From assembly GCA_020746875.1 (NCBI GenBank), contig JAGTJL010000013.1:1674001-1738000 (forward strand): 64,000 nucleotides of DNA. Direction: 5' to 3'. Source of the stretch: Rhexocercosporidium sp. MPI-PUGE-AT-0058. Taxonomy: Eukaryota > Ascomycota > Leotiomycetes > Helotiales. Under the pieces are notes generated by a model, which was given only the letters and a program-made list of their open reading frames with translations, was not told where the DNA came from and made no database searches. Both the position numbers and the translations under genes were made by a program. Below, piece after piece: positions 1-64,000 of this stretch. Numbering within the stretch: the first letter of the stretch is position 1; each line of letters begins with the position of its first letter.

Positions 1-2155
1 TTGTAGCACGGGTGTAGGCCGAATTATTAGCGAAAGTCTTTGTTAATAGTTCGGCGCCGATGGAGGGGAGAGCAACGGCTTTAATTACGTAGCCTGGAGG
101 CTTAAGGAGTTCTTTAACGGCGTCGAAGCTAGCTAGGAAATGCCATGCTCTTGGTACAAAAAGAATAATTAGTTATTCAGTCGATATCTTAAGATAATTG
201 AGTATTAGAAAAAAAAAAACTATAAATATACAGCGTATATCTTTTGTTGTAAAAAGCGTTCTTAATTTTCGGAAGTGAAATCAGGCAAGATCAGCTTTCA
301 CTTTCAGACGAAGGTCGAGGGAGGGGGGTTAATCTCGAGGATGGTTTAGTTCGCAACGTCCTCCTTTCGTGATAACAGTCCTAATCCAGAAAGATCAGCG
401 ACGGAGAAGGAAAAGCTAAAAACCTTCTTCCTTACGGAAAAAGCTGTTTTAAGAGTTTGTTCACAATTAAAGTTCAAAAACATCGGTTTTACTTTCCTGC
501 CAAGTCCTATACTGCCAGGGTATCTCAATTGCTGGGATATTGAATTTGTCGGGATACGGAGAACTCACTGGGATCGTGATTTAACATACTACTAATACAT
601 TCCTTCTCGGGTGGATTTGCTTCCGGGCCGCCCCGTTACAGAACTCTCATACTATGGTACCCGGGGAAATACTTAGGTATTACCCTTAAGACGAAGTATT
701 TATTTAATTAAATGCTGGACTCTGGCTATGCCACGAATCAATTTTTGCCGGCAAAGTCTAGAAATGTCAAAGCTCGAGCTAAATTAGCTGCCGCAATGTC
801 CCAATAGCTGCCCGCTCTCTACTCGCTTTACGGAGGATTTAAAGGTCTGCAAATGAGGCTATCCATTATCGACAGATAACCTGTAGCGGGGGGACCGATT
901 TACAGACTATTTAATAAAAAGAAATCTTCATACTAACACGGCTAATGGCGTTATTAACGACAAGCCATAAGAGTACAGAGTAGGCAATTAGTCGGCGGAG
1001 GGCAATGCGAAGATTATCATAGAAATTATACCTAGGGTGTACGGTTCGCTTAGAACGTGTTTTGGGATTGACGCGATTCGCTGGAGACAGGGATGACAGG
1101 CAGCAATGCAAATGAATCAAGCCCGGTTGGGTTTTAGGGAGGACTCTGCATACAACACTAATAGGCAAGGCAGCCCATGTTCGGTTAATCTATGCACAAA
1201 TGTTTGTTTTCTTATATAAGAGGGTTGGCCTCTATTCGTTATAATATAAAGAGGTTATCATTTCCTTTACTTCGAGTTTGTTATTGATTTATTTTGTGCT
1301 GATATAGATTTCGAAAAATAGCGGATATCGACCTCACAAAGAACCGTTAAAGGAAGTTGTAAGCTACGAGCGTTATAATTACTCTACTTACTGTCCTTTT
1401 TATTGTTCTTCGCTTCATTTCACGGTGTATAAAAGGAATTAGTATTAGTGTTAATAATATTATAATACTTATTGCTTTAGTATATTTAACTGTCGCACAC
1501 ACTTACTACCCTTAGACTAGACTGAATTAATAAGGTATAATTCTTTTTTTTTGTAGCATTTGCGGCATATATAATAGGCATTTACTACGGCATAGGAAAG
1601 CACGCAATTATATTAATTACTTTAGAAATTATATCGTATATAAAAGTAAATTAATACCACCGCTTGCTATCGAAGCAATTAATAAAGAAAGTCCTTAATA
1701 ACTTTTAAATGCTTATATGTTACTTGCATTTGCTTTACTAAGTTAGCTCTACTTTTAATATACCTTTAGATTTTCTTAATACGTAATATTAAGATTAGCG
1801 CTTACGTAATCGAGGCACTCTTTATATCTTAAGGCATCTCTATTATTATAATATTTATCTTTTAATACATATCAATCGAGAAGACGTGGAATCTAACTAT
1901 TTATGGCTATTATATTAACTTTAAAGCGTTATTTATTAGCAATACGATCCCTAATAATTTAACTAATATCGCGATCTTGTAACGACGCAAGAGCCTTAGA
2001 CGTGAAGATAGACTTAATACTTAGAATACAAAAACTACAGAGCTACTGTACAGGAGGGAGGCATATATATAAGGAGTCGGAGGGGGGTCGGACCTGTTCC
2101 GGACCCCTGACCTAGCCAAAGCATACCTATCGTTACAGATCTTAGCTTTACTAAT
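1..2155. other. AT-rich, repeat-derived DNA without a recognisable gene
   Basis: No reading frame here resembles a known protein. From about 1200 onward the sequence is strongly AT-rich with many TA dinucleotides, like the RIP-damaged elements that follow, so it is probably another degraded repeat cut by the window edge. The last 100 bases hold a GC-rich patch (about 2070-2110) immediately upstream of the gypsy insertion site. No terminal repeats or target duplications could be paired for this stretch. Confidence 0.5.
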
Positions 2156-2412
2156 TGTCATGTGTATGCCTATCCATTCTATTTATACGGAATCGGGCCC
2201 GTAGTATAAAGAGGCCGAGGCTTTTACGGTATTAATAGAATTAATCCTACTTATATATTTAATTACGCCGGCGTTTTACTTCCTTTTACGGGTAATCTTT
2301 TTTATATATACGCTTCTCCTCTGGACTTCTTTAAAGGCTAGAGATTAGTTCTTTAAATATAATTTACTTTAAACCTTTATAAGGCTTTACTTATTGTAAA
2401 TTTTATTTAATA
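2156..2412 (+). repeat. 5' LTR of the gypsy element
   Basis: It aligns without gaps at both ends to 18154-18410. The original start TGTCATGTG is kept here, and the other copy reads tattatata. In the parts compared the differences are C/T or G/A transitions. This copy has lost more C and G (end reads tttatttaata against ccatctgaca in the 3' copy), so it was hit harder by RIP. Confidence 0.9.
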
Positions 2413-5400
2413 AGTTAATCTCTTTATTTTATAAAGAAGTAATACGAAGGATAAAGGAACGGTTCTTTATTAAGTAATTATATTTAGTAACGCTAGACCT
2501 GCGGGCAACACTCGCTTCGGTAATGCCGCTCGTAATATTCTTTGTGAAATTATAAAATCTATAAATCCCTTTTATATAATTAAAAGCGAAAGTATTTTTA
2601 ATAGCGAACTGCCTTAAAGTATTCGCGGTAATAGTAATAAGGAATCTTTTTATACTTATAGCTAGCTTATTTATACTCGTGAAGAGAAAAATAAAGTTAT
2701 AATTTAAATTAAAAATAATTTAAATATATTTAATTATATAATAAATAATATAATCTTTTTTATTCTTAATATTAATATTAATCTTATAGCTTTAAGTATA
2801 CTTATCGAAGAATAGATCGCTTAGAAGCAGCGCGAGCTCGAAGAGTATATACGCTTATTAATTGAGTTTAAAGTTAAGGATATTTGTGCGAAAACGCGGC
2901 TCACTTATTATAAGAATAATCTTATTAGATTTCGCCGCTTTCGGGTAATCTTTGTCGCTTATACGGACGTAATAAATAAATAATATGCGATTAAAGAAAG
3001 CTTTTAACGAACTCGTAATATAATATTAGATTTTATTATTATTATTTTAATAAAAGACTTTAAGTCATTTTTAATAAAACGTAATCTTAATTTAAGATTA
3101 AAAGCTAACTTATTTAGCCTGTAGCACCTACTTAATAAGGATATTATTAGACTTAGGACTTTACCGGCTCTAGGACATCCTCGGGAAATAACCGTATTAC
3201 TTACGGCAAATTACGTAGCTTATAAACTTAGAATAATATTATTAACGTATTTAAATCTAGACGCTTATATTTTATTAAAATATACTATAGCTTAAGCGAA
3301 AAATAAGCGCGACCGTAAGAAATACTTTACGATTATAATCTTTAAAAAATATAAGAAAAAGAGTTTCGAGAGCCTGCGAAATTGAAAAAATACTTAGGAA
3401 GAGATTTTTAAAGCTCGTTTATATAATTATAATACGCATACGAATTGAGTACGCGTCGTAGCCGCAAATATAAAAGGCGATTTATTAATTTATTAAGGTA
3501 ATATAAAGTAAATTATAATTAGACTCGAGAGTATCCCGCTAATATAAAACTTATTTATTGATTTCTTAAAAAGGCTTTATGTTTTTAAAAAAACTCGAAG
3601 TATTAAAATTATTAAAAATATTAAGCGATTCCGCTAGCAACCGAGCGAGTCTGTTTAAGTAATATGCCGACGGTTTATTATATTTATTAAGAACCGTAAT
3701 ATTCGGATATTTAATAATAATATTATTATTAACCTTTGTAAAGTAATCACGCATATATTAATAGCGCAGCAAATTAACTTTTACGCTTTTATGAACTTTT
3801 TTAATACTTATTAATAATAAAAGAAACTAGTTAACGATATTAAATCTTTTATTAAAAGAACTCAAAGAATATCCTTTAATATACCGAAAGCTAAGTATAA
3901 TAAAAGCGGAAGCGGATAAAGTAATAATAATCTTAAGAATAGCGGATCTCGTAAGAGAAGCCGTAAAGAATATTTTAAGAATAATAATAAGAAGCGCGCA
4001 TTTAACGGCGCCTTTTTAGCTTTTGGTTCCCGACTTTTTAACGAAAGTAAAAATAATAAAAAGAAAAACTATATTAAAAGTATTATATCTTACTACTCTT
4101 ATAAATAAGAAGGTTATTAGTCTAAGGACCGTAGCTGTCTTAAGTTCGTATAATAAGCGTAAAATAATCCTTAAAAGCTAAAAGTAAAAGAACGTTTTAA
4201 AGTAATAAAAAAACCTTTTTTATAAAAAGAAAAGTATATATTATTATACGCGCTAAGGAATAAAAGCTATTTAGTACCGGAAAAGATACGGGAAAAGGTA
4301 ATATTAAGTCTTAAGCGTTAAAAGCTTAAAAGATATTTTTAAACGCTTGTATATTTCTGTAAGACTAAAGCAACTTAAGACAGGTGCGAATGCGTTATTT
4401 AATAATTTAATAAATAATAGTTTAAATTATAATTTTCTTAATAAATATAAAGTTAAGTTATAAGGATTTCTCTTTTTATTTAAGTATAATTAAGAATTTA
4501 TAATATTTAATAAGTATTAATTCTGGGTAATTAACGCTTATAACTTATATATAATAATATAAGACGACTATAGAATCTCGAGAACCTTTCGAAAAAGATT
4601 TTATAATTATAAAGACTTAAAATATAATATAATTCTTGGAATAAAATTCCTTAAATATAAAAGCGCCGGGTATTATAACTAAAAACTTAAAAAATAAGCT
4701 TACGTCTTAACTTAAGACAAGATTTAAATCGTGATAATAAAAGAATTTACTAATACTTTTAATATTAATTTTAAAATAATACCTTATATTATATTTATAT
4801 CTTAATTCGACTGTGATTGTCTAAAGAATTTAGAATTGTGTAAGTATTTAAAGCAATCGTAGGATATTCGTCTTAATATCGGCGTCGTAAACCTGTTGTA
4901 AGTATTAGTTATTTAGTTAAAGACTTTTAAATCGATACTTTTCTTAGACTGACTTATAAATATAATAGATATATACGATGATAATCCGCTAACTGCTCTC
5001 TTTGAAGAATAAATTAGATTCGAGCATGCCATCGATATTAACGTATTACTTTTGTATAGCTTTTTTTATAACTTTTCCGAACTATAACTCGCCGCGCTTC
5101 GGGAATACTTTATTGCTTTGTTATAGAAAAGATAGATTCGTTTATTAAAAAATCCCGTAAGTACGTTAATATTATTTATATTAAAGAAAGATAAGAAATT
5201 GCGTTTATATATAGATTATTAAAGATTAAATAAAGTAATAATTAAAAATCGCTATCCTTTCCTTTTAATCAATAAGACGCTAAACCGTCTTAGCAGAGCC
5301 GTAATATTCACGGCTTTAGATTTAAAGGATATATATTATTATATTAGAATTAAGGAGAAATATAAATAGAAAATAGCTTTTCGTATTAAATATAAATATT

Positions 5401-8000
5401 TTAAATATTTAATAATACTCTTCGGGCTATTTAACGTTTTAATTACGTTTTAAGCGTATATTAACGAAGCGTTAGCGGAATTAATTAATTATTTCGTTAT
5501 TATATATCTCGATAATATTTTAATTTATTTTAAGAATAAAGAAGAGTATTATAAGTATATTAAAGCTATTATAAAATAATTACGTAAGTATAAGCTTTTC
5601 GTTAAACTTAATAAGTATAAATTTAAAATAAATTAAGTCGAGTTCTTAAGATTTAAAGTCGGATTAATTAGCATTTAAGTAGACTTAAAGCGAATCCATT
5701 TAATTTAAAAATAGCTAAAGCCGAAATTTTATAAGAATATTTAGGTTTTTTTAAGCTTTACGAATTTTTATTATAGATTTATATTAAAATACTTTAAAAT
5801 AGCTGTAAGCTTAATAAAGGCTTTTTAAAATATAAAGAATAAAATTAAAAAAGGACCCTTCGAATTTTTTAATATAGTTAAGAAAAGCTTTAAAGATTTA
5901 AAAGTAGTTTTTATTAATATATTAATTATAAGATATTTCGATCTTATAAAGCGCATTCGGATTAAAATTAATACTTCTAGATTTATAATTACTAATACTC
6001 TCTCTTAGTAAACTAATTCTGAAAAAGGATTTAAGCGATATTAAAAACCCGTTATATATTAGTCTTATAAAATAATTAATATTAAGCGGAACTATATTAC
6101 TTATAATAAAGAGCTTTTAATTATTGTTGAATATTTTAAGAAATAAAGGTATTATTTTAAAAGCAATTAATATATTATTAAAATGCTTATAGATTATAAT
6201 AACCTTAAGTATTTTATAATAGCGAAATATTTCGAGAATCGATAAGTACGATAAGTAATATATTTTACTATTTATGATTTTAAAATTTATTATTATAAAA
6301 GTGCCGCAAACCCGGCGAATAAACTTAGTAAAAGGCTAGATTATCGGGAATCTAAAGGCCTTATTAATATTACTTAATTATTAATATTTTAAAATAAATT
6401 AAAAGGAGCTTTTATAAGTACTTTATAAAGTCGAAGAGCCGATATTAAAGCATTCTTAAATAAGGATTATAAGATATTATTAAGAAAATTATTTAGTATT
6501 ATTTAAGATCTTATTAATAGAAAGCCGGATCTAATATTAATAGAACCGGAACGAATTATTTAAAAGAGAATTTTAAAAGCTAAGCATATAAAACTTAATC
6601 TTTTAAATATTATATTTAAAATAATAGCTTTATCTGTGAATATATTATTATATATAAGAAGCGAAGGTTAGCCGCTTATTGTAGGAATTAATAATTATAA
6701 ATATCTTATTTTAATATTATGAATAAGAATAGTAATTAAAAGTCAAATAGTTCTGGTTTTATTAATAAAACTATTATAAGATTTAATTATTTTCGCTTAA
6801 TATAATAATAAAAACTATAGAAATATAACTAATATAACAAGTAAACTTAAATCTTAGTTAAATTAGAAATAAAATTTAAATATATTGGGATTTTTTTAAT
6901 AAGATTTTAAGGTTTATATCTTAAATAATTTAATATTAAAAATAGAAATTATAAAACTTTATTATAATAACTTATTAGTAAGGTATTACGGTATTATAAA
7001 GACTTTATAATTCCTTCGTAGAACTTATTTTTAGGATAAAATAAAAAATAATATTAAAATATATATTAAAAAATGCGATATTTATTAAAAAATCAAATCG
7101 AAACGATATGCGTTATATAAACTTTTAATAAGTTTCCCGAGGTTTTCGCGGCTTTAATCCGAGATTTTAATAGATTTTATTATAGAATTATCGCTTTATA
7201 AAGACTTATTTAATAACTTAAATCTTGATTATATATTAATAATTATTAATCGGTATTTAAAAATAGTCCGGTACTTAGTATATTATAAAACGATTAATGC
7301 TTCCGAACTTGTAGAATTACTATTCGAGAGAGTATTTTTTTTTAGCGTACTTTAAGGCATTGTATTTAATAAAAGTATAATATTTATTAATAAATTCTGG
7401 TCTGTTTTTGCTTTTATATATATATTAAATAAAGATTAAGCTTTATATATTATTCTTAAATAAACAAATAAATAAAAAGATAAAACTAAAATCTAAAAAT
7501 ATACTTTCGCGTTTTTTGCGGAATATTATAGAAAAACTAAATAAGAAAACTAGCTTTTGCTGAGTTTACTTATAATAATTCTTTTTATTAAACGCTTTAA
7601 ATATCTTTATTTTAAGTTTATTACGGCTATAAGCCGGTAATATTATAAAACCTTAAGGATAATATTTAAGGAAGAGAAGTATTAGCTGCCCGAGATAAAA
7701 TTAAGTTATTAAATAATAAACGAGCTGAACTTACGAAAGTTTAAGATCGTGCGTAATAGAATCGGGAAAGCTATTATAATACCTGGTATTTAAATAAATA
7801 TTTCTAATTAAAATAATAAGTAATACTTAATATTAAGAACATTTAATTAAAGACTAGAAAGTTATCGCTAAAATACATTAGCTTATTCTAGATTATTAAG
7901 TACGTAAATAATGCGGCATATACTCTGAAATTGCTAAGCTTATATAAAAAGCTTTACTTAATATTTTATATATTTTTATTAAAAGAATATATAATATAAG

Positions 8001-8184
8001 TGTCGTATAGGCACGGGCAGCTGCTCTCTTGGTACTACACGTAATCTAATTAGGTTCTGCTACTGTAGACCGCCTTCAGGAGAATAACTATCTTCTCCTG
8101 ATTCGGAGAGCTTTTAGAATAATAATTAATTACTTTAATTTAATTATAATTACTTATAATGCTTTAATTTACTTTTATATTATA
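8001..8184 (+). repeat. 5' LTR of the copia element
   Basis: It begins TGTCGTATAGGC and ends tattata, where the partner ends taccata, so the canonical TG...CA ends are RIP-altered to TG...TA. By eye about 23 of 184 positions differ from the 3' copy. All are transitions, in both directions, so both copies were mutated after insertion. Confidence 0.92.
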
Positions 8185-8197
8185 ATTATAAGCCCCG
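8185..8197 (+). other. probable primer-binding site of the copia element (half-tRNA-iMet type)
   Basis: The bases just inside the 5' LTR read attataagccccg. Many copia elements prime on an internal half of initiator tRNA-Met, whose complement includes TTATGAGCCC. One G-to-A change, as RIP makes, would give the sequence seen here. The assignment rests on position and this similarity only. Confidence 0.45.
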
Positions 8198-9477
8198 TTA
8201 ACGAAGCTATTAAGTTAGTATTCTTTCTTTTGTACGCTATTAATTTAAATAAAGCTTGTAAAGTAAGTTTATAAATAAAGAGTATTTGTTATACGTTATA
8301 GAGTTTTTTACTTTATTATAAAGTATAATTCATACCGCTATTTTCTATTAACTCTTTTATTCTACTTTAAACGAGTATAAAAGCCGAGCAACTGGACTCG
8401 ATACCTCTTTAGTCCTTCTTCTTTTATTAAATACTCGAAGCTTACGAGAGCAACTCCTTCGCTATAATAGACTTAACTTTAGCTTCTTCTTTAAATAATC
8501 GAACTCCTCTTAATTACAATAAGCGCACTTAAACTCTTTAGTATTAAGCGTTTAAATCCTTTTATATCTTTTATAAGATATAGAATTTAATAAACTTTAC
8601 GTTGCTAATTGCTCTTAACCTTCTCGACGCCGAACCGAAACCCTTATCGCTAAACGATTTAAGAGTATAATAAAATAAAAAAGTTATTAAGCATAATTTC
8701 TAGGCTCAGGCGAAGTAAGACGAAGATGCTCGCGACCTTATAAAAAAAGGACTTAAGCCGAGCGTATTACCACCGGCAAAAGCTATAATTGAAAATGTAG
8801 CTTTAATATATGCTGCTCTTATAAGGGAACACGTAAAGAAGCTCGCATAATAGACGAAAAAGGCTCGAGCTTATAAGGCAGCTTATAAATAGATTTAAAA
8901 GATAATTAATTCTTTTATTTATTAAGAAGTAATTAAAGAATACGAGAACGAATAAGCTTATATAGAAAAGAAGCAGTTAACCGAGATGATAAACGGAGAC
9001 TTTCAATTAAAATCATAAACTCTTTAATTACTCTTCCGGATCTTTAAGAGAGATTACGCTCCTTCGGAAACAAATACTCGTACGCTAGTATAATCTACTT
9101 ATAGGAAGAAGCTCGCTATTATTAAGGCAAGGCGAATTAATCTTAAGGAGTAGCTCTAAGAATAGAAAATAACTTATTAAAATGCTCTCTTATACGATTT
9201 ACCGGATATTAAAAGACCGCTAATAATACTTGATTTTATTAAAGTAGTACAAAAGAAGCTCGTACCGGAATAAGCGCGCGAACGGCACTCTGAATTATTA
9301 AGAGATAATACTTTTAAAATAATAAATTAATACTTTTTATTTAATTACGTTAACTAATTATCTATTCTTAATAAAGAATTACTTATAGCTTTTAAATAAT
9401 AAAAGATAATAAGCTTATATGCCACTTTTAGAAGAAGATTAAATACTTTTATAACCTCGTTTATTTAACGAAATTAA

Positions 9478-9750
9478 TTGCTAAATACGCGAGTAAATAC
9501 TTGCCCGTATAAGTATTACTTTTATTATTATAAGGCTATTAATTATTATAAACTTCGGTATTACTACGACGGCTCGACGGCGAATAACCTTAAGAACTTA
9601 TTATTAATAAAGGAAATTAAAGAGACTCGACTCCGATTAAAGAGCGACTTCCTTGACCTCCGCCGAGAAATTACTAAATTCAATAAGAATATATTATTAA
9701 TAACGCAACTGGCTTTCGGACCGCCTTTTAGTAATTCCTTTTTTACTTAA
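9478..9750 (+). pseudogene. gag remnant of the copia element with ruined zinc knuckle
   Basis: An open stretch of about 90 codons contains CPYKYYF followed by several Y residues and ends in a charged helix-like part (KEIKETRLRLKSDFLDLRREI). The spacing and the Y runs suggest a CCHC zinc knuckle in which Cys (TGY) and His (CAY) codons became Tyr (TAY), the changes RIP makes on either strand. It lies just upstream of the protease-like segment, as expected for gag. The frame opens with TTG, so no start codon is assigned. Confidence 0.5.
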
Positions 9751-9888
9751 GCATTAGCAACTCTTATAACTCTAAAGCCAGCTACTTTAATAAAAGCAAA
9801 ATACTCTGGAAACGTTTAAGCTTATTTTATAAGCTCTGAATTCCTCGACAAAGCTCTTGTTGCTATAAAGGTATACGCTACTATAGAT

Positions 9889-10188
9889 ATGAATCGTCAT
9901 CTGCTCGTAGAAAGCACCTTGCTTAATAACGGAGTTATTATTTATTTAATAAATTCAGAAGCTTTCTTCATTCCCGGAAGCTTTATTAAATCCACTGCGG
10001 ACGATAGCGTTAAAGCCGGAACGTTAAGCCTAATAATTAAGAGCCGCGATACTCGAGTTCTTAAAAGTGCTCTCTACGGCCTTAACGGACCGAATATAAG
10101 CGATTTAATCCTCTCGAACGTCGCTATTATTAAAAGCTTTAATATTAATATTATTTCAGAAGCTCGCCTTTTACAAGTAAGAGTTTAA
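9889..10188 (+). pseudogene. aspartic-protease-like segment of the copia polyprotein
   Basis: About 99 codons are open. The pattern HLLVES...AFFIPGSFIKSTADDS..AGTLSLIIKS...L..ALYGLN...DLILSNVAIIKSFNINIISEARLLQ matches the copia protease layout: a hydrophobic lead into the active site, an ADDS/ADGS turn, and the I-S-x-x-L end. The catalytic DSG is not visible and was probably altered. It is one of the few uninterrupted pieces of the element and is not a functional enzyme. Confidence 0.5.
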
Positions 10189-13100
10189 TATAATAATTTA
10201 AATTGCACTTTACGCACGAGAACAGCTAAGGACAGTCTGGTTTTAAAGCAATTATAATAATAATTTAACTTAACTTTCTTTAAATATAAGCCTTTTAATT
10301 ACTTTTCGGTTTCTTTAACTACTCGCCGTATTTTAATTCGCTTAAATTATAGCTTTTTAATATTTCTAACGCTAAAAAGGAGCATCCGCTAAGGCTTTCA
10401 GTCGAGTAGACGATATTTGAAACCACGAGTCGACGAAGCTTACTTATAGTATTTGCGCGCAAGTTATTTAAGAAAGGAAGCTTTAAAAAACCTAATGAAA
10501 AATACGCGTAACGTCGAGATTTAAGGCTTAACTCGGTTGAAATACGAGTATTATATAGTAGCTACTGCATAGTAAGTAATAAGTCGTCGTTAATTAAAAA
10601 GAGTAATTACTTATTCTTTTTATTATATTTTTTAGGATTTATTCGATTTTCTAGTAAAGTTTAACGGGAATAGCTGGCTTTTATTAATTAAAAACAAATA
10701 TAATAAGAAATTCTACGAGCGGCTTTTGAAAACTAAAAGATTAATCGCCGTCTTAAATACTCTTAAACCGTTTAAGGCGTAAACGAGACGTTAATTTAGG
10801 CTCTCGGTTTGCAAAATACGCTAAGATAACGATATTTTAATTATAAGGATTAATAGAGTAATTAAGTATGAAAAATAATATAAGGAGAGTAGTATTAATA
10901 TTAAATCTACCCTCTTATATATATATTAACTTAATAAAAGAGTTAAGCGCGTAAGTAAAGAAATAATTAATAAATCAATTAAAATGCGCCTTTCCGTTAA
11001 TTTACTTCGGGCGCTTTAAACGGAATCAGTAATAGCGGTAATTATTCTTTATAATATAAGTCTATCTACTCGTAAAAGCTTTAAGAATTTTAACGAAATA
11101 TTCTAAGCCTGGTTTAAGCAATATTTTCGGTATTACGATTCCAAGCTTACGCTAAAGCTGACAACCGATTTACGGCTTAATTAAAGCAACTTATATACGT
11201 ACGGCTATAGAACTTATCTTATAATTAAAGACCGAGAAACTTTTTGCTAAAAAAGAGCCTTTAAAGTCAACCCGCGAGCGCATTTTAATTACTTAATTAA
11301 ATACGTTTTATTTAATATTTATAAGATTTAAGTGCCTTAATTATAATATATAATAATAATTCGAAATATTACTTTTAACGAAACTTTCTTTTATTTAAGC
11401 TCTTTAAATATAAAAAGAACGGTCGGCTAGCCGCGTTTAATATTAAAAGATCTTACGGAAATACTAAAAGAAGAAAAAGGAGATTAAGACGCTAGTTTTA
11501 TTATAATTAACCGACTGAGCGCACTTAATATATTAAAATTAAAAACACCGTCTATTACTCCGAACGGAGAATAACTAAGCGAAGTAATAAGCGCTATAGA
11601 AGTCGACGAACTTATAAACTCGGAAGTATTAAAACCTTTAATTAAGCTTTTAAGCTCGAGGGTAGAGTTATTTGCTCCCCTTTTAGCTAAATTAATAGAA
11701 GTAAATACGCTACTTTTAGCTGATTTAATAGCTCTTAATTCTATTCAGCTGCTCGTTAGTAAAAACTTAAAGGTGATTTAGCTAAGAAAAAGTGCTAGAC
11801 TTCTTACTTATAAGCACTTTAATTAAATCTTAGAATAAGCCGATATTTTAAGATAATTAGCGTTTAAGAGCGTAATTAAAAGAAGTATTTTACGTAATAT
11901 ATTAAACTTTTAAAATAATATAAGCCTTAAGCGGAAGTCAATATTATAAGTTATAATTTACTTTAAAAAGCTATACGACCAAAAGTGCGGTCTTAAGCGT
12001 CGAGGAGCACTTAAAGAAAGTATCGGCCTTAAATAATTAAAAGCTCTGCCTTAAGTAATTAAGTACGAGGAGTATTTATAATTATCAAAATTAAAAAAAG
12101 ACAGAGAATTAAGTTTACGCTTATTACTCCCGGCTTTAATTAAATTAAATTCCGGCTTATTTAAATCTTTTAAGAGGAAAAGAATAAAAGACCGAATAAT
12201 TAATAAAAGTCGAAAGACTCGAATTAATAATAAAATAACGAAACCGAATCGAAGCGTCTATATAATAATTATTAAAAAGCTAATTACGGAATCATTATAA
12301 CCGTTAAGCAACCGTAAGTACTTAAAGGATTTTCTAAGGACTTTCTGGCCTAATTAAGAACTAGTGCGAAGAGACGGAAAAGACTTAAGCGCAGTTCACG
12401 CTATTATATCAGCGTTTATGCTTAAAAATATCGAAATTCGACAATTAATTAAGCTCTTACGGATTTATTAATTATAAATGCCTAAGGACTTATTAAATTG
12501 GAAAGACTTTAAGGATCACCCGTTAAGCGAGCACTTCCGAGCCGACGCTATTAAAGAGATTACTAACTTTAAGTCGCGTAATTATTAAAGAATCGTCAAA
12601 TATACCTTTACTATTAAGCAACTAATTCCCTTAAAATAAGTATTTCACGCTAAAGTCGATTCGTTAAAGTATTTAACCCGCTATCGCTCCCGAGTCGTTA
12701 TGAGAAGAGACTTATTGCTTGAAACGTTAATTTTATTAATATATATAATTACTTTAGTTACTCGCTCCTTCAGAACCGCTATAACTATTATAATTTAATT
12801 TAATTTAAAAATGATTTAATTTAATATAATAAATGCTTTTATTAACGCTAAACGAAGTAAGATAAGTGCTCGCGTACGCTATTATTTACTAAACGGCTTT
12901 AAATAAGACGGAATAATAATAGAAGTTAATCGCGCACTTTACGGACTTAAAGACTTACCGGCGTTATAATACGGTAATTTCACTTATACTTTAATAACTT
13001 TAAGATTAATCGCTTATAAAAAAGAGCCTTATATATTTATAAACGAGTAACGTATAGTATTTATAATATTTTATATCGACGATATTTAAGTACTTTATTA

Positions 13101-14419
13101 TACTTTGGCTTTTAAAAATACTAAATTAATTACCGACGGCTTAAATATAATATATAAGCTTATCAGAAGAAAGCAAACGAAATAATTCTTAAGCGTTCGT
13201 ATTATTAGAGATCGATTAGCGAAGACTATCTCTTTAATATACGACATTTATATTTAAAAAATTGCTCTTCGATTTAAGTTAGTAAATAGAAATTACTTAA
13301 GTATACTATTACTTTAAGTCGAATTACTAAAGAATTAAGAATAAACTACTCTAGCTCAAATTAAGGAATTTTAAGAGAAAGTTAAATTAATACTTTATAT
13401 TATAATTATATTACGCGCAAACGTCGCTTTTACTACTTTAAGGCTTTTTTACTTCTTAATTAATCCTTCTTAAGAATATTTAATTATAATTAATTAGATA
13501 ATTCGTTACTTTTTCGGCACTCGTTTTTTAGCGATTACTTATAATTATAAGCTGCGCGACTCTTACCTTATAATAATATTAAATGCTTCTTTTGCGAATA
13601 ATATCAAAATAAAGCAATCTTTTAATAAATATATTTTTATACTTTTTAAAAGTTTAATCTTTTAAAGAATAACTTTATAAAATATAATTATTATATTTAT
13701 AATATAAGTAAAGCTTCTTAAAGTTAAGCGCATCGGTAAGGAACTTATAATACTTTAGCGATTCTTTTAAGAATTACGCTTTAATATAAGAGTAACTTAA
13801 ATAATTTTTTATAATAATTAATAAACGATTCGGTTAATCGTTAAAGAAAATTAGCGTATTTTTATTAAGTTACGTTACGTTAATATTTAGAATATATAAT
13901 TACGCTAAGAGTTTTAGAAAAGCACTTTTATAATAAAATATCTTTTTATAAGTTATATATTAATTAATAAACTTATTAAAAACCTTTCTCGGCAGAAATT
14001 TAAAGCATTTATTACTCTTATTAACTTAATAAATATTTATATTTAATTAGAGTAACTCTTTTAAAAGACTTGCTTTAAAATAGTTTTTTATATATATTCT
14101 TTACTTTTTATTTATTTTTAAAATAATTATATAATAAGCTTACCTTTTAATTAAAAAGCTTTATTTATATTATTATATATTCTTTTATAAAATTCTCTTT
14201 TATAAATTTCTATTTATAATTTTATTTTATTAAAGATTAATTGAGCTCGGAGGTATAAATTATTATATTTTAAAGAATTAATTACTTTTAACGATTCTTT
14301 AATTTAAAAGTAAACGTAAGCTTTAGTTTTTAAAATATAAAAAAATACTTAAAGAATAAAAGGTTCTTAAGCTTTAGAAAATAAAAAAGCAGTTCATTTA
14401 TTAAAAAGTAAAAAGCCTA

Positions 14420-15370
14420 AAACCTCCCGAACTAGCTCGCTTAAAGTATTAATTATTATATTAACTAACTCTTTAACGCGAGCAGCTTAAGCCTCTTGCT
14501 TAAGAGTAAGAACAACTCCACGAGTAAATATAACTTAGAAGGCCAGAATATTAAGGCCCGGATTATAAGCGCGAACAGCTCCGGTAGCAGCCTCAGCAGC
14601 GGCAGCAGCGCGAGCAGCTTCAGTAGTAGTAATAATAACAGGATAATCAGCTGCTTCCTTATTACCTTTTTTAATAAAAAGAGCACCCGCAGCAGTAGCA
14701 ATCTTCTCTTTAATAATATAAGTATAAGCTATAAAAGCAGTTAAAAGCTTTTCTTTTTCTTTTAAAAGATTAATTAAATTAATTCGATTTTCTAGAAATA
14801 AAGCAAGTAACTTACCGTTCTCCTTATTATCGTTATCTTTATTATTATCTTTAAATCTATTAATAGCTCCTAAAGTAATTTTATTATTAAAACTAATAAT
14901 AGCGCTAGCAGCAGCAGCTCTACTAATATTATTACTTTTAAAGGCGGTACAGACCGGGATTCTTAATTACTTTAACTCTTAAAAAAATCAATAATAAATC
15001 AAAAAGCGAGAAAAAAACAGCTGAATCGATTTACCTTCTTACCAGCTTTATTTTCTAACGTATTACGATATGCGAAGAAAGAAGCCTAAATAGCAGCGAG
15101 AGCAATTACGCACTTATAGCCGAACAAGTAAGCGAAGTAACGAGTATCCTTTTTAATAATATTATAGCATTAATTATTACTTTTCATTTAAAAGGCGCTA
15201 TTAATACAGCTCAGATAGATTATTATACGAGCACTTACTGGCTGCTTTAAAGCCCGGGAAGCAGCAGCGGCACGGCGAAGAGCAGGAGTAAGGACAGGAG
15301 TAGCCGATAATTATACTTTAATAACGACTTTCTTTTTATTATTAATAATAGCCTTAACTTATTATAAATC
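14420..15370 (-). pseudogene. degraded antisense reading segment inside the 3' part of the copia element
   Basis: Read on the minus strand, the stretch gives Ala-rich, protein-like sequence in pieces: TPALRRAAAASRALKQP, then FAYLFGYKCVIALAAI, then AAGALFIKKGNKEAADYP followed by TEAARAAAAEAATGAVRAY. The pieces are separated by gtaa...ag segments that look like introns (for example after ENKAGKK), and stop codons sit at likely former Q/W positions. The plus strand of the same stretch gives only Ser-rich or broken frames. It lies between RNase H and the 3' LTR. The function is unknown. It could be an extra antisense gene of the element or a captured host gene. Confidence 0.35.
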
Positions 15371-15784
15371 AGCGGTTATTTTTTAATTAATTAATCTTTA
15401 ATCAGTCGATCTCCGATTAGTAAATCGAAACTAATAGATTGAAAATCGAGCTACTTACCTTGCTCTAGCGAGCAAATCGTCGTTTTATTATAACAATTCT
15501 GGCGAAGCGCTTGGAGATACTTATAATATCGAAGAAAGCAATTAATTAATTAATTAATTAATAAATTAATTAAATAATAAATCGAGAGCAGTCGATCTAT
15601 ATGTTGTCGAGTGTTTATAAGTTTAAGTTTAATAAGAAAATCGTTAGTTTATATAATTAAGTTATTTGCCTGATTATCGTATATAAGTGAATTTATTTGC
15701 TTAATTCTTTCTTATTATTTGCTCTCGCTTAATATAGCTAATTATAATAACAGTAGCTTATTATTATTAATTGCTTAGGAGGTA

Positions 15785-15968
15785 TGTCGTATAAGCACGG
15801 GCAGCTGCTCTCTTAATACTGCACGTGACCTAATTAAGTTCTGCTACTGTAGACCGCTTTCAGGAGAATAATTATCTTCTCCTGATTTGGAGAGCTTTTA
15901 AAATAATAATTAATTACTTTAATTCAATTATAACTGCTCACAGTGCTTTGATCCACTTCTATACCATA
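15785..15968 (+). repeat. 3' LTR of the copia element
   Basis: Partner of 8001-8184. It is directly preceded by a short purine tract (taggaggta) and followed by the target duplication ataag. It keeps more C and G than the 5' copy, for example gatccacttc where the 5' copy has aatttacttt. Confidence 0.92.
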
Positions 15969-15973
15969 ATAAG

Positions 15974-18153
15974 TTAATAAGTAATTAAATAATTACTCAC
16001 TCGGTGAGCTTCCAGAGCTAAGTAAAGAAGATAACCTTTAAGAATAAGAAGTTAAAAGTATCTTTAATTATAAATAAAATAAAAAAAGTAAAATTAAGAA
16101 ATATTTAATTAAATAAAAAGATTTCCTAGAAGATTATAATACCTGGCTCTTAGCATATTTAAACCTCGAAAATACTAAGGAAACTCTTAATATATATAAT
16201 AAGAATTATAAATTAAAAAATTAAATACTAAAAGCAAAAAAATATAAAACCTCCGCGTAATTTATAAGAAGGCCGAGAAAACTATAAAAAGTCGGGAAGC
16301 CGAGAAAACACTACCGATTATAAATAAAATAATTTTTTTTTTATATTTTCTTATAAAAGTTTTGAAAGTTTTATTAAAGTTTTAAAAGTAATATCGGCGT
16401 AAGTATAAAATATATAATATTATATTAAAAAAGAATAAGTTTATAAAATATATTTAAATTATAATTTAAAAAATAACGAAATTCTATTTTAATTATAAAG
16501 TAATAATATAACTCTATTGCAAGTATTTAAAATATAAAGTATTTATTTTATAAATTAAATTATCTGAAAATCTTAAACTCTTTAATATTAAACTTAAACT
16601 CGTATCGTAATATTTATTAAGCGCTAAAGAATTATAAGACATTTCCTGAAATAGTTTTAGTAGTCTCGTTCGATATAATATTGCTTTAATATAATATTAA
16701 TATATATTAGTAACGGAGCGAGTACGGAATACTTATAATAATTATTATAACTTCGCGATATAATTAAATTTCTGTTATTAATTCTTTTATTAAATTGTGA
16801 GTAATTTGGTCGGCTTCGGAGGCGGAGGTGGTAATATAAGCGTTTTTGAACTTAAATATATTATCGATTAAGCGTATTATACTTTTATAAAACTTCTTAA
16901 ACTCCTTTATTTTATTAATATATTAATAATATTCCGAAAAAGAAAAGTATAATTTACGGGAAAAGTATTAATAAGAGGAGAGATTTAATTAGTATCTTTC
17001 TTATTAGGCTTAAAGGATATACGTAATAAGGAATTAGTTATGCGGTGCTTCTCGAGCTAAGTAGCGAAGCTCTAAGCTCCCGTGGGAATTATAAAATTAT
17101 AATCCTCGAAAGCGACGCTAGTATTATATTAGCTATTCTTACGCAGCCAGTTCTCGAAATCGACGGCAAGATTCTTTATAATACGGATATCCTTATGAAA
17201 AGTACGAGGGAATTATTTATTTTATAATTAATATATAGTTTACTTTTGACGCGTTTAATATTATATTATTAATAAACTTTATAAATATAAGTACGTACGA
17301 CGATATAAACGGCCTTTTACTCGAAGTAGCAGTTATAATTCTTCTTGCCTTTCTTATTAATATAACAGAAGAAGGGATCGATTAATATAGTTTTAAAGTA
17401 TTAGTCGTAAGAACTTCTGCGAGGCTAGTTCGTAAGGTTATTAAATATAATAGCTTTAAGACGCTAAACGAAAGATATAATAATAATAATATTAATAATT
17501 AATTAAAAAAAAGAAAAAAAAGAGAAACGAGGGGATAGCGACGCATAAGCACGGGTATTATATATAAATAAGCTGAAAAGGAAAAGTTATTATTAACGTA
17601 ATAAAGAGACTATTTATATATACGTTTTAGCGAGGTAGCGGAATCGTAATTACTACGCAATTATATTATTATATTTGTACTATTTGCACTCTATTTATTC
17701 AGCAAATAAACGTAAATACGCTACTAGCGCGCAATTTACTTATTACTTTGCCGACCGAAGATAACTTTTTAATAATAACGATAATTGCAGCATTTGAATA
17801 TAAGTATAAGAGCTCTTATATATACGCGTAAGGGTCTTATAATTAAAGCAAATATCTTTTATTATTTTATAAAGCTATTTTTATCTACTAAGCTAGTAAT
17901 ACTGATATATTATGCGAAACGGCTTATAGAGTAATCGGACGACGTTCGACGAATTAATCGCGATGTAGTATTATATACTTAACGCAATGATTTAAATAAT
18001 CGTATTAATCTAATTAGTTAAACTTATCGACCGAAATACGGCTGTCCGATTTACCGCGGCTTAGTCCTCGCTTTAAGCAACGCGAAAGCGTATTAATATA
18101 TTATTAATTAAAGTATCAGTATCGCGGACGCTATTACTAGGAGAGGGAATAGT
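15974..18153 (+). other. 3' internal part of the gypsy element after the nested insertion
   Basis: The gypsy reading resumes after the ataag duplication. A chromodomain is readable at about 16040-16215. Beyond it the sequence is AT-rich with one 60-codon open stretch at 17045-17227 that has no recognisable family and no ATG-based start context. The region ends at a purine-rich tract before the 3' LTR. Confidence 0.6.
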
Positions 18154-18410
18154 TATTATATATATGCCTATTTATTCTATTTATACGAAATCAGACCCGT
18201 AATATAAGAAAGCCGAGGCTTTTACGGTATTAATAAAATTAGTCCCACTTGTATATTTAATTACGCCGGCGTTTTACTTCCCCTCACGAGTAACCCCTTT
18301 TATATATACGCTTCTCTTCTGGACTTCTTCGAAAGCCAGAGATTAATTCTTTAAATATAATTTACCCTGAACCTCTACGAAGCTTTACCTACCGTAAACT
18401 CCATCTGACA
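18154..18410 (+). repeat. 3' LTR of the gypsy element
   Basis: This is the partner of 2156-2412 and ends in tgaca, followed directly by the target duplication ctaat (18411-18415). It is preceded by a purine-rich tract (aggagagggaatag, about 18139-18152) that fits a polypurine tract for plus-strand priming. It is visibly less mutated than the 5' copy. Confidence 0.9.
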
Positions 18411-18415
18411 CTAAT

Positions 18416-18754
18416 GCAGCAAGTCTAGGCTTTATATATTAGCATTCTGTAAAAGACCTAGATATCTTTCGTATTTCTTCTTAAGAGTTTATAAATCGGC
18501 GCGGTTCTCTTCAAAAATCTAAATTAATAGCAGTAATAGCGTTATTTTCATAAGTATCTATCGCTTCACAACACTTTTCCAGTTCCAACCTACAGACACC
18601 ACTTATAAGCCTCTATAAACTATCATGGATTTAATAGCGCAATCATCACTACTCTAAATCTAATCTTAGATTATTAGATTCTTTATTAGTCTAATCTAAA
18701 TCTAATCTTCTCTACTACTTTAGATTACTACTCAAGTAGTAGATTAGAAATTTG
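18416..18754. other. flank of the gypsy insertion; AT-rich, no gene
   Basis: About 340 bases without a gene. A local inverted, repetitive motif built from taatctaaat/agattagatt units lies at about 18651-18750 and could form a hairpin. Base composition rises toward normal from here rightward. Confidence 0.4.
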
Positions 18755-18862
18755 TCACACCGACTTAAGAAAACAATTACTTTTTTTAGTTTGTCTCGCT
18801 TTATTCTAATACTAAATTAATATCTTTCTGCTAGCCTTTTACTTATAAGTAGTAAGTACAGC
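18755..18862 (+). repeat. diverged direct repeat, left copy
   Basis: The stretch from aagaaaacaatta through tttagtttgtct and atatctttctgctag to gtacagccttc recurs at 21698-21812 in the same orientation with small gaps. The two copies lie about 2.9 kb apart and bracket the RNase H remnant. They may be solo terminal repeats or dispersed copies of one repeat family. Confidence 0.6.
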
Positions 18863-20426
18863 CTTCTTCCCCCGACACGGTAGCTACTTCCTTCTCTCAT
18901 TAGCTTCCAACTACTGCCCAAGTGCTTTAAAAGCAGCTTCTTCCTCAGTTCTTCTTCTTCCTTTTTTCATCCACAAACACCATCAACCTTCAACCATTAA
19001 TATCCAACCATCAACATCCAACCTCTAACCTCCATCTTATTTTTCTATCCCATCACTAACATTTGGTCCTCTTTACACATCTTCCCATCCTCCAGGCTCC
19101 AGCCCCTTTCCAATCCTTCGGCGGTGTCACATCGGAGTCCAGGCTGTCTCTATTGCTGTGGTGGATCGGGTCTGCTTGTCTAGCTTCAAGGTAGGTTCGC
19201 GTCATTTCCTCTGGCTGGGTGGACAGGGTGACAGCGTGGCGATGATGATGATGATAAGTTAGTCATTTTCATCCATCGAGGGTAGGCCAAAGGCTTACTT
19301 TTAACTTGAGCCTCCCGAAGGGTATAAGGACGTGTTAAACAAGGGATACATACAAAGTCCAAGTCCTTCGTATACGCTTAATAGCCTTTTGAAAGTAATA
19401 TTATACTTTAATACCGCGGAAGCTTTAATCGGCCTTTTTTGTTCACTAATCCTCTTTAAGCGGAACAATTTGCTATATTAAATTGATCTATTAAAGAGAG
19501 GTTCTCGAAGTCTTCTTAGGGTCTTCGAGCCTTATTCTTAGAAAAGGAATTCGTATAAGCGACTTAGCGTATACGCATAAACAATGAAATTCGAAGAAAC
19601 CAGCCCTCCGAGCTCTCCTTTTTCTTCTTTTCTTTCTTTACTTTATATCTCTTTCAATTGCGAGACTACAAGTCACTTTCTTGTGTATGCCTTTCGCACC
19701 TCTAATCTCATACTCTCGTCTTTCCTTCGTCGTAGGATCAGTCTAGTTCGAGTATATATCTCCGATAAGGTAGTAAAAGAGGCTCCCGCACGAAAGGAAT
19801 AAGGCATATAATCCCAAGCGGTTGAAGAAATAGTAGTTAAAGATTCGTAAGAGGAAGAAGAAGGCGAAAGTCGTAAATTCGTAGAAATCGCAAAATTCGT
19901 ATGTGTCGAAGGTGTAATATTTATCGTAAGAAACTCCGTCTATCGAGCTCGAAAGCAAGCCTTTCTTTCCTCTTACTTGACAACCTTGGATGACAGCGTG
20001 GCGGCCGATCGACGGATGCGGTTATGGGTTCGACTCCCTGAGGCCTGAGTTCCTTGGGGGGACGGCGCCAAGGAAATGAACCTCTGTACCCCATTGCAGT
20101 TGTCACATTTCGAACCTACTCAGCGGTCGCGCTGACGCCTTTTTTTTTTCATTCTCTTTAGGTCTTCCTACCCAGTACTACCACTGTACCAATGGTCGAG
20201 CATCCACCCTCATCGAGTTCAGACACGTTCATAGGGATTCTCTTGAGCATGGTGGACCATAGCATCTTTGGAATGTGTTCATCGACTCTCGATACTGGGC
20301 TGCTCCGCTTGCCACCTGGAGGATATTAGGTGGCGTTGCGGGCACCACTCTACTAGATAGTCTTGAATCAATGACAACGTTCTTCGTCACATACCCGTTC
20401 CATCCTCAATGATCGTGACCACTATT
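18863..20426. other. mosaic repeat DNA without a supportable gene
   Basis: The exact 13-mer tgacagcgtggcg occurs at 19229-19241 and again at 19991-20003. The 750 bases between are more AT-rich and include weak open frames on both strands (19584-19958) with no family resemblance. A gatgatgatgat run follows the first 13-mer. At 20026-20039 there is gggttcgactccct, like a pol III B box, followed downstream by a T9-10 run at about 20141-20150, which suggests a tRNA-derived short element. None of this is resolved. Confidence 0.4.
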
Positions 20427-20995
20427 TACGAGCTCAATCATTATCCCTGCCACCCTTTGCTTTGCGGCGTATCTTGTACCCTTCCTGGCAGCTCGGTCGG
20501 CCCTGGAATTTCCCTTCAATGCCGGAGTTCCCGGGAACATACCGTAACTCAACAACGATACCAAGTGTTACCAATTCGTGCGTCGCCATAATACTTGGTC
20601 CGACCAGTCTCTCCCCATCTGGAAGCCCCTTAATCCCATTCAAAGAATGTTGGAATCCTTGGAAGTAATTCAAAGCGTTCTGAGAATCCGAATAGATACA
20701 AACATCGCTCGGTCGCTGTTCGATCCTCATATCCCGAACTTCCTTCCATGCAATCTCGAGAGCTTTTGAAATTACGTAGACTTCAAGCACATTGGCATTC
20801 GCGGATCCGCGAACGCGATATGAGAGTTCGGTCCATGATTGCTTGGTGGCGGAGTAAGTAAACCACCCCTATCCCACAGCTTCCATTCTCAAGGCGGGAG
20901 CCATCGGCCCAGTAGACCGCTTTTGAATGCTCAGCAAGCTTGAGACCTTCAATCGCCGCTTCTGTGAGTGCGATTTCTCGGGGGTGAATGATGAT
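20427..20995 (-). pseudogene. RNase H domain fragment of a non-LTR retrotransposon, frameshifted
   Basis: The minus-strand reading gives a type I RNase H core in order: YWADGSRLENG (first catalytic Asp), an Ala-rich helix with LEVYVISKALEIAW (E position), CIYSDSQNAL (catalytic Asp), and LRYVPGNSGIEG (WVPGHSGIEGN-type motif). This is the RNase H seen at the C-terminal end of fungal Tad/LINE-like polyproteins. After SGIEG the frame is lost: the sequence at 20501-20514 (ccctggaatttccc) appears to hold one extra base, and the other frame continues with the expected R-A-D-x-A-A pattern to a stop at 20427. No reverse transcriptase was recognised upstream (higher coordinates), so the copy is truncated. 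Base composition is near normal, unlike the RIP-hit LTR elements. Confidence 0.75.
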
Positions 20996-21697
20996 CGCGC
21001 CCTCGAATCACGTAATCTTCAATCCTCGACGAATTCTACTCCGCTCAGATTCCGTACGCTCCTGTCCGCCACTGCGGGACAAATTTTGCTTTGCTCGAGC
21101 TTCTGTTGCGGTGCAAGACTCGCAGCCTTGACAGAGTGGGAGATTGTGTTTCTGGAGGAGGGCCTGTTGTCGTTCGTGTTCCCGTCTGGCTTTGCGGCCG
21201 ATTTGAGAGAGTCGGACCATGGATTGAAGTTTTTTATTCGGATGGTTGATTTTTGGAAACTTTTCTTTTAGGGAAGGTGAAAAGAAGGAAGATGTCCTAT
21301 TATTATGGTTTGTACAGTACCGGAGATAGATTGGCGGAACCAAAACCGACTACTACTTAGTGCCGACTTACCTTGGTATGTCACACAGTGACTTAGGTCC
21401 CGGAGTTGAAGATATATGGCGTGTATCGGTAACAACTGTCGTCAGACGGCTTGATAAACTTTAGCAAGAGGGTTTATAAGTAACTGCAAGATGAGCAGGA
21501 AGCTTCACCTCGCTTACGCCCTTAAATAGTTAATATAATAATTTTTTTCAAACAAGATAAAACTATATTTTTAGTCAAACTAATAACAGTTTATAAAAAT
21601 ACTTAAATAGTTTTATAAATCACCGTTCGTGTCCTCGACTCTCCTCTAGCGTAATCAGAGTAAGAGGAAGTATCAATGTTTTGATTCTAGCCAAAAG
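20996..21697. other. no supportable gene
   Basis: Overlapping open frames on both strands around 20927-21343 have no recognisable domain and probably derive from the 5' side of the truncated non-LTR element. From 21480 to 21610 the sequence is AT-rich. Confidence 0.4.
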
Positions 21698-21812
21698 CTC
21701 AACCCAAGAAAATAATTCCTCTCTTTAGTTTGTCTTCGCCCTGTTCTAATGCTAGAATAATATCTTTCTGCTAGACTTTTACTCATAAGCTAAGCAGTAA
21801 ATACAGTCTTCA
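21698..21812 (+). repeat. diverged direct repeat, right copy
   Basis: It matches 18755-18862 over the tttagtttgtct...atatctttctgctag...acagtcttc blocks, with a short insertion near 21795. It lies about 100 bases from the 3' end of the ABC transporter locus and marks the right edge of the repeat-rich zone. Confidence 0.6.
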
Positions 21813-21917
21813 TTAGCATTCCAAAAAAAATAAATACTTATTCAAGCTGCTAAAGGCGCAACTGCGGGGTAATTGCGGGGTAACAAGTATGATCTACCCT
21901 TGAAGAAATCGTATCAT

Positions 21918-24900
21918 TCAATTTTCTATATCCAGATTCGACATAGTCACTTCGTCCAACCTACCAGTTCTTTCAATCCTACCCTCCTTGACCCATGCTA
22001 CGGTATCCGAACTACCAAGAGAATGCACACCTAGCCTATGCGAAATGGCAATGACGGTGTGCCCTCGCTCGGTGAACTCTTCCCGTATCGCATCTTGCAT
22101 GATGGAATCCGTCTTTGGGTCGAGAGATGACGTAGCTTCATCCAAGAGAAGGATTCGTTTTGGTTGAGCGGATAAAGCTCCTGGTGATATCTGATCAGAG
22201 TATAATGCTTCAGTTCGCCTTCGGAGAATTGCGCGAGCTAGAGATAGAAGTTTCATCTGGCCGGTGGATAGTACAGGAAAAGCCGAAAGTTTCAGATCCA
22301 ATGGATTCAGGATGTTGTCACTTGAAGCGTCCAGGTTAGGAAGTGACATGTCTTGGTGGTCTTTGCCGTGGACTGAGAAGTGGTCCCAGAGATGCGTCTT
22401 CTCTAGCGCAGCGATGATGACATCGTCAGACAAAGTCTCCGAAGCGTCGATGTTGGAGCGCAGGCTGGCACCGACAAATACAAACGGATCTTGAGGAACG
22501 GTGATGAAGCATTGGTGGCGCAAGATTGATCGGGAAACTTGCGAGATATCGATGCCATCGATCTTAATCGATCCACTTTGGCAATCGAGCAAGTGGAGGA
22601 GGGTCAATAGGATGGTGCTCTTTCCACTGAAAGTGACAGGACGTTAGCCATGAGGTCCGATGGAATATTTGGGAATGTCGAATTATGATTCATCTTACCT
22701 GCCGGTTCTTCCGCAGATGAGGAGCTTCTGACCAGCGGCAATTTTTATGCTGATATTCCTGGGTGCGACGGCATTTGGACTACTTTGTCAGCACTCAACG
22801 ACTTTGCACATCCTTTCTCCGTAATAAAAACTTACTTGTACGACACAGTGACATTTTCGACCTCTACCATCCCCGCCGATGGCCAGTTTGCAGGTGGGAC
22901 AGAAGTTTCCCAGAGCTTGTCCTCCTGAGGTGTTTCAGTGACCGTCACCTCAGTCGAGAAATAGCGCCAAGCGAAATCTCAAGAGAGGTCCAATTCTCCA
23001 CAAGCTTCAGCAGTGTCGAATTCGCAACAAGGATCAAGTTCAGAGCAACACCAACTTCCGCGCCAGTAGTCGTACCGCGAAAATAGACGGTGATGCCAAT
23101 GATGCAGGTAGCAATGCCAGCTATGATCAGATCCAGGACAATGTTGAGCCACCTCTGGAGACAAAGGAGAATGTAGAAAGGTTTTTGAGATTCATCTAGA
23201 TGGCGAACGTTTTCCTGTTCGAATTCGTGTTGCCAGCCGAATGCTCGAATCGTTGCTGCACCTTCGACTTTGAATGTCAGTGAATCATCTTCGATGGCGG
23301 GGAATTTCTTACTGTTTCGAGAAAGCTCGTTTAGCCGCCGATCTGGACTCGAGTTCAATGAAACGTAGTTGTCTAGAAGTCCGCAGGTATAGTCTTTGCA
23401 CGCGGTAGACGATTGCCGAACAGAACGGTAGAGTTAATATCAAGACCTGTAAGTTGAAGAGCAGTGCTGCTTGCATCGAAAGCTTGAAGATTTCTGTCAT
23501 CAGTCAGGATTAAGGATCTTGTATTGGAAGTTGAGACTTGCGAACAAAGATTGACTGAAGAGCTGATGGTAGTTACTTGTCAACTAACTGGATGCCTTGT
23601 CCGAACCTGCAAAACATGTCAACGCAGAACTCAATGCCTGGATTTAAAGAATCTTACCGATTGAGCATGACACCAATGTCAGTCTCCGAGAAGTATGAAA
23701 GTGGCGCTCTATCATAATTACATTCATTAGCACGAAGAGATCGTCACATAAAGTTGAGAACGGAGCTGATAGCGAACCCGATGATCGACGTCAAAAGTCT
23801 ATCGTGAAGCACAGCTCCTGATTTCGTGGCAATGACGATGGTCGTGGCCCTGTTAATGTTAGTGTAGATATAATATAGCTGATGTGCTCTGATCCCTACC
23901 ATGCTTGACAAGTTGTAGATAGCCATGCTATAAATGCAATGACGAGGTACCCCCCCATGTAAAACCATGTTTGTTCAAGTCGCGACTCAGTCCACCATTT
24001 CAGCCAAAATTGGGAGAACGTGATGAAGAACGAATACAGCGCAGCGAAGCACATCAGCATCACCACATTATATACTCCTACAGACTTGAAGTAATATCCT
24101 GGGAGTCCTTTAGTATCAAATGCGATAAATTTGGATGTCTCTTACCATAGATGCCAAAGTCTCCTGTTTTCCTCGTCAAGTCTTCAGCTGCATCTTTCAT
24201 TGATCTTGACTGAGCCTTGAGTTTGACAAATTTTCTTTCCAAAGAATTGTCTTGTCTAGCTTCTGACTCGTTAATCTGAATTTTGGCGATTTGATTCTGG
24301 TCCCCTTTTAACTCGTTCCATGTACCCCGCGTTTGGATTGTCGAGTCTCCGAGGATGATAATTTCATCCGCAAGGTGGAAGTATTGCGCTGCAAACGTCA
24401 ATTTAGCGAGTGAAAGGGGCTTCTTAGTGTTAGGTCTACCCACCAGAATTGGTAACCAGGAAAACAGTGGCGTCTAATTTCTTCAAGATGCCCTGAGGAC
24501 CAAGTAAGCTGTCGACTACATGACTCTCAGTCTTGCCATCGAGAGCACTGAATAGATCATCGAGGACTAGAATGTCACACCGTGCATAAATTGCTCTAGC
24601 GAGAGCCTTTGAAGCTCGTTAGCAAACATTCCACAGGGGAGGTTGTGTATGGAGCAGACCAGCCGCTGTCTCTGGCCCCCAGACAAGTTTAATCCTCGAC
24701 TTCCAACTGAGGTTAAGTCACCTTCTGGCAGATTTTCAAAGTCGGTACATAGACCGCAAGCATCTATAACTGTTTCGTACCATTAAACATCTTCGTCGCC
24801 GGCTGCAGAACACCCACGGATCACCTCTCTGATCGTCCCGCTTGGTAGCCATGGAACTTGCGAGCATAAGCCAACACGTTCCGTGGAAATCGACGCTGTA

Positions 24901-27155
24901 CCACTTGAGGGTTGGAGTTCCCCTATGATAGCTTTGGCCAGAGATGTTTTTCCTGTCCTTACTCGCCCGGTGCACATGACTAATGATCCCCTTTTTATCT
25001 CCAGGTTGATTCTTTGGAGAATGGGCTGAGATGTGGTGTTTGGTTGTATCGTGACATTTTTGAGAAGTACCACTGGTATTTCTGCATCGGCCCGTGAATC
25101 GAACTCTATTATGCGGGCAGTTGCGCTTGGGACAGTGAGTCTCTGATCATTCCTGGAAGATTCCAGCAAATAGCTCTGAATACGTTCGAAGTTGGCCATA
25201 GATGCGACTGCTCTAGGTATGATTGTCATGACCATGTTGGCAGGATGAGTGACCATGGTAAGCAGTGCGGTCGTAGTGAACACAGTCTTGGTATCAAGCC
25301 CACGCCCATACTTGTGCATGACCAACACGGCGGATATTACCAATGTGACAACTGGCGCAAATATCCCCAGGGCATTTGCTGATGGACATGATCAGGATGT
25401 GTCTTGATAGCATTTGAAAGAGGCACTAACCGCTGGCAGTGTAAGCGACCATCATCCACCTTAGCTTTTTCGATGTTTGGATCTCATCATTCCTGAGAGC
25501 CGTAATCTTTGACTTCGTGGCTTCTGTCAGACCAAGCATCTTCATGCTCTTGGCAGAGCTCAGCATCAAACTAATCATCGCGAGTCGCTTCTGTGTGGCA
25601 ACATTCCAAGCTTTCTGCCTACCCTGAAGATGTTTTGCCACATATCTACTCATTCGAGAGCAGACTTTCTCAAATTCAGCTGCGTTCGTTTGAACTTGAT
25701 CATCCTCGGAAACTCACGAAATATAATTAACAGCGGCACAGGAGGCAGCCACCCAATCTGTCTCGTCAGCAGAGCAGTACCGATCAAGACTTCGAGGAAC
25801 TGTGCCCATGTCTCATGAAACATTTCCCCCACCGAATCAATATTTTCCACATCAGTATTCAACAGCGTGACAGCGTTTCCATCCTCGTGCTTCCCACTTT
25901 CAACTTCGAGAGACCTGTGGTATATTAACCCGACGAGAGAGCCTCGGGTAATTACTTTTAGCATATTAAGACGATGCTGGTATACTGCGGTAGAGATCTT
26001 GGCCACGAGTCAGCATTTCAACATCTCGCGATTGTCTAAGGATAATTTACCGCCAGGCCGAGATAAATGGTAAGCGCAGCCAGCACCAAGCAGTAACCCC
26101 CATCCTGACCATCCTCTGCACCTCTGCCGAACTTAATCGTAAGACCAATAAGAACGGTCTGCGAGTATCGAAACACGATGAGCGAGATGCGAGGCAAAAT
26201 AGCAGCCGTGAAAGGTTTTGATAAGCACCGGAGAAGGACCAAGGGAAGCGTTTTCCTGCCTTCTGGTTTATCTGCAGAATTTTAGCTGGATGACTGGAGG
26301 TTGATTTGAGGTGGGACATCTGCCTCTCTGGTCCCATGCTAACAGCATCTTCCTTCGCAAAGATTCCGAGGAGAGTCTCCCGTGGACAGCTGGAAGGTCG
26401 TCATGGTTGAGAGTCGTTGCGTTACCCTTCACCAGAACAGGATTGATCCAAGTAAAGAATGTTCTACTCAGTATACTTGATGTTTCTTCTGGAGATAGAT
26501 TCTGATATTGCTGCTTCAAGATAGAGCTCTTGCCTCTGCACTCAGTGACCAACAAAGCTAGCTCAACACATACGTGAGCTAGTTGAATGCTTTGAGTCTC
26601 TAAATCCTGTGAATGGTAGCCTGAGAGCGATAGCTGAATTAAATTTCCAATCAAAGACGTAAAAATGTAAATTATAACCAGTGTCGAAGGGCATGTTGAT
26701 CGACCATGTTCGAAGAAGGACAGGAGACAGAGAACGCATGAAGCCACGAATGAGATGCTAGCCGTGAGAGTGAGAAGCTTTCGAGGGTTTCTAGAGCTAT
26801 TCACTGCATGCAGCAGGCACAGTAGGTTTACAGCTGCATAAAAGAGGCCTAATATCTTCGTGGGCCGTTAGCTCTGTGAAATCCTAACCTCCGGTTTTAT
26901 CATTGACACGTGACCTACAATTTTGACACAGCTCTGACGATTGGACGCAAGTTTGATAGAGGCGCTGCGGAGGTTCCAAAGACGAACGATAGATAGCAAT
27001 AAGAAAAAAGCGGAAGCTGAGGCTAGGAAGGCCGATAGACGCTGAGATGAAGAATCGCTGTAGGTCGGCGCGAAGTATATTTGTGCCTCAGAGAAAGAGA
27101 GATGGCTCATTGAAGCGGACGCGCCGTTGTTCGCTGAACGAAAGTTGGGTAACAT
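21918..27155 (-). pseudogene. ABCC (MRP)-type multidrug ABC transporter, probably disabled
   Basis: The full layout of a fungal ABCC exporter can be followed: an N-terminal membrane region from ATG at 27155, TMD1, NBD1 (Walker A altered to GRVRTGKTSL, LSGGQ, Walker [14 protein letters not shown] with the Asp typical of ABCC NBD1), TMD2, and NBD2 (GRTG split by an intron before SGKST; signature LSTGQ; RILLLDEATSSLD; AISHRL). About a dozen introns of 45-70 nt are needed. Some have weak donors (GTCCCA near 26335, GTTCGC near 23790) and one is best read as GC-AG (23494-23541). Three lesions remain in the TMD2-linker part: TAA at 23573-23575 where this family has Gln (VD-K-stop-LPSAL), a frame change at about 23338-23352, and another at about 22948-22960. 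Such proteins export drugs or metabolites across plasma or vacuolar membrane. If the splicing guesses are wrong the gene could still be alive. No cluster partner is nearby. Confidence 0.65.
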
Positions 27156-27976
27156 TCGTAGAAGCGAAGATCCTGATCGGTCGGTAGGAAGCTGAAGACA
27201 TCGAGCTAATGTCTGGCGTTATTTTGTCGAGAAGGAGTGTCAGCAGTTTTGTCGTGGTTCTGTTGGTTCGGATACGTCCATCCCGGGCTGACGAAATAAT
27301 TACGGGTCTTCTTGAAGCCCATGGAGGCTTGACATCACAAAAGTCGGACGTCTCAACATTCAGCCAACCTTCGGAGGGAAAGAAACACTATGTGTAGTAG
27401 AAACTTTGATCGTAACTTCTTTACGATCGAAAAACACGGTTTATAATTGATGGGGAATAGGAAGCCTCGTCACGTGTGCTAATAGGAAAATCGTGGGGGT
27501 GGAGATCAAATCACTTGATAATTGTAAGCAGCTCGGAGTAGAAAGGATATCATGGATATCTCTGTTATCTTGAAGCTCCATATGTAAGAGAAATACATAC
27601 TGATCAGGTTAGTCAAACGTCCAAAAACGAAATTGCCCATCAAAACGGGGAGACTTCCTGAAATAGCGAAGCGACCCTCTAGATACGACACAGCAATCAA
27701 AGGCCCACCCACAAATCAGAAATCCCCCAACAATACTTTGTGGCACTAGATGCCATCTGTGGCATGCTAGAACGAGATCTCTCTTTCTGAACTCACACGT
27801 CCATGAAACAAATTCATTTTGCGAAGCTGTATCAGCAAATATGGTGGCCTGTTTGATGATGTACTAGTCAAACAAGCAGTACTTTTAGGAGATGTTGCTC
27901 TTTGGAAAAGCATATCAAAATTGTTGAGTATAAAATATGAATTTATTGCCAATGGGTGTGCTATTCAGGCCCTTGA
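27156..27976. other. intergenic, no supportable gene
   Basis: Short frames on both strands show no family resemblance. The left part should hold the promoter of the ABC transporter locus. From 27800 the plus strand begins to resemble the upstream part of the esterase remnant, but no frame stays open. Confidence 0.4.
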
Positions 27977-28400
27977 ATGCTCATGCTCCCAGTGGAGTAC
28001 ACCCTGGCTCTAGAATTGAAATATCCCGGTCAATTGGAACAAGCTGTCGAAGCTCTACTTAATCTGCTTGCGACTTACAGCCCCCATCAAATGATTTTAG
28101 TTGGAGATTCAGCTAGAGGAAATTCACTTCATGCTCTCCTACCACATATCGAACAGCTATATCCAAGCATTAAACTCATTCCGCAGCTCCATACAATCTT
28201 TGCTGCTGCTTCCGCGATCAGCCCTCTGCTTATCACTGTTAGGGGGTTTCGGGTATGTTTTCTAGACAACGAAAAAGAGTTTGGACAGCAGCTTGACACT
28301 AGTTAGACTAGCAAAGAACGTCGGGGAGTTTCTCGTTGGGAAGGAGGTGCATGTTCAGTGTGCTTTGGACAAGGTAGTATGGCTTCGGTATGGGTCATCA
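27977..28400 (+). pseudogene. alpha/beta-hydrolase (esterase/lipase) fragment
   Basis: The piece VEYTLALELKYPGQLEQAVEAL is followed by MILVGDSARGNSLHALL, the nucleophile-elbow region of fungal esterases of the hormone-sensitive-lipase type. The usual motif is G-D-S-A-G-G-N; the second Gly is Arg here, although the Ser is kept. The HGGG oxyanion part upstream is not visible, and after HTIFAAASAISPLL the frame runs out of homology and stops at 28306. A shifted frame downstream still reads LARLAKNVGEFLVGKEVHVQ, like the later part of such enzymes, so a frameshift is likely. It is a broken remnant about one third of the usual 300-350 residues. Confidence 0.55.
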
Positions 28401-28561
28401 GCAAGAAAACTTTTAGGCTAGCTTGAAACTTGGGCCGGAATGATCAATAGACAGCAAGTTCAGTATTACTTTGAGATTGAAACGAAAACCCTGATTCAAA
28501 AGCTCCGTATTTCCTCCAGCGACAGCATCTCCTTGACAAAGCTACCACCCAATTAAAGCAG

Positions 28562-30751
28562 TCATATCAAACTAAAAACTGTGAGGTCTTGAGAAGAGGC
28601 GACTCGAGTTGCCAGCTCGCCATTCATAGCACCGTACAAGTAGCATTCGCCAACGAGTTTATATGCTCCCTTCAGATTCCTCCTGAATATCTTCCAGTCC
28701 TTTCGGAGCAAGAAAGGCACTCGGCATCCGCGAAGGAGACATATTCTATCGCCAGGTGTAGCACAACACGGGCCGAGTCCCATCATGCCGTTGTCAGTGA
28801 CGAACAAGAACCGATTTCGACACGCTTCGAAAAGTGCATGCGCATAATCCGATTGTGTGCTGTTGCTAGGCAGCTGTGGATGATCATTTTGAATGTAATC
28901 TCGGAATTGTTTCAAGGGCGTGTCGCTCGCATATAGTGGGTCTTTTGTGAGTTCCAAAGTGAGCGCACAGAAGCCGTCGATGTGTTCCTTCAAGGCTTTT
29001 GGATTGGCAAGGTCTAGCATAGAACCGCCTCGAACCCTGCCTGCCGTCAATGTCACAGCCAACTTCGTAAGAAATTCTTTCCTTTGCGTGTCGCTACTCT
29101 TCGCGAACGACTGCTTTTGTGAATTGTTCCTCAGTTCTTTCTCGATGGCATGCAGTACCCAGGTCCAATCCCGTTTGCCTTGACCAGATTTTGCACTGGA
29201 ATACTCCACCTCATCGACATTGACGACTGATCGTCTCTTTAGGCGACCGATTTCAACTCCCCTGACTTCTAGGACGCGGAGGGCATTCCCTCGATGCTTA
29301 CACGTCATCGTCTTCGCAAAAGTTTCCCCTGAAAACCCGTCTCCAATTGCGTTGAAGTTCTCCGCATTCGCTTCTGGTAGCCAAATTGGAGCACTCATCT
29401 CGATGCGGTTCCAACATGGCACCCAGGTAGGTGAAAGAAGATTGCTTGCTTCCGTGGCTTTCATCAGACGTCTCTGGCGGTGGAGCTTCCAAGTGAACTT
29501 CTCATCAACTAGCCATATTGCACGATCGACATGGTCCTGAAGAGATAGAAAGCCAAGGTCACTCTTGGATTCTATCAGATACTCTGCCAGATCTACGCAT
29601 ACGACGATGGGATCTTTTCGGTAATTAGCCATTAGAGCATCAGGAACTCCACGGCCAGTAGTCGTTGGTTGCTCTGTGGCCTCGGTGCCTGTGGGTCTAG
29701 AAAAGTCTATCATGTTGACCAGTGCAAACACCTTATCCCTGCTGTCTGTCGCAGTGTAAGCTCTCGTGGCACGTAGCATAGGAAGCAGCTCAAATCCCGA
29801 TTCATAAGTCTGAGCATAGAAGTTCGTGTAGTTCACAGCTTTAATCCCAACAGTCAGTGCAGGATCAGCGACCAATTCCGCGTATCGATGCATAAACCAC
29901 GTCGCGAAGAAGATCACGTCTTTCCAATCCAAAGTCTTATTCCCACAATGTACTTCTTTGTCCTTGGACAACACGACTTCCTGCAACGGCCACATCCTGG
30001 TAAACCAAGACTTCTGATAGAAGGCGAGAATTGCTTGCGTTTCTGTGTCACCAATCGTTGGCAGCGCAGAGTAAGAGGTAATCCTGCGACTTTTTAACTT
30101 CTCTGCGCTTTCCAATGAAAGTGCATGTACTAGTCCGAGGCGCATTTGTGGACTGTAGTCCGTATCCTGCTCGTCAAGAAGGGTCTCCAGTTGCCGACGA
30201 AAAGTTCCAAATGACGTGATGATCTGAAGAGCGATGTCGTCCTGCTCAACAGGATTCCCTAGCCATATCAGAGTCTTCTTTGCTTCGCTGTATATCCTAC
30301 CCATATTTGGGACTTGACCGCTCTTTTCATCATCATCCGTCTGATTGATACTGATCTGATCTATCCAAACTGCACGATCTCTTGTTTGATTCTGTCGCAG
30401 AATAAAAAGAGCTTCGATCAAGCTTTTGCTTATCGGAAAAGGACTTTGTTCTACATCGTCAATTATGTGAATATGAGGAACTTTTCTGCAATCTTTGTGT
30501 GCTGGAACATCTTGCCATCGATATGAAAGCGCTTCATATCGTGGTGAATCTGCAAGATCTCCTCGCCAAAGGGTGCCATAGATAGGCTCCCTTCCTGTAC
30601 CGGGATGCAATAGCAGAATTCTGATCTGTGTTGGCTTGAGAGATGGTCGTGAAGGAGTTATATGATTGTAAGGCTGTGGTGTGTCTAGACGGTCGTCGAT
30701 ACTTGAGTGAGCATCTCTGTCACATGCATCTGCGGAGCAGCTCCAGGACAT
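28562..30751 (-). CDS. HET-domain (heterokaryon incompatibility) protein, 729 aa
   Basis: Single uninterrupted exon. The HET domain begins with IRILLLHPG (about residue 43) and contains YEALSYRWQD (72-81), AVWIDQISINQTDDDEK (128-143) and MGRIYSEAKKTLIWLG (150-165), the three conserved blocks of the family. The C-terminal part carries GDRICLLRGCRVPFLLR and GECYLYGAMNGE, a tail shared with the neighbouring HET gene. HET proteins act in non-self recognition between fungal individuals and can trigger cell death on incompatible fusion. This copy has no visible NACHT, WD40 or patatin partner domain. The ATG at 30751 is the first in frame that gives a full domain. Its role in actual incompatibility cannot be told from sequence. 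Confidence 0.92.
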   Translation of the reverse strand: MSWSCSADACDRDAHSSIDDRLDTPQPYNHITPSRPSLKPTQIRILLLHPGTGREPIYGTLWRGDLADSPRYEALSYRWQDVPAHKDCRKVPHIHIIDDVEQSPFPISKSLIEALFILRQNQTRDRAVWIDQISINQTDDDEKSGQVPNMGRIYSEAKKTLIWLGNPVEQDDIALQIITSFGTFRRQLETLLDEQDTDYSPQMRLGLVHALSLESAEKLKSRRITSYSALPTIGDTETQAILAFYQKSWFTRMWPLQEVVLSKDKEVHCGNKTLDWKDVIFFATWFMHRYAELVADPALTVGIKAVNYTNFYAQTYESGFELLPMLRATRAYTATDSRDKVFALVNMIDFSRPTGTEATEQPTTTGRGVPDALMANYRKDPIVVCVDLAEYLIESKSDLGFLSLQDHVDRAIWLVDEKFTWKLHRQRRLMKATEASNLLSPTWVPCWNRIEMSAPIWLPEANAENFNAIGDGFSGETFAKTMTCKHRGNALRVLEVRGVEIGRLKRRSVVNVDEVEYSSAKSGQGKRDWTWVLHAIEKELRNNSQKQSFAKSSDTQRKEFLTKLAVTLTAGRVRGGSMLDLANPKALKEHIDGFCALTLELTKDPLYASDTPLKQFRDYIQNDHPQLPSNSTQSDYAHALFEACRNRFLFVTDNGMMGLGPCCATPGDRICLLRGCRVPFLLRKDWKIFRRNLKGAYKLVGECYLYGAMNGELATRVASSQDLTVFSLI

Positions 30752-31485
30752 CTTAAAATCGTTGAGGCATGCGGTTCGGTCTTTCTCCCACTCGAGGCAC
30801 CGGATGAGTTGGATTTGTGGAAAAATGTCAAGAGGAGAAAGAGGGACTCGAAGATTTGCTTGAGGTCAAGGTACTGAGACACGGTGGCTTAGTGGCTTTT
30901 GTGGCAGTGCCAGATTTGGGTATGCCCCGCATCACTGCATAAAAATGAGGGCTTTGGATAGGCCGAACTCTCTTTGATGCCTTCTTCAACGCAAGCTAGC
31001 CCAATGCTCACAATGGCTCAGTTGCTACTCAAGAGCGTCGCTACCACGTATATACAAGAGACATATTTCGGTCCGTGATACCTTGAAGTACCATTGCTAC
31101 TCCATCAAACGGCACTATTTCGTAGCTGCCGTAGCGATCAATTTGTTCGCTGGCGGGAGCGAATCATCCGAACCACTTCTAGCATGTCCTTAACGTTGAT
31201 CTTCGATACTAATCTCAAAATGATCCTTCAATGTCCCAATAAATCTCTCGAGTCTGACAACTATTGCATACCCTCATCCGATCTAATGGATGCCGCAGAA
31301 CGGATGCAGCAAACCCGGGTGGGCGATAGGCGGACTGGGGGTTGACTATCGACGACTACCGACAAGTGCTCGAAATCGAAATACTAATTAATATCCAAAC
31401 ACCAAGAAGTGCATCCAATGCTGCAGACTTTCCAGCACATTCCGATTTTCTGGCTCGATACATTGCAATAACAATATACGCCGCC
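30752..31485. other. intergenic between a minus-strand HET gene and a plus-strand candidate gene
   Basis: It should contain the HET promoter (near 30760-30960) and the promoter of the downstream plus-strand gene. Open frames at 31094-31345 and upstream have no family resemblance and no good intron pattern. Confidence 0.4.
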
Positions 31486-32100
31486 ATGATCTTCCCTCAG
31501 ATTCTCATTGGGGCCGTCCTTGCTTGTATTTCTTCGGCTCTGCCTCAAGGTCTAACAAAAGTTGCGATTAACAACCCCAATGTTCGCAACCAGGCACCCA
31601 GTGGCAGTAAGGATCGTTCATAAATTTCCGGGCGATCTCATGCTAACACTACTAAGCTTGGTTCAGCGTCCCCGTCTACGTAGCTGCTGTCTAGAAATCG
31701 ATGCTATATCTATTACTCCCTGTTCTCACCCAAGACGCATCACTTTTCTCAAACGGCTTTCCCGAGGGCAAACATCGCCCTGTACTCAGACATCTCCCCA
31801 GGTCAATACAGCGCTCAAGGGAAACTAATCATTGCCCCAAACACTCTCAGCGGTCCAGGCGTCATCGAATCCATTTACGATTTGGACTTCACTACTACCA
31901 AATCTCCGCCGTATACCGAGCACACTTTCCATTCAGTCATTAACCAGCTGGTGATCTTGAACAGCGGAATGTGTCTTCGAAATACCATTTACTTCAACGA
32001 AATATTTTCGGATCCAGAATTGAGAATAGGAACTATTACGTTCTACTCGCCACATTTGCCCATAGGATTCAGTGGCGTGTACCACGCTGGAGGATTTTGA
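31486..32100 (+). CDS. candidate small secreted protein, gene structure unresolved
   Basis: The ATG at 31486 opens a clear signal peptide (MIFPQILIGAVLACISSALPQ) and about 40 codons, ending near a GTAAGG donor at 31608. A second open part in another frame runs to the stop at 32098-32100 and reads like a real protein, with YSDISPGQYSAQGKLIIAP, ESIYDLDF, PPYTEHTFHSV, CLRNTIYFNE and IGTITFYSPHLP. The simplest GT-AG join (acceptor ttcag near 31668) keeps the correct frame but meets one in-frame TAG at about 31680-31682. Either another splice pattern is used or the allele carries a nonsense change. The product family is not recognised. It lies between two HET genes that point away from it and along it. 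Confidence 0.5.
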
Positions 32101-32657
32101 GCTCAAGGAGAGAATGTTGGATATAATGCCAAGGGGTGTGCTGTACTGGCGATAAATGTCGACCTAGTAGCTTTGAAACAAATTGACTCCATGTAGCAAC
32201 CTCTCAGATGTTAGACACGCAAATCGATTAGGGCTTTCAATCATAACATAGGCCATGAGTCTCGTTTCAATGTAGTGTCTGGTATATTAAACAAGATATA
32301 GGACTTAGAGAGAGGTGCCAAGATTCTCTTCAATTTAGGCTATATAGAATATCTAAGTAAGGCTGCTTTGCTCGCCCGTACGTAAGAATGTGGGGGCCGA
32401 TAGTCACCCGCGGGATTTGGATGACACCGACACGAGGCAATCATGGATAACCCCAGTTTCGACCCTCACGACTTAACAACCCCAAGAACCCAATCAACTC
32501 CATCACAATACTGGAAGCGGATCGAATACACTATCACCCTTAAAAAAATTTCACGACAAGTACAAGCAACCACTGGCAGGCTTAGCCCCAACTTCCCCGG
32601 ATAATTTTCAACAGCCGCGTAAACCCCAGCCTCGTCAGCCAACAGGCTGCCATCACA
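32101..32657. other. intergenic; promoter region of the second HET gene
   Basis: About 560 bases with no gene. The 100 bases before the ATG at 32658 are C/A-rich, as is usual for ascomycete 5' leaders. Confidence 0.4.
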
Positions 32658-34733
32658 ATGTCAACTTCCATACTTACATACAAACATAGCATTCTTAGAG
32701 CCGAAAGAAATGAGATCAGATTGATTCGTCTCCACCCTGGCCAATCCTACCACGACATCTGCATCGACATATTCCACGTAGATCCATCGCTGAATCCATC
32801 ATACGAAGCTTTATCATATGCCTGGGGAGACCCAACGCGGTCTGAGAAAATCACCGTCCGGAGCCGCTCTCCAGCGTCTGGTCGCTCTAACACAACAGAA
32901 TATCCAGGAACATTTACAGCTGACCTAACCCACACGTTTGCTGCCCTGTACATTTCTCGCAACCTGGCGATTGCCCTCCGCCATCTACGGCTGCCAAAGG
33001 ATGTACGAACCCTTTGGATCGATGCAATATCTATCAACCAGGATGACATTGAAGAGAGGAGCGAAGAAGTGGCCAAGATGGGCTCGCTCTACAGCAATGC
33101 ATGGCGTGTCATTGTCTGGCTTGGTGGTTCGAGTCAGGACAGTCTGCTGGCTCTTCAAACCTTGAGGAACATCAGGCAAGATACCGACTTTTTTGAGAAA
33201 GATGGGCTTCGCTCATTCCTCACACGAGGCGAGACTGGGGAGTTAGAAAGGAGTCCGAATGGGTGGCGCGCAGAGGTGTTGAAATGGATCGCAATTAGGA
33301 GCTTGCTCAATCGACCATGGTTTGGTCGACTGTGGATCTTTCAAGAGATCGGTCATGCGAAAAAAGCAGTTGTCGTCGTTGGCAAGGATGAGCTATCGTG
33401 GGAAGCATTCCGCGTAGCAGTATTCTGGATCATATATATGACGGAGGGTAAAGCACCACTTTCAGACATTTTCGATGCAGCCTACTTACGCCAGATCGAC
33501 TCTTTGTTGCAGGAGAATCCAGGAAGGGCTCTTGAGCGACTCCTAGACTCGACGAAGAAGGCGATCTGTTTTGATCCACGAGATCGCATTTACGCTATTC
33601 TCAGCTTGTTGCACCCATATGATCCTATCAGGAAAGCGATTGAGCCTGATTACGCAAAGTCTGTGGAGCAGGTCTACCAGGAAGTGACTGTGCGCCAGAT
33701 ACAACTTACCAGCCAGCTGCGACTATTGGCTCTCTGCTCGTTTTGGAATTCTGAATCGACCCTCCAGCTCCCCTCGTGGGTACCAGATCTGTCTATCCCG
33801 AATCCTCTCGAGCAGATACTAAACTCCAATGCGTCGGGTCCATCAAATCATAAGAGCCCCCTCACACTAAGCGAAAGATATTTGACGATTCGTGGTACAG
33901 TAGCAGGCGTTATCAGCGAAATTCTAACACCAATCACACTTTCCGCCAGACTTCCGGAGATCCTGGCTGTGTGCTACTCATGGGAACCTCCAAACGCGGC
34001 CGCAACAGCCTACGTTACGGGTGGAGACCTCATGACTGCATTTATCACCACATTGTTCTTTGGTGCAATCTCGGAGTTGAATGATTTCGGAATGCCATTG
34101 GAGTACGATAAATTGAGAGGGGTTTATGAAAACACAGTGGTCCGCGGCGTAACCGACGTGATCGAGGACGATGGTGACGATAATGTTAACGAGTGGTATA
34201 ATACGCGGCATCTTCAGTCTTATTTGCCTGGACGGGCGCTCTTCAGGACTAAGGAAGGGCACATCGGGTTATGTCCCGCCGCCGCACGAGTCGGGGACTC
34301 GATTGTCATTGCGTACGGGTGCGCAACACCACTGGTTCTACGTCCAGCATTCGACCATTACTTTGTTGGCGGCGAGTGCTATGTATCCGGGCTTATGAAT
34401 GGGGAGGCTTTGTTTGGCCCCCTGCCGCAGGGCTGGACACTCCAATCCTGGAAAGCAATCAATCGCGAGAAGCGTCCCATTTTCAAGAGCCCAACGGGGC
34501 GAACAACTTTGACGGATCCTAGGCTCCAATCGCTGTCAAAAGGGTCCCAAATATCGTTTCTACCTCGCGGCAAGAAACGCCGATACAGTGTTGCTGGCCA
34601 GGGACGTTCAGACGATGATGAAATTGTCACAGGAACTGAAGAAAGAAATCGGGAGCAACAACAAATGTCAGGCGTCAACAACCCAAAGAATCTCCTTCCA
34701 GGTTTGATGATTAAAGAATTTGTACTAATATGA
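32658..34733 (+). CDS. HET-domain protein, 691 aa
   Basis: Single exon from ATG at 32658 to TGA. The HET domain starts at IRLIRLHPG (about residue 20) with YEALSYAWGDP (49-59), TLWIDAISINQDDIEER (118-134) and MGSLYSNAWRVIVWLG (141-156). Further family blocks are RPWFGRLWIFQEI near residue 220 and DPRDRIYAILSL near 310. The C-terminal segment GDSIVIAYGCATPLVLR...GGECYVSGLMNGE mirrors the end of the other HET gene, so both belong to the same long HET subtype, though they differ greatly in the middle. A basic, low-complexity tail (RGKKRRYSVAGQGRSDDDE) follows and could hold a nuclear signal. Expected role: non-self recognition and cell death after fusion; this is inference from the family. Confidence 0.93.
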   Translation: MSTSILTYKHSILRAERNEIRLIRLHPGQSYHDICIDIFHVDPSLNPSYEALSYAWGDPTRSEKITVRSRSPASGRSNTTEYPGTFTADLTHTFAALYISRNLAIALRHLRLPKDVRTLWIDAISINQDDIEERSEEVAKMGSLYSNAWRVIVWLGGSSQDSLLALQTLRNIRQDTDFFEKDGLRSFLTRGETGELERSPNGWRAEVLKWIAIRSLLNRPWFGRLWIFQEIGHAKKAVVVVGKDELSWEAFRVAVFWIIYMTEGKAPLSDIFDAAYLRQIDSLLQENPGRALERLLDSTKKAICFDPRDRIYAILSLLHPYDPIRKAIEPDYAKSVEQVYQEVTVRQIQLTSQLRLLALCSFWNSESTLQLPSWVPDLSIPNPLEQILNSNASGPSNHKSPLTLSERYLTIRGTVAGVISEILTPITLSARLPEILAVCYSWEPPNAAATAYVTGGDLMTAFITTLFFGAISELNDFGMPLEYDKLRGVYENTVVRGVTDVIEDDGDDNVNEWYNTRHLQSYLPGRALFRTKEGHIGLCPAAARVGDSIVIAYGCATPLVLRPAFDHYFVGGECYVSGLMNGEALFGPLPQGWTLQSWKAINREKRPIFKSPTGRTTLTDPRLQSLSKGSQISFLPRGKKRRYSVAGQGRSDDDEIVTGTEERNREQQQMSGVNNPKNLLPGLMIKEFVLI

Positions 34734-35103
34734 GTTGAAACATCGTGTTCTGTGTGGCATGATTTCGAGTTAGGGAGAAGAAAAGAGGGGCAAAACGATA
34801 CTAAGCGAGATATCCTATGAGGAGGCTGCAGTGCGACTCTCGCACAGAACTATTTACGAAAATCTCTGTACAAAATCTGTAGACCATTTTTAAGTCCCTA
34901 TTCAATAGATTATCTTAACAAATCCAAGGAATGAACAAGGGGAGCACTTATCACGTGGGTATGGTTATAGGCGCTGTGAAGGGCATGTGCAGACACACAT
35001 TTAGCAGGACGATCAACGTACTAGTAGTACCAATAAGATACCTCATTGTAAGTCACTTAATTACATTGAGTTTTCCTTCTTCCAACCGCTTCAAAGACCT
35101 CTC
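34734..35103. other. convergent intergenic region
   Basis: This is 370 bases between the 3' ends of the HET gene (plus) and the alpha-glucosidase gene (minus). No gene is seen; it is 3' UTR and terminator space. Confidence 0.5.
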
Positions 35104-38074
35104 TTACTCAAACTTAACCCTAATCACCTCATCCAACATCTGCCCCACCTCGATCGTCAACGCCTTCTTCTCCGCATCATATGTCCACCCCTCCTCAGGA
35201 CAAGTAACCCAAACCGTCTTCCCTCCTGGATATCCCTTACTCCAGTAAGCTCCCTTTGGCTCCTCCTCTACCCCTAAAACAACCACCTCATTAATCCAGT
35301 TCTTCTCCTTCTGATACCCAAAGGTCCCTCCAACACTCAACTCCTTCCCCTTCCACACAAGCGCAATCTCTGACACCGCCTCCTGCACAATACTCTCCCC
35401 ATCATCAAGATACAACTCCCCGCTCGCCTCGCCCTCCTTGCTCGGCGCAACGAGGAGATTGAACGGCTGTTTCCGAACCTCCGTCGTCGTGTACGCCGAG
35501 CTATTCCTCATAGGAATGATCGAACCGCCGCGGACATGTAGCGGGATCTCGGTGAATGGTATATCGGTCAAATTCACCAGCTCTCCCTTTCCTTGAACCT
35601 TCTCATACGTCTTGAAATCATAGAAGATATCTTCGGGCAAGTAAATCTCAACACTCGTCCCATTCTCCTCCGTAACAGGCGAGACTAACAAAGAACTCCC
35701 ATAGAAAAATTGCAATTCCACAGAAAACGTCTTCGCATCTTCAGGATAGAGGAAGAACATCGGGTTCAGGATCGGCGTACCATCAGTCGATTGTTTATGC
35801 AAAGCCGCGTAGATGTAATCAAGTAGCCGATACCTGATATCAATTGCATTCTTCGCAGCCGCAGTAACGGATTCCCACAAGTAGAATTCCTGTGGGTTCG
35901 AACTATCGCCATTATGGTTCCTGAAGAAAGGGTTGAATGCACCCAGGGTAGCCCAGCGCGCACACAGCATTTCAGTCGTGTTTCCGCCGAAACCGCACAC
36001 GTCGCTGCCGACCATAGGAATCTGGTAGATAGCTGCGAAATCGAGCATGCCCTGGATGGAGTTCCGGTAAAGTGACCAAGTCGAAAGGTTGTCACCGAGC
36101 CACTTCCCGACTGCGTGCCCGCTGCCGGCGAATGTAGAGCGCGTGATTACCATAGGTCGCTTTCCTGGACGGCGCGCCTCCATTGCGTTGGCTGAGTATT
36201 CCGACATCATTGCACCGTAGAGGTTGTGTACGTCGAGTTCGACGTGGCCGTCGAAATGCACGATGTCTGTGTCGAGAGTGAAGTTGGACACACCGCCGTA
36301 TGTCTCGACTGTATTGGCATTGTCGATCTGATATGGAGGTTCCAGGAGATTGCGGTTGGGAAAACCAATTGGATCCTGAGCTTGCACTTGTCTCTTTTTA
36401 AATACGGGGTTGGTAGCAACGCCTCGCTTGGTATTTGGTGAAGCAGGAGGCGACAACCATGGTGGAGCGTATCCGAGACTGTCAGGTGGATAAGGCGAGT
36501 TTGGATCAGGCTGAAAAGACTGTGGGAATCCTGGAATAGGTCGTGGAGCAGATCTCAAAGCTGGTCTTGTAGGAGGGAATCCTCGCTCTTCGGCACTCTC
36601 TTGAGGGTCTTCACCAAAATAGTTGAAGTTGGCTGCTTCATTCATGTCGATCCAAAGAGCGTCGATATCGACTCCTGTGTCGGCATCAAAGAATTCCAGA
36701 AACTCATTTGTCCAATACTCCTGTGTGTCTGGATGGAACCAATCCGGGAACGCCGTGACACCTGTTTGAATTAGCGTCGGACACACGGCTTGTCTCTCCT
36801 CCTCTCTGGAGCAAGACTTACCCGGCCAAACAACGCCTTGATAAAGACTCCCATTCTTCTGCAACAGAACCCCCTGATCCCTCCCCCTCAAGAAAGTTTC
36901 ATACGGCAACCCATCCTCCCTCTCCTCCTGAAACGCCATAGCCGGATCAACCATGACAATATACTTCTGATCATGGTCATGCAGATAATCCACAAACTCC
37001 CTCACGCGCGCAATCGGAAAGCGATCCGGATCCGTCGTCATGATATACCGCTCATACATATAATCGATATCCGTCCACATCGTCTCGAGTGGGATGCCAG
37101 ACGAAGAGTAGTTGTAGATGACTTCAGCGATGGAGTAGAAATCCCGGTATCCGTATCGGCATTGATGGTATCCGAAGCCCCAGTAGGGCATCATGGCTGC
37201 TTTGCGCGTGACTTCTGAATATTGCTGCGCGACTTCGTTGGGGCTCGGTCCGTCTAGAAAGTAGAGATCTATCACACCGGACATGATGTTGTACTCAAGG
37301 TACTGGCCATCGTCTTCCGTCCTGTTGATCTTGACATCCATACCGGCGCTAGAGAGCATGAATACTCCATGCGTTCCTTTCTCACCTCGATGATCGAAAT
37401 AAATAGGATGGTTCCCGTAGAGATTCTGTCCAGATGGCACACCATACGAGTCTCTCGACCAAAGCGTGCGCGTGTAATCCGTGGTATTCAAGCGCAGAGA
37501 ATCAGTATGTTCGCCAAGGCCATACAGATTAGGATTTTCAGGCAGAGAAGTTCGGAGACGGAGATACTGGTCTTCGAAAATGAGCGTTGCGGCAGAAGTG
37601 TCGAAGAGCACTTCGCCGTTGGACTTCCGTGTGACTTTGAAGCTGAATGGTGATATCTCGTGAGAGAATTCCAGTGCTGATGCGTCTGAGGAAACAGAGG
37701 CGTTGGAACTGGGCGTCGGGAAGACGCTTGTGGGGACTTGATAGGCGATTTTGCCTGCATCTTCGATTTTTACGTGAAGACGTGATTCTGCTCTCATCAG
37801 CAACCAATCCGGTATAAACGAAAATCAAAATGAAAATACACTTACCAGAGTCGTAATTGACAGTCAGTTTCAGCTCAGACACATCAGTGCCATAAACATT
37901 ACAAGCAGCGCCTCCTAGGTTGAGATTCGCCGTCAAGCCTGTCGCTGTCTGCTCAACATCTGAAGCAACATATCCAGGACAACTCTCTCTGGTACCGGCA
38001 GCCTGTCTACGGGAGACAGCAGCTCCCGAGACAGTGCTTGCCCAAGCAAGACCCGTGACAATTTGACGAAGCAT
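35104..38074 (-). CDS. secreted GH31 alpha-glucosidase, three exons, about 951 aa
   Basis: The product hydrolyses terminal alpha-linked glucose from maltose/starch-type oligosaccharides outside the cell. It starts at ATG 38074 with a signal peptide (MLRQIVTGLAWASTVSGA). GH31 motifs in order: NLYGLGEHT, ETMWTDIDYM, ALWIDMNEAANF (catalytic Asp nucleophile in WIDMNE, near residue 450), HAVGKWLGDNLSTW (acid/base Asp region), and GSDVCGFGGNTTEMLCARW..GAFNPFFRNHN. Exons are 38074-37846, 37790-36822 and 36761-35104. The second intron (36762-36821, GTAAGT...ACAG, 60 nt) has no stop and keeps frame, so an automatic model may read through it; splicing joins VVWPG to VTAFPDWF as in the family. The length is normal for fungal alpha-glucosidases. 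Confidence is high for the family, and lower for the preferred substrate. Confidence 0.95.
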
Positions 38075-39080
38075 TGTGATGATATGTGGTCCGTGGCGTT
38101 AGGTGTCGAAGTCTGGGATCGACGTGCAGTATTTATATTTTCTGACTTAGCTTAACTACTGCACCAGGTACCCGCCACTTGGAATATCAGACCATCACAT
38201 CACTTGTCATACTTGAGACTAGGACGTTCTTCGGCCCCTTGGAGACAGTAGAGTAACACCGACATTTAGAACCCCATTCAAATGACGTCTAACAACACAA
38301 GTGGCTTGCTTGCTGCTTGTAGGACAACAACCCCGCCCCCGCCATGCTCATCCCACTCCATCGCATCTCCAAATTACCCCTCAGCCAAGCAACGATAATT
38401 CCACCGACGGTAATCCCAAAGAAACATATTAGTACAGAATTTTCCACTGGAACTGACACTAAGCAAGATCTCATCTCTATAGTAATAGTATAATTTAGTT
38501 AACATAGTGAGTGGTCACCAAGGACACCCGTCCTCTAACTCCTCAAAAATCCTGCTGATCATCCAACTCCCTCGCCTTGGCATGACGAAGTCCGCATTGC
38601 GGGGGCTTGGCAGATAAGTCGTTTGGGGATGTTAAACTTCTTGCGGGGTAGCGGCCCAGCCTTCAGCATATCAGAGAAGTCTGAGAAGCCTCCCCTCGCT
38701 TGCTGGGCGGGATGTCAACACTAAACGAACAGCCCGCAGATGTTCGATGTGGGGAATCTGGGAATCCGGAATGGGTTTCAGGAAGCTCTGGGAACGATGT
38801 CTTGGCTGCGTTGACAACGACGATCTTCGCAAGGCTTGGCCCGAGCAACTCGCCATAAATTTCGCTGGAACCTAGAATAAAGCTTTCGGCTTGGATAACT
38901 CTGTTGGCGCATCGTAATGTAAAGGTTAGAAATCGAATTGTTACTCAATGGGATATGCTACCCCCTCACGTGAGGATTTGAAGTCGCTCAAAAAGAAGTA
39001 ATAGGTGAAAGTCCTCGATTCTCGATACTTTAACGCTCAATTTGCAAGCATGACAAAAATCTCAAAGCGTCGATCAGCCT
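38075..39080. other. intergenic, no supportable gene
   Basis: About 1 kb between the 5' end of the alpha-glucosidase gene and the 3' end of the aldehyde dehydrogenase gene. Short minus-strand frames of about 61 codons (38289-38474, 38663-38856) show no homology or start context. The first 100-150 bases next to 38074 should hold the alpha-glucosidase promoter. Confidence 0.45.
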
Positions 39081-40841
39081 TTAAGCCTTCTTGTTCAGTA
39101 TCAAGGTCTGGGAATTGCACATGGCTTTCAATCCACCAGTTCCCATCTCAACACCGAGTCCGCTCTCTTTGAAACCACCGAATGGAGCCAAGGGCGACAA
39201 GTCGAAATGATTGTTGACCCAAACCGTGCCCGCCTCGAGTTGTCTAGCCATATTATCTGCCTTCTCAACATTCTTAGACCAAACAGAGGCTCCTAGACCC
39301 ATGTTAGTAGCATTAGCTCGCCCAATGACCTCGTCCTCGTTTTCCCAGGAGAGGGTTGGAACAATGGGACCTGCAAGTAATGTCAGCCACAACACTATTT
39401 CCGAGGTGATGACAATCATACCAAAAGGTTCTTCGGTCACGATTCTCGCATCATCAGCTGGATTGTCGATAATGGTAGGGGTGATGAAGTATCCATTCGT
39501 CTTCTCTACCTTGCCACCACATGCAACATTCCAGTTCTCCTTCTCAATTTCAGAGAAGAACCCTTTGACTCGCTCATATTGCATGGAGTTCTGAAGAGGA
39601 CCGCAGAAGGTTTCTGGAGCAAATCCATCGCCGACTTGAAGGGTCTTTGCATGGCGAGACATGGCTTCCACGAACGGGCGGTATATGGACTTGTGGATGT
39701 AGATTCGCTTGATGCAAAGGCAGATCTGACCAGAGTTGAGGAATGCTAAAGTCGCAATCTGCATCCATTAGCAATCGTGCGAAGAGGGCTCGCACTAGCG
39801 GTCTCACCTGAGGAGCAACTTTCTCGACGTCAACATCAGCGCAAACAATCGCGGCATCGTTACCTCCGCTGGATGCGTTATCAGTATCGCTAAGCTGAGA
39901 CAGGGCGAGGGACTTACAGCTCCAGAGTCACACGCTTGAGGGTCTTAGCCGCGCTGGCTGCAACGAGTTTGCCAGTTCGAGTCGATCCAGTGAAGCTGAT
40001 CTTGTCGATACCTGGGTGAGAAGTGATCCAGGGGCCAAGATTATCGTCACCGGACAGAGACTGAATGACACCAGGAGGGAAGAACTTCTGCGCCAGTTCA
40101 ACCAGTTTCAAACCGCTGTATGGTGTGAAGGGCCTAGACGAATTAGGTTGATAGGTTTGAGATAGCTGGGAGGACTTACGAGGGTTTGATGATGATTACA
40201 TTTCCAGTCAGGACAGCTGGTGCTCTATTGCATCATGTCAGCAACATTCCAAGCACAGTAGCCGCATCGAAACGCACATCTTCATCATAGCCAAAAGATT
40301 CGGAAAGTTCCAAGGCACAATACCAGCCACAACTCCCAGCGGTGTGTGTCTAGCGACGATCTTCCTATCCTCACTATCCTCGATGACTTCTTCGGGGATA
40401 GTCAAATTCGCGGTACCACGGGCGGTTGCTACAGAGCCTCCAACTTCCTGGACGGCTTGGAAAGTCTGGCTCGTCAGCATATTTGGGATTACCAACAGAT
40501 TGCTTCCCTGAAGAACTCACAGGCTTGCCCTGCTCAGTCGTGAGAAGCTTGACGAATTCATCCTGGGCGGCTTCCAGTGCATCGATGAAAGCCAGAAGGA
40601 CTTTCTTCCTATCCTCCCACGAGACCTTCGACCAGGACTTGAATGCTGCACGAGCTGCGGTGACAGCTTTGTCTAAGTCCTCTTCGGTTGCGATAGGTAC
40701 ATCTGGGAGGGCTGCGAGGTTGGAAGGATTGATTCCATTGCGATGGAGCTTGGTGTCGACGAGCTCTGCATTGATGCAGTTTTTGAAGGTTGTGAAGTCA
40801 AGGGTGGAGGTGTCTCCACCGTTTGAGACAGCGCTGGGCAT
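39081..40841 (-). CDS. NAD(P)-dependent aldehyde dehydrogenase, seven exons
   Basis: It oxidises an aldehyde to the acid in the cytosol. It starts at ATG 40841 (MPSAVSNGGD). Motifs after splicing: VAGIVPWNFPNLLAMMKM (substrate/NAD entrance, with the Asn of PWNFP), KISFTGSTRTGK (NAD-binding loop), LELGGNDAAIV (general-base Glu), NSGQICLCIKR (catalytic Cys), EEPFGPIVP, and PFGGFKESGLG. Six introns of about 50-65 nt are placed by GT-AG and motif continuity: after EQGKP, after AMMKM, after the IIIKPS segment, after LEL, after KVAPQ and after EEPFG. The last of these contains no useful homology when read through. The product is about 475-480 residues, normal for the family. It has no signal peptide. 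Which aldehyde it uses is not evident. The nearest genes suggest no pathway. Confidence 0.93.
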
Positions 40842-42003
40842 TGTGGAGATCGGTCTTGGGTGCGATCTGTTGTGGGTAGTTTCAATGAAGATCTAGTGGG
40901 TTGAATTCGAGGTTGAGAATTACAGCTTTGAGGATAGGATGGACAGTAGTTGAGAAATAACTCAATGAGGGGAAGAGCTCCTTAAATATCACAGCAATCG
41001 CACCTGTCCGATCATGTATCACAAAGGCAGCCACAACCCCGCATCTTAACGATGCTTCATTGGAAATGCTCTCATCAGCCAATAATGCAGGGGAACACAG
41101 CCGCGGAACCAATGCCCCATTTCGTGCAGGGCAATATACTCGCTTATGCAGCATCCCTCCCTCTTTGTCCTGGCCTGGTAGGTTGCCCACACGGATAGGC
41201 GAATTGGAAGTCGTACTTGGTGGCCAGAATGCCAACTTTGAACTATGGGTATGGATGCGATCTGGTGTTCTTTCTGTCGCATGTCACCCTAGTCGTCCGG
41301 GGTCTTCTTGAAACTGACGCAGGGCTGACATGTACTCTACATCTCGGACAAACGCCAAGGAACATATCGACCAGTAAGTAATGATGCATCGGAATCTTTG
41401 CTTAGAGGCGGCTTGTGTCGCACGAACGTAATCGGTGGCTTATGAGCTTGGCTTTGCGATTCATTCCATGTGATGCTGATGTCCTTCGCAGCGAGAGCGA
41501 GGAGACCCGAGGAGAAGCATCCTCGAAGTTTAACTGGACTTGCTAAACGACAATGAACAAATTAACTAACACACAAATACGTTGGCATTTGCTAGAGGCA
41601 AAGTTTGTTCTGAACACGCACAGGGCATTTGCTCCTCCTTCTCTACAGTACCTCCACTCAGGCGCTTGAAACAGGAGCGGGGCAACAAATCAATGCGGGG
41701 TATTAAATGTTGAGATTTCATTATCCTGTGTAGTATGAATCCTCGTCTTATCATCACAAATCCTTCCATCAAACGATCCATCGTCTTACATCCTCGGACT
41801 GGTACGTCCAGGGCTGAAAGTTTAACTCTTACTTCTGTATTATGATTGGCGCTAAGAAAGCAGCAGAAACTCTCTTTTCGCCGCTCTTCTCTGCCGAATT
41901 GTTCGGGGAGTAGTTGCGGCAGTTTAAATCCACATCACATACTCCCTTTGTAGCATTTACTCCGAGGATATAACTCTAGACATGTTCTCCGCATTACTAC
42001 AAC
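40842..42003. other. intergenic, no supportable gene
   Basis: About 1.16 kb. Several overlapping short frames on both strands (40882-41311, 41566-41781) have no domain and no consistent splice pattern. The left part is the promoter of the aldehyde dehydrogenase gene, and the right part the 3' region of the next minus-strand gene. Confidence 0.45.
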
Positions 42004-43031
42004 CTACTGACTCGGCTCCGCACTAGTATTCGACGGCTCAGCCTTCTTTACATCTACATGAACGGGTTTCGACTGTGGCGGCACCAGCATCTTCTTCTCC
42101 TCTCCCAAAACCACTATCACAGATATTAGCACCACTCGTCTCAACCCTACCCCGTCTCAATAACAGAATAATACTCACATCTCTGATACAAAACATAACT
42201 CGTAACAATCAAAATCGGCAACGCCACAATAGCCATTGTAACCTTCCTAGCAACAGGCTTATAATTCTTCGGTAACTGCTGACTCCCAGACGTGTTTGGT
42301 CTTGCTCCCGCTCTTGTCGTTATGTTCGATACGATTTTGGAGTTTAGCTCTGCTATTGGGACGTGTGGTGTTGGTTTGGGTGTAGGTTTCACGGATTGAG
42401 CGGGAGGAGGGGGTGTTGATTTTCCTGGAGGAGGTGGTGGTTGTTTGGCTGTGGGTCTTGGATCTAGGGATTTCGTGGGGGGAGAGGATTTCTGCTGTGA
42501 GGATACAGGGTTCGATTTTGACGCGACTATGGATTGAGGCTTTGACGCTTCCGTAGACTGCTTCAATTCCTGCCGTGACCCTCCCACCTTGTTAACTACC
42601 TCTGGTATTGAAGCTTTGCTAGCCGTTCCTGTCGTCCCCTTCGCAGGCTGCTGCGGTAATGCCGTTTTCTTTACCTCCATCTCCTTCACCTGTTCCAAAA
42701 TCTTCGATGTCGTAGTCGTCGTGGGACTCGTAGGCGTATGTTTCGCAGCCGTTGGCTTCTCCGTCTCCTTCACAACCGGTTTCGCAGGCGCCACATTCAT
42801 CTTAGAGGCTATTTTCGAGCTCGCAGAAGCTCCAGCAGCTTTTGGTACACTCTTCTTCACCCCGTTCCCCTTGGCAGACGCCACCAGAGTAGCTTTTGTC
42901 GTCTTTGCAACCGTCTTTGTCGATTTCGCCCTCGTCGTCCCCTTCTTCGCAGTCTCCGGCCTCTCAACCTCCACAGGATCAGAAATCACCTTCTTCGGCC
43001 TCCCTCTCTTCTTCGCTACCTCGGCAGACAT
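42004..43031 (-). CDS. Lys/Ala/Pro-rich protein with C-terminal membrane segment, 320 aa
   Basis: I chose ATG at 43031 (MSAEVAKKRGRPKK) because the frame upstream has no ATG. The N-terminus holds an AT-hook-like KRGRPKK. A long low-complexity region of about 230 residues, rich in K, A, T, S and P with proline runs (KQPPPPPGK), follows. The C-terminal part is more conserved-looking: LPKNYKPVARKVTMAIVALPILIVTSYVLYQR, with one hydrophobic span of about 20 residues, then LVLGEEKKML after a 65-nt intron (42114-42178, GTGAGT...GATAG). The final exon ends PSQ-stop at 42004. The span followed by a short basic/acidic tail suggests a single-pass protein of an inner organelle membrane, but no function is known to me. 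The AT hook may be only compositional. Confidence 0.8.
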
Positions 43032-44079
43032 TGTAAGTCTTGGGTTGGTGTTGCTGGTGTTGCTGGTGTTGCTGTCGAGGGGCAATGGGTTCCCAAAGGG
43101 GGAATGTTGATGATTGTGGGGATACTTTCTAGAAATTCATCTTTGACGCGCCTCGGTTGCTGCAAGTCGCGTTTTGCCGAGCTCCTTTTCTTTCTGAAGG
43201 TAAAGTGGTCTGCGGGACCCTACTTTGACGACAGGAGAGACAATAGCAAAACGAGGGATTTGATCGAGATTCGAATCTCTTTTAGCGATTGAAAGAGAGT
43301 AGGAGAGCAATTGTTTCTGGATGAAGAAGTTTCGTCGTCGTTTCCTCCAGAATGTGGAGCAGTGAGTGCTCTTTGCATGAATTCCACGAAATTGACGCGC
43401 ATCCTTTACTGCGCGAATCCCTGTTGGATGGATTTCATGACTCTTCAACACGTCCACGATCCTGCTCGCTACTTTTATTTATGTTTATATTGGAGCATGT
43501 TTGTTTATCTCATCTTCTTGCCCCTTCTCTTCCCTCGCTTTTGGAGGATGGAGCTTTTTGTCTTCCTCGTCTTTTGAGGCCTCTGGAACTCAATGATGAC
43601 CAGTGGTCTTATCTGTCCAAGCCAGAAAAAACACATATCCAACCCAGACCGAGGTTGACCATCACTCGCATGCATTCAACTCAGCTTCTTATCTTCGTCA
43701 GCGAATTCCCCTAGCATTGAAAAGCGTCCTCCTGTCATCAAACATATGCATATCACGTGACTACCATGTACCATCACCAACCGCTGTCATCGCACATGTT
43801 TTCCAGACAGAAACAGGATTCCAGTCCCTCATGGCCCGGTCCGCATGTTCTAGATCTCATCCCACACTTCGTTTCAGAATTCCCTGAATCAATCCCATTC
43901 GTCATCTTCCTCGTATTCTCTCAACCCCGCCTCATCTAAATTTAGCGAGCAGCACAAATACGAGCCCAGAGCTTTACACTGCAAACACTTACCGTTCGTT
44001 ATCTTCCTCCCCTTCATAGATAAGGTTTATATTCCCGTTCCTGGATATTTGATGGTGATGCCATTTTGGAATCGCAAAT
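43032..44079. other. divergent intergenic region
   Basis: It separates a minus-strand gene and a plus-strand gene that diverge, so it holds both promoters. Several plus-strand frames (43311-43887) are open for 60-120 codons but show no family or splice pattern. A pyrimidine-rich stretch lies at about 43440-43560. Confidence 0.45.
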
Positions 44080-45113
44080 ATGAGTTTCGAACATGAAGTC
44101 TTTATTACATCGAGAAGTCGGGCACCGTCGCTTATTGATGTTACGTCCCAGAATGAACGGGTCTTTGCTCAGCTGCCAGATCTGATACAGGAAGCTGCTG
44201 TCTCTACAGAATGTATGATTCTTCTCCTACTGACTTATGTTCTCAAACACTTCTGATACAATCAGTCTCAAGCCAAAGACTGAGGATAAGCCGTGTTCAA
44301 GATGAAACCATCGACACCAACTTCATGACAGAGCCAATGTTCTTCATAACATCTAGAACCGACTCCGGAATCGACATACCCGATCTCAACGTTAACGACG
44401 AGAAGTTCATTAGGAAATATGGGTCCGACCTCACAGCCAACTTCGCGGACATTAGAGTCTACGGCTCCAAAGCATTCCTTCAGAAAAGGAACCTATCCAA
44501 CGGATCTCTCTACTCCATCAGTACCTGCGCCACAGGCTACATATGGGTCTCCACAACTCTTACATACGAGAATGTCAACCAAGGGTCATTCTCAGACGTC
44601 GAAATCCAGATCGGCACGTTCGCCTTGAAAGCTAGAGCCATCACCACAGTCGAAATACCCTGCCGATACAAATACTCGGGACGAGACGACCCACTAGACG
44701 GCCAACTGGCAGTTCTCTGCTCAACAGTCCTATCACAATACCTCCGCCTCCGCATGATCGGCAAACAATACGAAGAAGCAGCCGAATCGGCAATCAAGCA
44801 GAGCAGAGCAGAGCTCGCGCCCCTCCGCATAGTTGATCCCGGCCGATTCGACAACTTAGAACATCTCCTGAGACAAGTCTGCACGAATGCACCTATGCCG
44901 CCACATTCAGATGTCTCGCTGATATCACGATCCATGATCACGAGAAGATGGCAATGTTGGAGAGATTCATCCATTCTGCGAAAACGATATAACTTCCCGC
45001 AGCGTATCGTACGCTGCTTCCAACGATCGCAACATGACTCCATCGATTTATTCAGCGGCTGCTTCAAAGTCCTCGCACCGGAAAACAAAAGGGTGCCTGT
45101 GCTTCGAACATAG
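44080..45113 (+). CDS. hypothetical protein, two exons, 326 aa
   Basis: It is read from ATG 44080 (MSFEHEVFITSRSRAPSL) with one intron at 44213-44265 (GTATGA...TTCTGATACAATCAG, 53 nt), and the exons join in frame to SSQRLRISRVQDETIDTNF. There is no signal peptide or membrane span. The middle part (EIQIGTFALKARAITTVEIPCRYKYSGRDDPLDGQLAVLCSTVLSQYLRLR) looks globular, and the C-terminal part is rich in Arg and Cys. I do not recognise the family. It converges with the galactanase gene, leaving 83 bases between the two stop codons, which points to overlapping 3' UTRs. Confidence 0.7.
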
Positions 45114-45196
45114 ACATGCACCAACTTCAAATCGTCCAGTCTACCCCCTCAAAAGTCTTTACACAAGAAAGCAACAAGCAATAGCCGACCCATCCA

Positions 45197-47441
45197 TCAC
45201 GAAACCGGCACCATCAAACGATCAATATCCGGACCTTCACATCATCATTAGCATCATCCCATACCACACAACCAGACAACATTTTCAAAATAGGAAGGGA
45301 AACTCACCCCACCCCCCATTAATCCCCTCAAACCTAACTGTATTCGCCCCCTTCCTCAACTCTACCGTTAAAGCACTCGTCATCGGGCTTCCCCCCACAG
45401 TCGGCACAAAAGCCACCGTACTCCCCACTCCATTAACAACCACATTCGCATACCGCTGCGTGCTATCGCCATTCACATACGCGATCCTAATCGTACTCGT
45501 CGTCGCAATCGTGCTCGTCACATTCGTGAACGTGAGAGTCCCACCTGGTGAACCACCGATGTACCCAATACTCTTTCCGCCGGAGCAGCTGGAGCAGTCG
45601 ATCGATTTGGCGCCGTTGGAGAGTGTGTTGACGCTGGATTCCGCTTCGGGGTTTGTTTCGGTTGGGCCAGGGGACCAGGTGCCGGCGGAGATGTTGAGGA
45701 TCCAATTCACACGGTTTTCCTATACTGTCAAGTTGTGTTCTCCCTCACACATACTTAGATCGAGAGAAGGAAAGGGGAAGATAGGGAAATAAGGGAGACG
45801 TACCATTTTCGCAGTCGTTCCCGAGAGCGTAAGTGGCAACCAGACATACGTGGACGTCATGAGATTATCCTTCTTCCACCGATCTCCCATGTACCTATGC
45901 CCATCATCAGCCCCGTCACCACACACATGCCCATTTCTCTTAACAATTTCAAAAAAAATCACTGTACATAAAAGTCTACATAGTAACGAAATCATGAGTA
46001 CTGAATTTGAAGATGGAAGGGACTTACATCGGAACACCATTGATCCCAACCACAGCCCCCGTCTGTGAATTATAAGTCTTCGATCCTGCCGTTGCGAAAT
46101 TCGCCCATGACGACCACGGTCCGGTGATCTTTGTTGATGTGCAGTAGACGTTGTCGTTCGGATCTGCGAAGTTCTTCGATCAGCACCAAAATTTGTGCTC
46201 CTTCATCGAAATACCACATCCCCATCCTCTCAGATACCGATGTATGTCTTTCTTTTGGGTCTAAAAGAGAACGAAAGGAAAGTTGAGAGGGAATTGGGGG
46301 GAAAGGAGCAAAAAGAAGGAAGGAAACATACCCCAACCACTCTGATGAGAAGCGAACATGAAATATGTATTCCCATTCTTGTAGATCGCAGAAGCTTCAT
46401 AGGAGTATAGCTCCGGCCAGAGGAAGACAGTCGAAAGGGGAGTCAGGTAATCTGCTGAGAGCTTGTCGATACGGAGGCCGTTGACTCGCTGGATTGTCAC
46501 GTCAGTATCTGCATCGCCTGTAAAGAGGATAAAATGGGAAAGCAGGAAGGGGACTTGCGTCTTCTGTCAGGAGGTAGCCCGTTCCATCGGTGTCTGACTT
46601 GTTGTCAGTACTCTTATTTTTTTTAGTTTGGATAGGTCAGACATACCTTTAAACAGATTCAAATCCCGACTCTGGAACCCAAGCGGCTTTGCTGATCCCC
46701 TATTTACACAAACACATCAGCCTGCTCCTTTCTTTCCCTTTCCTCATCCCTAGACCCATCTCCCTCAACCACAATTCCTAAACACCTCTCCCGCCTTTTG
46801 CTTACAGATATTGATAATTCCCACAGACAGTATCACTCGTCGCCCACCCTGCCTTCGCATCCCCATAATTACTGCTATCGATATGCAACCACATGACATA
46901 CTTCTTCGTCATGTCATTGTATATAACGTGTGGTCTCTCGACGACTCTGTTGGGGCCGAGATCGCCAGAGGATTGCAGGGTGAGGACTTTGTTGACGAAT
47001 GTCCAGGTTACGAGATCCTATTCGTGGATGTATTGCATCAGTCTCCATTCATTGGTAAGCACACCCGTGGGAAATAATCGCTTTTGAGACTCTGAAGTAT
47101 TAGGACAAGAGGAAAGAGGGAATACCGTGCTGGAATAGCAATTTATGCTCTGAAACGCAGCCCCATTCAGTTTGTTCTCGCCAATAAGGTAGAACACATT
47201 GTTGACTTCGATGATGCCTCCGCCGTGAGCTTGCATGTGCTGATTCGTCCCTTTAGCTGTGATTGTTGCACCTGGGATCTATTCATCAAAAATCAACATG
47301 TTTTTGTTTCGTTTCAATATATCTTTCTCTCAACTAGGGAAAAATGAAGAGTTGGTAGAAGCGTACAATTTGCACACTCCCAGATACAATCCCAACAAGT
47401 AGGCCGAAGCCGATTGCCAAACCTGAAGATCCGAACATCAT
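45197..47441 (-). CDS. secreted GH43 exo-beta-1,3-galactanase with C-terminal CBM35-like module
   Basis: The product removes galactose from the beta-1,3-galactan backbone of arabinogalactan proteins. It starts at ATG 47441 with signal peptide MMFGSSGLAIGFGLLVGIVSGS, then after an intron IPGATITAKGTNQHMQAHGGG. Family blocks in exon order: QAHGGGIIEVNNVFYLIGENK, AFQSINCYSS, GLRIDKLSADYL, YEASAIYKNGNTYFMFASHQSGW, YMGDRWKKDNLMTSTYVWLPLTLSGTT. These match the fungal galactan 1,3-beta-galactosidase subfamily (GH43_24 type). The C-terminal part (NWILNISAGTWSP, then a beta-sandwich to NTVRFEGINGGWGPDIDRL) resembles CBM35, which binds galactan or uronic acid. At least seven introns are needed; the last is 45235-45307 and the one before the CBM ends in gacagtatag near 45730. 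The GH79 gene lies upstream on the same strand. Confidence 0.88.
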
Positions 47442-48130
47442 ATTCACAGATATCGAGATCTCGAAACAGAAGAATGTAACAAGTATCGATCAAGAAGGAT
47501 GAATATCAAAAATCCCATCTCTTTCCAGAAAAAAAGAAAGTTTTCAAATAACCAAACACCCCAGCACCATATATATAACAATTTTCCTCAGATAAAGTAC
47601 CCTACGACAGATCTACCCAAACCCAGATTATTCTTCCACGATACAATCTGCATGTAAGCTCAACGTACCGCGTGCCTAAACCCCTCCCTACCGCTGCCGG
47701 TATCCCCTTCATCCCCACCACAGACGAGGCTAAACCCCGCTCCCGCTGTTACCCTCCCTTCCTCTCTAGGCCTTTATTCCCTATCATGTGGTTCATAAAT
47801 GCAGAATCAAGACCCCAGACTTCGTCCGCCATCCGAATCTGGTGCTAAATACAGCATTTCGTGGACTTTCTGGTCCAGGAATGGGAAGGTGGCTCACGAG
47901 TCAGGCGTCGATCTATCCTCTCGTCGCATTCGACATCCCCGCTCATCCCCCCCTTCGAGACCCGAAGAGGTAAATAAATGTTGAATAAACGCACCAATCG
48001 CAATCCTCCGTCACTTATCTAACAAGGAAATTTACCAAGAAGGCTGACAGCAAACTGTTCATATAAAGCATTAGCTAAATTGCCACTGCCAAATTTTATT
48101 CTCGGCATGTACCTAGGTAGTGGTGTTCTC
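47442..48130. other. intergenic region between two glycosidase genes
   Basis: This is 689 bases holding the promoter of the galactanase gene and the 3' region of the glucuronidase gene. No gene is seen. A TATA-like tatatataac lies at about 47570-47580, about 130 bases upstream of the galactanase ATG. Confidence 0.45.
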
Positions 48131-49792
48131 TCACTGCAAGAACAATACCAAAGCCTCCGAAGCAGCAACCACAAAACTTGCCTTCCCAGTCACCACAGCC
48201 GTCATCTCAACAACCTCCTGGCCCCCAGCAACACACGTCCCGTCCGTAAATGTCTTCCCTCCAAAGGTAACTACACCCCCGTTATCCACCCTCGTCCCCG
48301 CACTCGCAGCACTCAACCTCTTCGCACTCACACTCGTCCCCGCCAGTCCCTCCAACGCAAAAGTCTGACTTCCCCTCGTCCCACTCCCAGAGTAATAATC
48401 CGAATTATACAACACCATCTTAACCGGTTTCCTCGCCTCATCATAAACAACATAGACAGCATAGTTTGTCGTCCCGCTATCAAGAGCAGAGATGTACTTC
48501 CCACCCGCCATCGCCGCCGTCGCAGCATACGCACCATAGTACGGCGCACCCATACTAAACCTCCCCCACCAGCAATAATAACACAAACCCACCGTCCCAT
48601 GGTGAAAATACGTGCGTTTGATACCCGCATTCGATGCACGAAGCACATAATCCATCGTCCACAGCGCCGCTCCAAAAAGCGGACTTACATCCTTCGCTCC
48701 ACCTCCAGAGACAGAGTTCGTCTCCCCGAGAACATATTCCTTCCCTGTAGTAGCAGCGGCTGCTAAGTCCGCTTTGAAGATGTTGATGTTAGAGGATATA
48801 CCGGCGTGGGACATGAGCCCTGAGACGCTTCCGCCGGGGTAGTTGTGGTGTGCGTAGTTGTGCACGTAAGATTTCACGGTGCTGTTTTGGGTGGCAATTA
48901 GTTCCTCTGCGCCCCATTTTGGGGGCGCTTCATTGTGGTTGCCTGCCTGGATAAGGGATTTGGTGTTCAAGGCGGTGCCGACGTCGAGGATCCAGTTGTT
49001 TTGCGATTTGGCGTCGGCGGCGGGATCCCATGTACCTGCGTTCAGTGCGATGGGTTGACCATCTTTGGTGTAGTCTGCTAAATGTTAGACAATTGTCTAC
49101 TTGTAAGTGAGGTCAATCATGAGAATGTGCCCATACATTCTGGCTCGTTACCAAGCTCAATAGCGAGTAGGTTCTTCATCTTGTCCTTGGCGACCTTTGC
49201 AGCCGCAATTGTATTGGCGATATCATCTTTCCCGCGATTGAGTCCTTGAAGAATGTTAGCAGAAGAATACAAGAAGACTTCCTGGCTGTACTCACCCACT
49301 ACAACGGTCCCAGGATACGTCGCAGCTAAAGACATGAACGAAGATCCAAACGTCAAACTCGCTGGTGCATCAGTCGGAGCAGCCACAGAATACACGACAT
49401 AAGCAGAAGTCGACGCATCGTATTTCGCACGATCCCTACTCATTGTCAACATCCTAAACCTGCCAACTTGATATATCAACTCACTGTGTCGTTCCTCCGA
49501 TTCGAATTGGTGGCCATGTTCCCGTCACTTCCTGGAAGTTCTTAAGGCATTGGTTCGTCGCAGTCACATTCGTGAAGTAAGATGGGAAGGCGAAAAACTC
49601 GAATCTGTCTCCAATTAGACAATATACTTAATAGATATAGGGAAGGATTGAGACTTACGATACTCCTACAGGAGCAGGATCAAGCGTCGCTGCTCCAGTC
49701 GGCGCAGACGATGGCACATTGTAAGTGACCGTAGCTGATTGAGCCAGAACTGGCAACAGGAGCCAAACGACTTGTTTGAAAGACATGAACAT
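48131..49792 (-). CDS. secreted GH79 beta-glucuronidase, four exons
   Basis: The product cleaves terminal beta-glucuronic acid (often 4-O-methylated) from arabinogalactan-protein side chains. The ATG at 49792 gives signal peptide MFMSFKQVVWLLLPVLAQS; the in-frame ATG at 49786 is an equal candidate. The acid/base Glu lies in LLAIELGNEPE and the nucleophile Glu in YVLGETNSV. HHGTVGLCYYCWWGRFSMGAPYYGAYAA is typical of the fungal GH79 barrel, followed by a C-terminal beta domain (ALEGLAGTSVSAKRLSA...GQEVVEMTAVVTGKASFVVAASEA). Introns follow GVS and GNEPE, with another near GGTTQ; whether the gtactcacc at about 49290 is used as a donor is less sure. The product is about 490 residues. It is a tandem neighbour of a GH43 galactanase with a matching substrate. 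Confidence 0.9.
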
Positions 49793-50867
49793 CGTGCAAG
49801 AAGATTGGACAGTTTAAAAAAAGGCAAGAAAAGCGAGATGACTTAGCCGTGGAGTAATATATCTGCCTCGTTCACCACTCCACCTTTCCCGAAAACTCTC
49901 CCACGAGCCAGACCTGCATCATCGTACTTCACAATCCTTACCACAAAACAAGTCTCGGCGATTCTTTAAACCGAAACTCCAATACACAATCTCTTTCGAT
50001 TCGTGGAAAGTCTCACTACCCCAGAGAGTTCTGTTCGAACCTGCATACAAATCGCGGAGAAGAATGAGGGGTAGAGAGAATCCTTGTTCTTAAGTCGGAG
50101 AAGATAGTCAGGGACGTCGGACTTCTCATTGGTGCTGCTAAATGACGGTCCGATGTATCGCGATATCCCCAGATACTTGTTTCTTCGGTAGCACGGTAAT
50201 TGATAAATGGTCGGGGGTATCGGGGACGGATGAACCTTGAGTGGAAGACGGGAGAGACGTGAAGGGAGCATGTGATTTCCATCACCAGACCGACTCTCTT
50301 CTCCGAAGCGAGTAGGTACGTAGATATCGCCCACCTCATGTCTATAGCTGCTGGGTAGGATGAGCGCAGTGCCCAGTGGCTTGATGATATGTGTTATTTA
50401 CGAGAGGAGGCGTCCAAATTGTACGTCAAAACCCCCCTTTCACCCAACAGCACGTGCCACTATTCTATCACGTGATCATCAGCCACGCCCCAAAACCCTC
50501 CGAATAGCAACGACCTTCTTATCAACCAGTTCACTCAGCGGGCCTCAAGCAACCTATATCCAGCCTCGCCAGGCTCTTGCACCAACAAAAATACGTCCTG
50601 GCCCCGAAGTTCATTCCCATTCTCAGCCTTCCTTCGAGGCTCAGCAACCACAGCCTGCACCTGACTCAGCCACCAGCCTGGCAGCCACGGGCGAAGGAAC
50701 ACCAACCAACTTCGTGACGCTGTATATGTATCAAGAACCGCTCCGAAGATCTGAGATGGCTTTTTCTCCCCAATCGATTATTTGGGTTTTCCTGCGTTGA
50801 AACGATCCCCGTATCTCTCCACAATTCGAGATCGTCGTCACGAAAACAACACGGGAATTTAGACGAG
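49793..50867. other. intergenic, no supportable gene
   Basis: It contains the promoter of the glucuronidase gene and that of the first PPxY gene. A minus-strand frame (49966-50334) and a plus-strand frame (50360-50800) are open but lack recognisable domains. The plus-strand frame is Pro/Gln/Ser-rich near its end and might be a short disordered protein, though nothing supports it beyond being open. Confidence 0.4.
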
Positions 50868-51354
50868 ATGGCGGATTTATCGAGACAAGATACAAACACG
50901 CCACAGCCTTTCCACCCCTCAAATCCATTCGCAGACGTAAGATCCCCCTGTTGTCAACTCACTCAACATAGTCTAACAGAAAAACAATCAGTACCCTAGT
51001 TTCCCGCCCCCAGCTTATAACTTCCACATCCGCGACCCTGAAGCCGGTCTCCCACCTCACATCCAATCCCAACACAACTACCCGCACAACGAGCCTATCA
51101 CGCCCCTTAAAATAGTAGCGACAAACAACACCTACCTCCACTCGCCAAACTACCCCCGAAACGTCTCGGCGAACAGGTACTACAAACAGAAAAAGTACAA
51201 TCGCAGGAGGATCCTATGTTTCTGCGTTGCGATAATGGTCATGGTCGTTATTCCGCTTGTCATTTTTGGGACGGTTTTCCATTGGGGGAGGGGGAATAAG
51301 TTTTGTGTTACGTGGAGTGATGGGTCGACGAGTGGGGATTGTTCTGGTGATTGA
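50868..51354 (+). CDS. small PPxY-motif single-pass membrane protein, copy 1 (143 aa)
   Basis: Two exons: 50868-50936 and 50992-51354, with a 55-nt phase-0 intron (GTAAGA...TCTAACAG..CAG). The N-terminal half is Pro/Asn-rich and hydrophilic with PPAY at residues 29-32, the class I WW-domain ligand PPxY. A basic stretch (KQKKYNRRR) precedes one hydrophobic span (ILCFCVAIMVMVVIPLVIFGTVF). The tail carries two Cys around a DGS (FCVTWSDGSTSGDC). By the positive-inside rule the PPxY end is cytoplasmic. Proteins with this layout can bring Nedd4/Rsp5-type ubiquitin ligases to membranes; that role is inference. It is the first of three similar genes in the same orientation. Confidence 0.78.
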
Positions 51355-52153
51355 TTGACGTTCTCTTGGAGTTATCCTTTGACGATTTTGAGTTGAGCAT
51401 AGCGATGGAGTTTCTTGGTGTGGAAGAGAGGCAATGGGGTCGGTGTAAACGGATCGAGGACCTAATAGATAGGGAGGGTGTACATATACCGAAGCATAGC
51501 GAAGGAGTTGTCAATTTTCTTTTGGCATTTCTTGGATGGAGGATATACCAGTACAGCAGTACAGTACATAGCGAGCTCAATCACACAGAAAAGGGAAACC
51601 CTCGCTTAGCGAGCGACCAACCCCCTGAAACCCAACAGTCCCTCAGAAACATAACCTCAAAAAGGACCTCATGTGAAACTCCAACGCATCATCCCACATG
51701 CACGCGCCGCACCCTCTCCCTCTCATCACCACCAACACACAGAAGAAGGAAGAGGCGTACGTTTATGCGATCCAACATGCTGAAAATCCACGACTATCTG
51801 ATTCGTTGATGGATGTTGGAAATTTGTGAGTTGGGAGATGTGCATGTTCGCTCCATTTTTGTGTCAGCCTTGAACATGCGGCCTGAGATGTGAGAGCGCA
51901 TTGGGAATACAAGTAGAGCCGTACATTCGTGACACTTATCGTTCGTAGGCTGACCTTAGGTGTTGTTCTTCGCAAGGACGTCTTTCGCTTAGTCTGCTAT
52001 CACGGATTACTTACCGAAGTCATTTTCTCTGATTGCATTACGACGAGGACGACAAGCTAAGGAAAGCGGACTTTCTACTTCTATCCTTCGGTTCAGAGGA
52101 CAGAAGAAGGATTGGTTCGAAGGACCAAATTCAATAAGTGAAGAACGCAGTCA
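51355..52153. other. intergenic, no supportable gene
   Basis: This is 799 bases. Open frames at 51351-51809 overlap the 3' region of the preceding gene in another frame and lack homology. A short cagtacag repeat (about 51552-51566) is the only local feature. Confidence 0.4.
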
Positions 52154-52627
52154 TGGTCGACCCATTCCCACCCAGACCCGTCATTGCAAAGGTAAACATC
52201 AGCAAACCACTGTTCCTATCGTCACCCACTTCAGCAAAACCATACCATACCATACACTAACTCACCTCACCTCACCCAGGTCGATGCATACATCCCCCCG
52301 ACCACCCCTCCCCTCATCCACAACCCACCACCCTACACCCACCAAAGCCAAGGGCAACACCACGCCCGTAACGCTTCCCACGACATAGAAGCAGGCGATC
52401 CATTCGTCGCCCACAAACCTCTGTCCGACACCGGTGATCCGTTCGCTCGTGGTCCAGTGCCGGCACAAGTACCTCCTCATTATATTCAGCATTCTCAGAT
52501 TGTGCAGGAGAGGCAGGAGAGGGAGAGCTGGTGCATAAATCGGTTTTTGGTGGGACTTAGTATGGTTCTCTTGTTGGTGGGGATTGTGGCTGTTGTTGTC
52601 AAGGTTAGTAGGTCGAATAATCAATGA
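52154..52627 (+). CDS. small PPxY-motif single-pass membrane protein, copy 2 (128 aa)
   Basis: Exons 52154-52192 and 52280-52627, with an 87-nt phase-0 intron. The N-terminal part reads MVDPFPPRP, then has PPPY at residues 29-32, the same position as in copy 1, followed by DIEAGDPF and Pro/Gln-rich sequence. The single hydrophobic span is near the C-terminus (FLVGLSMVLLLVGIVAVVV), and a very short basic tail KVSRSNNQ follows. Unlike copies 1 and 3 there is no cysteine pair after the span and the residues before it (RERESWCINR) are mixed in charge, so topology is less certain. Gene layout and motif position tie it to its two neighbours. Sequence identity is low, so common origin is likely but not shown. 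Confidence 0.72.
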
Positions 52628-53660
52628 TGATGAATGGTAGGGGGAAAAAAGTTAACTTAGATTAGTGGAGTGTCATCTTGAGATGTTTTCCTGATGATGT
52701 GCTGATTTCCCTCCCAATGCTTTCCTTCTCACGAGATTCGCGACACCATTTGGTAGATTCCGAATTACCTCCAAAAATATGCATCAGATCAGCATATATT
52801 AGTTTAAATAAACAAAGCACCCCAACTAATCGTGACCTTAGCCTCTTGAAACCTACCCACTTTGTAATTCATCTCTAGGAACACACGTGATTCATCAAGC
52901 ATCTACCCGATTCAATTTTCCTAAAGTCCATTCGATTTCCCCTGCCTATCCACTCCCTGTCATAGGACAATCCCTTTCGATGGATCTATAATAATGCAGC
53001 ATCATCAACCCCTAAGCGAACCAAAGCGAACCAAAGCCAAGCCAAGCACCAAGCCCGTTCTCAAAATAACTGCCGCCTCGTCTGTATGGGAACGCCAGCA
53101 TCCGAACAGGGTACCACTGCACGCACGCAAGCGCCCCTGGCCCCGGAACGAACCCCAGAATTCTATTCTTTCAGGGCTCCGCCACCCAACCAACGACCCA
53201 GTCAAACACCCCAATCTAAATCTGCCTAAAGCCTACATCAATTAATACTGTCTGCATGTTAGCACAACATTATTTTGGTGGCACTCATATTATTGCTTTT
53301 GATGATACAAGAGAGCGAAGCCTGCCGTTGAAAGTGAATGGCTCGATGCCATCGAGTTGACATTTGGTTTATTAGTTTACATTGTTTTCTTTTCTCGCTC
53401 TCTGGTCTTTCAGCAGGAGAAATTGGGTTTGCAATTCTGTTTCTGATACTGTACTCGTTCTCGGGACACAGCTGTGAGACATCTCGCTTGGTCCTTCGTC
53501 GACTTCATCCGCATATTGGCAGGACATGAAGTAGAAACAACCCGCTACAAGTCACACCTCGCTGGATTTTAGCCGCGAGAGCCGAGCGTACTGTACTCTT
53601 ACCATTCAAGATCCCTCTCGAAAATCTCGTCTTTCTTGGAGTTTTGGTTTTTCTTTCGAA
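52628..53660. other. intergenic, no supportable gene
   Basis: About 1 kb. Frames at 52678-52878, 52994-53245 and 53338-53529 are short, overlap on both strands and have no family or intron support. A repeated agcgaaccaa (53019-53038) is seen. The last 100 bases, pyrimidine-rich, are the leader of copy 3. Confidence 0.4.
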
Positions 53661-54114
53661 ATGGCAGACTCGAGATCTGATGGCCCACTCGTAAGTCACT
53701 CGAGCAACACTCACCTCACTTCACTTGCTTCCTATATTGATACGTAGTTCAAACAATGATTCTGGAGAGTCTGGTTTGAGATCTTGAATGCACTTACTAA
53801 CGGCTCACTAGCTACCACTCCACAAAATGTCCTCCTTTCCCTCCAACAACCCCTTACCACCGCCCTACTCTCCCTCACCCAGCCTCGATCTCGACCCCTC
53901 ATCGCCACTCAAACCATCGCACCTCGCAGCCTCAGACGAACAACGATATCAGAACAACAGGAGGAAAGCCATGATCTGCATCTTCCTTGCAGTCATGCTG
54001 TTAATTGTTGTGCCGTTGGCGGTGTTCAGTGTTATCATCTCGAAGGCGCATTTAAAGGAAGGGTGTACGATGAATGATGGGAGTATTATGGGTGGCGGTG
54101 CGGTCTGTGAATGA
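53661..54114 (+). CDS. small PPxY-motif single-pass membrane protein, copy 3 (110 aa)
   Basis: Exons 53661-53690 and 53812-54114, with a 121-nt phase-0 intron (GTAAGT...TTACTAACGGCTCACTAG). The alternative start at 53827 (MSSFPSNNP) would avoid the intron and still keep the motif, so the first exon is probable rather than certain. PPPY lies at residues 26-29, then a Ser/Pro/Leu-rich stretch, basic QNNRRK, one span (AMICIFLAVMLLIVVPLAVFSVI), and a tail with two Cys around DGS (EGCTMNDGSIMGGGAVC), closely matching copy 1 in order and spacing. This is the clearest evidence that copies 1 and 3 are paralogues. Confidence 0.78.
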
Positions 54115-57100
54115 ACAGAGGGAAGGAATGGGAGGTTTGGGATTGTATTATTTCTAGGGGTATGGAGTTGCATGGCACGGCGTTGATGGCTCAGCTTCGG
54201 GGTTATTGGGACTTGAAATGGGGATTTGACTTTGGACTTCCAGCTTGGGCTGTGAACTTGAGATGTCAACTTAAGGTCTCAGACTTCGAATCTGGTATAT
54301 GAACTTGGGAAGCAAATTTAGGTGATGACCAGGGAACGGCGTTGGAGCTTGCAGAAAACCTGACCTGCATTTAGGAACCAAAAGAGGGGTTAGTAGCAAT
54401 TTTAGGTATTTTGGAGCGTTGCATGCAATCATGCATAGCACTTTTGGAGTCTGAAGGAATGCGAACAACTTGAAATTAGAACTATCTTTTCTAAGTTGTC
54501 GAAGTTCAATATTACTTTGTGATCATCATCATCCAACTCTTGTGAAATGTGTTTGCCTGATGCTTCATGCAGTCATGAAAAGCCTCGGCGAGCCTCACCG
54601 GGCCATAGACTAGTTCGAAGGAATAGTAGCATGAACCAACAACTGTGCCTTTCCCATACCTAAGTTTGCATAATCCTTCATCCTATAAATTCGGTTCACG
54701 CCATCCACAATGGCTTCTAACTACGGACAGTACTTCGTCGTAGAAGCTCCCAAGCCAGTCGATCGTGTTGAAGTCCGTTCCCTGCCACATCAGTACTGTA
54801 CACGAGGTCACCTTCCCAGCTCAATCCAGGAATAGCTGTCCATTTCATTCGATACCGATTCGTTTTTAGGTCCCCACAAACAAATGGTATCGTTGGGTGC
54901 CCGGAATAGCTTAGAAACTCAAAGATCTACATCACTTAGAGGTGACGTGTGAAACAGCGTCTCAGAAAGAACAAACAAATGCCAATCATGGATCCGTTGG
55001 GCCGTTTGTTGGTTTTCAAGATGGAAGGATCCCGCATGATGGGCAGGTCCGGAGAGTCATGCGGGCAAGAGCATTTCCGGGACCGCAGCTACTTGCGTGA
55101 CGATGGGACGAATATGCTCCGAGACTTTCTTGCGTTGAAATGAGGCTGGGAGTTTCATGTTCAATGGAAATGCTTGATATTATTGGGGTGGTTCGGATAC
55201 AGACAGTGTCGTGCTATTCCCGAACGACTTCATTTAAATTTGGTTCCAGGAGATTATCAGCCCAGCGACGATTTTGACTTGGGGTCTAAATCTAAACAAG
55301 GTTGAGTCTGATAAATAGAACCTCTATCCTATACTCTGATAAAGCTGTATGTTTTCCCAGTAACCGAGGCCAACATGCAGTCAAGAGTCAATAACAGCCA
55401 CGAATTAACACCACCGCTCTTCTCCCCCCCCCCCCCCCCCCCAACCCCCAAACCATTTTTTTTAACATCTATTGTGAAATCTGCATGTAATCACATGGTT
55501 GCAACTTAAATCCATGTGCAGTCATCCTGATTATTTAAAGTTCCAGTAAATGGGGACATCGTAGACCCCAAAATTCTCACCTCAGCAAAAGCGAAAGGTT
55601 GCACGAGACTTTCGTATAATGCCAGATGCAGGCAGCATAGTATCATGGGAAACTCAACGCGAAGTGCAGGCGCCACAAGATACCTGACATGAGTAGGGTT
55701 GCATGGAATTGGACCCGAGATTACGAGCCATAAAGTCTCATCTAGTACAAGCAGCATACACCCTCTCGAGGTTTACAAGCATGCGGTAAGAGAGTTTAAT
55801 ACCTTGGAGTAACAAATGTATTGGTGATGTTTCTTAGACGTTGTAAATAATGGTCCGGAATAGCTGTTCCTAACCTCGTCGCAATTTGTAGCTCTCCCCA
55901 GGACAACATGGAAGGATTCCACTTTAAAAAGATGAGCAGAGAAGTGAACCGAATGCTTGGAGCTTGGCAGTCAATTGACAATGACTGCCTACATGCATGC
56001 ATGTTTCAACGTTCTTTAAGATAAGGAAATTCGTGAGCCTCACTTCATGACTGAATTCAACGGGTTCCCGAGAACCGGGACCCGTCTTGTTTACTTCTTC
56101 TCGGCGAATCAAAACGTGCAAGCGGGGTCGTTGAGCTGCCAACGCATGCACTACATCTACACTCACACATGAAATCATCCCATCCCAAAGCTGAAAGAAT
56201 GCAGAAACCCACCAAAAGTCTACTATCGCGTGAGGATAAACTCAATATAGACCAGGGAAAATGCAGGACTTCCAGATCCGCTGCAAGGGGGTCCCGCTAC
56301 AAGGAATCCTCGCTTATCCTAGCCGTCCATCCCATGCTAAAGCGCCTATTTAAAGACACTGTCCCCTTGTGTTCAGCCACTCAAGCATCAACACCCACAC
56401 AGCCTCCCAAAATAGCCGCAGCCTGCCACCGCATCTTCCCCAACCCGAGATTCTCATCATGGGCAATCAAGATCTAAATAGCCGCCGCGGATATCTTTCC
56501 CCCACATCGCTCTATATTTTTTTAGACTTTAAGAACTTTAACCATGTTAATTAAGCCCTCGGGATCCTCGGCTGCTGCTGCGCAGCAGCCTGCGCGTCAT
56601 TCCCTCGAGATTGCCTGCTGGTATTTATGGCTCCATGCAGGGCCCAGCACGACGTGTCAACCCAAATTGAGGCTCGACAGCTCTGAATGCGGTGGCCGGG
56701 GAACGAATAATGACGGCCTGTCTGGGGTCAAGGATCGATAGGGAAGTAAGCTTAGTAGAAATCCCTTGGTGGAACACATTCCAAATGTTCCTGAAGCTTT
56801 CCGGCCACTCATTTCCTGCTTTGTTTCCCCATGTGCTATTCGCGGCTTCGGCTACCGGGAGAGGGAGGCGTTGTTGTGGTTTCCTCCAAGTTTTTGCTTG
56901 GGAACCCCGCGCTGTGCTATTCGTGTCTTCGGCCTTACAATATCGGAGGATGATTCCATGTATTCGCTGTGTATTTTCGGAGTCGAGCTACATCCGAGAA
57001 TACTCGAGAGCATCTAAATCGATATGCTGGTATGAATTCGTCTATACTCTGCTTGTTTGTTTGAGGACTTTGAGATACATAAGCTGGAGGGTATCCGGTG

Positions 57101-57337
57101 GAGTTTGTTTCCTTCATCTTCATCTCATCTCATCATCTCACTCATCATCATTCAAGGAGCTCTCTCCTTATTTCCTACTTCAGTCTTTCATCTGTCTTAG
57201 ATCTCCTACAGTCAAATCGCTTTCTTCATCTCATCTCATATCAGAAGCTTCTCCTATCTCTTTATCGCAGCCCAGCCACATACAGTAAGATCTCTATCCC
57301 ACTCAGCCTTACCCCCATCCTAATTTTCATTCTAGAA
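54115..57337. other. long intergenic stretch with at most gene fragments
   Basis: This is 3.2 kb without a convincing gene. An ATG at 54710 opens 42 codons (MASNYGQYFVVEAPKPVDRVEVRSL) that could be a first exon. About 200 bases on, at 54944-55100, another frame gives VGPFVGFQDGRIPHDGQ, but no intact model joins them. A run of about 19 C lies at 55425-55443. A tgcatgcatgcatg motif lies near 55993. From about 57100 to 57330 the plus strand is CT-rich (many tcatctcatc units), typical of the leader of a strongly expressed fungal gene, and leads into the peptide precursor gene. Confidence 0.45.
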
Positions 57338-58108
57338 ATGGTTTCATTCTCCCGCATTGCTTTCTTGGTCGCTTGTGTTCTTCCAGCAATCCTCGCTGCT
57401 CCAGTTCCAAATGCTGAGCCAGGAAACAAACTCGGCATTGGCGGTGTCTCGACCTTCAAGCCCATCAGACACAACAAGCGTGAGCCGACCCCAGAGGCAG
57501 ATCCAGGGAACAAGCTGGGAATTGGGGGAGTCATGACTTTCAAGCCCATCCGCCACAACAGACGGGACGCCGAAGCAGAGCCTGAAGCAATTATCGAGAC
57601 TCGCGAGCCCGGAAACAAACTCGGCATCGGAGGAGTCATGACATTTAAGCCTATCAGACACAACAAACGTGAAGCCGATGCTGAGGCTTCCCCATCACCA
57701 GAAGCTGAACCAGAAGCTGAAGCGATTGTCGAGGCTCGGGAACCAGGCAACAAGTTGGGGATTGGCGGTGTCTCGACCTTCAAACCTATCCGCCACAACA
57801 AACGCGAAGCCGATGCTGAGGCCTCTCCATCACCAGAAGCTGAATCTGAAGCAGAGGCCATTGTCGAGGCCCGGGAACCAGGCAACAAGTTGGGGATTGG
57901 CGGTGTCTCGACCTTCAAACCTATCCGCCACAACAAACGCGAAGCCGATGCTGAGGCCTCTCCATCACCAGAAGTTGAATCTGAAGCAGAGGCCATCGTC
58001 GAGACCCGCGAACCAGGAAACAAACTCGGCATCGGTGGCGTCTCAACTTTCAAGCCTATTCGCCACAACAAGCGTGAGGCTGAGCTTGAAGCTGAGATTG
58101 AGGATTGA
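57338..58108 (+). CDS. secreted multi-copy peptide precursor with Kex2-type sites, 256 aa
   Basis: The ATG at 57338 (not the upstream in-frame ATG-less extension) gives signal peptide MVSFSRIAFLVACVLPAILA. The rest is six copies of GNKLGIGGV[S/M]TFKPIRHN at residues 29-46, 57-74, 92-109, 137-154, 182-199 and 227-244. Each copy is followed at once by a dibasic site (KR five times, RR once), the cleavage signal of Kex2 in the late Golgi. Each copy is preceded by dipeptides ending in P or A (AP-VP-NA-EP; EP-TP-EA-DP; or R then EP), as trimmed by Ste13-type dipeptidyl peptidase. The last four units repeat every 45 residues. Core codons differ between copies mostly at silent positions, so the peptide is under selection. 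The core has no Tyr, Trp or Cys and is basic. The layout matches fungal Kex2-processed repeat proteins (pheromone-like or RiPP precursors). No UstY-like oxidase was seen nearby. Confidence 0.88.
   Translation: MVSFSRIAFLVACVLPAILAAPVPNAEPGNKLGIGGVSTFKPIRHNKREPTPEADPGNKLGIGGVMTFKPIRHNRRDAEAEPEAIIETREPGNKLGIGGVMTFKPIRHNKREADAEASPSPEAEPEAEAIVEAREPGNKLGIGGVSTFKPIRHNKREADAEASPSPEAESEAEAIVEAREPGNKLGIGGVSTFKPIRHNKREADAEASPSPEVESEAEAIVETREPGNKLGIGGVSTFKPIRHNKREAELEAEIED
57722..58066 (+). repeat. tandem 135-bp coding repeats in the peptide precursor gene
   Basis: Units of 45 codons start at about 57611, 57746, 57881 and 58016. The second and third are nearly identical at DNA level over core and spacer, which points to a recent unit duplication or gene conversion. 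The first two units of the gene are shorter and more diverged, with synonymous changes in the core. Confidence 0.8.
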
Positions 58109-58795
58109 GTTTCTGGCGATGTACATAAATGAGACTTTATTCTATCCGACCTTGACTTGGAGACGCATTCATGTTGAGTGGCGAAGGACAGCGATTGCCC
58201 TGATGTTCTTCGTTCTTGGTTCTCGGGTCTGGGATGTTCTTTTCTTGATGGATTCACGACTTTTCTTTTACCTCTTCTCGTCTGTTTTCAATTTTTGGGT
58301 ACTGGGAATGGGTTAAATTGTATGAAGAGAGATGGGATCACCAGTATTATCGGGCTACAGGATAGATCAATTAGACAGCACATATGAACTTGCATATGGG
58401 CTTGAGATGTTTTCACCGAAAAGGATGCATTGAGTAGGATGGAAACTTTGAGATGGGCTTTATCTTACTTTACTTCACTTCTTGAACATTAAATTCAGCA
58501 TTCACTTTTTCACATAAAAAACGTTCTCCCTTCAATTATGAGCAGCGAACTCTTGTTTCCTCGTGATGTCTAAAAAGAAATGTAAATACGAGATGCCCTA
58601 AAGACCCACACTTCACACACTCATCCTATCAAAAAGGTTAAGCGAGCAGCCCCCTCTTCCTCTCACCTCCAACCTGCCAGCCAACCCACCCACCTCAATC
58701 CCAAGCGACGAAACCCCTTAACTCTCTTTCCCAAATTGCCCTTAAGAAAAACAACCCAAAGAGAGAAAAAATCTGCCCAAAAAATGTAGACAAAT
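58109..58795. other. 3' region of the precursor gene and flank of the tRNA gene
   Basis: No gene is seen. The plus frame running into 58316 is a shifted reading of the repeat gene. An A6 tract at 58779-58784 serves the tRNA on the other strand. Confidence 0.45.
58779..58784 (-). terminator. RNA polymerase III terminator of tRNA-Tyr
   Basis: Six T on the minus strand, starting 12 bases after the tRNA 3' end. This is a sufficient pol III stop signal and suggests the tRNA gene is transcribed. Confidence 0.7.
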
Positions 58796-58952
58796 TCCCT
58801 CAGGCGCGAGTCGAACCTATACAGCTGTTAGCAGCCGTCTGAGAGAAACACACATCCACACCACCTAGAATGTAACACTTACGCGCGACATTCGGATGAA
58901 ACTGAATAACCTATTACAGTCCGACGCCATAAACCAACTAGACGACCGAGGG
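58796..58952 (-). tRNA. tRNA-Tyr(GTA) with an anticodon-loop intron and a second intron-like insertion in the T arm
   Basis: The acceptor stem CCCTCGG (58952-58946) pairs fully, with one G-U, with CTGAGGG (58803-58797); A58796 is the discriminator. D arm: GTC/GGC. Anticodon stem TCGGA/TCCGA closes loop CTGTAAA with anticodon GTA at 58917-58915. The usual tRNA-Tyr intron follows the base 3' of the anticodon (58913-58898, TAGGTTATTCAGTTTC, 16 nt). The T arm is GCGC-[66 nt]-G TTCGACT CGCGC. Only when 58882-58817 is removed does the T stem form five perfect pairs. The insert begins GTAAGT, has GCTAAC about 12 bases before its end, and ends TATAG, like a spliceosomal intron. Box B (GGTTCGACTCG) remains intact. 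Apart from this the gene resembles yeast tRNA-Tyr closely. Confidence 0.88.
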
Positions 58953-59528
58953 GGGTGATTGTGATGCTGATGTCAGGAGTGTGCGTTATTTGGGTATGTG
59001 ACGTGGTTAGTGGGTTACTGACTTTGGGGGTGGAGTTGATGAAAAGGGAGGGGGAAGGGGTCAATGAGCGGGGTCTTGAAGGAGGGGGTTTCGTCTCCGT
59101 GTCTTGACAGTTTTTAATCAGAATTATAGTGGAGGTAATAAGTATTAAACAAAGTAACGTTTGGACAGAAGAGATCAATTCATTGCATTTTTCAACGAAA
59201 TCGCTACCGGCAAATAACCCATGCATGTTCAAATGCCACGAAAGAGCCAACTCGCAAGCCATGCCCGATAAACATCCAATCCAATCCAATCCAATCACAT
59301 ACAAATAACCAGACATATAAACAGATATGCAATCATCACTTATCAATTTATTGGTTCTCCATCTCTTCAATCTTCCTTAAGATTTCCCCATTTTTCACAC
59401 AACCAGGTCGTAGCTGCCATGCAGCATCGCATGCACAATCCACCACCCTCCTCAGCTACATCCCACTTAACCACTCAAGCACTCGCAACCCCCTCCTTCC
59501 CCTTCCCCCTTCTAAACAGCCGTGCTAG
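58953..59528. other. intergenic; upstream of tRNA-Tyr and 3' of the acidic protein gene
   Basis: A minus-strand frame of 163 codons crosses 58879-59370 and the tRNA 5' half. It has no ATG-supported homology and contains tRNA sequence, so it is not called. A caatccaatccaatccaat microrepeat lies at about 59277-59295. Confidence 0.45.
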
Positions 59529-61147
59529 TCAAACTGCAATAGGCTGAGGAGGTGCATGCGAAGCAACAGGGATATCGACAGTCTGCTCGTGGATCGGGTT
59601 CTCGGTGGCTGCGGTGGTGTTCTCCTCTTCCTTCTTAGCTGGCTCTTCCTCTTGAGCCTCGACTTGGACTGGGGTTGACTCCTGCTCGACAACAGGTTCT
59701 TCGACTGCTGCTACAGTTGGCTCTGGTGCTGAGATGGTTTCAGCCGTTGGAGCGACTGCCACGTGTTCGGTGGAAGCTGGTGCGGGTGTCTCTTCGACCT
59801 GGTGGATGTCAGTTTGTGTTCGGAGTGAAACGATAAATGAGGCAAACATACAGCTGGTGCAGAAGTCTCCTCCACAGCAGTAGGTGTCTCCTCGACTTGA
59901 GGTGCAACCTCAACAGGCGCCAACTCAACGGGGGCTAACTCTTCAACCTGCATCGCAATCAGTAACAAACCTCACCACGCATTCCTGACAAAAACTAAAA
60001 CAAGATCAACGAAACTTACAACAGGCAAGCTCTCACTAGCCTCCGCCTCCGCCTCAAGAGGTTTTGACTCCTCAACCTAAAGCATTAATCAGCACCCCCA
60101 TCACTCAAGAAGGTATGATTCGATTCTCGATACCAGCAGTCCAAAAGAGACATATTGATAACTTACCGGTGTCTCTTTAACTTCTTCCTCCTTAATGTCC
60201 TTCAACTCCTCGGATTGAACCAAAACAGGCTCCTCTTCAATCGTGGCTGGAGTCTCGATGTCGGCTACTGGGGCGGGAGTGGGAAACTCATCGGCTGGTG
60301 CGAGGGTCTCTTCTGTTGCCTGCTCGACGGGAGCAGGGGTCTCTTCGGTGGCGGGTGTCTCGTCAACCGCAGGCGTGTCTTCAGCGGTTGGAACTGGCTC
60401 CTCAACATGTGCAGCTATGGTCTCTTCAACTGGGACGGACTCCGATACCTCCTTTGGCTCTTCGGTCTGCGCTACGTCAGCTTGTTGTCTCGTTTAGCGA
60501 GAAGAAAACCGGAAAACGTACGACTGCCTCGCTAACTTCTGGCTGCGTCTCGATTGCCTTCTCCTCCTCGATAGGAGCAACCTCCTCAGTCTTGCTCTCT
60601 TCAATGGGAGTAGGCTCTTCAGCTTTCTCTTCACTCTTGGCCTCTTCAACGACAGGGGCCGTCTTCTCACTCTTAGCTTCCTCAGCAACAACCTCCGGGT
60701 CCTCAGGCTTCACTTCGCTCTTACTCTCCTCGACAACGGGCGCCGCCTCCTCACTCTTCTCCTCGCTGCTCACCTCCTCTACAGGGGCGGCTTCCTCCTC
60801 TTTCGTCTCCTCCTCCTTAGTCTCCTCAACAGGCACACTCTCAACAGCAGCCTCCTCCTTCACATCACCCAACACACCCTCAGGTTGCGCCTCAGGAACA
60901 GCAGGTGGCGAGAGGGCAGCCTCACGAGCTACGAGCGCAGCTTCCCTAGCATCTAGAGAGGCTTCACGGGCATCGAGGGCTTGGGCGCGGAGGTTGAGCT
61001 GGGTGGAAATTAGTCTCAGCTTTGTCTGAGATGGGGGAAGGAAGGAGAGGTAAATAAATCAGAGGGAGGAGAGGAAAGACTTACAGCAGCTTCACGATCA
61101 GTGAAGGACTCGGAAGAAGGAACCTGGGTCTCAGTAATGTCGGCCAT
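59529..61147 (-). CDS. acidic Glu/Pro/Val-rich disordered protein, about six exons
   Basis: It starts at ATG 61147 (MADITETQVPSSESFTDREAA). After a first intron there is a heptad-like helix, LNLRAQALDAREASLDAREAALVAREAAL, likely a short coiled coil. The remaining roughly 370 residues are repeats of VEE/PVEE/SEE-type acidic segments with Pro and Ala, ending PPQPIAV at 59529. Introns are placed at 61020-61084, about 60480-60521, 60115-60166, 60000-60020 and 59793-59850 by GT-AG sites and continuation of the acidic composition; exact ends are uncertain. There is no signal peptide or membrane span. The composition recalls fungal proteins of unknown role, possibly scaffold-like, and no enzymatic domain is present. 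Confidence 0.7.
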
Positions 61148-63098
61148 TTCGATCAGTTAAGATGAAACGGGGTCGTTTTTCTTGACTGGTATACTGGAGT
61201 GTGATATGATGAGTTAGGAAGATGGGAGGACCGAAAAAGTCTGATGGTATGGTATGAGAATGTAAAAAGCACGAAGCTTGAACTTCGAAAATCAGATGCA
61301 AAGGGGGAGAGGATATATACCCTTTCTTCTCTTCCAACGAGCGGCTAACGAGCGGTGAAGTTCAACCACCTTCTCGGACTCATACCCTTGTATGCCATGG
61401 CTTGAGATGGTGTGTAGTCCCCGAGGAAGACTCGACATGTCTTGTATGGCTTTTCCCCCACGGACGCGCACATCGCGTCACCTAGGAAAGCCTTGACTCG
61501 TCCGCATAACAAGTAGATAGTAAGTAAGTCTTACCTCAAAACTGTCCAATCCCAGCACGTGGTTCATCCAACACTCACCTATTTGAATATTTCGCAAATC
61601 TCTTCTTTCTCCCTCCCACGTCTTGTGTATTAGTGCATTATTTTCTTTCTGTCCCACTTTGCACTCCCACACTCCTCTTCCTCCTCCTCTTCCCCTTGCA
61701 ATTCTAATTCGATAATTCCCCTCATCCCACGCATCAATCCCCTCCCCAGTCCTCGGACAAAATATCAAAACCAGCCTGCCGCATACTCCTGCTCTGAATT
61801 GCCCAGTAATAACTAGCTCCCCTCCACGCCACTGCGTGATCTGTGCAGTCATGTACATACCGTACATAAGATACATGCGGGGACGGTGAACAGAGCTCTC
61901 TGCATGGGGCGTGCAGTGCAGGAACTCCTGTCCTAAGCTGCAACCCACTGCAGCGCAAAGGCAAGGGTGCAAGCTGCGGTGAAGTAAAAGGACGTGAAGC
62001 TAACTGAGACCTACAGTAGTACAAGACCGTACATCCAATACTTACATGACATACCCCGTTCTCCTCGCAGACGCGTGTCCTCGTGCTCGTTTGAATGTTT
62101 GCAAGCTCGTGGAATATTCCGGTTATTGGTATTGAGAGAAAGGCAGGAAACTGGGATATTTCTCCCGCATTTATATCGAGTCTGATGACTTCCATGAGTC
62201 TTCCAATCACTTCAAGATAAACAGTATTGAAACAGGCAAGAAAAAAATTCCCCGGTCTCGGCCATATCCAGGCACGCGGTCCTTCTATCCCTCCAACGCT
62301 CGTTGCACCGAACTCTTATTCGTGCAGCCCATCACACCCATCGCGGTGCAGGACATGAACGGAAGAAATGCTCGAAGAAAAAATATCACGGGATAACATT
62401 TTATGTACCTGTGATGCAGGGTTCTGTATGCGCATATCAGATATGTTTAGGTAACGTGGCACGCGTGGGGTACCAATCCAGGTGTGTGTAGGTGCGGGGT
62501 ACGGAGCATTCATCCTATCCTGTCTGTTGTCTCGTCTCGGTTACACGATTCAGGGATTGAAAGATCTGCGAATGGTCGGTGAGAGGGTACTTAACTGAAA
62601 AGAGTGGAGAGTAGGTGGTGGGGTGTAAAGAATAAGGGGAAAATGAAGAATACATGGGGGATTTGCGAGGCTGAGTATATTTATTGGGTCATAATTGTTC
62701 ATGATGTGGTTGGAGATGCAGTTTTCGTGGGAGCTGGGTGCGGTCAAGTGAGCACCCAAGACAATTAAATGCACTTGACTCGAATTGTACTCCACCACCA
62801 ACCAAGGCGCAAAAATGTACGTCAAATCAAAAGTGCTTTAAGCAAGCAAAGAAAACATGTGGCTGGCAGTGGGTAAATGCGGCTAAAGCGCAATACAGCA
62901 GCTGTCATCTGGAGAAAGTCCATGCTTCTGCAACCAACAAGAACCAGTCTGTGCCAATAGCTTTCAGCCACTTGACCTTCCTGCAGTTGCACGACGCCAC
63001 CAAAGCAAAGATGCATACAATGTCCCGAGCGATCAAGTGTGGCGCGAGAACGTGATGTGCGTGATGTGAGATTCCCGAGCCAACCTTCGAGGATCATC
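61148..63098. other. intergenic, no supportable gene
   Basis: Just under 2 kb. The first 180 bases, with CT-rich sequence and tatataccc at about 61314, are the promoter of the acidic protein gene. Overlapping minus-strand frames at 61478-62210 are Cys/His/Arg-rich in the way random frames are and show no domain. Other frames to 63055 are similar. Confidence 0.4.
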
Positions 63099-64000
63099 CT
63101 AGATGTAATCCACAAACGGCAATCCCACGTCTTGCTTGACGATCTCCAGAGCCTGGATGACTTTCTCATCCTCATACCTGGGATTTGTTAGTTCACCGCC
63201 AGCTATCGACGTAATAATGAGGCGAACATACCGTCTGCCAACAAACTGTAAACTGATCGGGGCATCCTTGTACCCTTCGGCTCCGAACTTCTCCCATAGA
63301 TCCCAATTATAATCATCTTTCTCATTTCGAGGTTTGTACTCGACCTTTTCACCGTCTTTCTCAACATCGACTTTATCAACTGGAAAGATCAAAGCTGGAT
63401 AGTCCAGTAAATTCCACTGACTCGTGTATCCCCACCACTTTGCGGTGTCAATTTTTGGGGCTGCTGATGGTCCAACTGGACTTAATATGACGTCCACGGT
63501 TCCCTCGAGTTCTCCATTTGATCCTACGGAAGTGGCGGTCTCGTTCCAAACTGCGTTGTAGTCCTCTCGGTATTTGTCTCGCCGTTTGGTTGCCGACCAC
63601 ATGGATGCGATGGTATGGTGTTCCATGTGAGGATTGTCGTGGATGATGTGCTTTGTCAGAGGTCGTAGAGGTTCAGATGAGGCATCTGTCGCAGCGGTTT
63701 CCTCCCCACCACCATCGCAAAAATAGAGGCTTGCCTAAGGATTGTCAGATATACACTTCAAGAGGAGACTGGACACCCACAATAATTTCCCAGGCAGTAG
63801 CATGATGGAACGGCTTCCATTCGACAACTTCAAAATTTCCATTCGCCTTCAGCTTATCGACAACCTGCTTCATGGCTCTTGTAACAGGAGGATGTGGCTT
63901 CACAACACCGTCATCCCAAAGCACACCAATCTTCAATTTCTTCCCTTTGAAGAAATCTTCTGACTTCCATGGAAATGGCAAAAGAGAAGGTTCCTTTGAC
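63099..64000 (-). CDS. amidase (amidase signature family), C-terminal part, runs off the window
   Basis: The visible part covers the C-terminal half of a fungal acetamidase-like enzyme, which hydrolyses an amide to acid and ammonia. Segments in order: KKLKIGVLWDDGVVKPHPPVTRAM, FEVVEWKPFHHATAWEI, then after an intron ASLYFCDGGGEE and PLTKHII, VDVILSPVGPSAAPKIDTAKWWGYTSQWNLLDYPALIFPV (substrate-pocket block of the family), APISLQFVGRR, and after a second intron YEDEKVIQALEIVKQDVGLPF to the stop at 63099. Introns: about 63176-63231 (GTATGT...CCCAG) and about 63735-63781. The Ser-cisSer-Lys triad lies in the missing N-terminal part, so activity cannot be judged. Confidence 0.9.

Follow-up and report, generated by a model that had tools for sequence, protein, structure and literature searches.

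A single-exon gene of Rhexocercosporidium sp. MPI-PUGE-AT-0058 carries six copies of one short peptide behind a signal-like start. The question raised by this locus is what product these copies yield and to which class of secreted fungal peptides that product belongs.

The precursor gene and its orthologue

The window (the whole stretch of DNA that was analysed, 64,000 nucleotides) was found by its sequence and ORF list to contain a 256-residue ORF in one exon on the plus strand at 57338-58108, with its ATG at 57338 and its stop codon at 58106-58108. The original prediction placed six 18-residue cores of the form GNKLGIGGV[S/M]TFKPIRHN behind a signal-like start, and these were present as described, followed by KR in five cases and by RR in one (core 2). 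Residues 1-20 are hydrophobic and signal-peptide-like as judged by hydropathy. The whole precursor is devoid of Tyr, Trp and Gln and has a single Cys, which is located in the signal region. Spacers are 8, 15 or 25 residues long. In the following list, ladders, spacers, dibasic sites, tail and core 5 were read from the sequence, and the remaining cores from the sequence together with the core pattern.

57285..57335, plus strand: probable 5' UTR intron, with GTAAG...TTCTAG splice letters, 2 bases upstream of the ATG
57338..58108, plus strand: precursor gene, 256 residues, single exon, based on the ORF and a full-length orthologue (L045)
57338..57397, plus strand: predicted signal peptide MVSFSRIAFLVACVLPAILA, based on hydropathy, with a putative cut after residue 20
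57398..57421, plus strand: leader dipeptide ladder AP-VP-NA-EP
57422..57475, plus strand: core 1, GNKLGIGGVSTFKPIRHN
57476..57481, plus strand: KR site after core 1
57482..57505, plus strand: spacer ladder EP-TP-EA-DP
57506..57559, plus strand: core 2, GNKLGIGGVMTFKPIRHN
57560..57565, plus strand: RR site after core 2
57566..57610, plus strand: 15-residue spacer ending IIETR-EP, with the single Arg at 57602-57604 as predicted cut
57611..57664, plus strand: core 3, GNKLGIGGVMTFKPIRHN
57665..57670, plus strand: KR site after core 3
57671..57745, plus strand: 25-residue spacer ending IVEAR-EP, Arg at 57737-57739
57746..57799, plus strand: core 4, GNKLGIGGVSTFKPIRHN
57800..57805, plus strand: KR site after core 4
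57806..57880, plus strand: 25-residue spacer ending IVEAR-EP, Arg at 57872-57874
57881..57934, plus strand: core 5, DNA identical to core 4
57935..57940, plus strand: KR site after core 5
57941..58015, plus strand: 25-residue spacer ending IVETR-EP, Arg at 58007-58009
58016..58069, plus strand: core 6, GNKLGIGGVSTFKPIRHN
58070..58075, plus strand: KR site after core 6
58076..58105, plus strand: acidic C-terminal tail EAELEAEIED, without a CAAX box
35107-37824, minus strand: GH31 gene, with Cadophora proteins 85-88% identical among the best four of 120 listed

Since core 5 has the same DNA as core 4, it is probably a recent internal duplication.

A degenerate core pattern matched the 62.7-Mb genome six times, all at the precursor locus (control pattern, 0), and a 65-residue protein query of the genome likewise returned this locus only. 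In protein collections, a full-length search detected no relative at E <= 1e-3 among 1168 candidates (length limits of 0.55-1.75 of the query). Because these limits shut out shorter relatives, a 131-residue query was chosen, and by this approach one relative, P0121, was found among 69 candidates; relatives longer than about 448 residues fell outside the searches with both query lengths. P0121, a protein of 117 residues on a 501-base contig, agrees with orthologue L045 over its first 90 residues and diverges past IIEA, an end that is probably an assembly fault. The GH31 neighbour, used as a control query, retrieved the Cadophora proteins listed above (Helotiales, Ploettnerulaceae), which makes a kinship of the fungus with Cadophora probable. 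No Cadophora relative of the precursor was found in the same protein collection, and this points to a distribution of the precursor that is narrow or unannotated.

When prokaryote genome contigs were scanned with an alignment of the precursor and P0121, 34 stretches matched and one, L045, was confirmed. Two scans of viral contigs matched 80 and 3 stretches, of which none was a confirmed relative, and a 20-mer query had no match among PDB sequences at E <= 10. The Pfam matches PIGBOS1 (above the cut-off) and Bac_DNA_binding (below it) on the precursor had 0 matched stretches and were taken as low-complexity matches. No RNA families or tRNAs were reported in the window. The core strings were not found in the literature searched; in particular, core fragments were absent from the main texts of PMC6339444, PMC7329392 and PMC7099791 as far as these were available, a search that took in main texts as distinct from figures and supplementary KEP lists. 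Thus, the core sequence is provisionally regarded as new and may already figure in the supplementary KEP lists of PMC6339444 or PMC7329392.

L045 (positions 2001-2618), on contig NYXK01000105.1 (116,784 bases), is a full-length orthologue of 205 residues with five units. A GH31 gene with 88-92% identity lies on this contig roughly 20 kb away from the precursor, matching the arrangement in the window. Bases 62,000-82,000 of the contig are collinear with window 46-64 kb in reversed order (blastn, 15 pieces, several of which are repeat cross-matches). That the GH31-bearing contig is the L045 record was concluded from the equal length of 116,784 bases and from the precursor gene start located in it. 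Both splice sites of the 5' UTR intron are kept in the orthologue and the interior differs. The leader ladder reads APVPNAEP here and APLPIAEP in the orthologue, with only the first residues of dipeptides changed. The protein sequence of spacer 1 (EP-TP-EA-DP) is unchanged, with six silent changes over KR and spacer, and core 1 differs from orthologue core 1 at 3 of 18 residues. NYXK01000105.1 is filed as part of a Deltaproteobacteria MAG (isolate CPC1 67525) yet is fungal by its precursor orthologue, GH31 gene and collinear neighbours; judged by this gene content, the MAG holds at least one foreign (fungal) contig.

Predicted processing of the repeated units

The original prediction of Kex2- and Ste13-type marks on a multi-copy precursor is supported by the sequence, and the marks are conserved in the orthologue. 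As proposed, every dipeptide before the core ends in P or A in units 1 and 2 (AP-VP-NA-EP and EP-TP-EA-DP), and an Arg followed by EP precedes the core in the later units, where all four remaining spacers end Arg-Glu-Pro. When the 11 spacers of both genes were compared (6 here and 5 in L045), the four that are Arg-free were found to be 8 residues long, to be pure X-P/X-A and to stand before cores 1 and 2. The seven with Arg are all odd in length (15, 25, 25, 25, 17, 27 and 13 residues), have the Arg three residues before the core and without exception end I[IV]E[AT]R[ED]P. Ahead of the IV/II pair, five of these seven have ES or EV pairs that interrupt the dipeptide ladder. By comparison, all six internal spacers of the predicted alpha-pheromone precursor of the same genome are even X-P/X-A ladders. 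With an odd spacer, dipeptide stripping from the KR/RR cut misses Gly1, and thus the same N-terminus would arise only from a cut behind the single Arg. Applied to all KEPs, this even/odd spacer rule would test for single-Arg processing at little cost.

On the route that we propose, signal peptidase would cut after residue 20, Kex2 would cut after every KR or RR, and Kex1 would take off both basic residues to leave a C-terminus of ...PIRHN. In copies 1 and 2 Ste13 would strip the even X-P/X-A ladder to Gly1, and in copies 3-6 cleavage behind the lone Arg of I[IV]E[AT]R would expose EP, which Ste13 would then remove. The unmodified 18-mers have computed monoisotopic masses of 1894.05 or 1938.06. 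With regard to enzymes, a proprotein-convertase P domain was detected at one place in the genome and DPPIV_N at two, together with 33 exon matches to the S10 carboxypeptidase family, to which Kex1 belongs (matches at family level, none assigned as Kex1).

The P2 residue of the seven single-Arg sites is Thr in four and Ala in three. PMC8528282 describes aliphatic-x-x-Arg as an expanded Kex2 motif with an aliphatic P4 and a variable P2 that includes Thr, and Ala is not among the five best P2 alternatives named there; the yeast Kex2 matrix in Table 1 of PMC2515848 gives zero weight to P2 residues other than Lys or Arg. Given these preferences, cleavage at the single Arg may depend on a different enzyme or may not occur, and in the latter case the exact 18-mer would come from copies 1 and 2 only. 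Kex2-processed pro-domain effectors with an LxxR site have in common with this precursor a cut site of aliphatic-x-x-Arg type, which here reads [IV]E[AT]R; those effectors lose an N-terminal pro-domain (PMC8528282), whereas here the site lies between polyprotein repeats and has, in three of seven cases, a P2 Ala unlike the alternatives named in that paper.

Core change within and between species

Among the six cores of the window, variable columns by codon phase number 3, 1 and 14 (of 18 each), and a single amino-acid column varies. When the same 24 changes were placed at random, about 11 amino-acid columns varied, and none of 20,000 runs reached 1 at each of two mutation settings. The codon-phase bias and the simulation together favour the plus frame over an antisense ORF and support purifying selection on the core; the antisense candidate, of 331 aa, was rejected as inter-copy changes fall mostly at third positions of the plus frame. 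The related claim that changes are silent in the cores while spacers vary held in part: core changes are mostly silent and spacer length does vary, but spacers 4-6 often change silently as well and spacer 1 is fixed in protein between the species. In pairwise comparison of the gap-free spacers 4-6, silent changes made up 7/8, 9/12 and 2/4 of nucleotide changes, with 1, 3 and 2 amino-acid changes.

Comparison with the orthologue contradicts a strictly fixed core, as the cores of the two species differ at 3-5 of 18 positions, most copies of one species changing together. Free variation of the core among orthologues, named beforehand as an observation that would speak against the prediction, was looked for and not seen: 11 of 18 residues (N2, L4, G5, I6, G7, G8, T11, F12, P14, R16 and H17) are invariant over all 11 copies of the two species. 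In the orthologue, Lys3 is replaced by Arg in 5/5 copies, Val9 by Thr in 4/5 and Lys13 by Val or Arg in 4/5, with Val at position 13 in copies 1 and 2 and a basic residue retained in copies 3-5. Orthologue copy 5 (ANRLGIGGVSTFKPTRHH) deviates from the pattern of its own gene. For positional cores 1-3, pN between the species was 0.205 compared to 0.071 for GH31; thus, the core is not frozen and changes faster than its GH31 neighbour.

To separate shared replacement from shared DNA, amino-acid and silent differences were each compared within and between genes, with window core 5 (W5) dropped since its core is identical to W4. The mean amino-acid difference was 1.6 within genes versus 3.8 between them; 2 of 252 label splits attained this value, a count that necessarily takes in the real split and its mirror. 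By contrast, the differing share of same-residue codons was 0.526 within versus 0.510 between, a value reached by 178 of 252 splits. When orthologue copy 5 (O5) was dropped as well as W5, the amino-acid value was reached by 1 of 126 splits and the silent value by 94 of 126. The six within-gene pairs among copies 1-3 had pS of 0.48-0.82; for GH31 between the two genomes pS was 0.578 and dS 1.10, so that silent sites are near saturation. On these values the copies seem about as old as the species split or older, with no sign of DNA homogenisation except in cores 4/5. We infer that selection keeps the product uniform across copies, because the copies share replacements, whereas at silent sites they are no more alike than copies of different species; this covers two species, and the saturation and the departure of O5 count against it.

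The repeats could instead be alike through DNA exchange between copies and not through selection on the product, an evolutionary account that is compatible with the other readings below and that we regard as unlikely. It would explain the identical DNA of cores 4 and 5, and it has a parallel in the internal repeats of yeast MFalpha1, whose change is described as consistent with unequal crossing over (PMC5850478). Silent sites near saturation also leave room for copy exchange soon after the species split. However, cores 4/5 excepted, silent differences are as large within genes as between them and the amino acids sort by species.

Placing the product among secreted fungal peptides

We consider it fairly probable that Kex2, Kex1 and a dipeptidase of Ste13 type process the precursor into a linear, unmodified peptide that is secreted, likely as a signal, and is distinct from the alpha mating pheromone. 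A signal is favoured because ladder processing is common to pheromones, no UstYa match lies nearby and replacements are coordinated across copies. The precursor was originally taken to be of a new kind, which did not hold, as it fits the published KEP class (Le Marquer 2019, PMC6339444; Umemura 2020, PMC7329392). It is a KEP by the criteria of PMC6339444, with the signal peptide judged by hydropathy: its six dibasic sites give at least four fragments after KR/RR cutting, and the similar fragments, for which at least three making up at least 15% of the protein are asked, amount to 6 x 18/256 = 42%, as counted directly and not by the published FIMO pipeline. It shares with other KEPs the signal-like start, the Ste13-type X-A/X-P marks and three or more similar fragments bounded by KR/RR; it differs in that a single-Arg site, which lies at an odd distance, would set the N-terminus of four of its six units. 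One survey counted 7878 KEPs (PMC7329392), published KEP types are mostly confined to a single genus (PMC6339444, PMC7329392), and KEP functions are described as largely unknown (PMC9769878). Six KEP knockouts in Coprinopsis are reported to be without apparent phenotype, and a role for KEPs in communicating with the biotic environment has been put forward (PMC9769878), a precedent that by analogy would fit equally a peptide directed at other organisms.

Two of the closest models for a secreted product of this plan are the alpha pheromone and the dikaritins, both of which had been discounted beforehand. For the former, genome-wide tests bore this out by revealing a separate canonical precursor, and the core lacks paired cysteines. 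The predicted alpha-pheromone precursor lies at C12:571243-571782 (L040 544-1083) and has seven copies of RCGHPGQPC with even X-P/X-A ladders. A pattern with Trp before Cys had no match in the genome (control, 1), and a looser one had 21, of which 7 are the RCGHPGQPC array (control, 6). A second or replacement alpha-type mating pheromone at the locus studied here is very unlikely in our judgement. Such a reading could draw on a Kex2/Ste13 grammar shared with the alpha-pheromone gene, as both have KR sites and even X-P/X-A ladders ending at the core (pure ladders before copies 1 and 2 here, mixed before copies 3-6), and on replacements common to most copies of a species, which are ligand-like. 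It must contend with the RCGHPGQPC precursor of Leotiomycetes type already present as a separate gene, with a core that has neither PGQ nor the two conserved cysteines reported for Leotiomycetes alpha pheromones (PMC6339444; the only Cys here lies outside the cores), with the extra single-Arg route, and with the one gene found in a genome search for Ste2-type receptors, a receptor that presumably serves alpha pheromone. Precursors of h-type or a-type pheromones end in a C-terminal CAAX box. No such box was found in either of the two precursors compared, which end in EIED here and in EIEH in the orthologue.

Dikaritin precursors (ustiloxin, phomopsin and asperipin) are also secreted and have repeated cores between KR sites, and a cyclised RiPP of that type, modified by UstYa-like oxidases, was weighed against the linear peptide. 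About 22% of KEPs have DUF3328/UstYa genes nearby, on average 3.09 genes away when present (PMC7329392), and the UstYa profile had 60 exon matches in this genome at E <= 0.01. Here, unlike in dikaritins, the precursor has no Tyr to serve as a cyclisation site, in the core or elsewhere, nor any Trp. About 927 kb separate the precursor from the closest UstYa match on its contig, with none within the 15 genes on which PMC7329392 bases its criterion. UstYa was also absent from the MAG that holds the L045 contig, as it was from the control genomes, though the family was detected in this genome. Thus, the claim that this is no dikaritin stands, and a cyclised product is extremely unlikely.

The main rival to a signal is a cationic antimicrobial or competitor-directed peptide whose basic cores are masked by acidic spacers until cut, which we hold to be rather unlikely. 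Apidaecin and magainin precursors are acidic polyproteins from which cationic antimicrobials are made, and antimicrobial or competitor-directed peptides can have the same precursor plan. The computed charges fit, at about +2.9 at pH 7 for the core versus about -8 for one 25-residue spacer, and one published KEP type bears an Apidaecin profile label (PMC7329392, Table 2). On the other hand, the core is Gly-rich and modestly polar (computed GRAVY -0.41), orthologue copies 1 and 2 have Val for Lys13, with position 13 still basic in copies 3-5, and the alpha-pheromone precursor of this fungus has acidic ladders as well. A structural or surface-active hyphal repeat protein like Ustilago Rep1, with fragments that coat the cell wall, is a very improbable alternative: Kex2 sites separate the Rep1 repeats too (PMC2515848) and Rep1 peptides form amyloid-like fibrils (PMC9769878), but the cores here are short, polar and basic, and a coat has no obvious need of coordinated residue changes across copies.

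We would attach only a faint likelihood to one further idea, that the mature end ...Pro-Ile-Arg-His-Asn mimics the tail of plant IDA-type hormones, in six doses per polyprotein kept uniform by selection on all copies. HAESA and SERK1 contact Arg-His-Asn of plant IDA with its free C-terminus, and a central hydroxyproline anchors the peptide (PMC4848090); IDA-like genes are reported in two fungi (PMC8618561). Here RHN directly precedes KR/RR in 10 of 11 copies (one ends RHH), a free end presupposes the predicted Kex1 trimming, and the only Pro of the core is at position 14, with four residues after it. The likeness to IDA/CLE-type hormones consists of three residues, compared there alone and noticed post hoc, and the core has 18 residues versus 12 in the plant peptides (PMC4848090).

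For the signal that we favour, the precursor offers an exact product prediction, an orthologue that tests it and an alpha-pheromone yardstick in the same genome. Should further species bear out the coordinated changes, this would be a second peptide with ligand-like evolution in a fungus whose genome search gave one Ste2-type gene, and a receptor search would become concrete.

Elsewhere in the genome, UstYa exon matches cluster at C34:2592341-2602710 and C2:2370954-2390343, perhaps as dikaritin-type gene clusters. Among 20 chosen ORFs of the window, the precursor included, other Pfam matches were to two HET domains, aldehyde dehydrogenase, a GH79 C-terminal domain, amidase and an ABC transporter. 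The HET-domain ORFs, at 28565-30865 (minus strand) and 32586-34730 (plus strand), are adjacent and divergently oriented. Window 1-18000 is AT-rich, with a GC content of 0.20-0.37 per 2 kb compared to 0.45-0.52 from 20 kb on, and has few long ORFs, as expected of repeats that may have decayed by RIP-like mutation. Adjoining the precursor, at 59532-61058 on the minus strand, are low-complexity ORFs rich in Glu, Ala, Pro and Val with VEETPAP-like repeats.
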